Notes: generated from the sequence alone by a model not told the origin. 64,000 nucleotides of DNA from Deltaproteobacteria bacterium HGW-Deltaproteobacteria-19 (GCA_002841865.1 PHBD01000001.1:1-64000); one strand, 5' to 3'; shown: positions 1-64,000, counted from the stretch's first letter. A program made the numbers and translations.

Positions 1-342
1 AAACGTGCGGACGGCCATGAGGACGGCCGGTTTCGCGTCGCCCACCTGGTAACGAAGCTCGTCGAGGGTGAACTTCGGATTCAGGCCGAGCCACATGGCG
101 CCGATTTTTCCCGCTGCCATGTAAGTCGTGAGAAACTCGTTCCGGGCCGCCGAGAGAAGGGCCACCCGGTCCCCCGGCCGGATGCCCACCTCCAGGAAGG
201 CCTTGGCGATATCGTCCATACGCGACTTGAAATCCGCCCAGGTGAGGCGCTCGTCCCCGAAGACGAGGGCCTCGGCTTTGGGCTTCTTCGCTGCCCATTT
301 CTCGACATAATGCCAGGTAAGGTTCAGATTCTGCCAGCTCAT
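1..342 (-). CDS. Acyl-CoA synthetase (AMP-binding), N-terminal part; cut by window edge
   Basis: The 114 visible codons read as the N-terminus of an ANL-superfamily acyl-CoA synthetase. A WHYVEKWAAKKP-type opening is followed by the conserved region around GIRPGDRVALLSAARNEF, where these enzymes bury the first strand of the large domain. The enzyme would activate a fatty or aromatic acid with ATP and CoA. The start is chosen because an AAAGGAG ribosome site lies six bases upstream of the ATG. The rest, including the P-loop and catalytic lysine, lies outside the window, so substrate class cannot be judged. It is the third gene of a minus-strand set with the MaoC-like and DUF4412-like genes. 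Confidence 0.85.
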   Translation of the reverse strand, partial: MSWQNLNLTWHYVEKWAAKKPKAEALVFGDERLTWADFKSRMDDIAKAFLEVGIRPGDRVALLSAARNEFLTTYMAAGKIGAMWLGLNPKFTLDELRYQVGDAKPAVLMAVRTF

Positions 343-433
343 GGTTTTCTCCTTTGGCGGCGATGGGTGAGGGGTGCAGGGACGGCCCGGCCGCCGGACC
401 TGCCGGGCATTTCTTGTTTGTCGCCCTGAAGAA

Positions 434-1321
434 TCAGGCCGGGCCGAGGACGACGGCGCCATCGCGAATGGCGTGTTTTCCGTCGATGTTCAGGACCTCA
501 AAAAAACAGTGTGTTTCAGGGCCTTCCGTCGCTCTTCCGATCAGGCGGATCCGGATCTCCGAGCCGGGAATCACCATGCCGGTGAAACGGCAGGATATGG
601 CTCTGACCTGCCGGGGATCTCCCTCCGCCTCGCGGTTTGTCACCTCTCGGACAGCCAGGGCCAGTGTGGCCGTTCCCTGGTGGATGATGTCCGGGAGACC
701 GACGGCGCGGGCGAAGGCCACGGACGTGTGGATCGGGAACTGGATGTTGGTGCACCCGTCATAGACGAAGGGCGCTGTCCGGTCCACGAAAACCGGAGCC
801 TCCCAGATGGGCGCCCCGGAGGCTTCGAAGGAAGGCGCAACGGGGAGGGTTTCCCCGCCGCGGCCCTCGTCTGTGCATCGGACCCCGCGCATCATGCCGC
901 CGATGTGCTCCGTGAAGACGGGGCTTCCGTCCGCGTCAGCGGCATCGTAGCGGATGACAAAGAGGGTTCCCGCCTTGCGGGGAAGGATCGCCGCGATACG
1001 GCCCTGCACGGAGAGTCTGTCTCCCGGCCGGACGAGGCGGTGGATGGCCAGGTGCTCCGTGTAATGGACCTGGGTGTTGATGATTTCTTTCGGGAACTTC
1101 GCCGACTCGATGAATTCGGCGATCCGCTCCGTGATGGGCCAGGTGACGGCGACGCAGAACATGGGCGGGGCGGCGATTCCTCCGGGCTGCGAATCGTCGA
1201 GATACAAGGGCGTATCATCGCCAAGTGCAGCGGCGTAATTCGTCGTCTGCCGCCAGGTCACGGCCGTTTCATAGGCCTTCAGCGGGATTCCGACATGGCG
1301 TGAAGAGAGTTCCATGGACAT
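434..1321 (-). CDS. MaoC-like double hotdog dehydratase/hydratase
   Basis: This 295-residue protein has the length and layout of two fused hotdog domains, as in MaoC/FAS1-type (R)-specific enoyl-CoA hydratases. The N-terminal half (about 10-130) matches the degenerate MaoC_dehydrat_N type. The C-terminal half (about 170-290) carries the hydratase signature region NIQFPIHTSVAFARAVGLP followed by IIHQG, keeping the catalytic-type histidine though the usual Asp/Asn pattern is altered. Likely role is hydration of a trans-2-enoyl-CoA next to the acyl-CoA synthetase. It starts seven bases after the stop of the upstream gene, so the two are probably co-transcribed. No strong ribosome site is visible, and the second ATG two codons in is an alternative. 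Confidence 0.75.
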   Translation of the reverse strand: MSMELSSRHVGIPLKAYETAVTWRQTTNYAAALGDDTPLYLDDSQPGGIAAPPMFCVAVTWPITERIAEFIESAKFPKEIINTQVHYTEHLAIHRLVRPGDRLSVQGRIAAILPRKAGTLFVIRYDAADADGSPVFTEHIGGMMRGVRCTDEGRGGETLPVAPSFEASGAPIWEAPVFVDRTAPFVYDGCTNIQFPIHTSVAFARAVGLPDIIHQGTATLALAVREVTNREAEGDPRQVRAISCRFTGMVIPGSEIRIRLIGRATEGPETHCFFEVLNIDGKHAIRDGAVVLGPA

Positions 1322-1328
1322 GGTCGTC

Positions 1329-1898
1329 TCAACGGCGGGGTACGCCGGGCATGGCCATCTTCTTGTAGCCCTTGGGCGCCTCGAAGAGGCTGTCGGCCTG
1401 CCCGCCCATCTTGATGTTGCGATATTCCATGCTCCAGCTCCCGTCCACGGCGGCAGACTTGATCGGGAAATTGGCGAGATCCGTTGCCAGCCACTGGTAG
1501 GACTTCATCTGCTTCTGCCCGTCCTTGTAAGTGATCTCGTACTTTTTCGTCGGATGGCCGTCGACCGTGTCCGAGCCGATCAGCTTGCGGCTTATCTCGC
1601 CCTTCATCTTCTCACGGGGCGCCTGATCCTTGGACGGGTCGAGTGTCATCTCCATGTAGCTCTTCTGCTTCGGCATGATGATCCAGGTTTTCATCAGGTC
1701 CTGTCGGGAGATGGTGATCGTGTCCTGCTTCATCGATTCCCAGCGGAATTTCTTGTCTTTCATGTAAACCTTCGAGGTCATCCCCTTGCCGCCCTTTGAC
1801 GTGTTCACCATGTTTGCGGAAAACTCCAGGGCCAGCGCGGTCCCGTAAAAGACGAGTGCGACCAGCATGGCCGCCAGGATAAAAAGCCGTTTTTTCAT
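1329..1898 (-). CDS. Secreted DUF4412/LolA-like protein
   Basis: The protein begins with a clear signal peptide (MKKR, then a hydrophobic stretch ending in GTALA) and continues as a beta-rich periplasmic domain with alternating Lys-rich and aromatic segments (MTSKVYMKDKKFRWES, YMEMTLDPS, DTVDGHPTKKYEITYKDG). This pattern is typical of DUF4412 and LolA/LolB-fold proteins that bind lipidic ligands. The start is the ATG after GGAGGATGATC; another ATG two codons upstream is too close to that site. The 189-residue length fits the family. It is first in the minus-strand set with the MaoC-like and acyl-CoA synthetase genes. Function is unknown; envelope lipid handling is only an inference. Confidence 0.7.
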   Translation of the reverse strand: MKKRLFILAAMLVALVFYGTALALEFSANMVNTSKGGKGMTSKVYMKDKKFRWESMKQDTITISRQDLMKTWIIMPKQKSYMEMTLDPSKDQAPREKMKGEISRKLIGSDTVDGHPTKKYEITYKDGQKQMKSYQWLATDLANFPIKSAAVDGSWSMEYRNIKMGGQADSLFEAPKGYKKMAMPGVPRR

Positions 1899-2098
1899 GA
1901 TCATCCTCCATTCTGAATTTTTAACCTGTAGCGTTTCATAACACGGGCGGAGGCCGTGGTCCACTCCCATCAGGCCGGATTCCACCCGTCGGGAAGAATT
2001 GCTTTCAGCATCCCCCGGGATCGCTTCCGCTTCGCACGGATCATCCAGGAGAGGACGCGTAATATATCATAATATTGATAGGTTGACAGTCAAAGAGC

Positions 2099-2128
2099 TT
2101 GACATGCCCGATCCCGGCACGGTATTCT
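2099..2128 (+). promoter_or_regulatory. Sigma-70 promoter of small RNA copy A
   Basis: TTGACA at 2099-2104 is followed after 18 bases by TATTCT at 2123-2128. It sits at the same distance from a downstream intrinsic terminator as in the two sister loci near 13.6 and 30.5 kb. Confidence 0.6.
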
Positions 2129-2134
2129 ATGCGA

Positions 2135-2262
2135 AATTCCGGGAGCACAGGGGAAACAAGGTTTCCAGAATTTTCCAGACCTCTTTCCCGAGCAGACGGT
2201 GATATCGATGACTCGACCGCCGAAACCCCGATTCTTTCGACAGGAGAACGGGGTTTTCTTTT
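2135..2262 (+). ncRNA. Small RNA family, copy A (most divergent)
   Basis: A transcription unit with its own promoter and an intrinsic terminator (AACCCCG at 2224-2230 pairs with CGGGGTT at 2249-2255, then a T run). It has no convincing reading frame. The 3' half keeps the landmark order seen in copies B and C: CGGT, six or seven bases, GATGA, about ten bases, then GAAACCCC leading into the terminator. The 5' half shares TTCC..CAC.GG. The transcript would be about 125-130 nt and ends about 65 bases before the histidine kinase start codon, so it is either an independent RNA or a leader with an attenuator. I do not recognise the family. Confidence 0.55.
2224..2262 (+). terminator. Intrinsic terminator of small RNA copy A
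   Basis: AACCCCGATTCT and AGAACGGGGTT form a long stem with a short loop, followed by TTTTCTTTT. Confidence 0.75.
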
Positions 2263-2326
2263 GTCTCGTGGAATGGGGGATAACAATGTCCCTTTCTGCA
2301 CATATCCGGTGGATGAAAGGTGCTCC

Positions 2327-5824
<3,498 letters not shown>

Positions 5825-6281
5825 GAGGGCTGTCCGGGCTCACAAGTTGAGCGGCACCCCATCTGTGTTATAGGAACTGTCTGGTCTAACGCAGGGTGAC
5901 TGATTGAAATCAGTCCCCATTCCTTTCTCCGCCCCACCCCTGCCTGCAAGAGATACCGTGAAAATCGACGAGTCATCATGTCCGGGCGGTGCCTTGAATC
6001 CGGACCTCCCCGGATTCATCGCTGCCCGGGAAGTGTTGTGGAGCGTCAGCAGGATCGGTCGCGTTCCATATATCCTTCCACGTTCAAGACATGGAAAAGG
6101 CATGTACCAAAATGAAATACTCAATGAAAATAAAACGATAAGGCAACATTGTGAAAGGGTATGTTCCATGATGGTACATGGCGATAACGGCCCGTGAACG
6201 AGCCTGTTGCAAAAGAAATCGTTGATTCATGTAGTTACGTTAATTCGGGGAAATGGAACACCCTATGCAATGCTGCTTGCC
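5825..6281 (+). other. Intergenic, no gene seen
   Basis: About 460 bases between the kinase and a gene remnant. Only short overlapping frames without homology-like features or ribosome sites are present. A small inverted repeat (TGATTGAAATCA around 5900) is visible. I see no RNA gene. Confidence 0.4.
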
Positions 6282-6404
6282 GGATGCCCGGGTGTCGTGA
6301 AGGCATCGGCCCCGGAACTGGGCGGGCACAATGCTTCGATCTGCGCCACGATCGGACTGGGAGAGGCGGAGCTGCAAGCCCTGGCGGTAGATAAACTGAT
6401 CTGA
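6282..6404 (+). pseudogene. Remnant of a CaiB/BaiF (family III) CoA-transferase C-terminus
   Basis: The last 40 codons of this frame read like the closing segment of family III CoA-transferases, where APxLGxHT, then a LGLSEAEI-like stretch and a final LRxxGVI are usual: here APELGGHN, then TIGLGEAELQALAVDKLI. No upstream catalytic region exists, so it is a leftover 3' end. It indicates that a CoA-transferase gene was lost in front of the acyl-CoA synthetase operon. Identification rests on a short motif and is moderate. Confidence 0.4.
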
Positions 6405-6486
6405 ACCGGATGTTTTTCAATCACAGAGTTCCGAGGCGCTGTGCCGGATGTGACCGGCCGCGCCGAGGAAGAAAGGGGAGAATGAC

Positions 6487-8358
6487 ATGGTTTTTTCCGT
6501 TACACCGATCGGCGGCATGAAGGACATCGAAGCGTTGGAGAAGGTGCCCTGGGAGGACGTCCTTTCTGCGCAGAGCACCTACGAGCTTTTTCGCGATGCG
6601 GCAAGCCAGTTTCCCGACAAGACGGCGATCACCTTCCTGCCCACCGGAGAAGACAAGGATGAAGCCGTGCGCATCTCCCACAGGCAGCTTTTCGCACGCA
6701 TCACGCAGGCCGCCAACGCCTTTCATGCCCTCGGCGTCGGACCCGGCGATGCCGTCGGCATCCTGATGCCCGGCATGCCGCAGACCCACTTTGCCCTGTG
6801 GGGAGCCCAGACCGCCGGGATTGCCTGCCCCATCAATTTCCTGCTCAGTCCCGAACAGATCGCCGAACTGATGAACGCTGCCGGCGTCAAGGTCGCGGTG
6901 GTCTTCGGGTCCCCCGCCATGCCGGGGATGCTGGACAAAGCCCTGGCCGTGCGCGAGCTTGTTCCGGACATGAAGGCACTTCTCCTGGTGGGGGCGAAAA
7001 GCGATCCGTCACGAAATATCTGGAATTTCGATGAAAAACTCGACGAGCAGCCCGGTGACGCCCTGACCTCGAAACGGACTTTCTCGCGCCGGGACGTCTG
7101 CACCTATTTCCACACCGGCGGGACCACCGGTTCGCCCAAGCTCGCCCGCCTGACTCAGGGAAACATGGTTTATGCCGCATGGGCCATCGCCCAGATGTAC
7201 GGCTATACGCCGGATGCAATCGGCGTCAATCCGCTGCCCCTGTTCCACGTGGCGGGCTCCGTGATCCTGGGCCTGTCGCCCCTGTGTTCAGGGGCCCAGA
7301 TCATCATTCCCACGGCGGGCGGCTTCCGGAATCCCAAGGCCCTGGCCAACCACTGGAAGATGGTTGCCCGCTATCGGCCCACCCACGTCGGCGGCGTGCC
7401 GGCCAACATGGTGGCCATCTCGGGTGTGCCCCCGCAGGGCGAGGACTTGAGCTCCATCCGAGCCTTCTACACCGGCGGCGCAGCCCTGCCGGTGCAGACC
7501 GAGCGCTATTACCGGGAGACCTTCGGCATCCCGGTCTACAAGATGTACGGCATGACGGAGACGACCGCCCTGGGGGCCATGAATCCCGTGGGGGCCCCGG
7601 TCAAGCTCGGATGCCTGGGAATGCGGCCGCCCTATGAGGAGCTCGCGGTTCGTCACTTCAACGCCGACGGCAGCCTGGGCGCACGGTGTGCGGCCAATGA
7701 AACCGGCGCCGTCCTGTTGCGCGGCCCGGGAATTTTCCCCGGCTACACCGATTCGTCCAAGGACGCCGAGGCATTCAGTGACGACGGCTGGTTCAAGACC
7801 GGCGACATGGGATACCTGGACGACGACGGCGAGCTTTACGTCACCGGCCGCACCAAGGACATGATCAACCGCAGCGGCAACAGCATCGATTCGGGCATCA
7901 TCGAAGAAGCCATCGAACGGCATCCGGCCGTTCAACAATGCGCGGCCGTAGGGCGGCCCGACACCTATGCAGGCGAACTGCCGGTCGCCTATGTGACCCT
8001 CAAACCGGGCCATCAGGCCGATGGAAGTGAAATCCAGGCCTTTGCCGCCGCGCATATCGCCGACCCCCCGGCCATTCCCAAGGAAGTGTTTGTCATCGAA
8101 TCCATGCCTGCGACGGTGATCGGCAAGATCTTCAAACCGGAACTCAGGGCGGACCAGATTAAGCGGGTGTTCCGTGAGGCCCTGGCGGATATCGGAGCGG
8201 CGACGGATATACAGGTCATGCCGGATAAAAAGCACGGCACCCTGGCTGTGATCAGTCTGCCGGACAGTGATGAACGCGACAAGATCGCGGCCGACATACA
8301 GCGAATCCTTGGGGGATACACGGTTCCGTACGAGATAAGATGGACGCGCGCCGAGTGA
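6487..8358 (+). CDS. Acyl-CoA synthetase with C-terminal extension
   Basis: A 623-residue ANL enzyme. The P-loop YFHTGGTTGSPKLARLT (about 215), the YGMTETT motif (about 355), the GWFKTGDMGYLDDDGELYVTGR hinge core and a closing GKIFKPELR are all present, so adenylation and thioesterification should work. About 80 extra residues follow the usual end, longer than typical fatty acid or benzoate ligases. The start follows AAAGGGGAGAATGAC. It heads an operon with the Kal-like lyase and an acyl-CoA dehydrogenase. That context suggests it loads a branched, amino or hydroxy acid onto CoA for oxidation. The exact substrate is not readable from sequence. Confidence 0.9.
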   Translation: MVFSVTPIGGMKDIEALEKVPWEDVLSAQSTYELFRDAASQFPDKTAITFLPTGEDKDEAVRISHRQLFARITQAANAFHALGVGPGDAVGILMPGMPQTHFALWGAQTAGIACPINFLLSPEQIAELMNAAGVKVAVVFGSPAMPGMLDKALAVRELVPDMKALLLVGAKSDPSRNIWNFDEKLDEQPGDALTSKRTFSRRDVCTYFHTGGTTGSPKLARLTQGNMVYAAWAIAQMYGYTPDAIGVNPLPLFHVAGSVILGLSPLCSGAQIIIPTAGGFRNPKALANHWKMVARYRPTHVGGVPANMVAISGVPPQGEDLSSIRAFYTGGAALPVQTERYYRETFGIPVYKMYGMTETTALGAMNPVGAPVKLGCLGMRPPYEELAVRHFNADGSLGARCAANETGAVLLRGPGIFPGYTDSSKDAEAFSDDGWFKTGDMGYLDDDGELYVTGRTKDMINRSGNSIDSGIIEEAIERHPAVQQCAAVGRPDTYAGELPVAYVTLKPGHQADGSEIQAFAAAHIADPPAIPKEVFVIESMPATVIGKIFKPELRADQIKRVFREALADIGAATDIQVMPDKKHGTLAVISLPDSDERDKIAADIQRILGGYTVPYEIRWTRAE

Positions 8359-8388
8359 CGCGAAAAACCATCGGGGAGAGGAAGGAAG

Positions 8389-8829
8389 ATGAAAAAAGCA
8401 CGGATTCGAGTTCGTATCAGCGAGAAGGACAGGCATTACCGCAACGGGATGGTCAGCGGCGCCACGATCATGCAGCTCATGGAGGATGCCGGGCTGGAGC
8501 TGAGCATCATGGACAGCGGCGACGAGGGATTCCTGGCGGGCTACAAGAACGTGGAGTTCTTTCACACGGTTTATTCCGGCGACTATATCGAGGTCGTGGG
8601 CTGGTTCTCGCGGATCGGCAATACCTCCCGCCAGGTGGAGCTCAGGGTCCACAAGGTCATCGAGGCGATTGACGGCAGCCCGTCGGCTTCCGACATTCTC
8701 AACCCGCCCCTGCTGGTGGCCCGGGCAACGCTGATCGGGGTGGTCACCAAGGCACGCGACCGCGGGATGCAGGTCGAGCGGGAGGAATTCCCCTTCATGG
8801 ACGAACACTCGATCGATACGGACGAGTGA
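8389..8829 (+). CDS. Hotdog-fold 3-aminobutyryl-CoA ammonia-lyase (Kal)-like protein
   Basis: A 146-residue single hotdog protein. The segments DEGFLAGYKNVEF, VYSGDYIEVVGW, RIGNTSRQVEL and PPLLVARATLIGVV follow the order and spacing that I know from Kal, the 3-aminobutyryl-CoA (beta-alanyl-CoA) ammonia-lyase of anaerobic lysine fermentation. That enzyme removes ammonia to give crotonyl-CoA. Thirty bases separate it from the synthetase, and the dehydrogenase follows, so it acts in the same pathway. No lysine-fermentation partners (kamA, kamD, kdd, kce) lie nearby, so a related beta-amino acyl-CoA or simple thioesterase/hydratase role is possible. Confidence 0.65.
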   Translation: MKKARIRVRISEKDRHYRNGMVSGATIMQLMEDAGLELSIMDSGDEGFLAGYKNVEFFHTVYSGDYIEVVGWFSRIGNTSRQVELRVHKVIEAIDGSPSASDILNPPLLVARATLIGVVTKARDRGMQVEREEFPFMDEHSIDTDE

Positions 8830-8889
8830 CCTTTTCCTGGCACTGCAGCCAGGGGTGCCTTTGCATGATGATTTCAGAAGGAGAACGAG

Positions 8890-10035
8890 ATGAACTTCAA
8901 TTTCACCAAGGAACAGGAGTTGATTCAGAGGAGCGCCCGGGAGTTCGCTGAAAAAAACATCGAACCGATCGCGGAGCAGATCGACCAGACCAACGAGGTG
9001 CCGGAAACCGTGATCAAGGGACTGGCCGGGCTGGACATCTTCGGTTTGTCTTTTCCGGAAGAATATGATGGCGCAGGGGCCGACAAGGAGAGCTTTGTGC
9101 TCGTGATCGAGCAGCTTGCCAGGGCTTCCCAGGGCGTATCCATGATCGTTTCGGCCGGCACGGTCGCTCTGGAGACCATCCACTTCCTGGGCACCGAGGA
9201 CCAGAAGCGCCGGTTCCTGCCGCCCTGCTGCCGGGGCGGGCAGATATCGAGCTTTGCTTTCACCGAACCGGGCACCGGATCGGATCCCAAGCAGCTCGCC
9301 ACCACCTATACCCTGGATGGCGATCACTATGTTCTCAACGGTACCAAGCGTTTCATCTCCAACGCCAACTTCAAGGGCCCCATGCTGGTGTTTGCGAAGG
9401 AGAGCGAGACCGGCAAGGTATCGGCCTTCATCGGCGAGAAGTGGATCGACGGCTATTCCGTCTCGGAGCCTTGGAAGAAGCTCGGCCTGCACGGCGGACC
9501 CCTGCTCGATGTGTACCTCAAGGACTACCGCGTTCCCCGGGAAAACCTGCTTGGCGAGGCGGGGCAGGGTTTTGACATTCTCCAGACCGGCATTGCCTTC
9601 GGCAAGCTCGGTTCGGGGGCGTGTTCCCTCGGCGGGATTCTGTCCGCCTATGACGAAGGCCTGAAATACGCCACGGAGAAGCTGCACCGCGGGGCGCCCA
9701 TCGCCAAGTTCCAGACCGTGCAGATGGCCATTGCCCAACTGGTCATGCTCTACGAGCAGACGCGGTGGGTCTGCTACCGCCTGGGGCAACTGGCCAACAA
9801 TCCGAAGAACATCTTTGCCTACCGCAAGGAGGCCGCCCTGGCCAAGGCCGTTGCGGGCACGAACCACGTGGAGGCGGCCAAGGTCATGATGGACATCCAC
9901 GGCTCCTACGGTCTCATGATGGACTACAGGGCGCAGCGCATCTATCGGGACGCCATCATGATGAAGGAGGTCGAAGGGGTGACGGACCTGCAGAAGATCG
10001 TCGTGGCCGGGACCATCCTGGCGGGCATGCGCTGA
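8890..10035 (+). CDS. Acyl-CoA dehydrogenase (short/branched-chain type)
   Basis: A standard 381-residue FAD acyl-CoA dehydrogenase. It shows the FAD/substrate motif SFAFTEPGTGSD (about 118-129), NGTKRFISNA, the LGEAGQGFDILQ loop and the C-terminal IYRDAIMMKEVEGVTDLQK, where the glutamate of EG is the usual catalytic base of short- and medium-chain enzymes. It oxidises an acyl-CoA to the 2-enoyl-CoA and passes electrons to ETF. A GAAGGAGAACGAG site precedes the ATG. It is the last gene of the synthetase operon. The HGGPLLDV segment is less usual and may reflect substrate choice. Confidence 0.9.
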   Translation: MNFNFTKEQELIQRSAREFAEKNIEPIAEQIDQTNEVPETVIKGLAGLDIFGLSFPEEYDGAGADKESFVLVIEQLARASQGVSMIVSAGTVALETIHFLGTEDQKRRFLPPCCRGGQISSFAFTEPGTGSDPKQLATTYTLDGDHYVLNGTKRFISNANFKGPMLVFAKESETGKVSAFIGEKWIDGYSVSEPWKKLGLHGGPLLDVYLKDYRVPRENLLGEAGQGFDILQTGIAFGKLGSGACSLGGILSAYDEGLKYATEKLHRGAPIAKFQTVQMAIAQLVMLYEQTRWVCYRLGQLANNPKNIFAYRKEAALAKAVAGTNHVEAAKVMMDIHGSYGLMMDYRAQRIYRDAIMMKEVEGVTDLQKIVVAGTILAGMR

Positions 10036-10233
10036 TCGAAGATCGTGGGGCAGGCGCGGAGGCGCCGGTCGTCGGGAGAACTCGTGTACGGAATGCAAAA
10101 TATGGCTAATTGCTTTGGAATGCCGATGGATAATAGGGTATGATCCGTCCCGCGACATCACGGCTGTTCTGATGTTCGTCGTAACAAATCAAATGGTTGC
10201 TGATGTCGGATTCTTTGCGGAAGAGAGCCGTCC

Positions 10234-12132
10234 ATGTTGCAAACGCATTTCCCCACTGAAGAAACGCAACGGTTCATTGAGGAGTCTTTGAAAAAGGCCA
10301 AAGAGGCCGGCCTGGACCGGGACCTGGGAAATGTGCCGACCTCTGCAAATGAAATCTATTCGACGGCGGATATCTTCTACTATCTTGAGGAACTCCTGGC
10401 GCAGAGCGTGCCGGGCGACCTGCCGTTCAATCTGATCGCCACCGATGCCCACGGCACGGTGCTGACCGTGATCGGTGCACAGGGGGTTGCACAAAAGCAG
10501 ATCAGGCGCGGAGAATCGCTGTCCCTCGATCTGTGCGGCGCCAACGCCTTCGGCCTTGCGCTCAGGCACGGCATCCCGTTTACGACCCGGAAAGAGGATA
10601 ACTACCTTGCCCTGTTCCGGGAGATGCACTTCTTTGCCGCCCCCGTGAAGTGCGACGACCAGGTGGATGCCGCCATCGGGTATATCACCCCGGCCGAGGG
10701 AAACTTCGGCGCGACGCAGGAGTGGATGGAGCGCTTCATCCTGCTTATGGCCGCCAATGCCTCCCAGGAGATCAAGGCGCGGCGGGAACACTCCGAGCTG
10801 TGGGTTCTGCGGGCCTACATCGAGCGGCTCAACGACGAGAAGGCGATATTCGCCGTGGGACCCAATGGATGGATCCTGCATGCCACCGCTGCCGCACAGC
10901 GGATGCTTCACATCGCACTCACCGGCACGAGCTGGCGGGATCATTTTGTGGAGGCCGTGCTGCCGGAATGGAACGATTTTCTCCACAGGCAATCCAAACA
11001 GCGCACGCGCAAAGAAACGCTGACGATCAGCACTCCCACCATCCAGGCCCGGGCCGAAATCACCGAAGTCACCCTGCCGAACAAGCGCAATGCCGGCTGG
11101 GTGGTGGAACTGACACCCTGCCCGGCCTTGGTTCCCGTCGGTCTACGCTACGATTTCCTGTCGCTGATCGGCGAGAACAAAGACTTCCGGCGGTGCGTGA
11201 ACGTCGCCAAGGTCGTGGCCGACAGTTCATCAACCGTCCTCCTCTGCGGTGAAAGCGGCACCGGCAAGGAGATCTTTGCCCAGGCCATTCATCAGGCCAG
11301 TTCGCGAAGGGAAGAACCCTTCGTCGATATCAATTGCTCGGCGATTCCGAGGGAATTGATTGAAAGTGAACTCTTCGGCTATGAGGCGGGTGCCTTTACC
11401 GGAGCACGCACGAAAGGCATGAAAGGAAAGTTCGTTCAGGCCCAGGGCGGAACCATTCTGCTGGACGAGATCGGCGACATGCCCCTGGAGGTCCAGCCCA
11501 AGCTGCTCCGGGTCCTGCAGGAAAGGCAGATCACGCCGGTGGGGGGCGGCCGCCCGATCCGGCTCAACATCCGGATCCTCTCGTCAACCAACGTCAGCCT
11601 GGACGAACTGGTCCGGCGGGGGCGCTTCCGTTCGGATCTTTTCTACCGCCTGAACGTGGTGGAGATCATGATCCCGCCACTTCGGGAACGCGTTGATGAC
11701 ATTCCGATTCTGGCCCGCTTCTTCCTGGAGCGCTTGAGCTTTGCGCTGCACAAACATGTCCGCAGCATCAGCGACGAGGCCTTCGATGCGCTTTGCGCCT
11801 ATCATTGGCCGGGAAACGTTCGTGAACTGGAAAACGTCATCGAGCATGCCGTACACCTTGCGGAAGGCGTGGTGATCGAAAAGGTGCATCTGCCCGAACA
11901 GATCGCCTGCGGCCGCGAACTGCAGGACATGAGAATCAGCCGCTCGGGGAATCTCATCAACACCCTGGACGAGGTGGAGAAGAATGAGATCGTCGCGGCG
12001 CTGAAGCACTATGAAGGCAACATCCGGCAGGCCGCCCAGGCCCTGAAGATCGGCCGGACAACCCTCTACCGCCGCATCAGCGAATACGGACTTCTCGACG
12101 ATATCCAGCAGTTCAGAAAAGACCCGAATTAA
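10234..12132 (+). CDS. AcoR-like sigma-54 dependent activator
   Basis: A 632-residue enhancer-binding protein. The N-terminal 240 residues have the GAF-like layout of AcoR (acetoin regulator) with CGANAFGLALRHGIP, followed by a degenerate PAS-like segment. The AAA+ domain has Walker A GESGTGKE, an intact GAFTGA loop, Walker B TILLDEIGDM and the arginine finger region. A Fis-type helix-turn-helix closes the protein (EGNIRQAAQALKIGRTTLYRR). It sits between the synthetase/Kal/dehydrogenase operon and the first CoA-transferase gene and may control either in response to an acyl-CoA or organic acid. No sigma-54 promoter was found in front of these two neighbours, but one lies at 20127. Confidence 0.9.
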   Translation: MLQTHFPTEETQRFIEESLKKAKEAGLDRDLGNVPTSANEIYSTADIFYYLEELLAQSVPGDLPFNLIATDAHGTVLTVIGAQGVAQKQIRRGESLSLDLCGANAFGLALRHGIPFTTRKEDNYLALFREMHFFAAPVKCDDQVDAAIGYITPAEGNFGATQEWMERFILLMAANASQEIKARREHSELWVLRAYIERLNDEKAIFAVGPNGWILHATAAAQRMLHIALTGTSWRDHFVEAVLPEWNDFLHRQSKQRTRKETLTISTPTIQARAEITEVTLPNKRNAGWVVELTPCPALVPVGLRYDFLSLIGENKDFRRCVNVAKVVADSSSTVLLCGESGTGKEIFAQAIHQASSRREEPFVDINCSAIPRELIESELFGYEAGAFTGARTKGMKGKFVQAQGGTILLDEIGDMPLEVQPKLLRVLQERQITPVGGGRPIRLNIRILSSTNVSLDELVRRGRFRSDLFYRLNVVEIMIPPLRERVDDIPILARFFLERLSFALHKHVRSISDEAFDALCAYHWPGNVRELENVIEHAVHLAEGVVIEKVHLPEQIACGRELQDMRISRSGNLINTLDEVEKNEIVAALKHYEGNIRQAAQALKIGRTTLYRRISEYGLLDDIQQFRKDPN

Positions 12133-12273
12133 AAACGGAACGGCCGAATGACCGACGGAAATGACGGCCGGAGCCGCACGACAGACAAGCGACCGGAGTG
12201 GCAGGACCCGGCGAATGGGGTACTGCATGATGCATCTATTCCCCTGCACAGGGCATTCGTGAAAGGAAACGAT

Positions 12274-13605
12274 ATGGACTGGAAAGAAGAGTACAGGAAA
12301 AAGCAGATGAGTCTCGCCGAGGCGGCGAAGCAGATCAGGTCCGGGGATTTTGTCGGCATCGGGCTGGCCGTCGGCGCCTGTTCGCCCGATATGTACGACG
12401 CAATCCTGGACCGCTGGCAGGAGCTGAAGGGCGTCCGGATCTGCGATTCCGTCGCCGTCCGCCCGTCGAAGCTCTACAGCCTCGAATTCATGAAGGGCCT
12501 CGACGGCCACATCAACTTCGACCCCTCCTTCGGGACGGCGGCGAGCCGGAAGATCATCGAGTCCCGCTTGCCGGACTATCTTCCCATCATGACCTCCGAC
12601 GGGGGCGACAAGTACGCCAAGCGCTCCGACGTCTTCATCTGCATGACGACGACGCCCAACGACCAGGGCTTCGTCAACCTCGGCCTCACGAACTTCTACA
12701 GCATGGAGGCCCTCCGGCAGGGGAGGGAGGAAGGGAAGCTCCGGCTGGCCATCGCCGAGGTGAACGACCGGATGCCGACGATCTTCGGCGACAACTGGAT
12801 ACACATCTCCGAGTTCGACGCCTTCGTGGAGAACTCAACGCCCATCCCCAAGGTGGGGAGGGCAACGCCGGGAGAGAAGGAGAAGACGATCGGCGAATAC
12901 GCCCTGGAGCTGATCCGGGACGGAGACACATTCCAGATGGGCATCGGGGCCATCCCGGAGGCCGTCGTGGCGGGCCTTGACGGAAAGCGCGACCTGGGCG
13001 TCCTGACCGAGATGTTCCCCATCGGCCTGCCCCAGCTCGTGGAAAAGGGAATCGTGACGAACAGCAAAAAGCCCTTCCACAAGGGGGTGACCGTGGCGAC
13101 GTTCTGCATGGGCGATCAGACCATGTACGACTACGTCCGCGAGAATCCCCGCTGCGAGTTCTACCCGGCCGCCTACACCAACAACCCCGCCTTCGTCGCC
13201 CAGCACCCCAACATGGTGGCCATGAACATGGCCCTGATCGTGGATTTCAGTGGCCAGATCGCCTCGGAGGGAATCGGCCACCGGATGGTGAGCGGCGTGG
13301 GCGGCCAGTTCGACTTCATGATCGGGACGTTCTACTCGAAGGGGGGAAAAGGAATCACGCTCCTCTACTCATCGCGGACACTGAAGGACGGCTCCCTGGT
13401 ATCGGCCATCGTTCCGGAACTGCCGCTCGGCACGCCCGTCAGCGTCCCCCGGTCGTTTGCCCAGTATGTCATCACGGAGTACGGCATTGCCGATCTCCGC
13501 TACAAGACGCGCCGCGAGCGGGGCGAGGCCCTGATCAACATCGCCCACCCGGACCTCCGGGGAGAGCTGAGAGCGAGCCTGAGAAAGAACTTCTACATGG
13601 CTTGA
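12274..13605 (+). CDS. Acetyl-CoA hydrolase/CoA-transferase family protein, paralogue 1
   Basis: 443 residues, the usual length of family I CoA-transferases that include butyryl-CoA:acetate CoA-transferase and acetyl-CoA hydrolase. It shows the RICDSVAVRPS segment, PIPKVGRATP, the oxyanion motif GVGGQFDF and the C-terminal TEYGIADLRYKTRRERGEAL followed by IAHPDLRGEL. It likely exchanges CoA between an acyl-CoA and acetate, conserving the thioester energy. It is nearly colinear with the gene at 20257, so the pair arose by duplication. The start is the ATG behind GAAAGGAAACGAT; the in-frame upstream extension has no similarity to the sister gene. The -35 box of small RNA copy B overlaps its stop codon. 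Confidence 0.88.
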   Translation: MDWKEEYRKKQMSLAEAAKQIRSGDFVGIGLAVGACSPDMYDAILDRWQELKGVRICDSVAVRPSKLYSLEFMKGLDGHINFDPSFGTAASRKIIESRLPDYLPIMTSDGGDKYAKRSDVFICMTTTPNDQGFVNLGLTNFYSMEALRQGREEGKLRLAIAEVNDRMPTIFGDNWIHISEFDAFVENSTPIPKVGRATPGEKEKTIGEYALELIRDGDTFQMGIGAIPEAVVAGLDGKRDLGVLTEMFPIGLPQLVEKGIVTNSKKPFHKGVTVATFCMGDQTMYDYVRENPRCEFYPAAYTNNPAFVAQHPNMVAMNMALIVDFSGQIASEGIGHRMVSGVGGQFDFMIGTFYSKGGKGITLLYSSRTLKDGSLVSAIVPELPLGTPVSVPRSFAQYVITEYGIADLRYKTRRERGEALINIAHPDLRGELRASLRKNFYMA

Positions 13606-13629
13606 CAACTCCGCGTCAGGCGATATAGT
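13602..13629 (+). promoter_or_regulatory. Sigma-70 promoter of small RNA copy B
   Basis: TTGACA (13602-13607) overlaps the stop codon of the CoA-transferase gene, and TATAGT (13624-13629) follows after 16 bases. The stretch GCGATATAGTGACC is identical at the copy C promoter, 17 kb away. Confidence 0.75.
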
Positions 13630-13635
13630 GACCCC

Positions 13636-13775
13636 GCTATCCCGGAAACACAGGAGCAAGAGACAGAAGATACGATTCCCGGATTCAACAAACCGTTTCA
13701 TTGTAACGCGGTGCAAACAGATGGCTGAATGGATTGAAACCCCGCTTCTCCCGACCAGAGGGCGGGGTTTTTTCA
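13636..13775 (+). ncRNA. Small RNA family, copy B
   Basis: About 140 nt between a near-consensus promoter and an intrinsic terminator, with no plausible reading frame. It aligns along its whole length with copy C: ACACRGGAGCA near the 5' end, a central hairpin built from ACCGTTTC and CGGT, then CGGT, seven bases, GATGG, about eleven bases and GAAACCCC running into the terminator. Such conservation between unrelated flanks supports a functional RNA. It ends about 70 bases before the start of a sigma-54 activator gene, so a leader/attenuator role is the alternative. Confidence 0.7.
13738..13774 (+). terminator. Intrinsic terminator of small RNA copy B
   Basis: AACCCCGC (13738-13745) pairs with GCGGGGTT (13762-13769), with CTTCTC/GAG extending the stem, followed by TTTTTT. 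Confidence 0.85.
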
Positions 13776-13842
13776 TTTGTGGAATCGGATGGGGCAGGGC
13801 TTATTTCTTGTGGTTCGGACCAGGCATTTCAGAGGACCTCAC

Positions 13843-15639
13843 ATGACGGTTAAACGTGTAGCGCAAGAGAGGATCGATCGGTACATCGTCGAGGCCGAGA
13901 GGAAGGAGAGGCTTCTGTCCTCGATCCACAAGATCAGCAGCCTGCTAACGAAACCGGTCACGCTCGACCGGATCCTCACGGAAATCGTGAAGGAGACGTC
14001 GAGGGTCTTCGGGCTCACGAGGGTCGCCATTTTCCTCAAGGACGAGGACAGCAACCTCCTGGAATGCAAATACCTGATCGGATTCAAGCCTGCCGAGCGG
14101 GAGCGGGCGCTCACCCGCCCCTTCCGGCTGGAACGGCACGAATGCATCGAGACGGCCGTCGTGAAGACCGGGAAAACCATTTTCATCAAGGACTACACGA
14201 ACGACGGGAGAATCACGGACATCGACCTGAAGATCAGCGCGATCCACAAACGGGTCTCGACGCTTGCCGTCCCCCTGATGATCAAGAAAGACGTCATCGG
14301 GCTTCTCGAGGCGGACAAGAACGACGTGAAGATGGACCTGACGAAGAGCGAGATCAAGTCCTTCTCCATCTTCGCGAACCAGGCCAGCATCATCATAGAG
14401 AACGCCAAACTCCAGGAGAGGAATAAGAAGCGGATCGAGCAGCTCCTGTCGTGGCAGGAGGTCGAGACGGACATGGTCTGCGAGAGCGACGAGATGAAGA
14501 GGGTGCTGGCGCAGACGCTCAAGATCGCCCGGAGCTACGACACGACCGTCCTGATCGAGGGTGAAACGGGGACCGGAAAGGAGATCATCGCCAGGATCCT
14601 GCACTACCACAGCAGCCGGGTCGGGAAGCCCTACATCCGCATCAACTGCGGCGCCATCAGCAAGGACCTCGTCGAATCCGAGTTCTTCGGCTACGACAAG
14701 GGAACGTTCACGGGCGGACTCCAGGAGGGGAAAAAGGGAATCTTCGAGCTGGCCGACGGCGGGACGCTGCTCCTCGACGAGATCAGCGAACTGTTGCCCT
14801 CCATCCAGGTCAAGCTCCTCCGGTTTCTCGAAGAGCGGGAGTTCTATCCTGTGGGCGGATCGAAAACGAAGAAGGTCGACGTCCGCATCGTCGCCGCGAC
14901 GAACCGGAAGCTCGAACAGTTGACCGGCGAGGGGAAATTCCGGAAGGACCTCTACTACCGGCTCAACATCGCCAAGATCTCGCTCCCGCCCCTCCGCGAA
15001 CGGAAGAAGGAAGTCATCCCCATCGCCCTGTTCTTCATGGACAAGTTCAACAAGACCTACGGGAAGCGGTTCCAGGAGATCTCGAAGGAGGCCCAGGAAA
15101 TCCTGGCCAACGCTCCCTGGACGGGCAACATCCGGGAACTGAAGAACGCCATCGACCGTGTCGTCCTGATGGAGGAGGGGAGCATCATCGAGCCGCGCCA
15201 CCTGGCGTTCGTGGCGAACAACCGCGGTGAGGCGGACCGGGCTGGAGAGGCCCCTGCCGGGGAGTCGCGAGAGGGCTTGGCAGGAGTCACCGCAAGGAGC
15301 CCTGATGCCCTGGACCCGTCCTCCCGAGACCGGCTTCTCATGGAAGCCCTGCGCTACTTCGTCCGTCTGAACAGCGATTATGAGCAAGGCCGGGAGATGC
15401 CGGACAGGGAGAAGATCCGGGATGCTTATGCGAGCGTTTCCAGGGGGAAACTCGATCCCGCGGCCGCCGGCGTGACGGGGAAGGACTTCGACGAGCGGAA
15501 CCGGAACCTCCTTATCCGGGCCCTCGACGCCTGTGAGGGAAACAAGTCGCGGGCGGCCCGGATGCTGGGCATCTCCAGGCCGACCGCCGTGTACCGCATC
15601 CGGAAATACGGCATCGGCGAGAAGAAAAAAGGGGTATAA
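13843..15639 (+). CDS. GAF-domain sigma-54 activator with altered GAFTGA loop
   Basis: 598 residues: a GAF domain (about 30-190), AAA+ domain with GETGTGKE and TLLLDEISELLP, and a Fis-type HTH at the end (EGNKSRAARMLGISRPTAVYRI). The sigma-54 contact loop reads GTFTGG instead of GAFTGA. Changes at the second and last positions often weaken or abolish sigma-54 contact in characterised activators, so it may act poorly at sigma-54 promoters or work differently. A linker of about 90 residues between AAA+ and HTH is long. The ATG follows AGAGGACCTCAC. It is preceded by small RNA copy B. Confidence 0.85.
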   Translation: MTVKRVAQERIDRYIVEAERKERLLSSIHKISSLLTKPVTLDRILTEIVKETSRVFGLTRVAIFLKDEDSNLLECKYLIGFKPAERERALTRPFRLERHECIETAVVKTGKTIFIKDYTNDGRITDIDLKISAIHKRVSTLAVPLMIKKDVIGLLEADKNDVKMDLTKSEIKSFSIFANQASIIIENAKLQERNKKRIEQLLSWQEVETDMVCESDEMKRVLAQTLKIARSYDTTVLIEGETGTGKEIIARILHYHSSRVGKPYIRINCGAISKDLVESEFFGYDKGTFTGGLQEGKKGIFELADGGTLLLDEISELLPSIQVKLLRFLEEREFYPVGGSKTKKVDVRIVAATNRKLEQLTGEGKFRKDLYYRLNIAKISLPPLRERKKEVIPIALFFMDKFNKTYGKRFQEISKEAQEILANAPWTGNIRELKNAIDRVVLMEEGSIIEPRHLAFVANNRGEADRAGEAPAGESREGLAGVTARSPDALDPSSRDRLLMEALRYFVRLNSDYEQGREMPDREKIRDAYASVSRGKLDPAAAGVTGKDFDERNRNLLIRALDACEGNKSRAARMLGISRPTAVYRIRKYGIGEKKKGV

Positions 15640-15709
15640 TCCCCAGAACTCGCGGGTGCCGGCCTGTCTCGCAAGGCCATCATGACATGGAAAGGAAAAG
15701 GAGTAAGCG

Positions 15710-16597
15710 ATGCCTCATGTGGCAGCGAATGGAATTCAGATCGAGTATGAAACGTTTGGAGATCGCTCTTTTCCGGCATTGCTGCTGATTGCTGGTTGCG
15801 GCGCCCAGATGATCTTTTGGGAGGTTGAGTTCTGCGAATCACTGGCCAAGAATGGTTTCTTCGTCATTCGTTTTGACAACCGGGACTCCGGGCTTTCAAC
15901 GAAATTCGATGAAGCGGGGATTCCCGACATGATGGCGGCCGTCAAGGCGGCCATGGAAGGCAGAACCGTGGAATCGGCATATTCCCTGGACGACATGGCC
16001 GATGACGCCATTGGCCTGCTCGACGCCCTGGGCATCGGGAAGGCGCATGTCTGCGGCGCTTCCATGGGCGGCATGATCGCCCAGGTGATTTCGTATCGGC
16101 ATCCCGACCGGGTCCGGAGCCTGACTTCCATCATGTCGACAACCGGAAATCCCGGGCTTCCGCAGGGGAAACCGGAAGCCATCGCCGCCGTTGTCGCGCC
16201 GGCACCGGTGGAACGCGAAGCATACGTCGAACACAATGTGAATGTATGGCGGAGGATTTGGAGCCCCGGGTTTCCTTTCGAGGAAGAAAGAGCCCGAACG
16301 TTCCTGGAGAAGAGCTATGACCGTTCCTGTTACCCGCAGGGAATGGCACGCCAGAACACGGCGGTTATCGCCGGCGGCGATCGAAGGCCGTCGCTTTCAT
16401 CCGTCAAGGTTCCGACGCTCGTCATTCATGGGGCCGATGATCCGCTGATCCCGGTCGAAGGAGGGAAAGACACGGCCCGGGTGATACCGGGAGCAAGATT
16501 GTTGATCGTCAATGGAATGGGGCATGACATGCCGAAAGGGGTCTGGGCGGAAATAGCAGAGGCCATTTCTCAGCATTCAACGCAAACCAGCAGGTGA
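15710..16597 (+). CDS. Alpha/beta hydrolase
   Basis: A 295-residue alpha/beta-hydrolase fold protein. The nucleophile elbow GASMGGM, the acid in HGADDPLIP and the histidine in GMGHDMP form a complete triad, and DNRDSG after strand 3 is the usual oxyanion-side motif of the EstA/aclacinomycin-methylesterase-like group. There is no signal peptide, so it acts in the cytoplasm on an ester, lactone or thioester. AAAGGAGTAAGCG precedes the start. It stands alone after the activator gene; substrate unknown. Confidence 0.85.
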   Translation: MPHVAANGIQIEYETFGDRSFPALLLIAGCGAQMIFWEVEFCESLAKNGFFVIRFDNRDSGLSTKFDEAGIPDMMAAVKAAMEGRTVESAYSLDDMADDAIGLLDALGIGKAHVCGASMGGMIAQVISYRHPDRVRSLTSIMSTTGNPGLPQGKPEAIAAVVAPAPVEREAYVEHNVNVWRRIWSPGFPFEEERARTFLEKSYDRSCYPQGMARQNTAVIAGGDRRPSLSSVKVPTLVIHGADDPLIPVEGGKDTARVIPGARLLIVNGMGHDMPKGVWAEIAEAISQHSTQTSR

Positions 16598-16852
16598 AAC
16601 GATGAATGGTTGACCTGAGTCCTGTCAATTCGAACGGGGGCGTTTTCGAGGACGATTGATCGATGCAGTCAAGCGGGACGCTTAATTGCCGTAGATCGGG
16701 GTTTCGTTGTAAGTATCTGCAAAGTTGGTAATCGAAGATTCCTTCCTGAAAGACAGAATCCGATGATTATGACGGGTATACTACCTGTAGTAATCATTAT
16801 TCGTTGTAATAATAAGATTATAGATAAGTTGGCGTTGTTTACATTTTCAGGA

Positions 16853-16866
16853 TTTCTTGCAAGAAA
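16853..16866. promoter_or_regulatory. Palindrome in front of the cytochrome c gene
   Basis: TTTCTTGCAAGAAA is a perfect 14-base palindrome ending about 18 bases before the cytochrome start codon and just upstream of its AAAGGAGGATCC ribosome site. It may be an operator. The rest of 16598-16852 is AT-rich and holds a likely promoter zone but no gene. Confidence 0.35.
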
Positions 16867-16884
16867 ATTTGAAAGGAGGATCCA

Positions 16885-17379
16885 ATGAGAAAAATTGCGT
16901 TCGTCTTCATTTCGGTGGTTGTGATGTCCGCCGCCTTCTTCACATTGAACGGAAGCGCCCAGATGGGCAGCGATGTGATGGGGCCAGGCAGCGGCACCGG
17001 CTGGGGAGTGGGCGCCTTTCGCTCAAACGGCGAACGAATCTATTATACTTCCACAAGCAACCGGGGCACGGAAATAGCCTACACCGGCGGCCCCTCTTAT
17101 GGCGGATGGATGATGATGAGAGGGAGATTGGCCTGTGTTTCATGCCACGGTCCAGACGGACGGGGCGGCATACACCGGATGGGCATGATGCAGGTTATGG
17201 ATGCAAAGGACATTCGCTGGTCAGTCCTGAAAAAAGAATTTGACGCTAAAAAATTCCAGATGGCAGTTGTCAAGGGGCAGGATCCCGATGGCACGCAACT
17301 AAAGCCGGACATGCCTCGCTGGAACATCAGCAATGAGGATCTGGCTGATTTGATAGCTTTCCTCAAAAAGCTGCCATAG
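16885..17379 (+). CDS. Exported monohaem cytochrome c
   Basis: 164 residues. A signal peptide (MRKIAF, hydrophobic core, cleavage near GSAQ) leads to a small periplasmic class I cytochrome with one haem site CVSCH (84-88) and a likely axial methionine in DMPRW (Met143). The C-terminal SNEDLADLIAFLKKLP helix is the typical closing helix. Its N-terminal half is rich in Gly, Met and Tyr. It lies upstream of the copper ATPase on the same strand, so a role in copper- or oxygen-linked electron transfer is possible but unproven. Confidence 0.85.
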   Translation: MRKIAFVFISVVVMSAAFFTLNGSAQMGSDVMGPGSGTGWGVGAFRSNGERIYYTSTSNRGTEIAYTGGPSYGGWMMMRGRLACVSCHGPDGRGGIHRMGMMQVMDAKDIRWSVLKKEFDAKKFQMAVVKGQDPDGTQLKPDMPRWNISNEDLADLIAFLKKLP

Positions 17380-17466
17380 GATAGGCGGATATTCCTTAAC
17401 CAAAGCCATCAATGATCATGAAAGTCTGTGTATCTTTGGGTTTGACAAACAGAAATCCGTAGAAAG

Positions 17467-17577
17467 TCATGACGACTGCTTCTTGGGCATAAGCATCACG
17501 GAATATTTCTCCAGTGCAGCGAACATCGCCTCGGGTGAAAAGGCGCCATGGCTTGCTCCGGCATGATTTTTCAGCAT
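17467..17577 (-). pseudogene. Possible 3' remnant of an unknown gene
   Basis: A 36-codon frame with protein-like composition (KNHAGASHGAFSPEAMF, then AALEKYSVMLMPKKQSS) lies alone between the cytochrome and the copper ATPase. It has no ribosome site and I cannot name a family. It may be the decayed end of a gene. Confidence 0.2.
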
Positions 17578-17599
17578 CTATCGACCTGTCGTCGGGGGT

Positions 17600-19705
17600 A
17601 TGAAGTCCGCCAACAAGGAGGCTGATGTGGACCACCATCATTCCGAAGAAAAGTCTCAAGAACTGCATGGTGGAAGCCAAGAAAAGCACGATTGGCACGA
17701 TGGGCACGTGGAAAGTGCCCATGAACAAGGACATAGGGCAGGCAACAAGCACGAGGGAGGCCATGCCCACATGATTGCCGACTTCCGGATGCGATTCTGG
17801 ATATCCCTTGCAGTCACCATCCCAATTCTTGCCCTTTCACCGTTAATCCAGCAAGTTCTGGGGTTGAGGCACGTTCTGGCCTTCATAGGGGACGGGTACG
17901 TGCTCTTTCTTCTCTCCTCCTTCGTTTTCTTTTACGGCGGTGGCCCTTTTCTGAAAGGCTTCGTTGGGGAATTGGTGAAGAAGCAGCCTGCCATGATGAC
18001 CCTGATTGCCGTAGCGATCACGACGGCCTATGTGTACAGCAGCATCGTCGTATTCGGTCTGAGAGGAAAAGTGTTCTTTTGGGAACTCGCCACCCTCATC
18101 GACATCATGCTTCTGGGGCACTGGATCGAAATGAAATCCGTCATGGGGGCATCCATGGCCCTGGAGGAACTGGCAAGGCTCATGCCTTCCAATGCACATA
18201 AAGTCATGCCCGATGGCAGTACTTGGGATGTCTCCCTGGGTGAGCTCAAGGCAGGGGACCGGGTCATGATCAAACCGGGGGAGAAGGTCCCCGTAGACGG
18301 CGAGGTGATAGAGGGGACAACGTCGGTAAACGAGGCCATGCTGACCGGGGAATCAAAACCCATACCCAAACAACCGGGAGGAATAGTCATAGGGGGTTCC
18401 ATCAACGGTGAAGGCTCCGTTACGGTGGAGGTCAGGAAAACAGGCAGGGATTCCTTCCTTTCCCAGGTGATCGAACTTGTCAGGCAAGCCCAGGAGAGCA
18501 AGTCCAGGACTCAGGACTTGGCAAACCGGGCCGCACTTTGGTTGACCATCATTGCCCTGACGGGAGGAGGTGTGACGATCGGCCTATGGTTGGCCGTTAT
18601 GCACCAGGATTTTGCCTTCGCTCTCGAACGAATGGTAACCGTCATGGTGATCACATGCCCCCATGCGTTAGGCCTCGCCGTCCCTCTAGTCATTGCCGTT
18701 TCTACCGCCCAAGCTGCCGCTAGCGGTCTTCTGATACGAAACAGGGCAGCATTTGAAAGGGGCAGGAACATCCAGGCCATCATATTTGACAAGACGGGCA
18801 CGCTGACGCAGGGGAAATTCGGCGTCACTGACACGATCCTCTTTTCTCACGACATCAAAGACGAGGAACTCCTCAAGTATGCCGCTTCCGTTGAGTCGCG
18901 GTCGGAGCATCCGATAGCGCAGGGGATTGTCTCCTCCTCAAAGGCAACCTTTTCTGTTGAAGGTTTCAAAGCCATTCCCGGAAGAGGGGCTGAAGGAATC
19001 GTAGAGGGCAAGGAGGTGAAAGTCATCAGCCCCGGCTATCTTAGAGAAAAGGGGATCAGCGTTGATGATGAAAGGATTGGAAGGCTCAGCGCACAGGGAA
19101 AGACCGTTATTTTTGTCGTGATGAACGGAGAGCTGAAGGGCGCCATCGCTCTTGCGGATATCATCAGGCCTGAATCCAGGGAGACCATAGCAAAGCTCAA
19201 GGAGATGGGCATCCGATGCATGATGCTGACCGGAGACAACAGGCTTGTGGCCAAATGGGTTTCTGACGAGATCGGCTTGGATGAATACTTCGCTGAGGTA
19301 CTGCCCCAGGAAAAGGCAGATAAAATCAAAGAGGTCCAGTCACGGGGGCTGATTGTAGCCATGACGGGGGATGGAGTGAACGACGCCCCCGCCTTGGCCC
19401 AAGCCGATGTGGGGATAGCGATCGGGGCAGGCACCGATGTGGCTGTCGAGACGGCTGACATTGTCCTCGTGAGAAGCAATCCTCTGGACACGGTGGCCAT
19501 TATCAGCCTTGCCCGGGCAACTTACAGGAAGATGGTCCAGAACCTTGCCTGGGCAACGGGTTACAATGCTTTCGCAATTCCGCTGGCAGCGGGTGTCCTC
19601 TACAAATACGGAATCCTGCTGAGCCCCGCCATGGGGGCTGTCCTCATGTCCCTGAGCACGGTCATTGTGGCCATCAACGCGCGATTTCTGCGTGTCGCCC
19701 GATAA
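17600..19705 (+). CDS. copB: CopB-type copper-translocating P1B-ATPase
   Basis: 701 residues. The cytoplasmic N-terminus is a histidine-rich tail instead of a CxxC metal-binding domain. The membrane motif is CPH (Cys353-His355), the signature of the CopB (P1B-3) subgroup, associated with Cu(II)/Cu(I) or silver export. The TGES actuator, DKTGTLT (Asp397), GDGVNDAP and MVQNLAWATGYN are intact. It pumps metal out of the cytoplasm. A hairpin terminator lies about 100 bases downstream. Gene-symbol assignment rests on the CPH and His-rich features. Confidence 0.88.
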   Translation: MKSANKEADVDHHHSEEKSQELHGGSQEKHDWHDGHVESAHEQGHRAGNKHEGGHAHMIADFRMRFWISLAVTIPILALSPLIQQVLGLRHVLAFIGDGYVLFLLSSFVFFYGGGPFLKGFVGELVKKQPAMMTLIAVAITTAYVYSSIVVFGLRGKVFFWELATLIDIMLLGHWIEMKSVMGASMALEELARLMPSNAHKVMPDGSTWDVSLGELKAGDRVMIKPGEKVPVDGEVIEGTTSVNEAMLTGESKPIPKQPGGIVIGGSINGEGSVTVEVRKTGRDSFLSQVIELVRQAQESKSRTQDLANRAALWLTIIALTGGGVTIGLWLAVMHQDFAFALERMVTVMVITCPHALGLAVPLVIAVSTAQAAASGLLIRNRAAFERGRNIQAIIFDKTGTLTQGKFGVTDTILFSHDIKDEELLKYAASVESRSEHPIAQGIVSSSKATFSVEGFKAIPGRGAEGIVEGKEVKVISPGYLREKGISVDDERIGRLSAQGKTVIFVVMNGELKGAIALADIIRPESRETIAKLKEMGIRCMMLTGDNRLVAKWVSDEIGLDEYFAEVLPQEKADKIKEVQSRGLIVAMTGDGVNDAPALAQADVGIAIGAGTDVAVETADIVLVRSNPLDTVAIISLARATYRKMVQNLAWATGYNAFAIPLAAGVLYKYGILLSPAMGAVLMSLSTVIVAINARFLRVAR

Positions 19706-19804
19706 GGAACAAAAAAGCAAATTGTCATTCTAAGGTAGACATCGTTGATGCTTCGTATTTTTCATAGCTTCTCTAGGAAAAAACATCGGCAAATGAGGTA
19801 AGAA

Positions 19805-19836
19805 AGGGCAGGGGTAGAAATGGCTCTGCCTTTTTT
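19805..19836 (+). terminator. Intrinsic terminator after copper ATPase
   Basis: GGGCAG and CTGCC form a stem around a short loop, followed by TTTTTT. Confidence 0.65.
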
Positions 19837-19917
19837 ATACATATTTCTGATGGAAATCATTGATCATGAGATAAGGCTCGGACTGAAGAGCTGTAGATGC
19901 TAAATGTAAAAATGGAT

Positions 19918-19988
19918 GACCTGCCCCCTGATCCCGTCTTATGCTGCAATCCCAGCACAAAAACTGGCCTCGTTTCTGGGGGCAGGTC
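19918..19988. repeat. 71-bp palindrome-ended element related to an IS end
   Basis: GACCTGCCCCC at 19918-19928 is repeated inverted at 19978-19988, with 49 bases between. The right arm with its inner flank (CACAAAAACT....CGTTTCTGGGG.GCAGGT) closely matches 52390-52423, next to an IS481-type transposase remnant. It therefore looks like a solo or miniature inverted-repeat relic of that element family. Confidence 0.5.
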
Positions 19989-19993
19989 AATAC

Positions 19994-20080
19994 TCAACAT
20001 TCCTTCATAAAATGAATCATCTGATTCAAATTTTGAACCACAGGGTCATCGATCCTGTGCTGCAGCAACGCCTCACCTAG
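19994..20080 (-). pseudogene. Short 3' gene remnant, unidentified
   Basis: 29 codons ending in a stop read LGEALLQHRIDDPVVQNL, then NQMIHFMKEC. This is protein-like in pattern but has no start or ribosome site and abuts the IS-end element. I do not recognise the family. The same stretch carries two inverted repeats that could instead be activator sites for the promoter at 20127. Confidence 0.2.
20014..20059. promoter_or_regulatory. Candidate activator-binding inverted repeats
   Basis: GAATCA-TC-TGATTC at 20014-20027 and CACAGG, nine bases, CCTGTG at 20039-20059 lie about 70-115 bases upstream of the sigma-54 promoter, a normal distance for enhancer-binding protein sites. Confidence 0.35.
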
Positions 20081-20126
20081 TTAAATATCAATAAATATCA
20101 ACATGTAACGCATCTATGCCATGCAG

Positions 20127-20142
20127 GGGCACGCCCTTTGCT
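20127..20142 (+). promoter_or_regulatory. Sigma-54 (-24/-12) promoter
   Basis: GGGCACGCCCTTTGCT matches the consensus TGGCACN5TTGCW at every fixed position except the first base, with correct GG-to-GC spacing. It precedes the CoA-transferase/SDR/thiolase/dehydrogenase operon by about 115 bases. Confidence 0.75.
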
Positions 20143-20256
20143 GTGTCCATGGTTGTTCCATGCACATCGTGGGAAGGCAGGGGACCGCAAAGGGGGCGGT
20201 CTTCCGTTCAACGTCCCTGTTTTGGGAGGAACAGGGCTGACACGAAAGGAGGGAGT

Positions 20257-21591
20257 ATGGACTGGAAGGAAGAGTACAAGCAAAAATCGACAAGCCTGGC
20301 CGGTGCGGCCGCCCAGATCCGGAACAATGACTTTGTGGGGATCGGACTGGCCGTCGGTTCCTGTTCCCCGGCCATGTTCGACGCCATCCTGGACCGGGGG
20401 AAAGAGCTGAAAGGGGTGCGGATCTGCGATTCCGTCGCCGTCCGTCCTTCGAGGCTCTACGACCTCGAGTTCATGAAAGGCCTGGACGGCCACATCAACT
20501 TCGACCCGTCCTTCGGAACGGGAGCCAGCCGGAAAATCATCGAGTCCCGCCTGCCGGATTACCTTCCCCTCATGAGCTCCGAGGGCGGCGACAAGTATGC
20601 GAAGCGCTCCGACGTCTTCATCTGCATGACGACGCCGCCCAATTCCCAGGGGTTCATCAATCTCGGCCTCACGAACTTTTACACCATGGAGGCCATCCGG
20701 AAGGGGCGCGCGGAAGGGAAGCTGCGGCTGGCGATCGCCGAAGTCAACGACCAGATGCCGACGATCTACGGCAACAACTGGATGAATGTCTCCGAGTTCG
20801 ACGTCTTCGTGGAGAACTCGACACCCATCCCCAAGGTCGGCCGGGCCACGCCGGGGGAGCGGGAGAAGAAGATCGGGGATTATGCCCTGGAGCTGCTCAA
20901 GAACGGCGACACGATCCAGATGGGCATCGGCGCCATCCCGGAGGCCGTCGTGGCGGGCCTGGAAGGCAAGCACGACCTGGGCGTCCTGACGGAGATGTTC
21001 CCCATCGGCCTGCCGCAGCTCGTGGAAAAGGGCATTGTGACGAACGCGAAGAAGCCCTTCCACAAGGGCGTCACCGTAGCGACCTTCTGTATGGGCGACC
21101 AGTCCATGTACGACTACGTCCACGAGAACCCCGTCTGCGAGTTCTACCCGTCCTCCTACACCAACAGCCCCGCCTTCATCGCCCAGCATCCCAACATGGT
21201 CGCCATGAACATGGCCATGATGGTGGACATGAGCGGCCAGATCGCCTCGGAGGGAATCGGCCACCGCATGGTGAGCGGCGTCGGCGGGCAGCTCGACTTC
21301 ATGGTGGGCACCTTCTATTCCGAGGGAGGCCGGGGGATCACCATGCTCTACTCGTCCCGGAAGCTGAAGGACGGCTCGTTCGTCTCGGCGATCATGCCGG
21401 AGCTGCCCCCCGGCACGCCCGTCAGCGTCCCGAGGTTCTACGCCCAGTACGTCGTGACGGAGTACGGCATCGCCGATATCCGCTACAAGACGAGGCGCGA
21501 GCGGGGCGAGGCCCTGATCAACATCGCCCATCCCGACCTGCGCGGTGAGCTGCGGAACAGCCTGAAGAAGAATTTCTACATGAGCAAATAA
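20257..21591 (+). CDS. Acetyl-CoA hydrolase/CoA-transferase family protein, paralogue 2
   Basis: 444 residues, colinear with the gene at 12274 and identical over long stretches (HINFDPSFGT, PIPKVGRATPGE, GVGGQLDF, TEYGIADIRYKTRRERGEAL). It likely moves CoA between an acyl-CoA made or used by the operon and acetate. The ATG follows AAAGGAGGGAGT, one of the strongest ribosome sites here; a longer in-frame extension upstream has no counterpart in the paralogue and contains the sigma-54 promoter. It is first of four same-strand genes: CoA-transferase, SDR, thiolase, acyl-CoA dehydrogenase. Confidence 0.9.
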   Translation: MDWKEEYKQKSTSLAGAAAQIRNNDFVGIGLAVGSCSPAMFDAILDRGKELKGVRICDSVAVRPSRLYDLEFMKGLDGHINFDPSFGTGASRKIIESRLPDYLPLMSSEGGDKYAKRSDVFICMTTPPNSQGFINLGLTNFYTMEAIRKGRAEGKLRLAIAEVNDQMPTIYGNNWMNVSEFDVFVENSTPIPKVGRATPGEREKKIGDYALELLKNGDTIQMGIGAIPEAVVAGLEGKHDLGVLTEMFPIGLPQLVEKGIVTNAKKPFHKGVTVATFCMGDQSMYDYVHENPVCEFYPSSYTNSPAFIAQHPNMVAMNMAMMVDMSGQIASEGIGHRMVSGVGGQLDFMVGTFYSEGGRGITMLYSSRKLKDGSFVSAIMPELPPGTPVSVPRFYAQYVVTEYGIADIRYKTRRERGEALINIAHPDLRGELRNSLKKNFYMSK

Positions 21592-21613
21592 AGAGGGAAG
21601 AAAGGAGAAACCC

Positions 21614-22381
21614 GTGAACCTGAAGGAAATCAAGGCAGTGGTTACCGGCGGAGCGTCGGGACTGGGGGAAGCGTGCGTCCGCATGATCGTCGCAGGGGGC
21701 GGCAAGGCCGCAATCTTCGACCTGCAGCAGGACCGGGCGGAAAAGCTGATCGCCGAACTGGGAGGCAATGTCATCTTCTGCTCCACGGACGTGACCAACG
21801 AAGAAAGTGTGCAGGCCGCCGTCGCGAAGACGATGGCCGCCTTCGGCGGGATCAACGCCGCCATCAACTGCGCCGGCGTGGGCGATCCCGCGAAGCTCCT
21901 CTCCAAGAAAGGCCCCATGGCGCTCTCGTTCTTCAACCGGGTCGTGCAGATCAACCTGGTGGGAACCTTTAATGTGATCCGACTGGCTGTCGAGCAGATG
22001 GTCAAGAACGAGCCCGGCAAGGATGGCGAGAAGGGGGTCGTCATCAACACGGCATCGGCCGCGGCCTTCGACGGCCAGATCGGCCAGCCGGCCTACAGCG
22101 CCTCCAAGGCGGGTGTCGTCGGCATGACCCTGCCCCTGGCCCGGGAATGCGCCGGTTACGGCGTTCGCGTCATGACGATCGCCCCGGGGCTCTTCAATAC
22201 GCCGATGCTGGCGATCCTGCCGCAGGCCGCCCGCGATGCGCTGGGGGCGATGGTTCCATTTCCGTCGCGGCTCGGCGAGCCCTCGGAGTTCGCCATGCTG
22301 TGCCGGCAGATCATCGAGAATCCGATGCTGAACGGCGAAGTGATCCGCCTGGACGGCGCGATCCGGATGGCCGCGAAATAG
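21614..22381 (+). CDS. Short-chain 3-hydroxyacyl-CoA dehydrogenase (SDR)
   Basis: 255 residues with the classical SDR layout: TGGASGLG cofactor loop, FDLQ acidic residue choosing NAD, NCAGVG, catalytic Ser in NTASAAAFDG and YSASK. GQIGQPAYSASKAGVVGMTLPLAREC and APGLFNTPML closely follow type 10 17-beta-hydroxysteroid (3-hydroxyacyl-CoA) dehydrogenases. It oxidises a 3-hydroxyacyl-CoA to the 3-ketoacyl-CoA for the thiolase downstream. It begins 22 bases after the CoA-transferase stop, behind AAAGGAGAAACCC. Confidence 0.88.
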   Translation: MNLKEIKAVVTGGASGLGEACVRMIVAGGGKAAIFDLQQDRAEKLIAELGGNVIFCSTDVTNEESVQAAVAKTMAAFGGINAAINCAGVGDPAKLLSKKGPMALSFFNRVVQINLVGTFNVIRLAVEQMVKNEPGKDGEKGVVINTASAAAFDGQIGQPAYSASKAGVVGMTLPLARECAGYGVRVMTIAPGLFNTPMLAILPQAARDALGAMVPFPSRLGEPSEFAMLCRQIIENPMLNGEVIRLDGAIRMAAK

Positions 22382-22430
22382 GAAGAAAGATCGAAGGGGT
22401 GTCTTTGACGTTAAAAAAGGAGAAAACAGA

Positions 22431-23648
<1,218 letters not shown>

Positions 23649-23746
23649 GCATCCCCGGGCAAGCGGTCCCCGGGGAATGCCGGGGGCCGCGGCAACGACG
23701 GTCGTTCTTGCATTCAGGCGTTATCTAATAACGAAAGGGGAATCGA

Positions 23747-24895
23747 ATGACGCAGAAGATTTTTCAGGAAGAGCACGAGATTTTCCGGGATACCTTCAAG
23801 AAATTCCTGGCGAAGGAAGTGATTCCATACCTGGAGGAATGGGAAGAGGCAGGCATCGTCCCCAAGGCGGTGTGGAAGAAGATGGGCGAGAACGGTTTCC
23901 TCTGCCCCTGGCTGGAAGAGGAGTACGGCGGCGCCGGCGGCGGATTCGAATACTCCGTCATCATCAATGAAGAGCTGTCCTACATCGGCGCCCACGGCCT
24001 CCTGGCGGGCCTCCACAGCGACATCATCGTTCCCTACATCCACACCTTCGGGAACGAGGAGCAGAAGCAGAAATGGCTCCCCGGCTGCGCCTCCGGGGAC
24101 ATCATCACCGCCGTCGCCATGACGGAGCCGGGCACCGGCTCGGACCTGGCCTCGATCCGCACCACCGCCGTCCGGGACGGCGATCACTACGTCATCAACG
24201 GGGCGAAGACCACCTTCATCTCCATCGGCATCCACTGCGACCTCGTCATCGTGGCGGCCAAGACGGACACGAAGGCCAGTCCGCCCTTCAAGGGCATCAG
24301 CCTGATCTGTGTGGAGGACGGCACCCCCGGCTTCACCCGGGGACGGAAGCTGAAGAAGATGGGTTTCCACAGCCAGGACACGGCGGAGCTGAACTTCGAG
24401 GACTGCCGGGTGCCCGTCGGGAACCTCCTGGGGAAGGAAGGGCAGGGGTTCTACTACCTGATGCAGAAGCTCCAGGGGGAGCGGCTGGTGGTGAGCATCA
24501 TGGCGCAGGCCATGGCCGAGGCGATGCTGGACATGACGGTCAAGTACTGCAAAGAGCGGACGATCTTCGGGAAGCCCGTCAGCTCGTTCCAGCACAACAC
24601 CTTCAAGATCGTGGAGATGGCCACGGAGGTCGAGATCGGCCGGACCTTCCTGAACTCCCTGATCGCCGACTTCATCGCCAAGAAGGACATCGTCAAGCAG
24701 GTCTCCATGGCCAAATACTGGATCTCCGAGATGGCCAACCGGGTGGCCTACGACTGCGTCCAGCTCCACGGCGGATACGGCTACATGGAGGAATACCCCA
24801 TCTGCCGCTTCGCCCGGGACGTGCGCGTCATCCCCATCTTCGCCGGCACCACGGAAGTCATGAAGGTGATCGTCGGCCGGATGATGGGTCTTTGA
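23747..24895 (+). CDS. Acyl-CoA dehydrogenase (helix-G glutamate type)
   Basis: 382 residues. AMTEPGTGSDLAS, INGAKTTFISIG, KKMGFHSQDTAEL, LLGKEGQGFYYLMQ and the C-terminal LHGGYGYMEEYPICRFARD are typical. The C-terminal position of the usual base reads FAGTTEV, so no glutamate is there. Instead GERLVVS carries a glutamate where isovaleryl-CoA and long-chain dehydrogenases have theirs. It closes the sigma-54 operon and probably oxidises a branched or long acyl-CoA. A GC-rich hairpin separates it from the convergent TetR gene. Confidence 0.9.
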   Translation: MTQKIFQEEHEIFRDTFKKFLAKEVIPYLEEWEEAGIVPKAVWKKMGENGFLCPWLEEEYGGAGGGFEYSVIINEELSYIGAHGLLAGLHSDIIVPYIHTFGNEEQKQKWLPGCASGDIITAVAMTEPGTGSDLASIRTTAVRDGDHYVINGAKTTFISIGIHCDLVIVAAKTDTKASPPFKGISLICVEDGTPGFTRGRKLKKMGFHSQDTAELNFEDCRVPVGNLLGKEGQGFYYLMQKLQGERLVVSIMAQAMAEAMLDMTVKYCKERTIFGKPVSSFQHNTFKIVEMATEVEIGRTFLNSLIADFIAKKDIVKQVSMAKYWISEMANRVAYDCVQLHGGYGYMEEYPICRFARDVRVIPIFAGTTEVMKVIVGRMMGL

Positions 24896-24935
24896 GAACA
24901 GCCCCCCACAAGCATTAAAACAGCATCCCCCCACT

Positions 24936-24972
24936 CCGGGTGTTCCGTGAACGTTCCGAACGGAGCACCCGG
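24936..24972. terminator. Bidirectional hairpin between convergent genes
   Basis: CCGGGTGTTCCGT and ACGGAGCACCCGG form a 13-bp stem (one mismatch) around a short loop. There is no T run, so termination would rest on the stem alone. Confidence 0.5.
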
Positions 24973-24983
24973 CCCCACCCTTC

Positions 24984-25595
24984 TTATTTCCTGGAATCGC
25001 TGAAGCCCCGATCGATCATCCGGCCGACGTTCAGCATGTGCTGTTTCACTTCTTCGGGCGTGCGGCCGGGGTAGTTCCGGAAGGTGATCAGGACCCCGTT
25101 CAGGGCCGCGAAGAAAGCATGGGAGAGGGGCCGCACGGGCTCCGGCTTCTTCAATTTCCGGAAAAGCCTGTCGAACTGGTCGAAGAACCGGCGCTCCGCC
25201 GCGTTGATCTTCTCGACTTTCTCCGCGGAAAGCTCGCCGTCGAGCATGAAGTGGGTCAGCATTCTCAGGTACTGGTCGTTGTCGATGCAATAGGAGAGAA
25301 AGGCGTCGCTGATCTTCGCGATGTCCGGCGTCTCGCTCTCGTCGATGAGCCGCTCGATGACCCCGCCGATTTCCTCGGCGCCCCGGATGAAAGCCTCCAC
25401 GAAGATCGACTGCTGGTCCGGGAAATACCGGTAGATCAAGGCGTGCGAGATGCCCGCCTCCTGGGCGATGTCCCGGATGCTGACCCTGTGGAAGGGCTTC
25501 ACGGCGAACACGCGCTCCGCGGCCTCAACGATCAGCTCCCGGCGGGCAAGGATCGCCTCGCTCTTGAGATCGGCAAACGTGGTGTTCTCTTCCAT
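24984..25595 (-). CDS. TetR-family repressor
   Basis: 203 residues. The N-terminal HTH (VSIRDIAQEAGISHALIYRYF, about 38-58) is a standard TetR DNA-binding domain, and the remainder is the helical ligand domain. It is divergent from the enoyl-CoA hydratase/isomerase operon, and a perfect palindrome in the shared 244-bp gap overlaps that operon's -10 box. By analogy with FadR/PsrA/AcuR-type TetR proteins, it probably releases DNA on binding an acyl-CoA; this is inference. Confidence 0.88.
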   Translation of the reverse strand: MEENTTFADLKSEAILARRELIVEAAERVFAVKPFHRVSIRDIAQEAGISHALIYRYFPDQQSIFVEAFIRGAEEIGGVIERLIDESETPDIAKISDAFLSYCIDNDQYLRMLTHFMLDGELSAEKVEKINAAERRFFDQFDRLFRKLKKPEPVRPLSHAFFAALNGVLITFRNYPGRTPEEVKQHMLNVGRMIDRGFSDSRK

Positions 25596-25733
25596 GGGGT
25601 TCCTCTCTTCCCGGTCCTGACGTCGGGACGAAAACCGCCTTCAACCTATCGCGATGACGGACGATATGTCCACCGGAAGGAGTCGATTCCGGGGCGGATC
25701 CTGAAAACGACGGCTTCCGGCGACGAAAAAGGC

Positions 25734-25762
25734 TTGCTTTCCTGTCGTGTGTTCTCTACTGT
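25734..25762 (+). promoter_or_regulatory. Sigma-70 promoter of the hydratase/synthetase/dehydrogenase operon
   Basis: TTGCTT at 25734-25739 and TACTGT at 25757-25762 are 17 bases apart, and the -10 box overlaps the TetR palindrome. Confidence 0.55.
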
Positions 25763-25775
25763 AACCAGTGGTTAC
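25761..25775. promoter_or_regulatory. TetR operator palindrome
   Basis: GTAACCAGTGGTTAC is a perfect inverted repeat with one central base, located in the intergenic gap between the divergent TetR gene and the operon it probably controls. Confidence 0.7.
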
Positions 25776-25839
25776 ACGCCTGTCAATCTGCTTTTCAGCA
25801 GGCCGGACTGTTCATTCATCTCAAAAGGGGGGAGATCCT

Positions 25840-26607
25840 ATGGAAAAGACCGTCCTTGTCGATGTCCGGAACCGTGTCTGCACCCTGACCCTGAACCGTC
25901 CCGACGTGATGAACGCTTTCAGCGAACAGATGCTCGACGACTTCCAGGAGGCCCTCGACCGCATCGGCCGGGACGAGGACGTGAACGTGATCGTCCTTCA
26001 GGGCGCCGGCGGCAACTTCTCGTCGGGGGCGGAGCTCTCGCCACGCAACTACTCGCTGAGCCACGACGACCTGCACGAGATCATGAAGCGCCTCGGCCGG
26101 TGGGTGCAGACCGTCCGGGAACTGAGGCAGCCCGTCATCAGCAAGGTGCGGGGGATGGCCGTGGGCGGAGGCGCCAACCTCGCCCTGTCCGGCGATTTCG
26201 TCCTGGCGGCTCACGAGGCGAAGTTCATCCAGCCGTTCATTCACATCGGGCTGATGACGGACCTGGGGGGGACGTATTTCCTGCCCCGGCTGGTCGGGCT
26301 GGCCAAGGCCCGGGAGCTGGCCATGCTGGGAGACAGGCTCAGCGGCCGGGACGCCGCCTCCATCGGCCTGATCTACAAGTCCCTGCCGGATGAGGAGCTC
26401 GACGGGGCGGTTACCGCCCTGGCCGGGACGCTGGCACGGAAAGCCCCCACCGCCATGACCCTGATCAAGAAGGGGCTGGACAAGAGCCACGACATGTCCC
26501 TGGAGGAGGTCCTGGCCTGGGAGGCCGAGAGGCAGACGGAGCGGATCCGGAGCACTGAGCACCAGGAGGCCGTGATCAAATTCATCCAGTCAAGGAGCAA
26601 AAAATAA
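25840..26607 (+). CDS. Enoyl-CoA hydratase/isomerase, PaaG-like
   Basis: 255 residues of crotonase fold. The oxyanion-hole segments (NFSSGAEL and VRGMAVGGGANLALSGDF) are present. The two glutamates of true enoyl-CoA hydratases are absent (GGGAN and QPFIH in their places), while an aspartate occurs in GLMTDLGGTYFLPRLVG (Asp141), the position of the catalytic acid in PaaG-like ring- or double-bond isomerases. An isomerase is therefore more likely than a hydratase. The start follows AAGGGGGGAGATCCT. First gene of the TetR-controlled operon. Confidence 0.82.
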   Translation: MEKTVLVDVRNRVCTLTLNRPDVMNAFSEQMLDDFQEALDRIGRDEDVNVIVLQGAGGNFSSGAELSPRNYSLSHDDLHEIMKRLGRWVQTVRELRQPVISKVRGMAVGGGANLALSGDFVLAAHEAKFIQPFIHIGLMTDLGGTYFLPRLVGLAKARELAMLGDRLSGRDAASIGLIYKSLPDEELDGAVTALAGTLARKAPTAMTLIKKGLDKSHDMSLEEVLAWEAERQTERIRSTEHQEAVIKFIQSRSKK

Positions 26608-26702
26608 TCCCAGATCGATAACGTATACAGCGAGCGTCGAACGAAGACAGAGTTGTTTTCGTCCGCCGGGCATTGCCATGAACAGAATAAGGAGGGGTGT
26701 CT

Positions 26703-28379
26703 ATGAGTGATGTTTACGCGGAAAAGCCATGGTTGAAGAGTTATGACAGGAATGTCCCCCCGTCGTTGAAGTATGAGGACAGGACATTCGCGGAACAGTT
26801 CAGGGTCGTGGCCGACCGGTACCCGGACAAGACGGCCCTGCATTACATGGGGAAATCCATCACCTATCGCGAGATCGACCTCCTGTCCAACCGGCTCGCC
26901 CGGTATTTCCAGAAGATCGGCCTGAAGCCCGACGACGTCGTGGGGCTTCACCTGCCGAACCTCCCGGCCCATTTCATCGCCATCATCGCCGTGCAGAAGG
27001 CGGGTTGCGTCTCCACCGGCCTGAGCCCGCTCCTGACGCCCCACGAGATGGAGCACCACCTGAACGATTCGCGGGCCAAGGCCGTGATCACCGTGGACCT
27101 CCTGTTCGACAAGGTCGCGGAGGTGGCCGATAAGGCCCCGTTCAAGAGCGTCCTCGTCACCGAGGTCGCCGATTTCCTCCCTGGCGTGAAGAAGGTGCTG
27201 GGGAAGCTCCTGAAGAAGATCCCCACGGCGCCGATCGGCCCCCTGCCGGGCAAGACGGTTGTCCGGTTCATGGAGGCCGTCGATTCGATGCCGGCCGACC
27301 CGGTGGCCGTCCGTCGCACCATGGACGACACCATCTTCATGATGTACACCGGCGGGACCACGGGACAGTCCAGGGGCGCGGTCCTGACCCAGCGCAGCTA
27401 CATGTACAACCGCCAGCAGCTCCTGACGTGGATCGACATCCGGCCCGACGACATCGCCCTGTCGGCCTTCCCCCTGTTCCACATCGCCGGCCTGACCCTG
27501 GGCGGCGTCTCGATCACCTCGGGCATCACGCAGGTCTGCGTGCCCAATCCCCGGGACTCCAATTTCATGATCCAGGCGCTGAAGGCCTACAGGCCCACGT
27601 TCATGACCCACGTTCCCACGGTCTATTTCGAGCTCATCAAGAATCCAGAGTTCAGGAAGGTCGACATGAGCGGGCTCAAGTTCTGCCTGAGCGTGGCCGC
27701 CCCCTTCCCGGGGGAGAAGATCCGGGAGTTGGAGAACATCGTCGGGGAGAACAAGCTGATCGAGCTCTACGGGATGACCGAATCGATGGTCACCTGCTTC
27801 AATCCCCGCTACGGGAAGAAGAAGCCCTCCTCCATCGGCATCCCCATGTCCGACACGGAGTTCAAGCTCGTCGATCCCGAGACGGGTCAGCTCGCAAAGC
27901 CGGGCGAGCCGGGGGAAATCATCATCCGCGGCCCCCAAATCATGACGGGCTACTACATGAATCCGGAAGAAACCGCCCGCACCCTCCGGGACGGCTGGAT
28001 ATACACGGGTGACATCGCGACCATGGACGAGGATGGGTATTTCTACATCGTGGACCGCGTGAAGGACATGGTCATCGTCTCCGGCTTCAAGGTCTTCACC
28101 CGGGAGCTGGATGATCTCTTGGCCCTGCATCCCGACGTCGAGATGGCAGCGGCCATCGGCATCCCCGATCCGTCGCGCCCGGGGTCCGAGCGCGTCGCCC
28201 TGGCGGTCATGCTGAAGCCCGGCATTGAGAAGACCGACGCCGAGAAGGAGAAGATCCTGAATTTCCTGAAGGAGAACGTGGCGCCGTACAAGGTGCCGAA
28301 GGTCATCCAGTTCATGGACCAGCTTCCCCTGAGCGGCGTCGGCAAGATCCTCAAGCGGGAGCTGAGGACCATGATGTAG
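26703..28379 (+). CDS. Acyl-CoA synthetase (AMP-binding)
   Basis: 558 residues. P-loop MMYTGGTTGQSRGAVLTQ, YGMTES, GWIYTGDIATMDEDGYFYIVDR and the C-terminal lysine in GVGKILKRELR are all intact. It activates a carboxylic acid to its CoA ester, most likely the substrate of the dehydrogenase downstream. The ATG at 26703 is best placed after GGAGGGG; a GTG two codons upstream overlaps that site. It lies about 95 bases after the isomerase gene. Confidence 0.9.
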   Translation: MSDVYAEKPWLKSYDRNVPPSLKYEDRTFAEQFRVVADRYPDKTALHYMGKSITYREIDLLSNRLARYFQKIGLKPDDVVGLHLPNLPAHFIAIIAVQKAGCVSTGLSPLLTPHEMEHHLNDSRAKAVITVDLLFDKVAEVADKAPFKSVLVTEVADFLPGVKKVLGKLLKKIPTAPIGPLPGKTVVRFMEAVDSMPADPVAVRRTMDDTIFMMYTGGTTGQSRGAVLTQRSYMYNRQQLLTWIDIRPDDIALSAFPLFHIAGLTLGGVSITSGITQVCVPNPRDSNFMIQALKAYRPTFMTHVPTVYFELIKNPEFRKVDMSGLKFCLSVAAPFPGEKIRELENIVGENKLIELYGMTESMVTCFNPRYGKKKPSSIGIPMSDTEFKLVDPETGQLAKPGEPGEIIIRGPQIMTGYYMNPEETARTLRDGWIYTGDIATMDEDGYFYIVDRVKDMVIVSGFKVFTRELDDLLALHPDVEMAAAIGIPDPSRPGSERVALAVMLKPGIEKTDAEKEKILNFLKENVAPYKVPKVIQFMDQLPLSGVGKILKRELRTMM

Positions 28380-28432
28380 GGCGGATCGACCAGGACCTTC
28401 CAGAACGACAAAAACAAGGAGAATCAACGACG

Positions 28433-30298
28433 ATGGGCAGCCTGATTTGCGACGAAAGAGACCAGAAATTCGTGATGTATGAAATGCTCAAGATAGAGAA
28501 CCTGTTCAAGACGGAGCACTTCGGCGACTATTCCCGCGACATGTGCGACATGGTCCTGGACGGGGCGAGGAAGATGGCGGAGGAGGTCGTCTTCCCGGTC
28601 CTGGTCGAGGGCGACCGGGAAGGGTGCCGCGTCGAGAACGGCAACGTCCTCGTTCCGAAGTGCTTCCACCGCAATTTCCGCATCTTCCGGGAGGGCGGCT
28701 GGACGACCGTCAGCGTGTCCCCCGAGGCCGGCGGCCAGGGATTCCCCCTCATCATCGGCATGATGACCGAGGAGTGGTTCATGCACAACTTCAGCCTCGT
28801 CGGCTACGCCTTCCTGACCGCCGGGGCCGCCCACCTGATCGAGGCGTACGGCACGGAGGCCCAGAAGCGCAAATACATGCAGAAGATGTACGAGTGCGTG
28901 TGGGGCGGCAACATGTGCCTGACGGAACCCGGCGCCGGGACCGACCTCAGCAACATCCGGACGAAGGCCATCCGGCAGCCCGACGGCACGTTCCTCCTGG
29001 AGGGGACGAAGCAGTTCATCACCGGCGGGGACCAGGACCTGACGGAAAACGTCATCAGCCCCGTGCTGGCGCGGATCGAGGGCGATCCCCCGGGGACGGA
29101 GGGCATCTCCATCTTCCTGGTGCCCAAGTACATCGTCAACGATGACGGCTCCCTGGGGAGGCGCAACGACTACACCATCCCCGGTATCGAGCACAAGATC
29201 GGGCTGAACGGGAGCGCCACCTGCCAGATGAGCTTCGGCGAGAACGGGGCCTGCTACGCCGAGCTCCTGGGGGAGGAGCGGCAGGGGATCCGGATCATGT
29301 TCCAGATGATGAACGAGGCCCGGATCTTCGTGGCCGTCGAGTCCCTGGGCAGCGCCTCCATCGCCTACCTGCACGCCCTCGCCTATGCGAAGGAGCGCCT
29401 CCAGGGGTCCGCCCTGGAGGAGATGAAAAACCCCCTGGCCCCGAGGGTGCCGATCATCCGCCATCCCGACGTCCGGCGGATGCTCCTGTGGATGAAGGCC
29501 CACGTGGAAGGCATGCGGGCGCTCTCCTATTACACGGCCTGGTGCGTCGACGTCATGGAGAGCACCGCCGACGCCGCCGTGAAAGACACCTGTCGCGGCA
29601 TCATCGAGGTGCTGACGCCCGTCTGCAAGGCCTACTGCTCGGACCTGGCCTTCCGGATCTGCGAGACGGCCATCCAGGTGTACGGCGGGTACGGCTGCTG
29701 CAACGAGTATCCCGTCGAGCAGTTCCTCCGCGACGTGAAGCCGACCTCCATCTACGAGGGCGCCAACGGCATCCAGGCCCTCGACCTGGTGGGGCGGAAG
29801 CTCGGCATGAAGAAGGGCCTCTACTTCATGAAGCTCCTGGGGGAGATGCAGAAGACGATCCAGGAGTGCGCTGCCGCAAAGGGGGTAGGGGACCTGGCCG
29901 CGGACGTGCAGGAGGCCGCCAACACCCTGGCCGAGGCGGGCATGTTCTTCGCGGGCAGCGCCTCCAGCGGGAAATTCATGATCCCCGTCTCGAACGCCTA
30001 CACGTTCCTCACCATGATGGGAAAGGCCGTCTTCGGATGGCTCCTGCTCTGGCAGGCCCGCGTGGCCCGGGAGGCCCTCGAGAAGATCTGCGCGCAGAAG
30101 GGAGTCGATGCGGACGACAAGGCCGCCCTGAAAGCGCTTTCTGCGGAAGACTCGGAAGCCGCCTTCTACACCGGGAAAATCGCCGCCTGCCGCTATTTCA
30201 TCAAGCACATCCTCCCGGAAGTCGCCGCCGGCATGAAGGCCATCAAGAGCGAGGACCTCTCCCCGATCGACATCCCGGACGAGGGGTTTGCGGTTTAG
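28433..30298 (+). CDS. Long acyl-CoA dehydrogenase with C-terminal extension (DmdC-like)
   Basis: 621 residues, far longer than the usual 380 and matching the DmdC/AcdA-like group with an acetyl-CoA-dehydrogenase-type C-terminal domain. NMCLTEPGAGTDLSNI, GTKQFITGGDQDL, KIGLNGSATCQM, YGGYGCCNEYPVEQFLRD and SIYEGANGIQALDL, which supplies the catalytic glutamate, are present. About 150 helical residues follow. It oxidises a 2,3-saturated acyl-CoA; methylthiopropionyl-CoA is the known DmdC substrate but need not be this one. Last gene of the TetR operon, followed by a strong hairpin. Confidence 0.88.
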   Translation: MGSLICDERDQKFVMYEMLKIENLFKTEHFGDYSRDMCDMVLDGARKMAEEVVFPVLVEGDREGCRVENGNVLVPKCFHRNFRIFREGGWTTVSVSPEAGGQGFPLIIGMMTEEWFMHNFSLVGYAFLTAGAAHLIEAYGTEAQKRKYMQKMYECVWGGNMCLTEPGAGTDLSNIRTKAIRQPDGTFLLEGTKQFITGGDQDLTENVISPVLARIEGDPPGTEGISIFLVPKYIVNDDGSLGRRNDYTIPGIEHKIGLNGSATCQMSFGENGACYAELLGEERQGIRIMFQMMNEARIFVAVESLGSASIAYLHALAYAKERLQGSALEEMKNPLAPRVPIIRHPDVRRMLLWMKAHVEGMRALSYYTAWCVDVMESTADAAVKDTCRGIIEVLTPVCKAYCSDLAFRICETAIQVYGGYGCCNEYPVEQFLRDVKPTSIYEGANGIQALDLVGRKLGMKKGLYFMKLLGEMQKTIQECAAAKGVGDLAADVQEAANTLAEAGMFFAGSASSGKFMIPVSNAYTFLTMMGKAVFGWLLLWQARVAREALEKICAQKGVDADDKAALKALSAEDSEAAFYTGKIAACRYFIKHILPEVAAGMKAIKSEDLSPIDIPDEGFAV

Positions 30299-30330
30299 TT
30301 CAAGAAGCCAAGATCGGAAACCTGTCCGAA

Positions 30331-30370
30331 GGGCTGGGTCGACAAGGCATATCCGATGTCGGCCCAGCCC
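30331..30370 (+). terminator. Hairpin after the DmdC-like gene
   Basis: GGGCTGGGTCGACA and TGTCGGCCCAGCCC pair over 14 bp (one wobble) around a 12-base loop. No T run follows, so it may slow rather than end transcription. Confidence 0.5.
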
Positions 30371-30496
30371 CGGATATTCCAATTCCTGTTTCCACGCACT
30401 GAATCCAGCATTACTTCCTGTCAAATTCACAAAACAAATCCTTATTCGATTATGGTTATAAATAGCATGATATTATCAGGTTGCCGCTCAAAACGC

Positions 30497-30524
30497 TTGA
30501 CTTCTCCGTTTCAAGCGATATAGT
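30497..30524 (+). promoter_or_regulatory. Sigma-70 promoter of small RNA copy C
   Basis: TTGACT (30497-30502), 16 bases, TATAGT (30519-30524). The promoter sequence, including the following GACC, is almost identical to that of copy B. Confidence 0.75.
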
Positions 30525-30529
30525 GACCT

Positions 30530-30672
30530 CCAAATTTCCAAAAACACGGGAGCAGAAAGACCATAAGATAAACGTTCCAGATACATAAACCGTTTCAAAA
30601 GAACCGGTACTGAAAGATGAGCAGATAAATAGAAACCCCACTTCTTGGATGAGAGGTGGGGTTTTTATTTGT
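30530..30672 (+). ncRNA. Small RNA family, copy C, upstream of the RT operon
   Basis: An RNA unit of about 140 nt with promoter and terminator, homologous to copy B throughout: AACACGGGAGCA, the AAACCGTTTC/GAACCGGT hairpin, then CGGT, seven bases, GATGA, eleven bases and GAAACCCC into the terminator. It is more AT-rich than copies A and B, like the island it borders. It ends 30-60 bases before the primase gene. It could be an independent RNA, an integration site for the island, or a partner RNA of the reverse transcriptase. Its presence at two unrelated loci argues against the last. Confidence 0.7.
30634..30669 (+). terminator. Intrinsic terminator of small RNA copy C
   Basis: AACCCCAC (30634-30641) pairs with GTGGGGTT (30656-30663), with CTTCTT/GAGAG extending the stem, followed by a T run. 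Confidence 0.85.
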
Positions 30673-30724
30673 GATGTGACACGGGGAATACTGAGTCTTA
30701 ATGAATATTGTATTGGAAGATCCT

Positions 30725-31810
30725 ATGAAGGACAGATATATACTTTTTGAAATTAAGCAAATACCAATACTTCTTGTCGCGGAAAAATTGGGGATTCAGA
30801 TCCGCGGCAGGAAAGCAATGTGTTTCCGAGGACATGATAAGCTGACGCCCAGTTTGTCTTTCATGCCGAGCAAGAATATTTGGAAGTGCTTTGGATGTGG
30901 TCAGGGAGGGGACGTTATAAACCTCGTAATGCAAGCATTGGATTGTGACTTTAAAGTAGCATTAGAATGGTTTAAACAGAACTATCTTCTGTACACAACG
31001 GATTATAAAGACAATTATAATAAGAAGAATTCCAGAAATAACTATGAAGGGAAATCGTTAGTAACGCGAATAGTTGCGCCGGAAGAATCTGATAAAGAGA
31101 AGGCTTTTTATTCTGACCCAGAAATCTATGACTGGGTGATCAATGAGTGCTCTTCCGTGAAAAATGCCTTGGGACTTAAGTATCTCAGTGACCATGGCAT
31201 TTCTTCAGATAACGCTACGCATTTCGGCGTCCGAGAAATGAGAAGTCCCTCTAACCTGCTTAGTAAGATGAAACAGCAATGGGGACTAGAGAGAGTATAT
31301 CGTAGTGGCTTGGCTTGGGGTGAAAATGGTTTCCCTGAACGTCTGATATGGACATCATACTCGGTTCTTTTTCCTTTTATTCATGATGGTAAAGTAGTCT
31401 ATATTCAGGGACGTTTATTTGAGGGGAATTCTAAGTACCTGAATCCAAGGGGAATAAGCAAACCGATATTTAATCTCCAGCGCCTTAATTCTCTGAAAGT
31501 TGGTTCAACAATTCATATATGCGAAGGTATAACTGACGCAATTGCGATAGAGTCGCTTGGATTAGCATCTGTGGCAGTTCTTGGGGCCAGCTCTTTTCGT
31601 GAAGAATGGCTTGATCTTTTCATGCGATACGACATCGTAATTTTGCCAGATGGAGATAGTGGAGGTGAAATATTCTTTGAGACAATTTCTAAAATGTTTA
31701 AGAAACGTTGCAAAGCTGTTTATAGAGTTAGTTTACCACTGGGGAAAGACGTGTCGGACTTGATTGCAGAGATGAAGCGGAGGAGAACTCGTGGGACATT
31801 TAATAGATGA
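30725..31810 (+). CDS. DnaG-like CHC2 zinc finger/TOPRIM primase of the RT operon
   Basis: 361 residues. A CHC2-type zinc ribbon (Cys33, His37, then KCFGCG with Cys55 and Cys58, followed by GGDVINLVM) resembles the DNA-binding module of bacterial and phage primases. The first pair is spaced Cys-x3-His rather than the usual x2. A TOPRIM core has the glutamate in CEGITDAIAIESLG (Glu267) and DGD (Asp309/Asp311). It lacks the DnaG C-terminal helicase-binding domain. The ATG at 30725 follows GGAAG; an ATG at 30701 is the alternative. Its 3' end overlaps the reverse transcriptase gene by 20 bases, so the two are translationally coupled. It probably makes or recognises primers for the RT (inference). 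Confidence 0.82.
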   Translation: MKDRYILFEIKQIPILLVAEKLGIQIRGRKAMCFRGHDKLTPSLSFMPSKNIWKCFGCGQGGDVINLVMQALDCDFKVALEWFKQNYLLYTTDYKDNYNKKNSRNNYEGKSLVTRIVAPEESDKEKAFYSDPEIYDWVINECSSVKNALGLKYLSDHGISSDNATHFGVREMRSPSNLLSKMKQQWGLERVYRSGLAWGENGFPERLIWTSYSVLFPFIHDGKVVYIQGRLFEGNSKYLNPRGISKPIFNLQRLNSLKVGSTIHICEGITDAIAIESLGLASVAVLGASSFREEWLDLFMRYDIVILPDGDSGGEIFFETISKMFKKRCKAVYRVSLPLGKDVSDLIAEMKRRRTRGTFNR

Positions 31811-34800
31811 TGTGTCAGATCAATTAAACCTTCGTTGGGCTTGGGAGAAAGTTAGACGAGAGGCTGTGCCTGGAGACATTTGGTATGATGAGCTTGAATT
31901 TGCTAAATTTGAATTACAGTTGGAAGAAAACCTTAACAGTATCGCTACGGAAATTCTTAAAGGTCGATATAAAATTACTCCGATCAGGCCGATGCCTTTT
32001 CCAAAAAAGAATAAGGAAGATGGAACCCCACAAATACGTCAAGTATTCCAGATAGCAATTCGCGACCAAGTGGCGTGGACAGCAGTCGTAAATATTATTG
32101 GGCCCCATGTTGATAGAATAATGCCCATATGGAGTTACGGAAACAGACTTTATAGGACAATCTGGATAGAAAAAGATAAAAGTGGAAAGAAGCACAGGAA
32201 GTTCGGTCATTATAGACATGCATCTGGCAAACTATATCTTCCATTTAGGCAAAGTTGGCCTCTCTTTCGAAGACACGTCTACTTGGCCACCAGAGCTATG
32301 ACGAAAGTTGATAAATTGCCCGAGATAGATGAACAAACATTGGATGAGTCGGAAATCCAGGAACGTCTAACAATAGAGCACAAATGTCCTTTTGTATCAA
32401 AGGAATATTGGCAAAATAGAAAGCAGAAATTCGGCAACGAGGAATTATATTGGTGTAGTATTGACTTGGAGAAGTTTTACCCAAAAATGAATTTTGAGAT
32501 TGTGTTAAATAACATCGTAAACAATATCCCAACTGATTGGCAAGACGATGCCTTCCGACTACTTAAATCAATGATGACGTTCCCCTTGAATAATGAGGAT
32601 TGGTCAGAAGCTGATCTGAAGAAAATGGACATACAACCTAACCAAAGAACCTATATAAACATACCGACAGGACTATATGTAGCTGGTTTTCTAGCAAATG
32701 CTGGAATGATACACGTAGATCAACAAGCGGCAAAGAAGCTTGCTAATCATAATATTGCACATTTTAGATTTGTTGACGATCACATAATTATTGGCTACAG
32801 ATTTGATGACATTATTAATTGGCTGAACTGCTATAAAACTATCTTAGAACAAAGCAAGATAGGTACTAATATTAATTTGGAAAAAGTTGAGCCAAAGGAA
32901 TTAGCTCAATATCTAAGCACATGTGAAAATAAATTAGAATGTGAAGAGTTAATATCTAGTACAAAAATGGAGGCGGAGAAGAAATGTCGCTTGGATCCTC
33001 AGTTTCCGTCGCCACTTATGACAAAAACATTGGCTTTAGTGTCCGGGATAGCCCGGACAGATTTCAACCTGCTTGAGCAGGGAGAACTGGAGGCATTGAC
33101 GGATCAACTAGAGCATTTATTGCTAGTTGATCTGCCCGAAGACGAAATTCCCACAAGAACACGCTTATCGTTTGCAGCTATGCGATTAACTCGAATCGCA
33201 GAATGTCGACTTTCAAGAGACTCTGCTCGAGTTCAATCAAGTTGTAAACAAAAATTACTAAAGGACAAACTTAGTCGAGATGATCTTGATAAGTTCGGAC
33301 GATCGCAAGTTAATTTAGAATTGAAAAAACTGAAGAAGGATATAAATTTACAAAAAAAAGAGCGAGACCGTGAAGTTAACAGGGTATTTCAGTTATTGCG
33401 GAAAGTACTTAGGGAGCGACCAGATCGAATTCGGCTATGGACACGAGCGCTTCTTATGTGCCGCCTAACTGGCGTTAGAGGTCTCGCTGATCTACTGAGG
33501 GATATCAAGCGAGAGCGCAAAACAAACCCGTTAGCTGCAGAGTATCTACAGGCAAATATTCTCGGCTTACTGGGGACACAGGTCATCATCGCATCTCGAA
33601 TATTTCGGGGCAAAGATATAGCTGAATGGCGAAGACAAGCCGCAAGAGAATTCATGGAGGATATTTGTAAAACACACATTGAACAACCATCTAATAATAA
33701 CACACGCTGGTATTTACGAATGGCGTGGCAGCATTATAGTTTCGGTATTTACTGCGCGAAACTGGTACTGAAACAGGAATCTAATGAAAAGAATTCGGGA
33801 CAGATATCTTTCCCTGAGAGAATTGTGAATATGGGCAAGAGGAGCATTCAGGACGAAAATATTCTGGGATATAATCCTGTTCATTGGGCTTGGTGGGCAG
33901 GCAGGATGACCTTGCGCGATCTTAAGTCACGGGCGGATGGATTGGTAAAGGCGCTTGGAAGATCCCTTAAGCCATCACATGAATCTGCTGCTTTCTGGCG
34001 CTTCTTCCCACATGACGTTCCAACACTTATTCTCGAATACATGGTCTTGAATGAGACAACCGCACGGAGGCCAGGCATGCAATCTGGCTGGTGGTATGAC
34101 GCATTACGTGATAGAGCAGACTCAATATCCTATCTGGAAAGTATTAAAAGTAAAAGAGAGATTGCAAGAGTTCATGGTTGCTTAACTAAAGAGAAGAAGG
34201 ACACAGTATCACTCTATGAATGGTGTGAGTACATAAAGACATTGCATGGAGAAGACACAGCCGATCCAAGAACCAGTGAATGGACTGCGATCGAGATTAC
34301 CAGGCAAGCTGCTGAAATTCTGAGCAAAGCACCAATATTCAGTAAATACATAAATACAGCTAGATCGAGCGGGGGTATTCAGACATGGATACACCCAGCA
34401 AACTTCAGGATTCCAAGATCATGGCTTTGGGACGATAGACATGAAAAAGAATTAACTTGGGAGAAATGGGAAGAGTGTGTGAGAGGAAAAAATAATGATC
34501 CCAGTATTATCTATGTTAGTAAATCAGAACGCATTAGCGACATCCGATATACACCCCTTTTGAATAGTCAAGATCTTCTCTTTTCGTCTCTCAACCCAAC
34601 TCGTGGTCTTGGTCTCTTACTCTATGGTTTACTAAAGAAAAGCTTTGAATTGCCGTCGATATGGAATGGTCCGGGCCATTCTGACGTACTTATCATGCTC
34701 CCTAGGCTCTTGTTATCAGAGATGACATGTTCATCATGGACGCTTGGGGTCCTACAAAGTTGCCTGTTATCGAGATCGACGGAAAACATGATTCTTAGTA

Positions 34801-35021
34801 CTCGTCAACAGAAGGGTCCTATCGATGATGACAGACTTCTTGATCCATACCCATTAATAACTGCAAGAGAAGTGGCCGTGGTCTTAAGTGTTTGCCAAGA
34901 AGTATTAAAAAATTGCCAATTATCAACACTTCGGCATAGGGCCAGACAGTTAACGCCTATCAATGTCCGTCAATTAACAGATCCAAATTGGAGCGAAGTA
35001 TTTAAAGGGAGGTTGGAGTAA
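31791..35021 (+). CDS. Reverse transcriptase of the UG/DRT kind, 1076 residues
   Basis: The N-terminal 400 residues hold an RT palm. Motif A is YWCSIDLEKFYPKM with Asp225, the motif B-like stretch is INIPTGLYVAGFLANAGM, and motif C is RFVDDHIII with Asp329-Asp330, so both catalytic centres are present. PMPFPKKNKEDGTPQIRQV is the fingers region. There is no maturase X or HNH domain as in group II introns. About 650 mostly helical, Arg/Lys-rich residues follow, as in class 1 UG reverse transcriptases. It starts with GTG behind GGAGGAGAACTC inside the primase 3' end, and the nitrilase ATG directly follows its stop. AT-rich composition marks it as acquired. Anti-phage DNA synthesis is inferred from the DRT family. 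Confidence 0.85.
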   Translation: MGHLIDDVSDQLNLRWAWEKVRREAVPGDIWYDELEFAKFELQLEENLNSIATEILKGRYKITPIRPMPFPKKNKEDGTPQIRQVFQIAIRDQVAWTAVVNIIGPHVDRIMPIWSYGNRLYRTIWIEKDKSGKKHRKFGHYRHASGKLYLPFRQSWPLFRRHVYLATRAMTKVDKLPEIDEQTLDESEIQERLTIEHKCPFVSKEYWQNRKQKFGNEELYWCSIDLEKFYPKMNFEIVLNNIVNNIPTDWQDDAFRLLKSMMTFPLNNEDWSEADLKKMDIQPNQRTYINIPTGLYVAGFLANAGMIHVDQQAAKKLANHNIAHFRFVDDHIIIGYRFDDIINWLNCYKTILEQSKIGTNINLEKVEPKELAQYLSTCENKLECEELISSTKMEAEKKCRLDPQFPSPLMTKTLALVSGIARTDFNLLEQGELEALTDQLEHLLLVDLPEDEIPTRTRLSFAAMRLTRIAECRLSRDSARVQSSCKQKLLKDKLSRDDLDKFGRSQVNLELKKLKKDINLQKKERDREVNRVFQLLRKVLRERPDRIRLWTRALLMCRLTGVRGLADLLRDIKRERKTNPLAAEYLQANILGLLGTQVIIASRIFRGKDIAEWRRQAAREFMEDICKTHIEQPSNNNTRWYLRMAWQHYSFGIYCAKLVLKQESNEKNSGQISFPERIVNMGKRSIQDENILGYNPVHWAWWAGRMTLRDLKSRADGLVKALGRSLKPSHESAAFWRFFPHDVPTLILEYMVLNETTARRPGMQSGWWYDALRDRADSISYLESIKSKREIARVHGCLTKEKKDTVSLYEWCEYIKTLHGEDTADPRTSEWTAIEITRQAAEILSKAPIFSKYINTARSSGGIQTWIHPANFRIPRSWLWDDRHEKELTWEKWEECVRGKNNDPSIIYVSKSERISDIRYTPLLNSQDLLFSSLNPTRGLGLLLYGLLKKSFELPSIWNGPGHSDVLIMLPRLLLSEMTCSSWTLGVLQSCLLSRSTENMILSTRQQKGPIDDDRLLDPYPLITAREVAVVLSVCQEVLKNCQLSTLRHRARQLTPINVRQLTDPNWSEVFKGRLE

Positions 35022-35954
35022 ATGAACCAAGAATTTGAAGATGCACTTTTAGTCGGAATAGCACAAACAACATTAGATGCCAATAGCGCTTGGAACATTG
35101 ATTCTGCGGTTCCGAAAATGACAACAGAACAGGACGAGTATGTTTGGTTAGAAATTTGCAAAGCAATGCGAAATTTTCAAGATGATGGATTAGTGCCCAG
35201 AATCATTGTCTTTCCGGAATTGTCACTGCCACATACACGACTGGATGATTTTGAGCGCTTGGTGTGTGCATTGAATGTGATAGCATTAGTTGGCATCGAT
35301 TACACTCTAGACAGTGCCACAAGAACCGCGAAGAATCAGGGAATTATCTTCGTGCCAAAAGGATTTTTTAGAGATTATTCTTCTCGCTCTTGCAGTCGTA
35401 TTTTATTTGGAAAGACTTACCCTTCGCCAAAGGAGAAAAGCAATCTACAAAATATGAAACCTTCTTGGACATTTGTTGGAGATCAAAATGTATATGTCAT
35501 GGATTGCGCACAATATGGACGACTTGGGATGAGTATTTGCTATGATTTTATGGACCTAGAACGCGCGTTGATGTACAGGGGACAAATCGAGCACTTGTTC
35601 GTCCTTGCGTATAATAAAGATCTTCGTATGTTCAAATCCCTTGCAGATTCCCTTTCTCGTACAATATTCTGTAATGTTATTGTATGCAACACAGGCTATT
35701 ACGGAGGTTCGGTTGCTGTCTCTCCTTACTTCGAATCTCACCGACGCACCCTGTATTCCCACGATGGGAGTCAATTGTTTACAACACAGGTAGTAGCCCT
35801 TCCCGTCCTAAAGATAGTTCAGGCACGCAAAGGTATTAAATCATATCAAATGGGGAAAAAGCCTGTTCAGGAATTTAAAGACCCCCCCCCTGGTATATGT
35901 GCAGAAGAATGCCTTAATCTAAAACATATGGACGCATCAAATCATTTAACATAA
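35022..35954 (+). CDS. Nitrilase/carbon-nitrogen hydrolase of the RT operon
   Basis: 310 residues of nitrilase fold. The Glu-Lys-Cys triad is readable: FPELSLP (Glu66), a lysine in FGKTYPSPKE (Lys131) and GMSICYDFMDLE (Cys173). The protein could thus hydrolyse a nitrile, amide or carbamoyl bond. Its ATG follows the RT stop with no gap, with GGGAGG upstream in the RT end. In DRT1 systems a nitrilase domain is fused to the RT C-terminus; here the same pair is split into two proteins. Its target in defence is unknown for the whole class. Confidence 0.85.
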   Translation: MNQEFEDALLVGIAQTTLDANSAWNIDSAVPKMTTEQDEYVWLEICKAMRNFQDDGLVPRIIVFPELSLPHTRLDDFERLVCALNVIALVGIDYTLDSATRTAKNQGIIFVPKGFFRDYSSRSCSRILFGKTYPSPKEKSNLQNMKPSWTFVGDQNVYVMDCAQYGRLGMSICYDFMDLERALMYRGQIEHLFVLAYNKDLRMFKSLADSLSRTIFCNVIVCNTGYYGGSVAVSPYFESHRRTLYSHDGSQLFTTQVVALPVLKIVQARKGIKSYQMGKKPVQEFKDPPPGICAEECLNLKHMDASNHLT

Positions 35955-36024
35955 TGATTCTGATTTATTTTGAAACAAATAAATAATTTAGTATAACAGA
36001 CTTCTCAGAAAACGGAGGATCTAA

Positions 36025-36549
36025 ATGACCATCAAGCAAACATCGCTAATTGTATTCGGACCGTATGAAATTCCCCATGAAAAACTCGCTAAAGGTACGT
36101 CCAAACAGATAACGAAAGAGAATTCAAAATCATTCTGGGATCAACAAGAAGTTGAACAAGTTGCAATGAAGCAAGGATGCTATATTTTTGGGTTAAAGGT
36201 TGGGAAGGGTTTTACTCCTTGGTATGTGGGCAAAGCATCAAAGAAATTTAAGCAAGAAGCATTGCATCAAACGAAACTTACTCATTATAACGAAGTAATT
36301 TTTAAGGGCAGAAAAGGTAAGCCTGTTATGTTTTTCGTAGCGAAGCCATCGAACCTGAAAAAAATTCCATCAAAGCAGATTAATGACTTGGAAAAATTTC
36401 TTATTCAATCTGCTTATTACAAGAATCCTGAACTAAAGAACAAACAGAATGCAAATCAGCCTGATTGGGGTATTGTTGGCGTTATTCGTGGTGGGAAAGG
36501 CAAAGCCACAATGAATGCATATCAGTTTAAACGTATGCTTAACCTCTAA
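36025..36549 (+). CDS. GIY-YIG-like nuclease-fold protein
   Basis: 174 residues. GCYIFGLKVGKGFTPWYVGKA (51-71) has the two-strand GxY...YVG signature of GIY-YIG nucleases, and a later helix with Glu123 followed by NPELKNKQN matches the distal glutamate and asparagine positions. The usual arginine of the first helix appears as lysine (ASKKFKQEAL), so activity is uncertain. A GGAGGATCTAA ribosome site precedes the ATG. It lies 70 bases after the nitrilase on the same strand and shares the AT-rich composition, so it may be a fourth component or a separate island gene. Confidence 0.6.
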   Translation: MTIKQTSLIVFGPYEIPHEKLAKGTSKQITKENSKSFWDQQEVEQVAMKQGCYIFGLKVGKGFTPWYVGKASKKFKQEALHQTKLTHYNEVIFKGRKGKPVMFFVAKPSNLKKIPSKQINDLEKFLIQSAYYKNPELKNKQNANQPDWGIVGVIRGGKGKATMNAYQFKRMLNL

Positions 36550-36636
36550 TATAAAAGGCGCGAAATGAGCGGTACACTGAGATCATAAACGGATCTTTTC
36601 GACACGTGCGAACTGATCCACAACCATCGCAAGACT

Positions 36637-36819
36637 TTGAAAATGCTGATGTCCACCGAGGGCGACGGAGCTTTTGCGGTGGTGGATGTGGATACGCTCT
36701 GGCGCCACAAGGAGACGAAGGAGGACTTTCACTGGAAGGGAAGGGCATGCAAGGGATACACGAAGATCGGCGATGAGTGGAAGCTGATCTATCACATGGG
36801 TCTTCTCGACTACGATTGA
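36637..36819 (+). pseudogene. SnoaL-like (NTF2-fold) gene fragment, copy 1
   Basis: About 60 codons read as the C-terminal half of a SnoaL-like/DUF4440 protein: STEGDGAFAVVDVDTLWRH, then KETKEDFHWKGRACKGYTK and DEWKLIYHMGLLDY. The N-terminal half is missing, with stops and frame changes upstream. A second, more damaged copy lies at 38.8 kb. Confidence 0.55.
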
Positions 36820-36926
36820 TAACTGGTGGGAAGAGAAAAAAGGATTTAAAGAGACTGCTTCTACAACTGCTGGACGATTAATTTGGCCAAGCTGCCATTT
36901 GACGATCAAATTCAAGGAGGCCACCA

Positions 36927-37349
36927 ATGACAATGTCCAATGAAACGATTGAAAAATTGATTGATAAAGCGGGAGTCTCGATCATCAGTTCAGTCGATGA
37001 ATCGGGCTTTCCGAATACCAAGGCCATGTTGTCGCCAAGAAAAAGGGTAGGACTTAAAGAATTTTATTTCACAACCAATACATCGTCGATGCGCGTGAAG
37101 CAGTATCGAGCAAATGATAAGGCTTGCATTTATTTTTATGACAGACGGTTTTTCCGTGGTGTCATGCTGATCGGCAAGATGAAGGTTCTAACGGATCAGA
37201 AAACAAAGAAGATGATTTGGCGAGACGGTGATGATTTGTATTATCCTCTTGGTGTTACGGATCCTGATTATTGCGTTTTGAAATTTACAGCAGAAAAAAT
37301 GAGAATTTATCAAAATTTCAAATCGGAAACGATTGCACTTTCCAAGTAG
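36927..37349 (+). CDS. Pyridoxamine 5'-phosphate oxidase family protein (FMN-binding split barrel)
   Basis: 140 residues. GVSIISSVDESGFPNTKAM, then FYFTTNTSSMRVKQY and ACIYFYDRRFFRGVMLIGK follow the strand order of small general-stress-type PNPOx-like proteins that bind FMN or F420. The C-terminus includes PDYCVLKFTAEKMRIYQN. It would reduce or sequester a flavin-dependent substrate; true PdxH activity is unlikely at this length. An AAGGAGGCCACCA site precedes it. It sits between two SnoaL-like gene fragments. Confidence 0.75.
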   Translation: MTMSNETIEKLIDKAGVSIISSVDESGFPNTKAMLSPRKRVGLKEFYFTTNTSSMRVKQYRANDKACIYFYDRRFFRGVMLIGKMKVLTDQKTKKMIWRDGDDLYYPLGVTDPDYCVLKFTAEKMRIYQNFKSETIALSK

Positions 37350-37391
37350 AGAATGGTGGACAACGGAGGCCAAAGAGCGGGCCGGCGTCTT

Positions 37392-38531
37392 TTAGCCGAG
37401 CGTTCTAATATTCAGATTATAAGAGCCGTCATCTTCTTGCTTCATAACCGACATCTCTACCAATTTACTTAGATCCCTCCTGGCCGTTCTTTCGCTCACA
37501 TTCCGATATAGTGCGTTATATGGGGAAACTGAGAAAAGATCTTTTAAGGATACGCTTTTGAAGGTATCCAACATGATCGATAACAGGTCATGCTGTCTCT
37601 GGGTGATGCTTTTACTGGTCCTGAGAGAAGAATAGTAATCCCTCATTACGAGAAATTGAATCAAGAATGTTACGTTACGCTTGATTTCAGCAAGCGATTC
37701 AATAACGCCATTCATCATGAAGGTAAGAAAGTCCGATATGTCTTGATCGGAGTTTTTTCTTGCCAGGGAAAAAGCTAAATAATAATTATCGATGTTTCTG
37801 TAGTAGTAATTTGAAAGCATGGTTGGGACGTATTTAATGCCGGATTTTCTGATTATAATCGCCTCAACAATCCGAATGGTCCTTCCATTTCCATTGCCAA
37901 AAGGATGAATCAATCCTAAATGATAGTGGGCCAACGCGGCTCTCACAAGCGTATCCAACTGCATGATTTGATCCGAGTTGATCCATATGATGAATTCCTT
38001 CATTAAGTTTTGTATATCGGGCAAACACTTTGGCGGCGTGTAAATTCCACCATGTTCATTGTCGCCGACTTTCACTACGTGGTTTCTGTAATTGCCTGGG
38101 ACGTTATCCGGATAATCGAGCCCATCCGTTATGATTTTATGAAGATCTCTGATGATATCTTCGGATATTTGAGCGGCATCGCCTGATGCATCATGTTCCT
38201 TCACATAGGAATACGCATTCTTCAGATTTATTATTTCCTTTTCAGCTTGCCCCGTCTTTCCCTCATTCGCTGTATCTTTTATAATTTTTCCAACTTCCTC
38301 TTCTTTTAATGGATTGCCTTCGATGGCAGCCGTGCTGAATATCGATCTGCGGATCAACTCCTCTTCCAGATAGGTCGACCATTCAGGAAGAATCGGCAGA
38401 TCGGCGATTGCTTCATATGACATTCTTCCCTCCAGTATCAGGGGGTTAATTTTTTGAGCGTCATATTTCGAGCTGAATGCGAAATTGCCGGATTTGAAGG
38501 TCATGACTTTCCTGACAGTGTTTTCGTCCAT
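37392..38531 (-). CDS. Fic-family protein (AMPylation domain)
   Basis: 379 residues. The Fic core HPFGNGNGRTIR is complete. Upstream, STAAIEGNPL matches the S/TxxxE(G/N) inhibitory helix, placing it in the self-inhibited class with an N-terminal lock. The C-terminal 80 residues look like a winged helix (ERTARRDLSKLVEMSVM), as in many Fic proteins that also bind DNA. It probably transfers AMP to a protein target or regulates its own gene. Repeated TGTCACAA boxes lie in front of its start. A role in the defence island is possible. Confidence 0.88.
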   Translation of the reverse strand: MDENTVRKVMTFKSGNFAFSSKYDAQKINPLILEGRMSYEAIADLPILPEWSTYLEEELIRRSIFSTAAIEGNPLKEEEVGKIIKDTANEGKTGQAEKEIINLKNAYSYVKEHDASGDAAQISEDIIRDLHKIITDGLDYPDNVPGNYRNHVVKVGDNEHGGIYTPPKCLPDIQNLMKEFIIWINSDQIMQLDTLVRAALAHYHLGLIHPFGNGNGRTIRIVEAIIIRKSGIKYVPTMLSNYYYRNIDNYYLAFSLARKNSDQDISDFLTFMMNGVIESLAEIKRNVTFLIQFLVMRDYYSSLRTSKSITQRQHDLLSIMLDTFKSVSLKDLFSVSPYNALYRNVSERTARRDLSKLVEMSVMKQEDDGSYNLNIRTLG

Positions 38532-38591
38532 GTTTTTGTCACCATTATTCTGTATGTAAATAGTATGTTAAGGTGAAACGCCTTCGAATAC

Positions 38592-38758
38592 TGTCACAAA
38601 AGATGCCAAGCTAACGTGTTCCACCCGGCAGGGAATGCGTAGCATGGCATGACCTTGACGTCAAGAGATATGTCAGCGATTTTGTCACAAGAAAAATACA
38701 TGTATACAGCATGATGAGCTATTGTACATGGTGAAAGATGTCACAACATTTGTCACAA
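38592..38758. repeat. Four TGTCACAA boxes upstream of the Fic gene
   Basis: TGTCACAA occurs at 38592, 38683, 38739 and 38751, all in the same orientation, within 170 bases of non-coding DNA. A TTGACGTCAA palindrome lies between them at about 38654. They could be binding sites of a regulator such as the Fic protein's winged helix. Confidence 0.4.
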
Positions 38759-38822
38759 GATTCGTCATGATTTACACCCTCATCGATCGTCTCTTGTTCA
38801 TGATCCTGCCGCTCACACGACG

Positions 38823-38939
38823 TTGAAAATCGTGATTTCCACTGAGGGCGACCGGGGTTTCGCGGTGGAGGATGTGGACACACTCCGGCGCCGCAAGGAG
38901 ACAAAAGGGGACTTTCACTGGAAGGGAAGGGTCTGCGCA
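38823..38939 (+). pseudogene. SnoaL-like gene fragment, copy 2
   Basis: About 38 codons (STEGDRGFAVEDVDTLRRR, KETKGDFHWKGRVC) parallel the fragment at 36.6 kb base for base over most of the length and then diverge before the C-terminal end. With copy 1 it flanks the PNPOx and Fic genes. Confidence 0.5.
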
Positions 38940-39050
38940 GAAGAATTTGCCGGGGACACAACACCTGGAAACACTAATGGGTGTCATGTCCCCGGAATGG
39001 ATTCGCCCATGCAGAAACTTGTCCTGCATGGGCTGTGGGGCTGAATCTCT

Positions 39051-40184
39051 CTATTCGATGGTAATCAAATCAAGCGGGTATTTCGTAAAGACCTCCGCTT
39101 TCCCCGGTTTCACGCAAACGACGTATTCCAGGGCGAAGACACCGCAATTGGTCTTGAAATCGTAGATATGTGCACAGGGAACGATCATGACGTTTTCTTC
39201 AAGGATGTAGTCGTCGTCGTGGCAAAATGTCGGAGGCAGATGGCCTGTGCCGATGCCGTGCCCGAGAGGAACGGATCCGAAATCCGGATAGCCGCCCTCT
39301 GCGAGACGGCTGATATACCATTTCTCGATTTCCTTGGTGCTCGCACCGGGCACAAACATCCCGTTCAATTCTTCGATGACCGGCCTGATAAAATCGACCA
39401 TCTTCATGTAATCCTTTGACTGTTTCCCAAACGCAAGCGTCCGGAAGCTGTCCGTGCGGTATTCATCCCAGACGGGATGCAGATCGTAATAGATCCGGTC
39501 TCCGTTGACGAGAATCCTGTCGGTCGGCAGGTGATCGCCGTAGCCCATCTGGGATGTGAAGAGGCACTGGTTCGGCGTGTAGTAATAGGAGGCGCCCAGC
39601 CGCCGCATTTCAAGCTCGGCATGGCCGATCAGCTCCGCCTCGGTCACTCCGACCCGCACGTTTTCAAGGATTTTGCTGGTGCCCGCATCGGCGATGCCGC
39701 AGGCGCGGCGAATCAGCGCCAGCTCCTCTTCATCCTTTTTCATCATGACGTCGTTGATCATCTTTTCGCCGTCCACGATGGTTGCATCGGGCAGGTTTTT
39801 GGCGAGGTGGTCGTACATCAGGTAGGCAATGGACGGCATTTCCACGGCAATCACCTTGTTGTGGCATTCGCGCTCACGAAGGATCGTGACAACCGTGTCC
39901 AGAAAGCTGATGGGCTCGATGCCGGCATACGCGGGCATCCAGAAGCGAATGTCCTTGATGTACCCCTCCGTCATGAGCCTTCCCATTTCCGCAAGCGAGA
40001 CGAGGAGCGTGGGCTCTTCCTTTGCCCACACGAACAGGCAGTTCCCAAGGTTGAAGTCGTTGTGGAACGTTCCGGCAACATAGGAGTACTTTTGCTGATG
40101 CGTCAGGATCAACACATCGATTCCCTCTTTCTGCATCGCCTGCCTGACTTTTTCTGCATTCTTCCTGAAGAAAGAATAGTTCAT
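39051..40184 (-). CDS. M24-family peptidase/creatinase-like protein
   Basis: 377 residues with the creatinase N-domain and pita-bread C-domain. Candidate metal ligands are visible in DLHPVWDEYRTDSFRT, LGHGIGTGH and ALEYVV, but the glutamate normally in the EP motif is not seen (IVPCAHIYDF there). This resembles metal-free members such as creatinase and some ectoine- or amino-acid-derivative hydrolases more than a true Xaa-Pro dipeptidase. It would hydrolyse a C-N bond in a small substrate. The start follows GGAGGACGCTGTAAG. Confidence 0.75.
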   Translation of the reverse strand: MNYSFFRKNAEKVRQAMQKEGIDVLILTHQQKYSYVAGTFHNDFNLGNCLFVWAKEEPTLLVSLAEMGRLMTEGYIKDIRFWMPAYAGIEPISFLDTVVTILRERECHNKVIAVEMPSIAYLMYDHLAKNLPDATIVDGEKMINDVMMKKDEEELALIRRACGIADAGTSKILENVRVGVTEAELIGHAELEMRRLGASYYYTPNQCLFTSQMGYGDHLPTDRILVNGDRIYYDLHPVWDEYRTDSFRTLAFGKQSKDYMKMVDFIRPVIEELNGMFVPGASTKEIEKWYISRLAEGGYPDFGSVPLGHGIGTGHLPPTFCHDDDYILEENVMIVPCAHIYDFKTNCGVFALEYVVCVKPGKAEVFTKYPLDLITIE

Positions 40185-40314
40185 CTTACAGCGTCCTCCA
40201 TTTCATTAATGATTCTCTTTGGTACGATGATTCACAAGATACTGCCGTTGACCGGTTTGGAGTATAGGAGTCCCGGGCATGCCCGATAAGGCGCGTCAGC
40301 CGACAAGAAAAGCG

Positions 40315-41070
40315 CTATACCCCGCCCTTCTTGAACACATAAATCGCCCACCCCAGCGTTTCCCGTCCCCACCGCAGATACGCGGTCTTACTGTCACGCA
40401 CTCGCTTCAGCACGGTCTCCACGTCCGGATCGTCCCGATGATCACTCGCCCAGGTTTCCGCGGCATACCACTGCAATCCTTCATATCGATCCCAGTCATC
40501 CTGGCTGCTCACGAGCGTGTAGACCAGCTCCAATCCGAGCTCTCGCCCGGCATCTGCATTCTGATCATGTGTTCCGAGGTCGCTGCGTGCCATTTCGATC
40601 GCTTCCAAGTACTCCTGTTCCGGTTCATGCCGCCAGTACGGCTCTCCCACGACGATCCAGCTTTCCGGGGCTGCCATCTTCTGCAGCGCGCTCAGCGTCC
40701 CTCGATGCCCGCCAAAAATCCAGCTTGCACCGATACAGGCCGCCAGATCAAAGCTCTGCGAGGTCTCCGGGACATACTCGGCCCCATCCATCTCCAGGAA
40801 ATGCAGCTTGGAATCCGGAACGCGTTCTTGATGCCTCTTGCGGACATCGGCAATGAAGAAGGGAGAGAAATCAACTCCTGTCCCTGTCATTTCCCGGTTT
40901 CGCTCTGCAAGCCGGATGAGAAACTCGCCCTTTCCCGTGGCGATATCGAGCACGCGTGCCCCGGGTTTCAGAGTCAGAAGCGTGATCAACTGTTCCAGTT
41001 TCTCAAGACTCATCGGGTTGCAGAGAATCTGCTCCCGATGCGTGATGTCAAAGAACTTCCACATGTCCAT
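40315..41070 (-). CDS. Class I SAM-dependent methyltransferase
   Basis: 251 residues. Motif I (ARVLDIATGKGEFL), the acidic residue in GTGVDFSPFF and DLAACIGASWIFGG outline a Rossmann methyltransferase, and the C-terminal half holds the substrate side (GLQWYAAETW). The ATG is the one eight bases after AAAGGAG. Substrate unknown. It lies between the M24-like and aldo/keto reductase genes on the same strand. Confidence 0.8.
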   Translation of the reverse strand: MDMWKFFDITHREQILCNPMSLEKLEQLITLLTLKPGARVLDIATGKGEFLIRLAERNREMTGTGVDFSPFFIADVRKRHQERVPDSKLHFLEMDGAEYVPETSQSFDLAACIGASWIFGGHRGTLSALQKMAAPESWIVVGEPYWRHEPEQEYLEAIEMARSDLGTHDQNADAGRELGLELVYTLVSSQDDWDRYEGLQWYAAETWASDHRDDPDVETVLKRVRDSKTAYLRWGRETLGWAIYVFKKGGV

Positions 41071-41242
41071 GCGCATATCTCCTTTATCAATCCCATCCGA
41101 ACGATTCATATCGGACGGTGCGTTTTATTTTCGATGATTTGGATGTCATCCCGGCATATGGCATTCTTCTGTTCCCGTCTTGACACAAGGTGTCAACGGA
41201 ACCCCGTCCTGCGGCAACGGAAGGCAGCCCCTCACCGAACGC

Positions 41243-42238
41243 TCATCGGTTGACCCCCGCCATCTCTCCGGGGGAGTACCGGTCCCCCAGGACTTTGTCG
41301 GCCAGCCTATCGAGCACACTTCGGTCTTCATCAGTCAGTCGGCAGTCAAGCGCCCCCAGATTGGTCTCCAGGTTGGCGAGCCTGGTGGTGCCGGGAATGG
41401 CGACAACATGATCCCCCTGGCCGAGCACCCAGGCCAGGGCAACCTGTGCCGCGGCGCATCCCGTTCTCGTGGCCACTTCCTTGATGGCCTCCACCAGTTT
41501 GAGGTTGGCCTCGATATTGCCCGGCTGGAATCGGGGCTGCATCTGGGCCCGGTAATCCGTCTCGCCGGTGGGCAACTCGCCGGCTGAGGTATAGCGGCCC
41601 GTCAGCATTCCCCGGCCCAGGGGCGAGTAAGCGACCAGGCTGATGTTCAGCTCCTTGCACGTGGGGAGGATGTCCCGCTCGACATCCCGGCTGAAAATCG
41701 AATACTCGGTCTGAAGGGCGGCAACGGGAAAAACGGTGTGCGCCCGCCGGATCGTCTCGGCCGAGGCCTCCGACAGCCCGACCGCCCCGATTTTGCCTTC
41801 CTGAACCAGCTTCGCCATCTCGCCGACCGTCTCCTCGATCGGCGTCGATGGATCCACCCGGTGGAGATAGTACAGGTCGATCCTGTCCTTGCCCAGTCGC
41901 CGAAGGCTCTTTTCGCAGGAGCTGCGGACATTGGCCGGGGAGCCGTCCACCCCCAGAAAGGCACCCGTGGCCGGATCCCTCTGGGGCCCGAACTTGGTGG
42001 CCAGCACGATTTTCTCCCAGCGCCCCGCAAACGCCTTGCCCAGCAACTGCTCGTTGCGCCCCTGGCCATAGATCTCCGCGGTGTCAAAGTGGGTCACTCC
42101 CAGGTCCACCGCCCGGTGGAGCAGACGAATGGCCTCCGACTCCTGCGCGGGCGGCCCATAAAACTCGGAGAGACCCATGCAGCCCAATCCGATGGCCGAT
42201 ACGGAAATCCCTGATTTCCCAAGATTGCGTGTAATCAT
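41243..42238 (-). CDS. Aldo/keto reductase
   Basis: 331 residues, standard AKR barrel. GLGCMGLSEFYGP, Asp-Tyr of FDTAEIYGQGRNEQLLGKA, DLYYLHRVDP with the conserved histidine, and IPGTTRLANLETNLGAL show the catalytic tetrad region and NADPH site (yajO/pyridoxal reductase-like subgroup). It reduces an aldehyde or ketone. The start follows AGGAGGATCT. It begins 14 bases after the LuxR-type gene and is likely co-transcribed with it. Confidence 0.9.
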   Translation of the reverse strand: MITRNLGKSGISVSAIGLGCMGLSEFYGPPAQESEAIRLLHRAVDLGVTHFDTAEIYGQGRNEQLLGKAFAGRWEKIVLATKFGPQRDPATGAFLGVDGSPANVRSSCEKSLRRLGKDRIDLYYLHRVDPSTPIEETVGEMAKLVQEGKIGAVGLSEASAETIRRAHTVFPVAALQTEYSIFSRDVERDILPTCKELNISLVAYSPLGRGMLTGRYTSAGELPTGETDYRAQMQPRFQPGNIEANLKLVEAIKEVATRTGCAAAQVALAWVLGQGDHVVAIPGTTRLANLETNLGALDCRLTDEDRSVLDRLADKVLGDRYSPGEMAGVNR

Positions 42239-42252
42239 AGATCCTCCTTGTT

Positions 42253-43161
42253 TCATTCGTCTTTCCCAGAAAGAAGGGAAGGAACAGGCCCAACGTTCGA
42301 TTTCAGAAAAGTCGTCAGATTGATTTTCTTGTTCGAGAGATTCAGTTTTCTCCGAATGTTTTCACGATGTCGATTGATCGTTGCCGTGGAGACGCCGCGC
42401 AAGCTGGCGATTTCCTTGGTACGCATTCCGTTCCGGATCATGTTGCAGATATCGACTTCCGCAGGGGTCAGCACACTGAAATGTTTCAAGGACTGGTTGA
42501 TGAAGGGGGCTGCCATTTCTTCCAGGCTGGTCCTTAGTAACTCCAAGTATTTTATTTTGCTGCGCGATACTGCAGGTGCCAAGGCATGGAGGATCGGCAT
42601 GATCACCCTGTCGATGTTCAATTGAATATTTTCATAAATATGCTTTTTTTCATTTTCGATGTTCGAAAGAACAAGTCGCAAGGCTGTATTTGCTTCCTGC
42701 AGCGCCTTTCTTTCAAGAAGGAGCTGCCGATTGTTTTCTTGAAGTTCCTGCTCCGCCAGAATTCGGACCGCAATCTCACCGATCTTTTGGGCAACGCCCT
42801 CCAATAAAATCCTTTCCTCCTTGAGAAACGGCCCCTCGTCCTCCAGGGGCCGTTCCTGCATATAGATGATGGTTACATCACCTGAAATTTCATCATTCAC
42901 ACGAATTGCAGCCGACTGTCTCCATTGCGTCCATGCAAACTCCTTGCTTTCAAATGTTTTCCCTTTGAACGTAATCCTCGCACAGGCAACTTCCGCATAG
43001 CGCCAGGACGAGGGCAGAAAATCGACGAGACACTTCAGAAATTCCTCCATGGAGCCATGGCAGCTTTCGGCCAGGCGCGCCATGCCATAAAGACAATTCA
43101 GTTCCTTGATGCGCTCCTGCAGGGCAATTTCAATGTTTTCATTCTGTTTCATGATGGTCAT
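42253..43161 (-). CDS. GAF/LuxR-type transcriptional regulator
   Basis: 302 residues. An N-terminal GAF-like sensor (about 1-140), a long coiled coil (about 135-190) and a C-terminal LuxR HTH (VLTPAEVDICNMIRNGMR, TKEIASLRGVSTATINRHRENIRRKL) are visible. Such proteins often sit below PAS/GAF sensors and respond to cytoplasmic ligands. A 9-bp inverted repeat about 135 bases upstream of its start may be its operator. Confidence 0.8.
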   Translation of the reverse strand: MTIMKQNENIEIALQERIKELNCLYGMARLAESCHGSMEEFLKCLVDFLPSSWRYAEVACARITFKGKTFESKEFAWTQWRQSAAIRVNDEISGDVTIIYMQERPLEDEGPFLKEERILLEGVAQKIGEIAVRILAEQELQENNRQLLLERKALQEANTALRLVLSNIENEKKHIYENIQLNIDRVIMPILHALAPAVSRSKIKYLELLRTSLEEMAAPFINQSLKHFSVLTPAEVDICNMIRNGMRTKEIASLRGVSTATINRHRENIRRKLNLSNKKINLTTFLKSNVGPVPSLLSGKDE

Positions 43162-43568
43162 CCGCTTTGGAAGGAGCTCGCCTGCTTCTGCTTATTGCCT
43201 ATCTGATGTAGGCAATGCAAGTGCATTTTATGAGCATTTACACCACCGCTGTTGTCCGATAATGAACTGTCGAATAAAACTGTGGAAATCATTCGCCTCC
43301 ATCGTCCTTCGGGCGGTTTTCTTGATTTGATGGAGGCCGCCCTGTGCATGAATGATCCAAAGGACGAATCGGGGCGATATTATCCCACAGTCCTGTAAAC
43401 GTATCTGCATGAGGGGATCAACGGGAGGCACGTTTCATCGGCTTCACCGAAGATCCCCTCGATGCGCTCGAATGGGTATCGGAGGAATGGTTCGCAAGAT
43501 CATCGATCCGGCATACCGTTTCAACGATGCCTCGAAGTACGGGTGTGCAGCCGGGAGTGTTATTGCCA
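43162..43568. promoter_or_regulatory. Divergent intergenic region with 9-bp inverted repeat
   Basis: About 400 bases between the divergent LuxR-type and FemAB-like genes. GCCTCCATC at 43295-43303 and GATGGAGGC at 43329-43337 form a perfect inverted repeat with a 25-base loop, either an operator or an RNA hairpin. No gene is seen. Confidence 0.35.
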
Positions 43569-44648
43569 ATGAGAATCGACGTGCAGCCAAAGAAAATGGA
43601 TTCACTGCTTCCCACGGACATTCTCTTCCAGACCACGTACTGGGGACAGGTTAAGTCCAATCTCGGCTGGGAGCCGCTCGCCTTCGATTTCCTCTCGGAG
43701 GAAGGGCAATACGGCGATGTTCTCGTCCTGAAGAGACCCCTGGGCCAGGGGGTTGCCGCCGCCTATATCCCTCAAGGCCCCGAAACGGGTCCTGATTCCG
43801 ACAAGTATGGAATATTTCTCGAAGCATTGTCACAGTCACTGATCCGTCACATGGATTCGGATGTCGCATTCATTCGGTACGATCTTCCCTGGGAGTCTCC
43901 GTATGCCGCCGACATGATGCAGGGAGAATCCTGGCCGGGATGCATTTCGCCGCAATTGCAGGAATTGCGAATGAATATCGGCACCAAAACCTGGAACCTC
44001 CGGAAGGCGGCGATTGATTTCACGGTTGCCGATGCTCTGATTGTCGACATTGCGCGTACGGAAGAGGACATCCTGTCAACCATGAAACCCAAATGCCGGT
44101 ACAATATCCGGCTTTCACAAAGAAAAGGAGTCCATGTATCGATAGCCTCTCCCAATCAGTTGCCATCGTTCTACGACCTCTATCTGCAGACAGCCAGGCG
44201 TAACGGCTTCCTGGAGTGCAGTGATCGCTGTTTTGCCGAGCTTTTCTCCACGCGCACGACTCATCCCGAATCTCCCGAGATTCTGTTTCTCCTCGCCGCT
44301 GACGGGAGCGATATCGTCGCCGGCGCAATCATTGCCGTCTCCGGTCAACGGGCGATCTTTCTCTTTGGGGCATCCTCCAATGAAAAGCGCAACCTGATGG
44401 GATCGTATGCCGTGCACTGGGAAGCCATCAAGCTGGCGCGTGAAAAGGGGTGCCTGACGTATGACATGGGATCCGTTTCACCGCTTCCTGATCCCCACCA
44501 CCCCTTTTATGGCATGCACCGATTCAAAACAGGTTTCGGGGGTACGATCGTCCATCGAAGTGGTTCATGGGATTACCTGCTTGACAGTCAGAATTATGAA
44601 AATATTCGCAACTTCGAATTGCTGAGCAGTGCGTTGATTCCTTCTTGA
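43569..44648 (+). CDS. FemAB-like peptidoglycan/aminoacyl N-acyltransferase
   Basis: 359 residues forming two GNAT-like domains. PTDILFQTTYWGQVKSNLGW, DIARTEEDILSTMKPKCRYNIRLSQRKGV and the second-domain SYAVHWEAIKLAREKGCLTYDMG with HRFKTGFGG are the classical FemABX/lipid II Gly-transferase landmarks. Proteobacterial members lack a defined role and may modify peptidoglycan or exopolysaccharide precursors. The start is the ATG at 43569 behind GGGAGTG; an earlier in-frame ATG has no site. A terminator lies about 60 bases downstream. Confidence 0.82.
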   Translation: MRIDVQPKKMDSLLPTDILFQTTYWGQVKSNLGWEPLAFDFLSEEGQYGDVLVLKRPLGQGVAAAYIPQGPETGPDSDKYGIFLEALSQSLIRHMDSDVAFIRYDLPWESPYAADMMQGESWPGCISPQLQELRMNIGTKTWNLRKAAIDFTVADALIVDIARTEEDILSTMKPKCRYNIRLSQRKGVHVSIASPNQLPSFYDLYLQTARRNGFLECSDRCFAELFSTRTTHPESPEILFLLAADGSDIVAGAIIAVSGQRAIFLFGASSNEKRNLMGSYAVHWEAIKLAREKGCLTYDMGSVSPLPDPHHPFYGMHRFKTGFGGTIVHRSGSWDYLLDSQNYENIRNFELLSSALIPS

Positions 44649-44703
44649 TTTCCGATCATGGATTGAATCACTCATCAAGAAAAAGGGAAACCTGTCGTTC
44701 AAG

Positions 44704-44735
44704 GCCCGGCTGGACCCATCCTACCGGGTCTTTTT
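44704..44735 (+). terminator. Intrinsic terminator after FemAB-like gene
   Basis: CCCGG and CCGGG form the stem around a 16-base loop, followed by TCTTTTT. Confidence 0.7.
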
Positions 44736-44859
44736 GAAATGAAAGGAAATTAAAAAAGTGAAGGGACTTGCATCATATATATACAATTGCGTTCATGATC
44801 ATGCTTATCAAGAACAATCTGGAAAGAACCATAGAACGAGAAATAAATGCGGGGAGATT

Positions 44860-45093
44860 ATGAACAGTGACTACCAATGGGTTTGTCTTATAGAGGCTGC
44901 GGATCGGATTTCTCAATTCGATCACAGCAAGCCCCAGAAGTTACACGAGGTACTTGAAGAAATGAACAAAAACCTGGCCGGACTGCTGGAGGTATTTCCA
45001 AAGGATGTTGATCCTTTAGTGAATATGGAAGGATATGCCGTCCGTCAGTTTATAAAAACCATATTAAATGTGCTGGATTCACATAAAAAATAG
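44860..45093 (+). CDS. Small hypothetical protein
   Basis: 77 residues, acidic and helical (WVCLIEAADRISQF, PQKLHEVLEEMNKNLAGLLEVF). The ATG is preceded by GGGGAG. No family is recognised. It lies 55 bases upstream of the Rnk gene on the same strand, so they may be co-transcribed. Confidence 0.6.
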   Translation: MNSDYQWVCLIEAADRISQFDHSKPQKLHEVLEEMNKNLAGLLEVFPKDVDPLVNMEGYAVRQFIKTILNVLDSHKK

Positions 45094-45148
45094 ATAAAAT
45101 CGCACATCCCTGGGTATTTCACATACTAAATTCTTGGAGACTGACATC

Positions 45149-45526
45149 ATGAAGATGCCTAAAAAGATTTATATTACTGAGAAAGATATAGACCGCCTCA
45201 ATAGCATCTTAATGAATATAAAAGACTCACCTGTCGTGAGGAAGCTTCAGGACGAGCTGGACCGCGCAACAATCTTGAATCCCGAAGAGATACCTCCGGA
45301 TGTTGTAACCATGAACTCGCGGGTTCAATTTAAGACGCTGGAAACAGGTGACACATCCGAAATCACGATTGTCTACCCGTCCAATGCGGACAGCAGCAAG
45401 GCAAGAGTCTCCATCCTCGCGCCTGTGGGGGCGGCATTGATTGGCCTGAGAGTGGGAGATGAAATCGAATGGGCTCTCCCCACGGGACTGGTTCGAACTT
45501 TTAGAATATTATCCGTGGGAGATTGA
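45149..45526 (+). CDS. rnk: Rnk/GreA-like transcription factor
   Basis: 125 residues. A short N-terminal helix pair (YITEKDIDRLNSIL) is followed by the GreA/GreB C-terminal FKBP-like domain: VVTMNSRVQFKTLETGDTSE, VSILAPVGAALIGLRVGDEIEW. This is the Rnk layout, a protein that binds RNA polymerase near the secondary channel and is known as regulator of nucleoside diphosphate kinase. The ATG follows TTGGAG; a TTG five codons earlier is less likely. Confidence 0.85.
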   Translation: MKMPKKIYITEKDIDRLNSILMNIKDSPVVRKLQDELDRATILNPEEIPPDVVTMNSRVQFKTLETGDTSEITIVYPSNADSSKARVSILAPVGAALIGLRVGDEIEWALPTGLVRTFRILSVGD

Positions 45527-45540
45527 AAGGGCTAGTGCGT

Positions 45541-45993
45541 CTATCTTCTTGCCTTTCCGGAAACAGCTTCTATGGAAATTTTGAAAATTCTTGTTTTATC
45601 TTTTTGCCTCTCGATATATTTCAATCCATCAGCGATATAGTTGATTGAATATTTTCGTATAATGCCTTCAAGAGCCGATTGTTTTTCTTCTCCGAATGAC
45701 TCGGATGCCAGTCCTTGAACAATACAACTCTCATATCTGGTGGCGAATTTCTCGGGAAGAATCTCGGCCCTTCCCACTACACAAAAGGAAACTCTTGGGT
45801 TTGCAATGATATTGTTGATTATTCTACCTTCAAGGGCACAGTGGAAGTAGATGCACCGGTCCTTCAAACAGTAATGAATCGGCACACCATATGGCACATT
45901 ATCGACAGACGTTGTACTCAGGAAGCCATATTCGCCTTTTTCCAGAATTTCTAAAGCTTCCGTATCTGTTATCGCCCTGTCTTTTCTGCGCAT
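45541..45993 (-). CDS. Pyridoxamine 5'-phosphate oxidase family protein (NimA-like)
   Basis: 150 residues. MRRKDRAITDTEALEILEKG, YGFLSTTSVDNVPYGVPIHY, IYFHCALEGRIINNIIANPRVSFCVVG are the landmarks of the NimA-like flavin split-barrel group, whose members bind FMN or haem and can reduce nitroimidazoles. Conserved histidines are present. It starts behind AAGGGGACGAA and stands alone, convergent with rnk. Confidence 0.85.
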   Translation of the reverse strand: MRRKDRAITDTEALEILEKGEYGFLSTTSVDNVPYGVPIHYCLKDRCIYFHCALEGRIINNIIANPRVSFCVVGRAEILPEKFATRYESCIVQGLASESFGEEKQSALEGIIRKYSINYIADGLKYIERQKDKTRIFKISIEAVSGKARR

Positions 45994-46206
45994 TTCGTCC
46001 CCTTAGATCAGCACAAGAACAAGGAAATCCCCAATGATGATCAAGCCGTAATTGCATACACGAGCAATGGGCAAATATCAATTGCCATGTGAAACGTTCA
46101 ATTTCTTGAAGATTTTGGATTCAATATGACAGGAAGGAACAAATAACAGATCGTCCCGACAGCGCTGCCGGTTCGCGTTTGTATGTTTTTCAGCCACCAT
46201 GTTCTA

Positions 46207-47226
46207 TTATCGTTCTTCCCCGGCAAGCTGAGCAATTGCAGAACAGATCCGCTTCACGTTTGGCAGAGCTTGGTCTTCACGTTCGCGGGCATAAGGGATG
46301 GTTGTCTGCGTACACACTCGGGCATACTTGAATGAGACGCCTGCCTCCAGTGCTACAGCTCCCAGTTCGCCCGACAGGCCGAATCCCTCGTAATCTTCAT
46401 CCACGACCAAGAGACGTCCTGTGTGGGCGACCATTTCACAAAAGGTCGTCCTGTCAAGAGGAGAGATCGTTCGCAAGTCCAGTACCGCTGCTGATATTCC
46501 TTCCCGCTCTGCAGCCTCAGCTGCCTGGAGAGCACGGTGTACACCGACACCAGCGCTCACGATGGTCACATCGCTTCCAGTTCGTCGGACCATGGCTTTG
46601 CCGATGGGGAGTGGCTCCCATCTCCTGGGCACGGCTCCCTTCGCTCCATTTGCAGGCACATCATACTGTACGGTGCGTCGCCCCCCTGAACCCAAAAATT
46701 CCAGCCAGGTCTCTGAGAGCAACTTGTGTTCCAGAAAGATGACAGGACCATCATGCTGTAAAGCGGCCAGCAACAGTCCCCCCGCGTCAGCAGGAGTGGA
46801 GGGAACAACTATGGATAACCCAGGGATGTGAGCCAGCCATCCCCATAGAGACTGCTCATGCTGTCCCCCATCTCCATAACCGCCGCCACAGGGAACACGG
46901 ACCATCACAGGCGCAGTCCATTTGCCGCCTGAAAATGCTTCCACTTTGGCCGCATGGTTGAGCAGGGCATCCATGCATACACCCAGAAAATCAACCATAT
47001 ACATTTCAACTACCGGGCGCAATCCAGCCATCGCGGCGGCTACGCCTGCCCCCAGGAAGGCGCTTTCGCTGATAGGAGTCCCTCGCACGCGCCTGGGTCC
47101 GAATCGTACAAGGAGGTTTCGTCTCAGCAAGGGGACATCCTCACCAAAAAGGATGATGCGCGGGTCATCCGCCATGGCCTGTGCAAGCGCGTCATCAATG
47201 GCCTGTGTGAAAAACATCGTGCTCAT
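46207..47226 (-). CDS. 2-oxoacid dehydrogenase E1 beta subunit
   Basis: 339 residues. FTQAIDDALAQAMADDPRIILFGEDV, ISESAFLGAGVAAAMAGLRPVVEMYMVDF and the C-terminal transketolase half (SVGAGVHRALQAAE, DLRTISPLD) match E1 beta subunits of acetoin, pyruvate or branched-chain oxoacid dehydrogenases. With the alpha subunit it forms a thiamine-diphosphate tetramer that decarboxylates the oxoacid. The ATG overlaps the alpha stop as ATGA. No E2 (lipoyl) or E3 gene is in the neighbourhood. Confidence 0.9.
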   Translation of the reverse strand: MSTMFFTQAIDDALAQAMADDPRIILFGEDVPLLRRNLLVRFGPRRVRGTPISESAFLGAGVAAAMAGLRPVVEMYMVDFLGVCMDALLNHAAKVEAFSGGKWTAPVMVRVPCGGGYGDGGQHEQSLWGWLAHIPGLSIVVPSTPADAGGLLLAALQHDGPVIFLEHKLLSETWLEFLGSGGRRTVQYDVPANGAKGAVPRRWEPLPIGKAMVRRTGSDVTIVSAGVGVHRALQAAEAAEREGISAAVLDLRTISPLDRTTFCEMVAHTGRLLVVDEDYEGFGLSGELGAVALEAGVSFKYARVCTQTTIPYAREREDQALPNVKRICSAIAQLAGEER

Positions 47227-48251
47227 GACGGTACCTCCGCCAGCGCGTATGCTGCGACATCACTCACATCTTTCTCGATCTGGTCTTCCAGTGCCCGCAA
47301 ACGCTCCGGGTCCGACTGTAAGGAGGCGCGGGTACGTGGCACGGGATCGTTGATTGGATCTCGGCGTGGGTCGCGTAAGGTTGAGAGCACCGATGCCATA
47401 ACGGTTTTCAGCCCTGCTATGCGTTCACGCATAGTGGCACCCGTCAAACGCAAGAAAGACTTTGTTAGCGGTAGGGCAATATCGGGCATTTCTCTGAGCG
47501 GATCGCGTGCGATCCTTATCAGTTGAAAGCCTAAAAAGTGTCCTTCGAAATGTACGCAGCGGGCCTTCAAGAACGTTGGTCCCTGACCGGAACGGGCACG
47601 TTCGATGGCGGCATTTGCAGCGGCCCATACCGCGAATACGTCGCGACCGTCCACTTCAACAGCCGGAATTCCAAGCCCTCGCGCGCGTTCGTTCAAATTA
47701 CCACCGGTCATATTGGCAGACTGGGTGGTTATGGCCCAGCCGTCGTCCTTGCAGACAAATAGAACCGGCAAGTTCCACACAGAAGCCAGGTTCATCGATT
47801 CCATCAACATGCCCTGGTTCATCGCTCCGTCCCCAAAGAAAGCAACGGCGACCGCACCCGGATTCGAATATTGTGCTGCGATTGCAAACCCGGCTGCGGT
47901 GGGTCCTTCCGCACCAACAATCCCTGAAGAAGCAGCCAGATGCTCTTTAGAGAACAGGTGCATATGCCCGCCCATGCCTCCGCATAGCCCGTCCGGACAT
48001 CCAAGCATCTCGCGAAGTATCAGGACTGGGTCCACACCGCGAATGAGCAGCGCGGCACTGCCGCGATGATCCAAGGCCATGGCGTCACCTTCACGCAACT
48101 GGGCAACAACACCCGCAATTATCGCTTCTTCACCCGTGCCCAGGTGCATCTCACCCGAGATCAAGCCGTCATGCCAGAGTTTTGCGATTACTTCTTCAAA
48201 CAAGCGGCTTTTCAACATCAGCGCATAAAGTGACCATAAATCGGGCGGCAT
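47223..48251 (-). CDS. 2-oxoacid dehydrogenase E1 alpha subunit (TPP-binding)
   Basis: 342 residues from the chosen start. The thiamine-diphosphate motif GDGAMNQGMLMESMNLASVWNLPV with the closing Lys-Asp-Asp is clear, and HLGTGEEAIIAGV and GGMGGHMHL are typical of acetoin/pyruvate E1 alpha. Three ATGs in a row follow CAGGAG; the third gives the best spacing. It decarboxylates a 2-oxoacid (or acetoin) with the beta subunit. The missing lipoyl E2 means partners lie elsewhere or an unusual acceptor is used. Confidence 0.9.
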   Translation of the reverse strand: MPPDLWSLYALMLKSRLFEEVIAKLWHDGLISGEMHLGTGEEAIIAGVVAQLREGDAMALDHRGSAALLIRGVDPVLILREMLGCPDGLCGGMGGHMHLFSKEHLAASSGIVGAEGPTAAGFAIAAQYSNPGAVAVAFFGDGAMNQGMLMESMNLASVWNLPVLFVCKDDGWAITTQSANMTGGNLNERARGLGIPAVEVDGRDVFAVWAAANAAIERARSGQGPTFLKARCVHFEGHFLGFQLIRIARDPLREMPDIALPLTKSFLRLTGATMRERIAGLKTVMASVLSTLRDPRRDPINDPVPRTRASLQSDPERLRALEDQIEKDVSDVAAYALAEVPS

Positions 48252-48276
48252 CATCATCTCCTGTCTGATCTTAAAT

Positions 48277-48312
48277 AATAAACCCCGCACTCTTCCGAGG
48301 AACGGGGTTTGC
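48277..48312 (-). terminator. Intrinsic terminator of the secreted-protein gene
   Basis: On the minus strand AACCCCG and CGGGGTT form a stem followed by TATTATTT, downstream of the gene ending at 48426. Confidence 0.65.
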
Positions 48313-48425
48313 GTTTACATTCCATTTCGCCACCTGGCAGGGTCAAATGGGTATTCAATCAGTCAACGTCGTTCATACCGGTTCCCGAGCACCGTCATTT
48401 GCTAGTTTGACCCGGCAATAAATAA

Positions 48426-48956
48426 TTACCATACACCTTGCTTTTTTGCAAAAGCGCATAAATCGCCGACTGTGGTATTTGACATATTTATTTGAGACAT
48501 TTCTATATCTTCATCAGGGATTATATTTTCTGAAACCGTCTTGCCATTTAACAGATACACAGACTTAAGAGTTGCAACGAAATTATTACTGCAATCCAGC
48601 ATTACTGTTGAGATAGACTCATTATGCAAAGGATCCATTGATGAACCTTTTTCACCTATGGGATCGTCATAAATATAACGGAATTTTGCGACTAAAAATT
48701 TTCCGGACACTTTGTTTCTTTTATCAAAAATAGAACGGTAACTTGCTTCAAATGTTCCTTCCTTTATACCAAACTTGTTTGAAAAATATGTCTTGCCGGA
48801 TACGTCTTCTTGACCTGGAAGGCTGCGACTTATTTCTGAAGCTACCCATTCGTTAGTATTCTGGGCGGTTCCATCTGTTGTGCAACTTATTGCGATTAAA
48901 AAAGCAAATAGAAACAAGTTGAATCTATTTAGTTTGGATATAGATTGACAGGACAT
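48426..48956 (-). CDS. Small exported protein, surface-adhesin-E-like
   Basis: 176 residues. The N-terminus has a hydrophobic segment ending in AISC, which may be a lipobox. The mature part has a beta-rich pattern with ISTVMLDCSNNFVATLK, as in small Proteobacterial proteins resembling surface-adhesin protein E. Its base composition is AT-rich compared with its neighbours, which suggests transfer. The assignment is weak. Confidence 0.55.
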   Translation of the reverse strand: MSCQSISKLNRFNLFLFAFLIAISCTTDGTAQNTNEWVASEISRSLPGQEDVSGKTYFSNKFGIKEGTFEASYRSIFDKRNKVSGKFLVAKFRYIYDDPIGEKGSSMDPLHNESISTVMLDCSNNFVATLKSVYLLNGKTVSENIIPDEDIEMSQINMSNTTVGDLCAFAKKQGVW

Positions 48957-49059
48957 ACCTTGATATTCCTTTTAATCTATCACACGGGCATTCTCGATTG
49001 CAGAGGGGAAAAAGGGATCAGCTCCCTTTTCCCCCCGTTGAAGTTACCCCATCCCTTGT

Positions 49060-49335
49060 TTACCGGAAAATTTCCGAGCTGACGTAGAACGCATCATCCA
49101 GCTTCATGATGTCTGTTGTCGGAAAGCCCGGGACTGCTTTTGAAAGGAGGTCGCGGATCGAGGCCGTATCTTTTGCATCCCACTCGCAGTAGAGATTGCC
49201 CGCCTCTCGGGAATAACAGGTCCTGATCCAATAGGCATCCTTGGAAAGACTGGCTTTGATGGCCTTGGCAATCGGAGTGGCTGCCTCCAGGGTCAGGTCT
49301 TTGCCGACAGGGTGCACCACCAGGAATTTAGCCAT
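49060..49335 (-). CDS. Small DUF4242-like protein
   Basis: 91 residues. AKFLVVHPVGKDLTLEAATP, SKDAYWIRTCYSREAGNLYCEWDAKDTASI fits the ferredoxin-like DUF4242/SCO4226 family of small proteins with a conserved Cys near a WDA segment. The ATG eight bases after AAAGGAGGGA is preferred over one two codons earlier. It is upstream of no other gene on this strand. Function unknown; some family members bind nickel. Confidence 0.6.
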   Translation of the reverse strand: MAKFLVVHPVGKDLTLEAATPIAKAIKASLSKDAYWIRTCYSREAGNLYCEWDAKDTASIRDLLSKAVPGFPTTDIMKLDDAFYVSSEIFR

Positions 49336-49415
49336 GTTCATTCCCTCCTTTTCTTGAATCTTAATCTGTTCGTCCGGAATTCCTCTCCAGCACGCTCACC
49401 CTCAGGAGGGGCCGC

Positions 49416-49715
49416 TTATGCCAGCCCGATCATCTTCAGGGCCTCGGTAGCCTCGAGCCATACACCATGGGAACAGGTATAGCCCGGTACGCCGTAGAAT
49501 GTCGTATAACGGTTGGAAACAAATTCAATTGCCTCCCGCGTCTTGGATTGATCAAACTCGTAGATGGTGACCGTCTTGATTCCTGCCCCGACTTCGTGGG
49601 TGATATAGGGTCCCTTGAGTGTCATGTATGGGGGAAGGGGTGGGAAAGCCAGGAAACGCTTGCCAATTTCCTTCGATTGTTCCGGTGGGAACGACATTAT
49701 GCCGATGATAACCAT
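49416..49715 (-). CDS. Small conserved hypothetical protein
   Basis: 99 residues. It starts behind a perfect GAAAGGAGGTTCCGAA site, so it is probably well translated. VIIGIMSFPPEQSKEIGKRF, GPYITHEVGAGIKTVTIYEF suggest a ferredoxin-like alpha-beta fold of the dimeric-barrel kind. It lies 80 bases upstream of the DUF4242-like gene. No function is assigned. Confidence 0.6.
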   Translation of the reverse strand: MVIIGIMSFPPEQSKEIGKRFLAFPPLPPYMTLKGPYITHEVGAGIKTVTIYEFDQSKTREAIEFVSNRYTTFYGVPGYTCSHGVWLEATEALKMIGLA

Positions 49716-50268
49716 TTCGGAACCTCCTTTCTACTTTGCATGAACGGGACATGCGTTGAAGCAGACGATCTGTGGCAGACTGTGGGTCTGCCTCGTCATT
49801 CCGGATGAAAACAACTTCGCAAGAGTTGTCCTCGTCGTTCAGATTCTTTTTGTGAGAGGCTTTCTCTGGAAGTGTTTTCCTGTGATATGCGTCCGACAGC
49901 TGGATGATATGGTTGCAGAAAGGAGCCCGTAAGAACGAATAGCCCGATGGTATGGAGCCAATCAATACGGCGGCAGAGGTGAGGCGCGGGAGGCTGAAAA
50001 CGGAATGAACTGGAACCCGAAGGATTGTCGCCCTTCTTATGTCGTCCTGCTGTTCATGCAGTGGTGACAAAATGAAAAACAAATTTGTGCCATAATGTAA
50101 AGCATTCTTTTTATTAGTATATTATGAGGTCTGGTTTCCGGGTGGGCATCCATGCGGGTGGTCATCAGTGGGGGGACTTCGAGAATACAATGACGGCGGG
50201 GGACGCGTACAACATCCCCAGTCTTTTGGATCGCAGTTGCAGCAGACCGTTCAGCGGGTCCAGAGCAC
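49716..50268. other. Intergenic, no gene seen
   Basis: About 550 bases up to the IS element. The frames present overlap on both strands and lack ribosome sites. A minus-strand stretch near 50160-50262 reads protein-like (ALDPLNGLLQLRSKRLGML) and stops at the IS boundary, so it could be a small piece of a gene cut by the insertion. Confidence 0.3.
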
Positions 50269-50338
50269 TGGTCTGGAGAAACAGGACAGTGACACAAGTG
50301 GACAAGCTGCTCTATAATGGAGTCAAGGAGGAGCGGCT

Positions 50339-50641
50339 ATGAGCAAAAGACCGAGAAGGAATCATGCACCGGCGTTCAAGGCAAAGGTGGCGTTGGAAGC
50401 GCTGAAAGGGGAACAGACGCTGGTTGAGCTTTCACAGCGGTACCAGGTTCATCCGAATCAGATCACGGAGTGGAAGAAACAGCTTCAGGAGCACGCGGCG
50501 GATGTTTTCAGCAAGGGCCGGAAGTCAGAATTGGGTCCGAACGTGAAGGATCTTCACGCGAAGATCGGACAACTTTCGATGGAGAACGATTTTTTATCAG
50601 GCGCGCTCGGTCGCATCGGCGATACGAGCGCAAAGGGATGA
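50339..50641 (+). CDS. IS3-family transposase OrfA
   Basis: 100 residues. A leucine-zipper-like C-terminus follows an HTH (KAKVALEALKGEQTLVELS, QRYQVHPNQITEWKKQLQEH), the standard DNA-binding subunit. An AAGGAGGAGCGGCT site precedes the ATG. Its stop overlaps the OrfB start as ATGA, so OrfB is made by coupling rather than, or beside, frameshifting. Confidence 0.9.
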   Translation: MSKRPRRNHAPAFKAKVALEALKGEQTLVELSQRYQVHPNQITEWKKQLQEHAADVFSKGRKSELGPNVKDLHAKIGQLSMENDFLSGALGRIGDTSAKG

Positions 50642-51468
50642 TCGACAAGGGGGACAAGCTTTCCGTAACACGGCAATGCGTTCTTCTGGCTCTGAGCCGA
50701 TCCGTTGTCTACTATAAGCCGGCGCCGATGAGCGAGAAGGATATTGAGTTCATGCGCCATATTGACGAGATTCATTTGGCGTATCCGTTTTACGGAAGCC
50801 GCAAGATTCGCGACGAACTGTGGGCAAAGGGCTTTGATGTAGGCCGCGACAAGGTGCGTCGTTTGATGCGCCGGATGGGCATCGAAGCACTGTACGTCAA
50901 ACCGAGACTGTCGGTATCCCATCCTGAACATGTGAAGTATCCGTATCTTCTCCGCGGCCTTGAGATCAAACGGGCCAATCATGTGTGGGCCGCCGATATC
51001 ACCTACATTCCCATGGCAAAGGGGTTTTGCTATCTGGTCGCGATCATGGACTGGGCAAGTCGGATGGTTCTCTCCTGGCGGCTGTCCAACACTCTGGATA
51101 GGTCCTTCTGTGTGGATGCCTTGGAAGAGGCCCTTGCCGGATACGGTTGCCCTGAGATCTTCAATACGGACCAAGGCAGCCAGTTTACCGCGGAAGCATT
51201 TACAGAGGCTCTGCGTAAGAGAGATATTTCCATCAGCATGGATGGCAAGGGCCGTTGGACAGACAACGTCTTCATTGAACGGCTCTGGAAAAGCGTCAAG
51301 TATGAGGATATTTACCTCAAGGCGTACGGTTCAATGGTGGAGGCGAGAAAGGGACTTTCCGCTTATTTCCGGTTCTACAACGAGAAACGATGGCACCAAA
51401 ACTTTGTCAGGAAGACCCCGACTATGGTTTACTTCGGCACTCTAACGCAAAGACAGGATGCGGCATGA
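50638..51468 (+). CDS. IS3-family transposase OrfB (DDE integrase)
   Basis: 276 residues. HTH_21-like part (YPFYGSRKIRDELWAKG) then the rve core with all three catalytic acids: WAADITYIP, FNTDQGSQF and FIERLWKSVKYE. YFRFYNEKRWHQ closes it. It cuts and joins the IS ends. The frame is intact, so the element may be active. Confidence 0.92.
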   Translation: MIDKGDKLSVTRQCVLLALSRSVVYYKPAPMSEKDIEFMRHIDEIHLAYPFYGSRKIRDELWAKGFDVGRDKVRRLMRRMGIEALYVKPRLSVSHPEHVKYPYLLRGLEIKRANHVWAADITYIPMAKGFCYLVAIMDWASRMVLSWRLSNTLDRSFCVDALEEALAGYGCPEIFNTDQGSQFTAEAFTEALRKRDISISMDGKGRWTDNVFIERLWKSVKYEDIYLKAYGSMVEARKGLSAYFRFYNEKRWHQNFVRKTPTMVYFGTLTQRQDAA

Positions 51469-51600
51469 ACATGAACTCAGGGCAGCTTCCCACTTATAAA
51501 ACCCTGTCTCCTGTCCTAAGAACCCAGACCACCTATCAGTACGGTTCGGTCATGAAGTACTTGTGGAATGTATGCAAAAAAAGCAAAAAATGCTTGCGCC

Positions 51601-51617
51601 ATTCGCGAATCGCGAAT
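51601..51617. promoter_or_regulatory. 17-bp perfect palindrome before the winged-helix gene
   Basis: ATTCGCGAATCGCGAAT is a perfect inverted repeat with one central base, five bases ahead of the likely start codon. It is a probable autoregulatory operator. Confidence 0.5.
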
Positions 51618-51622
51618 GGGGT

Positions 51623-52141
51623 ATGGCCATGAATCTCAAACCGCAAGATATTTATATTTTGTTGAAGTTGGTCGCCCTGGGCCAAAACCGGTGGTCATAC
51701 TCGTCTTTGGCCAACGATCTTTTTATGAGCCCCTCGGAAGTTCATGCCGGAATCAAACGTTCGGTAACCGCCCGTTTAATGGGCTTGGATAGCGGACGTC
51801 CTCTAAGGAAATCATTGGAAGAATTTCTGATACACGGTGTGAAATACGCTTTCCCGCCCGATCGTGGTGGCTTGACCCGGGGAGTCCCCACGGGATATGC
51901 GGCACCGCCCTTCAGGGATTTGATTATCCAGCCGGATGAACCACCCCCGGTTTGGCCGGATCCGGACGGCGGGACCCAAGGTTATGAATTCTCACCGCTC
52001 TATAAATCTGTCCCCAAAGCTGCGTTGAAAGATTCCATTCTTTATGAATTGCTGGTCATCGTTGATGTCATTCGTGACGGAAGAGCCCGCGAACGTGATA
52101 TTGCCCTTGATGAACTCAAGGTACGCCTGGGACCGTCATGA
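51623..52141 (+). CDS. Winged-helix regulator of the two-gene toxin/antitoxin-like kind
   Basis: 172 residues. MNLKPQDIYILLKLVALG, WSYSSLANDLFMSPSEVHAG, IKRSVTARL is a winged HTH, followed by EFLIHGVKYAFPPDRG and WPDPDGGTQGYEFSPLYKSVP. This is a widespread bacterial family that is usually paired with a nucleotidyltransferase-like gene, which is not complete here; the downstream DNA is IS debris. Start: ATG at 51623 or 51629. The palindrome directly upstream suggests self-control. Confidence 0.65.
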   Translation: MAMNLKPQDIYILLKLVALGQNRWSYSSLANDLFMSPSEVHAGIKRSVTARLMGLDSGRPLRKSLEEFLIHGVKYAFPPDRGGLTRGVPTGYAAPPFRDLIIQPDEPPPVWPDPDGGTQGYEFSPLYKSVPKAALKDSILYELLVIVDVIRDGRARERDIALDELKVRLGPS

Positions 52142-52208
52142 CGCGAAACAGGGATGTCAACAAGCGCTTGATTATCCAAAACAGGTAATCCCACCGTTCA
52201 CCCGCCCC

Positions 52209-52318
52209 TCAGAAGGCAAAGACGGTTCCGCACTGCCGGCACTTCCTCGCGCCCCGGAAGGAGTCCGTGCCGCAGGATTTGCAGCGGAAGCGCTCTTCCT
52301 CCTCCTTCACCCGATGAT
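52209..52318 (-). pseudogene. Duplicated C-terminal fragment of a DUF3795 gene
   Basis: About 110 bases match 53471-53580 almost base for base and read VKEEEERFRCKSCGTDSF, then RGARKCRQCGTVFAF, ending at the same stop. Only the 3' zinc-ribbon end is present. It is a leftover of duplication or recombination next to the IS481-type remnant. Confidence 0.7.
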
Positions 52319-52429
52319 CTGCTCTGCCGTAAACAGCTTCCTCCCCATTCTGATCTCCTCCTAAACCGGCTTTTATGCCGTTTCCCTAACACAAAAACTT
52401 GATCCGTTTCTGGGGTGCAGGTTAATGGG

Positions 52430-52590
52430 CCCTCTTACTGTTGAAACGGTTCGTATACTCGCCCAGATCCATTTGCATGGCCTCCAGATCCCGGTAGACC
52501 TTCTTCCGGAAAACCACCCGGTAAAAACTCGTTCAGGATCGTCTGATGGGTTCTCTCACAGATGCCATTGGTCTCGATTGCCGAACGGGA
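52430..52590 (-). pseudogene. IS481-type transposase 3' remnant
   Basis: On the minus strand ETNGICERTHQTILNEF continues, after a one-base frameshift, as YRVVFRKKVYRDLEAMQMDL, then GEYTNRFNSKRAH and a stop. This is the C-terminal end of IS481-family integrases (NGxxERFHxT, RDLEELQxDLDxW, YNxxRxH). The non-coding end beside it (CACAAAAACTTGATCCGTTT, CTGGGGTGCAGGT) matches the small element at 19918. Confidence 0.7.
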
Positions 52591-52810
52591 GGCCCGGGAA
52601 GATGGGTGATCGGCGGAACAGGAGCAGAAGCAGGGAGAGGAAATTCAAAGGGCGGGAGGTGGTGTCGGAAAGGTGACAAACCTTTCACAGAAAACAGCGC
52701 ACAACCTTCATTTATCGGTGCTGATATGCCCACGATCACACTTACACCCAAACAGATCGGGGAAAACAAACAGCGACTTAAAGAACTAGCGGATTCCATT
52801 GGAGAACAAT

Positions 52811-52933
52811 ATGGCAGATCTTTTTATCATCCTTATTATCGGAGGAATCATGATCGGGATTCTCGTCTGCGTAATCCATATGATGCCTCGTGAAGAATCC
52901 TGGGCGGCTAGACATGTCCCTGGAGCCATGTAA
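52811..52933 (+). CDS. Small single-span membrane protein (40 residues)
   Basis: MADLFIILIIGGIMIGILVC is a strongly hydrophobic N-terminal span followed by a short tail (VIHMMPREESWAARHVPGAM). A TTGGAG site lies six bases before the ATG. Such short frames arise by chance, but the clean transmembrane pattern and ribosome site favour a real small protein. Function unknown. Confidence 0.4.
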   Translation: MADLFIILIIGGIMIGILVCVIHMMPREESWAARHVPGAM

Positions 52934-53020
52934 GCTGTACAGGATGCACGACATGGAGAACAGCTTGTTGTGTTCCATTTCGATGCCTTGGACTTGTATA
53001 TTATCCGGTAGGAGTGGCCG

Positions 53021-53356
53021 ATGTCCGTTCAGATGAGCATAGATTTACGTCAATGCGCAGTATGCGGGAATTTATTTAAACCATCCACCATTAGGCAAAT
53101 CTGCTGTTCACCGGTCTGTTTCCATGCGCGTAACAAAGCCATGACCAGCGAACGCAGGAGACAGAATAGAACCAATAATAAGGTGGCCGAAGAGAGCTAT
53201 AAACCTTTAGAAGAATCCCCCGACACGATTATTACCTGTAAGTGTCCCAGGTGTGAGGTGCTTCATCAAATCAAGACGGGTTATGTACGCCAAGGTTTTG
53301 TGCCTCGGGTATATTGCAAGGAATGCAGGGTATGGATGCTTGAACACGGGGATTGA
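53021..53356 (+). CDS. Small zinc-ribbon protein
   Basis: 111 residues with two zinc clusters: CAVCGNLFKPSTIRQICC with a following Cys (14-40), and CKCPRCEVLHQI...YCKEC. The linker is basic (SERRRQNRTNNK). GTAGGAGTGGCCG precedes the ATG. It probably binds nucleic acid or a protein partner. It resembles small plasmid or phage zinc-finger proteins; no name can be given. Confidence 0.65.
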   Translation: MSVQMSIDLRQCAVCGNLFKPSTIRQICCSPVCFHARNKAMTSERRRQNRTNNKVAEESYKPLEESPDTIITCKCPRCEVLHQIKTGYVRQGFVPRVYCKECRVWMLEHGD

Positions 53357-53470
53357 GAGGCCAACGTAAATATTTTTCCTGATCGTCATGCATGCATTGT
53401 TGTCATGATTTGAAGGAGAGGGTTAAAATTGTGAGAACCAAGCCCCATAATCCCGCCCTTCACCCGCACC

Positions 53471-53917
53471 TCAGAAGGCAAAGACGGTTCCGCACTGCCG
53501 GCACTTCCTCGCACCCCGGAAGGAGTCCGTGCCGCAGGATTTGCAGCGGAATCGCTCTTCCTCCTCCTTCACCCAGGCCTCGGTTCCCAGCTCCCGCCAG
53601 CGCGGGACGGCGCGCAGCATGTTTCCCTTTGCTTCCGGGTAGGGGAAGCCCTGGATCTTCTCGCAGGGGAAGCTCTCGCACTGCTGGCATCCCTCGAAGT
53701 TCTTCTCCTCGGCGCACGACTTGATGGCGCAGACCCGGCAGAAAAAGAAGGGTTCCTCGGAGCGGCAGCCGGCGCACTCGATCTTGGCGGGGGAGTCGAC
53801 GCCGTAGAGCTTTGCCAGCTTCTCCTTCAGCGGTTCGTCCTTGTCGACGCCCGCCTTGTGGATGCCGCACACGCCGCAGTAGAGTCCGCACGGGGAAATC
53901 AGTTCTTTGTTGTACAT
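53471..53917 (-). CDS. DUF3795 cysteine-rich protein
   Basis: 148 residues. CGLYCGVCGIHKAG, CAGCRSEEPFFFC, CAIKSC, GCQQCESFPCEKIQGFP are the fixed cysteine pairs of DUF3795, and a C-terminal zinc ribbon (CKSCGTDSFRGARKCRQCG) follows. It probably binds zinc or an Fe-S cluster. It begins 13 bases after the sigma-factor gene behind AGGAGGACACCC, so the two form an operon. A copy of its 3' end lies at 52.2 kb. Confidence 0.85.
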   Translation of the reverse strand: MYNKELISPCGLYCGVCGIHKAGVDKDEPLKEKLAKLYGVDSPAKIECAGCRSEEPFFFCRVCAIKSCAEEKNFEGCQQCESFPCEKIQGFPYPEAKGNMLRAVPRWRELGTEAWVKEEEERFRCKSCGTDSFRGARKCRQCGTVFAF

Positions 53918-53930
53918 GGGTGTCCTCCTG

Positions 53931-54821
53931 TCAGGCGATCTGGAATATGGGTTTTATGTCTTCGTGGTCGAGCAGATCCCGGAGCCAGCGGACCATGTCG
54001 GGAGCCTTCAGGAACGGCTGGCTGCGGAAAAGGGAGAGGAACTCCCCGTAGGATGCCTCGATCTGCCGGACCGCGCCGGTGACGGTCTCCGCGATGGTGC
54101 CGTGGGAATCTCGCCGGATGAGGAGGTCCTCGGTGTCGATCAGGCCGCTCCGGACGAGGGGGTTGAGAAAATAAGAGCAGCGGCAGGGATTCTTCTCGTC
54201 CAGGAGGCTGCACCGGTCCTGGAAGAACGTGTAGATCCTGCTGCGCGACCGGGAGAGGATCTTGCGGAAATTCGCCCGGGAGACGTCGCAGATCTCGCTG
54301 CCCACAGTGTCCGGTACGCCGAAGACGACCCCGAGGAGGAAGATCATCCGCTCCCGCCGGCTGAGGGAAAAGAGCAGGCACTGCACGCAGGCCATCTTGA
54401 CCTCCTCCCGGTAGATCTCCGCGCCAGGCTGGGCGGTGAGCCGCCGGTCCGGCAACCGCTCGATGAAGCGGTCGTATCCCTCTCCCCGGAGGGCGTCCTC
54501 CATGGCGGCCTCGTTCCGGCTGCGCTTTGCGTTAATGATGTGGTTGACGACGAGGCGGTACAGCCAGGTTCGGAACGCGGCCTTGGCAGGATCGAAAGTG
54601 CCCAGCTTCGTGATGACCTTGATCAGGACCTCCTGCGTGACGTCCTCCGCCGCCGCGCGGTCGTACACCATCCGGAGGGCGATGTTGTAGATCCAGGACT
54701 GGTGCCGCAGGATGAGCGCCTCCAGGGCGCGCCGGTCGCCCTGGAGGGAGCGGGAGATCAGCTCCGTCTCCGCGGGATCGCCGCCGGCTGCCTCTTTGAA
54801 GGGATTGTAGAATGCGTTCAT
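53931..54821 (-). CDS. Sigma-70 family (ECF-like) sigma factor with C-terminal Cys-rich extension
   Basis: 296 residues. Region 2 (LEALILRHQSWIYNIALRMV, DRAAAEDVTQEVLIKV, FRTWLYRLVVNHIIN) and a degenerate region 4 (LSRRERMIFLLGVVFGV, RANFRKILSRSRSRIY) are present. A roughly 100-residue extension with DEKNPCRCSYF follows, perhaps a sensing part. It would direct RNA polymerase to a stress regulon; no anti-sigma gene is next to it. The ATG at 54821 follows AGGA; upstream codons lack similarity. Confidence 0.8.
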   Translation of the reverse strand: MNAFYNPFKEAAGGDPAETELISRSLQGDRRALEALILRHQSWIYNIALRMVYDRAAAEDVTQEVLIKVITKLGTFDPAKAAFRTWLYRLVVNHIINAKRSRNEAAMEDALRGEGYDRFIERLPDRRLTAQPGAEIYREEVKMACVQCLLFSLSRRERMIFLLGVVFGVPDTVGSEICDVSRANFRKILSRSRSRIYTFFQDRCSLLDEKNPCRCSYFLNPLVRSGLIDTEDLLIRRDSHGTIAETVTGAVRQIEASYGEFLSLFRSQPFLKAPDMVRWLRDLLDHEDIKPIFQIA

Positions 54822-54992
54822 CGTCCGTTCCTGTTCGACCCCCGGGAGGGGGATTTCTCTCCTGCCTCTTATACGAAAATTCCGGGCGGGTGTGACAGAC
54901 AAAACGCAGCCGGTGGGAATGCCGATGGCATGGTTACTCGCGAGCCGGGCGACTTGCCGGTTCCAGGCGGTGTTCTGGTCAACGGGCCGATG

Positions 54993-55487
54993 TCAGTACA
55001 GATACGGAATCAGTTTCTTGACGCGCTTTTGATATTTCTCGTAGCCGCAGAACGCATCCTGCAGCCACTGTTCTTCCCGCCGTGCCTTGAGATCAAGAAA
55101 CAGAAACAGAATCAGCGCATAAAGAATCGTAAGGCTACCCTGGATGAAGAATGCCCACCCAAAAGCCATGATGATTGCGCCCCCGTACATGGGGTGGCGC
55201 ACAAGCGAATACGGGCCGCTCACAATCAGGGTCGCGCCGTCTTTGGGGCATGGCACGGCCGCGATGTTTTTCCCCAGTTTCAGCATGCCGGTGGCAATCA
55301 GGAGAAAGCCCGCCGGCAGCAGAATGCCGCCCATGACGAACCCAACCTGCACATACGGATATGACCAGGCAGGCCACGCCGGCCAGTTTCTCGGGCCGAA
55401 TGCGACCAGCAAAAACAGTGCGATCTGCCCGACCACGTACCATTCGCCGCGGACACCTTTCCACCAGGGCATACGGGACGAAATCAT
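54993..55487 (-). CDS. Isoprenylcysteine methyltransferase (ICMT)-like membrane protein
   Basis: 164 residues with four to five membrane spans. GPYSLVRHPMYGGAIIMAFG and the ending LKARREEQWLQDAFCGYEKYQKRV are the SAM-binding motif of ICMT/PEMT-type methyltransferases. Bacterial relatives methylate small lipophilic compounds. It overlaps the upstream membrane-protein gene by four bases, so it is the third gene of the sigma-54 operon starting at 56396. Confidence 0.85.
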   Translation of the reverse strand: MISSRMPWWKGVRGEWYVVGQIALFLLVAFGPRNWPAWPAWSYPYVQVGFVMGGILLPAGFLLIATGMLKLGKNIAAVPCPKDGATLIVSGPYSLVRHPMYGGAIIMAFGWAFFIQGSLTILYALILFLFLDLKARREEQWLQDAFCGYEKYQKRVKKLIPYLY

Positions 55488-55786
55488 GTTGCCTCCTTTC
55501 CGGTTGGATGATCGCTCTTTTTGATGCCTGTCAAGATCGTACCTTGTAACACATTCTTATTTTTTGACATTACGGACGTTATGCAGATCCACAGCCCGAC
55601 GACGATCAGCATCAGCGGGCAGAACAGGTCGCCGGCAATCCAGCCGACACCTGCCATCAGCCACAGCGTCCCGATGATGATGAACAGGATGCCCAGCCTG
55701 GACCGGCGGCACCATTCCCTATGATCTGCCCGGTCTCCAGTAACGGAAAAACAAGCGCTTCTTTCCTTCCCGTTTGATCGATCCAT
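55484..55786 (-). CDS. Small two-span membrane protein
   Basis: 100 residues. A soluble N-terminal 30 residues lead to two hydrophobic spans (LGILFIIIGTLWLMAGVGWI and FCPLMLIVVGLWICI), as in LiaF-TM/DUF5668-type proteins. The start follows GAGGTGCGAGCC. Its stop overlaps the ICMT-like start. It may anchor or modulate that enzyme; no known function. Confidence 0.7.
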   Translation of the reverse strand: MDRSNGKERSACFSVTGDRADHREWCRRSRLGILFIIIGTLWLMAGVGWIAGDLFCPLMLIVVGLWICITSVMSKNKNVLQGTILTGIKKSDHPTGKEAT

Positions 55787-55796
55787 GGCTCGCACC

Positions 55797-56336
55797 TCAA
55801 TTGCATCCGCAGGAGGCGCCCGTGCAGCATGCGCTTCCGGCTTCCTTGTCGACTCTCCGCCCGTCGCTCATGAGGTTGCCCATTTTTTCCAGAATGTCCT
55901 GGTCGGAAAACGAGGCCGCCTTTTCGCGGATTGTCTTGACGATGGAGAGGCACATCCTGAAATCCCCTTTGCCCGCTCCCTGTTTGAAAGCCTTCTTCAG
56001 TTCCCCGGTGGCGTCCGGCGCCGCGTTCGCTGCGGCAAATGCGGCAGCGCGAATCATGGCCGCGAGCTTCTGCACGTCCATCTTCCGGCTTTCATCGCAA
56101 GAGGCCCCGTCTCCTTTCATGATCCCGGCAAGCCGGTCTTTCATGGACCGGACGGCTTCCGATTTGGCCTCGAATCCGATCCGGCATGCCGACATCAGCT
56201 CCTCGGCGGTTACTCCTTGTCCATCGGCAATCCGGAATAGATTTTCTGCGCATTTCTCGCAGCCTCCGCCGATTGCCGCCCCCAGGGCGACCAGGGTTTT
56301 CTCTCCATCGCTCATGACGCGTTCTGTCTTTTCCAT
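55797..56336 (-). CDS. AhpD/CMD-like protein with CxxC and C-terminal Cys cluster
   Basis: 179 residues. VALGAAIGGGCEKCAENLFR carries a CxxC in the position of AhpD/carboxymuconolactone-decarboxylase-like redox proteins, but the protein runs on with a second alpha-helical half (KLAAMIRAAAFAAANAAPD) and ends in ACCTGASCGCN, a cysteine cluster that may bind metal. It probably works in thiol redox or metal handling. The start follows AAAGGAGTC. A sigma-54 promoter lies 45 bases upstream. Confidence 0.7.
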   Translation of the reverse strand: MEKTERVMSDGEKTLVALGAAIGGGCEKCAENLFRIADGQGVTAEELMSACRIGFEAKSEAVRSMKDRLAGIMKGDGASCDESRKMDVQKLAAMIRAAAFAAANAAPDATGELKKAFKQGAGKGDFRMCLSIVKTIREKAASFSDQDILEKMGNLMSDGRRVDKEAGSACCTGASCGCN

Positions 56337-56380
56337 GGTTCTTGTGACTCCTTTCCGAATTTCTTTTAGAACCCGGAGAG

Positions 56381-56396
56381 AGCACTTCCCATGCCA
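56381..56396 (-). promoter_or_regulatory. Sigma-54 promoter of the AhpD-like operon
   Basis: Read on the minus strand, TGGCATGGGAAGTGCT matches TGGCACN5TTGCW at all but two positions, with the exact GG-to-GC spacing. Confidence 0.75.
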
Positions 56397-56505
56397 TGGC
56401 CCGGTCTTCACTTGGGAGAGGTCAGCCATGCTTTGTAACAACACGTATATATTGCGATTATGTGAAGTGCGACAGGAGGGTGCTGCTTCTCAACAATCGC
56501 AGCAC

Positions 56506-56554
56506 GTTACGATTGGTAACATATTGTTGGAAGCAGGGTGTTACGGTTGGTAAC
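56506..56554. promoter_or_regulatory. Tandem enhancer sites for the sigma-54 activator
   Basis: GTTACGATTGGTAAC at 56506-56520 and GTTACGGTTGGTAAC at 56540-56554 are two near-identical inverted repeats, 34 bases apart centre to centre and about 110-160 bases upstream of the sigma-54 promoter. They lie between the activator gene and the operon. Confidence 0.8.
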
Positions 56555-56576
56555 GGGGGGTAGGGGAGACAGGGGC

Positions 56577-57932
56577 TCAGCGGGAAGAAGCGGCTCGCGG
56601 GATGCCCAGCCTTTTTCGTTTTTCCCACAGGTTCTTGCGGCTGATTCCCAATGTGGCGGCGATTTCCTCTTCGGTATGTGCAGCCTGGAGGGACAGGATC
56701 ATGTGCCTGGTATAGCCTTCCAGTGACAGCGGCAACAGTACGTCGTCCGCCGCACCGGGTTTCCCGGCAATGATGCCAGGGAGTTGAGCTGCCTTGATTG
56801 GCTCGTCGTCATCCGTCAGGTGAATCGCGTATTCGATCGCGTTTTCCAGCTCGCGTACGTTCCCCGGCCACGGATATTCCAGGAGTGCCTTGAGCGCCTG
56901 CGGCGCGAAGCTGTTAATTTTGCGCCCGTGTTCTTCGCACAGACGCTTAAGAAAGTGGCTGGCGAGCAGGGGGACGTCCTCCGGGCGCTCTCTCAAAGGG
57001 GGGAGGGAGATCGGGATCACGTTCAGCCGGAAGAAAAGATCTTCCCGAAATGTGCCTTCGCGAACCGCCTGTTCCAGGTCGCGGTTCGTCGCCGCGATGA
57101 TGCGCACGTTAAACTTCCGGACCCGATTCTCACCCACGCGCCGGGTTTCCCCCTCCTGCAGGAACCGCAGGAGCTTCGCCTGCAGGGGCGCGCGAAGTTC
57201 CCCGACCTCGTCGAGAAACAGGGTGCCCTGATCCGCCGTTTCGATCAATCCGACGTGATCCCGGACCGCGCCGGTGAAGGCTCCCTTTACATGGCCGAAC
57301 AGTTCGGATTCCAGCAGATTCTCGGGAATGGCGCCGCAGTTCAGGGACACGAAGGGCTTGTCCCGGCGGTTGGAATTGGCGAAGATCGCCCGGGCGACCA
57401 GTTCCTTGCCGGTCCCGGATTCCCCATAGATCATGATGGAGCTTGTCGTCGCCGCCACCCGTTCGATCAGCCGGAAAACGGCCTTCATCTTTTTGGACTG
57501 GGTGACAATGTTTTCAAACTGTGCCCTGCGCACCATCTCCCGCCGCAGCGCACTGAATTCATTCGCGAGACGGACGTGCTGCGTAACGTCCCTGACTGCC
57601 TCCACCGCACCGATAATCGTCCCGTTTGCATCGGTGAGCGGCAGCGACTTGAATTCTACGATCAGGACGTTTCCGTCCGGCAGCCGGATATCGCGTACCC
57701 CGCTGCGCGGTTTGCCGTCCTTCAACACGTCGATGATAAGGCAGTCCTCGCAAGGCTCGACTCGGCCACGGTAGGCGGCGAAACATTTTTCGCCGAGACA
57801 GGAGCCGTATTGACGCCGAATGATTGCATTCTGGTAAATGATGAGCAGATCCCGATCGATGGCTGTCACACCGTCACTGACTGCATTCATAAGCGATTCG
57901 GTAAATTCCTGGGAGAAATGAAGATCCGCCAT
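56577..57932 (-). CDS. PAS-domain sigma-54 activator of the AhpD-like operon
   Basis: 451 residues. A PAS sensor carries a GEKCFAAYRGRVEPCEDCLI cysteine group that may hold a metal or redox centre. The AAA+ domain (GESGTGKE, intact GAFTGA, TLFLDEVGEL) and a Fis-like HTH (HTEEEIAATLGISRKNLWEKRKRL) follow. The ATG behind AGAGGAACGGCCG fits. Its gene lies directly before the tandem sites and promoter of the AhpD-like/membrane/ICMT-like genes, forming a complete control unit. Confidence 0.9.
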   Translation of the reverse strand: MADLHFSQEFTESLMNAVSDGVTAIDRDLLIIYQNAIIRRQYGSCLGEKCFAAYRGRVEPCEDCLIIDVLKDGKPRSGVRDIRLPDGNVLIVEFKSLPLTDANGTIIGAVEAVRDVTQHVRLANEFSALRREMVRRAQFENIVTQSKKMKAVFRLIERVAATTSSIMIYGESGTGKELVARAIFANSNRRDKPFVSLNCGAIPENLLESELFGHVKGAFTGAVRDHVGLIETADQGTLFLDEVGELRAPLQAKLLRFLQEGETRRVGENRVRKFNVRIIAATNRDLEQAVREGTFREDLFFRLNVIPISLPPLRERPEDVPLLASHFLKRLCEEHGRKINSFAPQALKALLEYPWPGNVRELENAIEYAIHLTDDDEPIKAAQLPGIIAGKPGAADDVLLPLSLEGYTRHMILSLQAAHTEEEIAATLGISRKNLWEKRKRLGIPRAASSR

Positions 57933-58300
57933 CGGCCGTTCCTCTTTGCCCGTTTGCTGTTCTCGTGCTCGTTGCCGTGTCAGTTGGGTGAAGCGGAGGG
58001 AATATCCGCCCGGATCTTGCGCAGCTCCCGCACCACGTCGAATCCCGTCATGCGAGGCCCGTCTGGAACACGGATCAACCATAAGCGGGAACCGCTTTAT
58101 GAGTCAAATCAATAGTGATCGTGACGCGGGAAGGTCCGGAGGGAGGTGGCATTGGACGACAGCATTCACCCGGTGATCCTGCTGCCCGTTGGGTATCCCG
58201 ATCCGTCGCCCCGGGCAAGGCCGCGCCTCGCCCGGGACAAGCTGGTGCTGAAGACGCTCTGAAAGAAGGGGGCTGGCCCCTTTCCCCTCATGCCCTTCGA

Positions 58301-59425
58301 TCACTCTTTCTTGCCCAGGACACTGCGGATCGCCTCGGCCAGATCGTTGATCCTGAACGGCTTCATGATGAAACTGGAGATGCCGCAGGCGGATTGCTTT
58401 TCCAGGTCCTCCTTTTCCTGAAAGCCGGAGCAGAGAATAACGGGAATGTCCGCCCGAATTTTGTGAAGATCGCGGGCAACGGCGAATCCCGTCATGTGCG
58501 GCATGGTCTTGTCCGTGATCACCAGATCGAAGGCATCGCTGTTCCTGCCGAATTCCTCGATTGCCTTGAGGGGGTATGTTTCGGAAACGACCCGGTAACC
58601 GAGCCCCAACAGCATTTCCTCTGCCAGATAGGCCAGGGGCTCTTCGTCATCGATGAACAGAACCCTCTCGCTCCCCCGTGGCGGGGAAACCTCGGCCGCG
58701 AGCAGGATCGTTTCGGCCTGCTTCTCCATCAGCGGCAGATAAACGCTGAAGCACGTCCCCTTGTCGATCTCGCTGTATACCTTGACTTCTCCGCCATGGT
58801 CCTTGGCGATGCCGTGCACGACGGCCAGCCCCAGGCCCGTTCCCTCTCCCTTTGCCTTGGTCGTAAAGTAGGGATCGAAGATCTTTTCCAGGTGCTCCGC
58901 CTTGATGCCGTGGCCCGTGTCCCGGACATCCAGCTTCAGGTAGCGGCCGCCGGCCAGGGTCGGGAAGAGCCATTGAGTATCCGTGCCGATGACGACTTCC
59001 TCCAGTCCGATCTCCAGCGCTCCGCCCTTTCCCGCCATGGCATGCCCGGCGTTCGTGCACAGGTTCATCAGCAACTGATGCATATGGGTTGCGTCGGCCA
59101 TGACCACATCCGAGGTGGCATTCAGCTTTTGCCTGATTTCGATGGTCGAGGGGAGGGATGCCCGGATGAAGCGGGCGACTTCGTTGAGGATCGGAATGAT
59201 GGCAGTCGGCCGCTTTTCCCGAACGGCCTGGCGGCTGAAGGTCAGGATCTGCTGCACCAGGTCCCTGGCGCGCCCGGCTGCCTTGAGCACTTCCTCCATG
59301 CCCCGATGAACCTTCGGGCGGTCCCGGACCTGCTCCTTATACAATTCCGTATAGCCGATGATGGCGCTTAGGATGTTGTTGAAGTCGTGGGCGATGCCGC
59401 CCGCCAGCGCACCGATGGACTCCAT
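58301..59425 (-). CDS. Histidine kinase core and receiver: 3' part of an amber-interrupted hybrid kinase
   Basis: 374 codons from the first ATG after a [20 protein letters not shown] (phospho-acceptor His), the ATP-binding boxes ([37 protein letters not shown]) and a receiver ([20 protein letters not shown]) are intact. Ten in-frame codons between this ATG and the upstream TAG encode the missing start of the HisKA helix ([10 protein letters not shown]). So it is the downstream half of the gene starting at 60721, separated by one stop codon. No ribosome site is seen before the internal ATG. Confidence 0.8.
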
Positions 59426-59455
59426 CTTCTGGGCCTGGCGCAGTTGATCCTGGAG

Positions 59456-60721
59456 CTACTCCTTTTCTTTCGCCGCCCGCATTCGCTCCGTGATGTCCCG
59501 CATGGAGGCGAGAACGGCGGTATTCCCTTCATAAACGATGCGCTTGCCGACGCTTTCCATTCGGATTCTTTCCCCTTTTTCCGTTATTAAGGAGTACTCC
59601 GCAAGGTAGCTGTCGTGGCCTTTCGCAAGCTCCTGGAAGTCGTTCAGCACATCTTCCCGCGATTCCGGGGCAACGAATTCCATCACGTTCCTGCCCACAA
59701 GGGGGTGTGAATCACCGGCTTGAATCGTCCGGGCTGCCGAATTGTTTGCGAACAGGATGGTTCCTTCCAGGTTGATGATGATTGTAGAGTCAAAGGAATG
59801 CTCGACCAGGGTTCTGAACATCCTCCCGCTCTCCCGCGAGGCCTCCTCCGCCTGCTTGCGGTCGGTGATGTCGCGGGCAACGGCAATCATGCTGGTGATT
59901 CTTCCTTCGTGCATCACGGGGGAGCCGCTGATATCACCGTACTTCACGGCTCCATCTTTCGAAAGAAACCGGTAAATCGCCGTTGGAATGCTCTGTCCCG
60001 CCAAGATCCGCTCGGTGTCGGAAACCGCCTTTTCGTATGATTCAGGCAGAAAGATATGCTTCAAATCAAAGACGGGCCGGCCGATCAGCTCCTCCGGTTT
60101 GTAACCCAGTATTTTCTCGACGCTTGGGGACATGTTCAGGATATTGAGATCCGTGTCGATCATGTAAATGACGTCCGTCACGTTCTCGAAGCTCAGCCGA
60201 TACTTCTCCTCCAGCAGGCTCAACTGCTTGTTGGCCGTTTCCAGGTCCGATATCTTCTTCTCGAGTTTTTCGAAAAGGATTTCATTGTATTGCCGGAAAA
60301 ACTCCATTTCTTCTCCGAGAGGCCTGGCGCCGGCCTGCTCCAGCGAACGTTTCCGGTCCAGGACTTCTCTGAATACCTTCATCAGGATATGCGGTTCCTG
60401 GGGCTTGATGACGAAGCGGTCCGCGCCGAGGCTCAAGGCAAACTCTTCGTCTTTGGGTTTCGTGTAGGTGGCGGTGTAGAAAATTAAGGGGATGTGCTTC
60501 AACAGATCGTCGGATTTCCACTCCCGGCACAGGGTGTAGCCGTCCATCACCGGCATCAGGATATCCGTGACAATCATGTCCGGGGGAGCCTGCCTTGCCT
60601 TCTTCAGGGCCTCCGAGCCGTCGAAGGCACTTTCCACTCCATATCCGTTTCCCTCCAGAAGGGCTCGAAGCAGGTAGATGTTCTCTTCATGGTCGTCGAC
60701 GATCAAAATGCGTTCCGGCAT
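59456..60721 (-). CDS. Receiver-PAS-PAS sensor: 5' part of an amber-interrupted hybrid kinase
   Basis: 421 codons. A receiver (ILIVDDHEENIYLLRALLEG, VTDILMPVMDGY, VIKPQEP) leads to a coiled coil and two PAS domains (NVTDVIYMIDTDLNILNMSP; DSTIIINLEGTILFANNSAA), ending RAAKEKE then TAG. The next codons continue the coiled coil into the HisKA domain in the same frame. On its own it lacks a kinase. The start follows AGGGAAAGGCA. A CAG-to-TAG change is the simplest explanation. Confidence 0.82.
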   Translation of the reverse strand: MPERILIVDDHEENIYLLRALLEGNGYGVESAFDGSEALKKARQAPPDMIVTDILMPVMDGYTLCREWKSDDLLKHIPLIFYTATYTKPKDEEFALSLGADRFVIKPQEPHILMKVFREVLDRKRSLEQAGARPLGEEMEFFRQYNEILFEKLEKKISDLETANKQLSLLEEKYRLSFENVTDVIYMIDTDLNILNMSPSVEKILGYKPEELIGRPVFDLKHIFLPESYEKAVSDTERILAGQSIPTAIYRFLSKDGAVKYGDISGSPVMHEGRITSMIAVARDITDRKQAEEASRESGRMFRTLVEHSFDSTIIINLEGTILFANNSAARTIQAGDSHPLVGRNVMEFVAPESREDVLNDFQELAKGHDSYLAEYSLITEKGERIRMESVGKRIVYEGNTAVLASMRDITERMRAAKEKE

Positions 60722-60785
60722 TGCCTTTCCCTCTCCGTTTGAACCAGTGGATGCGGATTGGTTCCCATTCCCGGTCGATTGCGTT

Positions 60786-61847
60786 TCAGTCCTTCATCCG
60801 TTTCTTGACCGACTTGATGAAGCGTCCGAAGGCCCGGTCCTTCTTCCGTTTATCCAGATAGGACATATCGTGGTACTCCGTCTCTTTCTTCAGCTTGATA
60901 TAGCTGGAATAGCGATCGCTGCTCAATTCGCCGCTTTCGACCGCCGCCCGGACGGCGCATCCGGACTCGTGTTCATGGCTGCAGTCGGCGTAGCGGCAAT
61001 TCGCGGCAAGACGGACAAGATCTTCAAACCCGATGCCGACTCCCTCACCGGCCCCGAGAAGGCCAAGCTCCCGCATACCCGGCGTGTCAATCAGCATCGC
61101 ACCTTCGGGAAGAACGACAAGCTGACGGCGGGAGGTCGTGTGGGTCCCTTCTCCCGTGCCGCTGACGGCTTTCGTATGCAAAGCGTCCCGGCCCAGGAGG
61201 CGATTGATCAGGGTCGTTTTCCCGACACCGGATGAGCCAAGCAGGCAATAGGTCTTTCCGGGGCGGAGTGTCTGCTGAAACTGCTCAAACCCGGCACCGC
61301 TCCTGTTGCTGAGGGCGAGCACCCTTGCCTGGGTGACGGAGCCGACGATCGCCATTTTCTGTTCCAGCTCATCCCGGGTGATCAGATCCGTCTTCGTGAG
61401 AATGACGACCGGTTCGACATGCCCGTCCGCCGCCATGACCAGGTAACGGTCCAAGCGTCGGGGATTGAAGTCGAAATGGCATGACTGAACAAGGAAAGCC
61501 GTATCGATGTTGGCCGCAATCATCTGGTAGTCGATCTTGTCACCGGCGGTTTTGCGGCGCAGGAACGTCTTTCGCGGAAACACCCTGTGGATGATTGCCG
61601 CCGTATGATCGTTGTAGTATTCCACCGTGACCCAATCTCCGACACAGGGCAGATCAGCGGAACGTTCCATTTGCCAGGAAAGCTTCCCCGCGAGCTCCGC
61701 CGGAACTTCTCCCGATTCATTTCTGATCAGATATCCACCACGGTCAACCGCCGATATGCATGCAATGCCTGTGCCTTCCTCATGGAATTCGCCCACGTAT
61801 GGCTCAAACCATTCATCAAAACCCAGGTCGCTCAATTTCATGTTCAT
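60786..61847 (-). CDS. rsgA: Ribosome small-subunit GTPase RsgA
   Basis: 353 residues. An OB fold (CVGDWVTVEYY) precedes the circularly permuted GTPase: TKTD (G4), GSSGVGKTTLINRLLG (G1), TTSRRQLVVL (G2) and DTPGMRELG (G3). The zinc domain NCRYADCSHEHESGCAVRAAV holds the C-C-H-C ligands. It acts in 30S assembly. The ATG chosen begins MNMKLSDLGF; an upstream in-frame stretch up to 62012 lacks family similarity. Confidence 0.9.
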   Translation of the reverse strand: MNMKLSDLGFDEWFEPYVGEFHEEGTGIACISAVDRGGYLIRNESGEVPAELAGKLSWQMERSADLPCVGDWVTVEYYNDHTAAIIHRVFPRKTFLRRKTAGDKIDYQMIAANIDTAFLVQSCHFDFNPRRLDRYLVMAADGHVEPVVILTKTDLITRDELEQKMAIVGSVTQARVLALSNRSGAGFEQFQQTLRPGKTYCLLGSSGVGKTTLINRLLGRDALHTKAVSGTGEGTHTTSRRQLVVLPEGAMLIDTPGMRELGLLGAGEGVGIGFEDLVRLAANCRYADCSHEHESGCAVRAAVESGELSSDRYSSYIKLKKETEYHDMSYLDKRKKDRAFGRFIKSVKKRMKD

Positions 61848-62304
61848 GACGTCACCCGACGATGAAAATACAGGAACTTCTTCTTTTCTGACGGGAAAAG
61901 CATGGAAGCCATCCATAATCAGTGAATGCGGGTTCCTGCCGGCAGCGATATAGCATATTCCGCCCAATCCGGATTCCCTTTTTCTCCAGTGATCCATCCG
62001 GGAACCCCGCACTCATTGCCGTTCTGATACTGACCAACCATCGGCAATTTTTCAGTTCATCCCAACCTATCGATTTCCGTGGCGATCATGTCTGGTTTCG
62101 GTAACGGACGGAGTGGCTGGGGGGGAGCCTGACGGATGGCATTACTGTTGCAATATCATCAAACCGCAATGCCCGTCATTATTGTTGGCGCAGAATACAA
62201 CCACCCTATATTGCTAAAGAAATGAAGGATGTGTTTTGGCCTGCGATTGACGGGAGTCATGATTTTGACACAAATTCAGGTTCGGAAAGGAGGCGGACGA
62301 ACGT
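61848..62304. other. Intergenic region, no gene seen
   Basis: About 450 bases between the divergent rsgA and RlpA-like genes. It holds the promoters of both, presumably, but nothing I can identify clearly. Confidence 0.35.
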
Positions 62305-62931
62305 ATGGAAATCAAAGCCACCGGCAATGGTGTAGAGGGCATCAATGGAACCAGGACCCAAACCTCTGCCCGGAAAGCGTCAAAGACATTTTCAGCCGAA
62401 TTGGAGACCGCCATGGGACAGGAGTCGGCAAAAACGGCTCCGGTCAGCAACAAGCCGGTTGAATACATTGTCAAGAAGGGGGACAATCTTTGGAATATTG
62501 GGAAATCATACAAGATTAACCCTTATCAGATAGCCAGGGATAACGGCCTGTCGAATCCAAATATGATCAGGATCGGCCAGAAATTAATCATAAATTCTTC
62601 TTCATCCCAAGCCGCCCAGACCGTACAGACCGTTCAACCCAAAGTGAGCGGGGAAGTGACTGCCAGTTGGTATGGGGCGGAGCATCACAATAAGAAAACG
62701 GCCAGTGGACAACGTTTCGATATGCATAAAAACACCTTGGCCCATAAAACATTGCCTCTGGGGACAAAAGTGCGGTTATCCAATCCTGATAACGGAAAGG
62801 TTGCCGAAGGAATTGTGAACGACCGTGGACCGTACATCAAGGGTCGGGATGTTGACGTTTCCTATGCGATGGCCAAACAACTCGGCTTCGTCCAAAAAGG
62901 AGTTACAAAGCTCACCATCGAAAAGATATGA
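62305..62931 (+). CDS. LysM and RlpA double-psi barrel protein
   Basis: 208 residues. A LysM domain (EYIVKKGDNLWNIGKSYKIN, NPNMIRIGQKLII, about 53-96) binds peptidoglycan. An RlpA barrel (VTASWYGAEHHNKKTASGQR, FDMHKNTLAHKTLPLGTKVR, VNDRGPYIKGRDVDVSYAMA) carries the catalytic-type Asp of lytic transglycosylases. No signal peptide is evident at the N-terminus, which is unusual for this family; the first 50 residues are Thr/Ala-rich. The GGAAAGGAGGCGGACGT site supports the start. Confidence 0.85.
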   Translation: MEIKATGNGVEGINGTRTQTSARKASKTFSAELETAMGQESAKTAPVSNKPVEYIVKKGDNLWNIGKSYKINPYQIARDNGLSNPNMIRIGQKLIINSSSSQAAQTVQTVQPKVSGEVTASWYGAEHHNKKTASGQRFDMHKNTLAHKTLPLGTKVRLSNPDNGKVAEGIVNDRGPYIKGRDVDVSYAMAKQLGFVQKGVTKLTIEKI

Positions 62932-63055
62932 GACAGGTTGAAGCCGGCAGGTGCTTCACGCGGTGAAGAGATCGCAGGCGTAGAAGTCAGAATGCCGGCG
63001 GTGCATCTCGGGCTCCCCGGCCTGCTACGGAAATGGGAAAGGGGGTCGGGACACC

Positions 63056-64000
63056 TCATGAACGCGCCAGTTCGTCCCGGATGGCCAGGCCGATCTGCTC
63101 CAGTACATAGGGCTTCCTGACGTATGCGCCCGCTCCCAGCTGCTGGGCCGCTCTGACGCGATCCGTCTCGGAAAATCCGCTGACGATGATCGCCTTCTGT
63201 TTCGGGTTGATCCTGATGATCCTCTGGTAGGTCTCCAGGCCGTCTATGCCCGGATCCATGATCATGTCCAGAACCAGGATGTCGGCCTGGTTGCCCTCGA
63301 GGTATGTCACCGCCTCTTCACCGCTGGACACCGTGTGTACCTCATACCCCAGCTTTGCAAGCAATCCGGCGGCGATATCTCTCTGTTCAGCAATATCATC
63401 GACGACCAGAACCGATTCTCCGTTCCCCATATACCGTTCCATGGGAATCGACTGCCGGGTTGAAGTCATCTCCTCCCGCGTCACCGGGAAGTAGAGTGTA
63501 AACGTGGTTCCATCTCCAATTCTGCTCTGTACATCAATATACCCATTGTGGTCTTTTACCGTTCCCCAGACGATCGCCAGTCCCAACCCGGTCCTGCTTC
63601 TGCCCATCTTCTTCCTTGTATAAAAGGGTTCGAATATTTTATCCCGATCCTCCGGAAGGATGCCCAGCCCCGTATCGGATACGGTCAGAACGACATAATC
63701 GCCCTCCCGAACCTCATCGTAGCCCTTGATTGCCTTGTCGACGTACCGGTTCTCCGTTCTGATGATGACTTCTCCTTCCCCGGAAATGGATTCCGCCGCA
63801 TTGGAAACAAGGTTCATCAAAGTCTTTTCCAGATGGACGGAGGAACCTTTGATGTTGAGCAGATGATCCTGGCACTCCGTCTTGAATGTCACACGGGGAT
63901 GGTAGGATTTCACATTCTCGAACACCGGGGTTTTGAGAAAATCGGAGACGATGTTGTTGAGATTGATCACATCCGATGTTGTCACCCCGCGCCTGGCTAG
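63056..64000 (-). CDS. Hybrid histidine kinase, C-terminal part (ATPase and receiver); cut by window edge
   Basis: The 314 visible residues contain a histidine-kinase ATPase domain (LVSNAAESISGEG, SDTGLGILPEDRDKIFEPFY, RTGLGLAIVWGTVKDHNGYI) and a receiver (VVDDIAEQ, VLDMIMDPGIDGLE, with the Asp followed by Met-Ile-Met) ending in VRKPYVLEQIGLAI. The frame continues past the window edge, so the HisKA and sensor parts are not seen. Its neighbour is the RlpA-like gene. Confidence 0.88.
   Translation of the reverse strand, partial: LARRGVTTSDVINLNNIVSDFLKTPVFENVKSYHPRVTFKTECQDHLLNIKGSSVHLEKTLMNLVSNAAESISGEGEVIIRTENRYVDKAIKGYDEVREGDYVVLTVSDTGLGILPEDRDKIFEPFYTRKKMGRSRTGLGLAIVWGTVKDHNGYIDVQSRIGDGTTFTLYFPVTREEMTSTRQSIPMERYMGNGESVLVVDDIAEQRDIAAGLLAKLGYEVHTVSSGEEAVTYLEGNQADILVLDMIMDPGIDGLETYQRIIRINPKQKAIIVSGFSETDRVRAAQQLGAGAYVRKPYVLEQIGLAIRDELARS

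What the first reader, a model, noticed from the sequence alone, without database searches (positions are those of the whole stretch)
30725..36549. Four-gene RT cassette: primase, reverse transcriptase, separate nitrilase, GIY-YIG-like protein
Seen: CHC2/TOPRIM primase and RT genes overlap by 20 bases, the nitrilase ATG follows the RT stop with no gap, and a GIY-YIG-like gene follows after 70 bases. All are AT-rich inside a GC-rich chromosome. Known: DRT1 (UG class 1) defence RTs have a nitrilase domain fused to the RT. Here the nitrilase is unfused and a DnaG-like primase is the first gene, an arrangement I do not recall among described DRT types. Inference: a variant or new type of RT-based anti-phage system.
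Basis: partly seen in the sequence, partly recalled or inferred. Interest (0 to 1): 0.92.

Follow-up and report, generated by a model that had tools for sequence, protein, structure and literature searches.

The report
UG6 reverse-transcriptase phage-defence operon
This is a member of a catalogued but unstudied bacterial anti-phage gene set (a DNA-making reverse transcriptase, a primase-like protein and a separate nitrilase enzyme), sitting in a chromosomal slot where a sister species carries a different defence cassette; the arrangement is not new, but its mechanism is untested.

Summary
In detail: four co-directional, tightly packed, AT-rich genes encode a DnaG-like primase, a 1076-aa reverse transcriptase (RT), a nitrilase and a GIY-YIG-like protein. 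The "new type" reading is not. The RT is UG6 (PADLOC RT_UG6, 840 bits; next best 64), and PADLOC already has models for its partners (RTasDnaG-like 277 bits, RTasNitrilase 319 bits). I recovered 15 more UG6 RT loci (Burkholderiales, Sphingomonadaceae, Sideroxyarcus, Verrucomicrobia, Chlorobiaceae), found by the RT alone. All 13 uninterrupted ones have primase-RT-nitrilase in that order and strand, with gene distances correlated at r = 0.97-0.99 and all three active sites intact. The fourth gene is in none of them; its relatives sit beside other defence genes, so it is cargo. A same-genus genome has a KAP-NTPase + FRG (PDC-S15) cassette at the same site, so this is a defence slot. Best mechanism: an unfused version of DRT1. 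The RT makes template-free, protein-primed DNA that assembles and restrains the nitrilase, and phage replication releases it; the primase probably senses or primes single-stranded DNA. An invariant S/T cluster in a low-confidence loop (RT 407/411/413/418), placed like DRT1's priming S402, is a testable priming site. New member of a known kind.

The parts
30725..31810 (+). DnaG-like primase (CHC2 zinc ribbon + Toprim/DnaG catalytic core, no C-terminal helicase-binding domain); an upstream in-frame ATG lies at 30701
   Evidence: Pfam and PADLOC RTasDnaG-like 277 bits; matches Aquifex DnaG 2au3. C41/H45/C63/C66 and E275/D279/D317/D319 invariant in 10 members (numbering from 30701)
31791..35021 (+). 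UG6 reverse transcriptase, 1076 aa: RT domain (about residues 1-400) followed by alpha-helical repeats; motif FVDD
   Evidence: PADLOC RT_UG6 840 bits; D225, D329 and D330 invariant in 14 members; AlphaFold2 model pLDDT 67
33003..33044 (+). RT residues 405-418 (FPSPLMTKTLALVS): candidate protein-priming loop; S/T at 407, 411, 413 and 418 in all 14 members
   Evidence: pLDDT below 50 at 404-416; position analogous to DRT1 S402 (PMC13275509); function is inference
35022..35954 (+). Stand-alone nitrilase (presumed effector); E66, K131, E138 and C173 invariant; conserved C-terminal K-x-x-P-P-G tail
   Evidence: RTasNitrilase 319 bits; aligns with the nitrilase domain of solved DRT1 9yfd, C173 over C1116; alignment
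36025..36549 (+). GIY-YIG-like protein, 174 aa; accessory cargo, not part of the conserved core
   Evidence: absent from 15 other UG6 loci; homologues beside other defence genes
30665..37392 (.). Segment absent from the same-genus genome G395, which has KAP NTPase + FRG (PDC-S15) genes in its place: defence slot. The AT-rich cassette proper is about 30665-36570
30490..30664 (+). Backbone flank: sRNA-like element with promoter-like site and terminator hairpin, shared with the sister genome (88%); marks the left edge and is not part of the system

Best explanation
A three-gene UG6 (class-3-like, DRT1-related) abortive-infection system with a local GIY-YIG-like passenger. Shown here: family membership, conserved operon, intact active sites of RT, nitrilase and primase core, and placement in a variable defence slot. 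Inferred from DRT1: the RT attaches itself to a serine or threonine and builds untemplated single-stranded DNA on itself. This DNA organises RT and nitrilase into a restrained assembly. Phage replication (helicase, SSB, single-stranded DNA) disturbs it, and the freed nitrilase destroys an essential metabolite, stopping the infected cell. Most speculative: the DnaG-like subunit binds single-stranded DNA, either as the sensor that couples to phage replication forks or by laying primers on the RT product.
For: RT_UG6 840 bits, RTasDnaG-like 277, RTasNitrilase 319. Same three genes, order and strand in 13 of 13 uninterrupted loci found by the RT alone. Pairwise distances of the three proteins correlate at r = 0.974-0.991 over 13 loci, 0 of 2000 permutations as high. 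Catalytic residues invariant. The nitrilase aligns with DRT1 9yfd at the catalytic cysteine, and the joint profile of UG6 and a DRT1-like RT hits only 9yfd, 7e-46. Only 17 RT columns are S/T/Y in all 14 sequences, and four lie at 407-418 in a low-confidence loop, about 77-88 residues after the catalytic Asp pair, as for DRT1 S402. The insert leaves only 36-60 nt before gene 1, so there is little room for a cassette-borne guide RNA upstream. The sister genome carries another defence candidate at the site.
Against: No phage-defence test of a UG6 system is known to me or found in the held library. The DRT1 paper says S402 is not conserved in other class 3 RTs, so the UG6 priming site may lie elsewhere. 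UG6 and DRT1-like RTs share only about 21% identity in the RT domain. The assembly of an unfused nitrilase with the RT is not modelled. The structure model is medium quality (pLDDT 67), and 9yfd did not appear among the Foldseek matches, possibly because the library stops at April 2026. The role of the primase is unsupported beyond conservation.
Confidence: 0.55

Rival explanations
1. The DnaG-like protein is the RT's primer maker: it lays RNA primers on single-stranded DNA (phage intermediates or the RT's own product) and the RT extends them, giving double-stranded or hybrid DNA as the active product; the nitrilase is the effector.
For: All DnaG zinc-ribbon and Toprim core residues are invariant in 10 members. 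Primase and RT genes overlap in all 13 loci compared, and their distances correlate best (r = 0.991).
Against: DRT1, the closest solved relative, needs no primase and is protein-primed. The same conservation would fit a DNA-binding sensor.
Confidence: 0.2
2. The Toprim protein is itself an effector (an RNase or nuclease, as in the RT-Toprim retron Eco2), with the nitrilase modifying or regulating it.
For: Toprim nucleases act as effectors in RT systems (retron Eco2 is cited as an RT-Toprim fusion in PMC13275509). The acidic residues are intact.
Against: Whole-length similarity is to DnaG primases (TIGR01391 86.7 bits; phrog_47 DNA primase 126 bits), including the CHC2 zinc ribbon, rather than to OLD-type Toprim nucleases.
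Confidence: 0.12
3. The four genes form one system, and the GIY-YIG-like nuclease processes the RT's DNA product or the phage genome.
For: Gene 4 follows on the same strand after 70 nt with its own ribosome site. Other UG6 operons end in a nuclease: DEDDh exonuclease in L038/L039/L057/L058, SbcB (PADLOC RTasSbcB 767 bits) in L056, DUF2779 in L041.
Against: Gene 4 is absent from 15 other UG6 loci. Its two homologues found sit at unrelated defence loci: PDC-M65A/B, and GmrSD_N with restriction-modification genes. The GIY-YIG arginine is not visible, and the structure prediction failed (pLDDT 39).
Confidence: 0.15
4. Not a defence system: a mobile or housekeeping RT (group II intron, retron, DGR).
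For: The RT has weak similarity to group II intron RT/maturase (40.8 bits, cut-off 300).
Against: UG6 840 bits. No intron, retron or DGR parts were noted among the genes. It sits where the sister genome has another defence cassette.
Confidence: 0.03

Closest known systems
UG6 RT group (PADLOC RT_UG6 with RTasDnaG-like and RTasNitrilase; myRT UG6, PMC8934634)
   Same: RT family, DnaG-like first gene, separate nitrilase, order and overlaps
   Different: this copy carries a GIY-YIG-like fourth gene instead of no extra gene, an exonuclease/SbcB or a helicase
DRT1 (UG1, RT-nitrilase fusion; cryo-EM 9yfd, PMC13275509)
   Same: RT + alpha-helical domain + nitrilase with the same catalytic cysteine context; S/T-bearing flexible loop after the RT domain
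   Different: nitrilase is a separate protein; extra DnaG-like protein; RT domain about 21% identical to a DRT1-like RT; S402 itself not identifiable
UG5-nitrilase RTs (PADLOC RT_UG5-nitrilase)
   Same: nitrilase related (111 bits)
   Different: RT does not match UG5 at 1e-3; the nitrilase is fused there
PADLOC RT_UG29
   Same: a DnaG-like region matching gene 1 (74 bits) lies within a 2280-position RT model
   Different: there it is part of one model; here it is a separate gene, and this RT does not match UG29
DRT7 (UG10, RT with primase-polymerase domain)
   Same: a primase accompanies the RT
   Different: DnaG/Toprim primase here, not a primase-polymerase (AEP) domain, and not fused

Membership tests
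UG6 RT system | RT scores best with the UG6 model | tested here: met
   840 bits against 64 for the next model
UG6 RT system | DnaG-like gene directly upstream, nitrilase gene directly downstream | tested here: met
   RTasDnaG-like and RTasNitrilase; same order in 13 of 13 uninterrupted relatives
UG6 RT system | catalytic residues of RT, nitrilase and primase core intact | tested here: met
UG6 RT system | protection against phage | not testable with these tools
   needs a bench test; no published UG6 test found
DRT1 (UG1) | nitrilase fused to the RT | tested here: not met
   separate ORF 35022-35954 with its own ATG
DRT1 (UG1) | RT in the UG1/Drt1a family | tested here: not met
   Drt1a 60.6 bits against UG6 840
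DRT1 (UG1) | priming serine S402 | tested here: inconclusive
   the profile alignment to 9yfd stops before S402; an S/T cluster at 407-418 is at a similar distance from the DD pair
[quoted passage not shown]
   needs purified RT, dNTPs and mass spectrometry
Retron | retron RT family | tested here: not met
   best retron model 23 bits, cut-off 235
Group II intron | intron RT/maturase above cut-off | tested here: not met
   40.8 bits, cut-off 300
DRT7 (UG10) | AEP/PrimS primase-polymerase fused to the RT | tested here: not met
   primase is DnaG/Toprim type and a separate gene
GIY-YIG nuclease (gene 4) | GxY...YxG motifs plus catalytic Arg and Glu | tested here: inconclusive
   G51/Y53, Y67/G69 and E123 align; no Arg visible; no Pfam hit of its own

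The most novel reading that the evidence does not exclude
UG6 is a two-polymerase DNA-writing immune system in which the DnaG-like primase and the RT cooperate on the same product (for example primase-primed second-strand synthesis on RT-made single-stranded DNA) to control a free-standing nitrilase, with the product trimmed by locally recruited nucleases (DEDDh/SbcB, DUF2779, possibly GIY-YIG).
Probability: 0.17. Interest if true: 0.7.

Novelty: new member of a known kind. Interest (0 to 1): 0.36.

Why it matters
UG6 appears mechanistically unstudied, while its fused relative DRT1 was solved only in 2026 and the nitrilase substrate is still unknown. An unfused version lets RT, nitrilase and the extra primase be purified, mutated and mixed separately, which could show what activates the nitrilase and what it attacks. 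The invariant S/T loop gives a point-mutant test. The recurring nuclease at the end of other UG6 operons (DEDDh exonuclease, SbcB, DUF2779) hints that the DNA product is trimmed, as exonuclease I trims DRT1 adducts in vitro.

Tried and rejected
Single-protein scans of genome contigs and viral contigs and a two-sequence profile scan found no relatives because exact peptide patterns were too strict. A hand-made DNA pattern (DQxxxTA-16 residues-SYGNR) was first miscounted, then worked; it gave one chance hit in viral contigs (L013) and one in genomes (L015). tblastn of the RT against plasmids and phages: nothing. Rfam: nothing above threshold in 30200-37500. Foldseek of the RT model finds RTs and Abi/DRT polymerases only, with low TM-scores. 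The gene 4 model was too poor to search. Considered and rejected: group II intron, retron and DGR RTs; DRT7-type primase fusion; a cassette-borne upstream ncRNA (36-60 nt available, and the sRNA-like element at 30490-30664 is backbone, present in the sister genome without the cassette); gene 4 as a core component; the SoFic-like Fic gene (37392-38531) as part of the system (it is backbone, also in the sister genome). The main UG/Abi survey (NAR 2022, gkac467) is not held, so what it says about UG6 rests on PADLOC model names and memory.

Full report
What is there. The four ORFs are real and arranged as described. Gene 1 (30725-31810) has a CHC2 zinc ribbon and a Toprim domain. It resembles the zinc-ribbon and RNA-polymerase core of bacterial DnaG (Aquifex 2au3) and lacks the helicase-binding tail. 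The RT (31791-35021) overlaps it by 20 nt, the nitrilase (35022-35954) starts directly after the RT stop, and gene 4 (36025-36549) follows after 70 nt; each of the last three has a ribosome site. GC is 37-44% against 60-66% just upstream.

Identity. Against PADLOC the RT scores 840 bits with RT_UG6 and 64 with the next model. Gene 1 scores 277 bits with RTasDnaG-like and gene 3 scores 319 bits with RTasNitrilase. A 2021 RT survey also lists a UG6 RT with a nitrilase neighbour (PMC8934634). The combination is therefore a catalogued kind. I found no paper in the held library that tests UG6. The main UG/Abi survey is not held.

Relatives. The RT_UG6 model matches 1 of 395 genomes sampled across the host's phylum (its own), and 4 of 401 and 4 of 398 in the families of two other carriers, each including the carrier used as centre. 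A degenerate DNA pattern from two RT motifs found nine loci in 84,980 genomes plus one chance hit, and the family searches added six. All have DnaG-like, RT and nitrilase in that order on one strand with overlapping ORFs. One more locus is split across contigs and one ends at a contig edge. Searches used the RT only, so this co-occurrence is not built in. Over 13 loci (the window and 12 relatives; the near-identical Sphingomonas and Sphingobium copies are counted once) the pairwise distances of the three proteins correlate at 0.974-0.991, and no permutation of 2000 reached this.

Active sites. RT D225, D329 and D330 are invariant in 14 sequences. Nitrilase E66, K131, E138 and C173 are invariant, including against a fused DRT1-like protein, and C173 aligns with DRT1's catalytic C1116. 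The DnaG-like C41, H45, C63, C66, E275, D279, D317 and D319 are invariant in 10. Seventeen RT columns are S, T or Y in every sequence, and four of them (407, 411, 413, 418) sit together in FPSPLMTKTLALVS, a stretch that AlphaFold2 leaves at low confidence (residues 404-416). In DRT1 the priming S402 lies 77 residues after the catalytic DD, in a segment unresolved by cryo-EM. I propose this loop as the UG6 priming site; that is inference, since the DRT1 authors state that S402 itself is not conserved in other class 3 RTs.

Fourth gene and accessories. Gene 4 occurs in none of the other UG6 loci, as far as their contigs reach. Its homologues lie next to a PDC-M65A/B candidate system on a Polymorphobacter plasmid, and next to GmrSD_N and restriction-modification genes in another genome of the host's order. 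It is best read as independent defence-associated cargo. Other UG6 operons end differently: a DEDDh exonuclease (L038, L039, L057, L058), an SbcB-type exonuclease that matches PADLOC's RTasSbcB at 767 bits (L056), or a DUF2779 protein with DxE and NxxFE motifs (L041). The Sphingomonas and Sphingobium copies also have UvrD-like helicase and PD-(D/E)XK genes upstream and lie beside the same Tn3-family transposase. The Burkholderiales copies and Sideroxyarcus show no conserved fourth gene.

Genomic setting. In a same-genus genome the flanks are 93-95% identical up to window 30664 and again from 37393. Between them that genome has a 903-aa KAP-type NTPase (PADLOC PifA-like) and a 275-aa FRG protein (PDC-S15, 5.6e-47). 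The window's cassette is therefore one of at least two alternative defence cassettes at this site. The left edge falls directly after the terminator of an sRNA-like element shared by both genomes, so that element is not the RT's guide RNA.

Mechanism. The closest solved relative, DRT1 (PMC13275509), makes template-free DNA on itself. That DNA assembles nitrilase tetramers into dormant filaments, and a phage helicase (Dda) is required for activation. UG6 has the same parts with the nitrilase freed and a DnaG-like protein added. I therefore favour a split-DRT1 abortive-infection model (0.55), with the primase as single-stranded-DNA sensor or primer maker. The first part is inference by homology; the primase role is the weakest step.

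Verdict. Observation confirmed; interpretation partly supported; a new member of the known UG6 kind. Interest lies in its being mechanistically unexplored, not in its arrangement.

Noticed in passing
window 30490-30664 and 13600-13749: sRNA-like intergenic element (promoter-like site, terminator hairpin) in two copies in the window (72% alike) and one in the same-genus genome (88%); none in 39 other genomes of the order. The defence slot begins right after the first copy.
   Followed up: partly
L010 10460-14060 (G395:C8): In the sister genome the same slot holds a KAP-type NTPase (PifA-like) and an FRG protein (PDC-S15), another candidate defence pair.
   Followed up: partly
window 37392-38531: Fic-domain protein with 167 bits to PADLOC SoFic; it is backbone, present next to both alternative cassettes.
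   Followed up: no
window 36627-36750 and 38813-38936: 83% identical 124-nt direct repeat, apparently two truncated copies of one gene end; only the second copy is in the sister genome.
   Followed up: partly
L038 7495-19735 and L039 6951-19191: Near-identical six-gene UG6 operon (PD-(D/E)XK, UvrD-like helicase, DnaG-like, RT, nitrilase, DEDDh exonuclease) beside the same Tn3-family transposase in Sphingomonas and Sphingobium: recent transfer.
   Followed up: partly
L056 6431-13066: UG6 trio followed by an SbcB-type exonuclease (PADLOC RTasSbcB 767 bits) and a phage-type integrase.
   Followed up: partly
L045 1800-6573: Gene 4 homologue as last gene of a four-gene cluster with PDC-M65A/B on a Polymorphobacter plasmid; the 223-aa third gene is unnamed.
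   Followed up: no
L011 6446-10261: Fused DRT1-like RT-nitrilase (1271 aa) directly beside genes that look like BREX components (PglZ- and BrxL-like, by eye) in another genome of the host's order.
   Followed up: no
window about 42250-48420: A second, about 6-kb segment (regulator, FemAB-like, E1 dehydrogenase pair) missing from the same-genus genome; looks metabolic.
   Followed up: no
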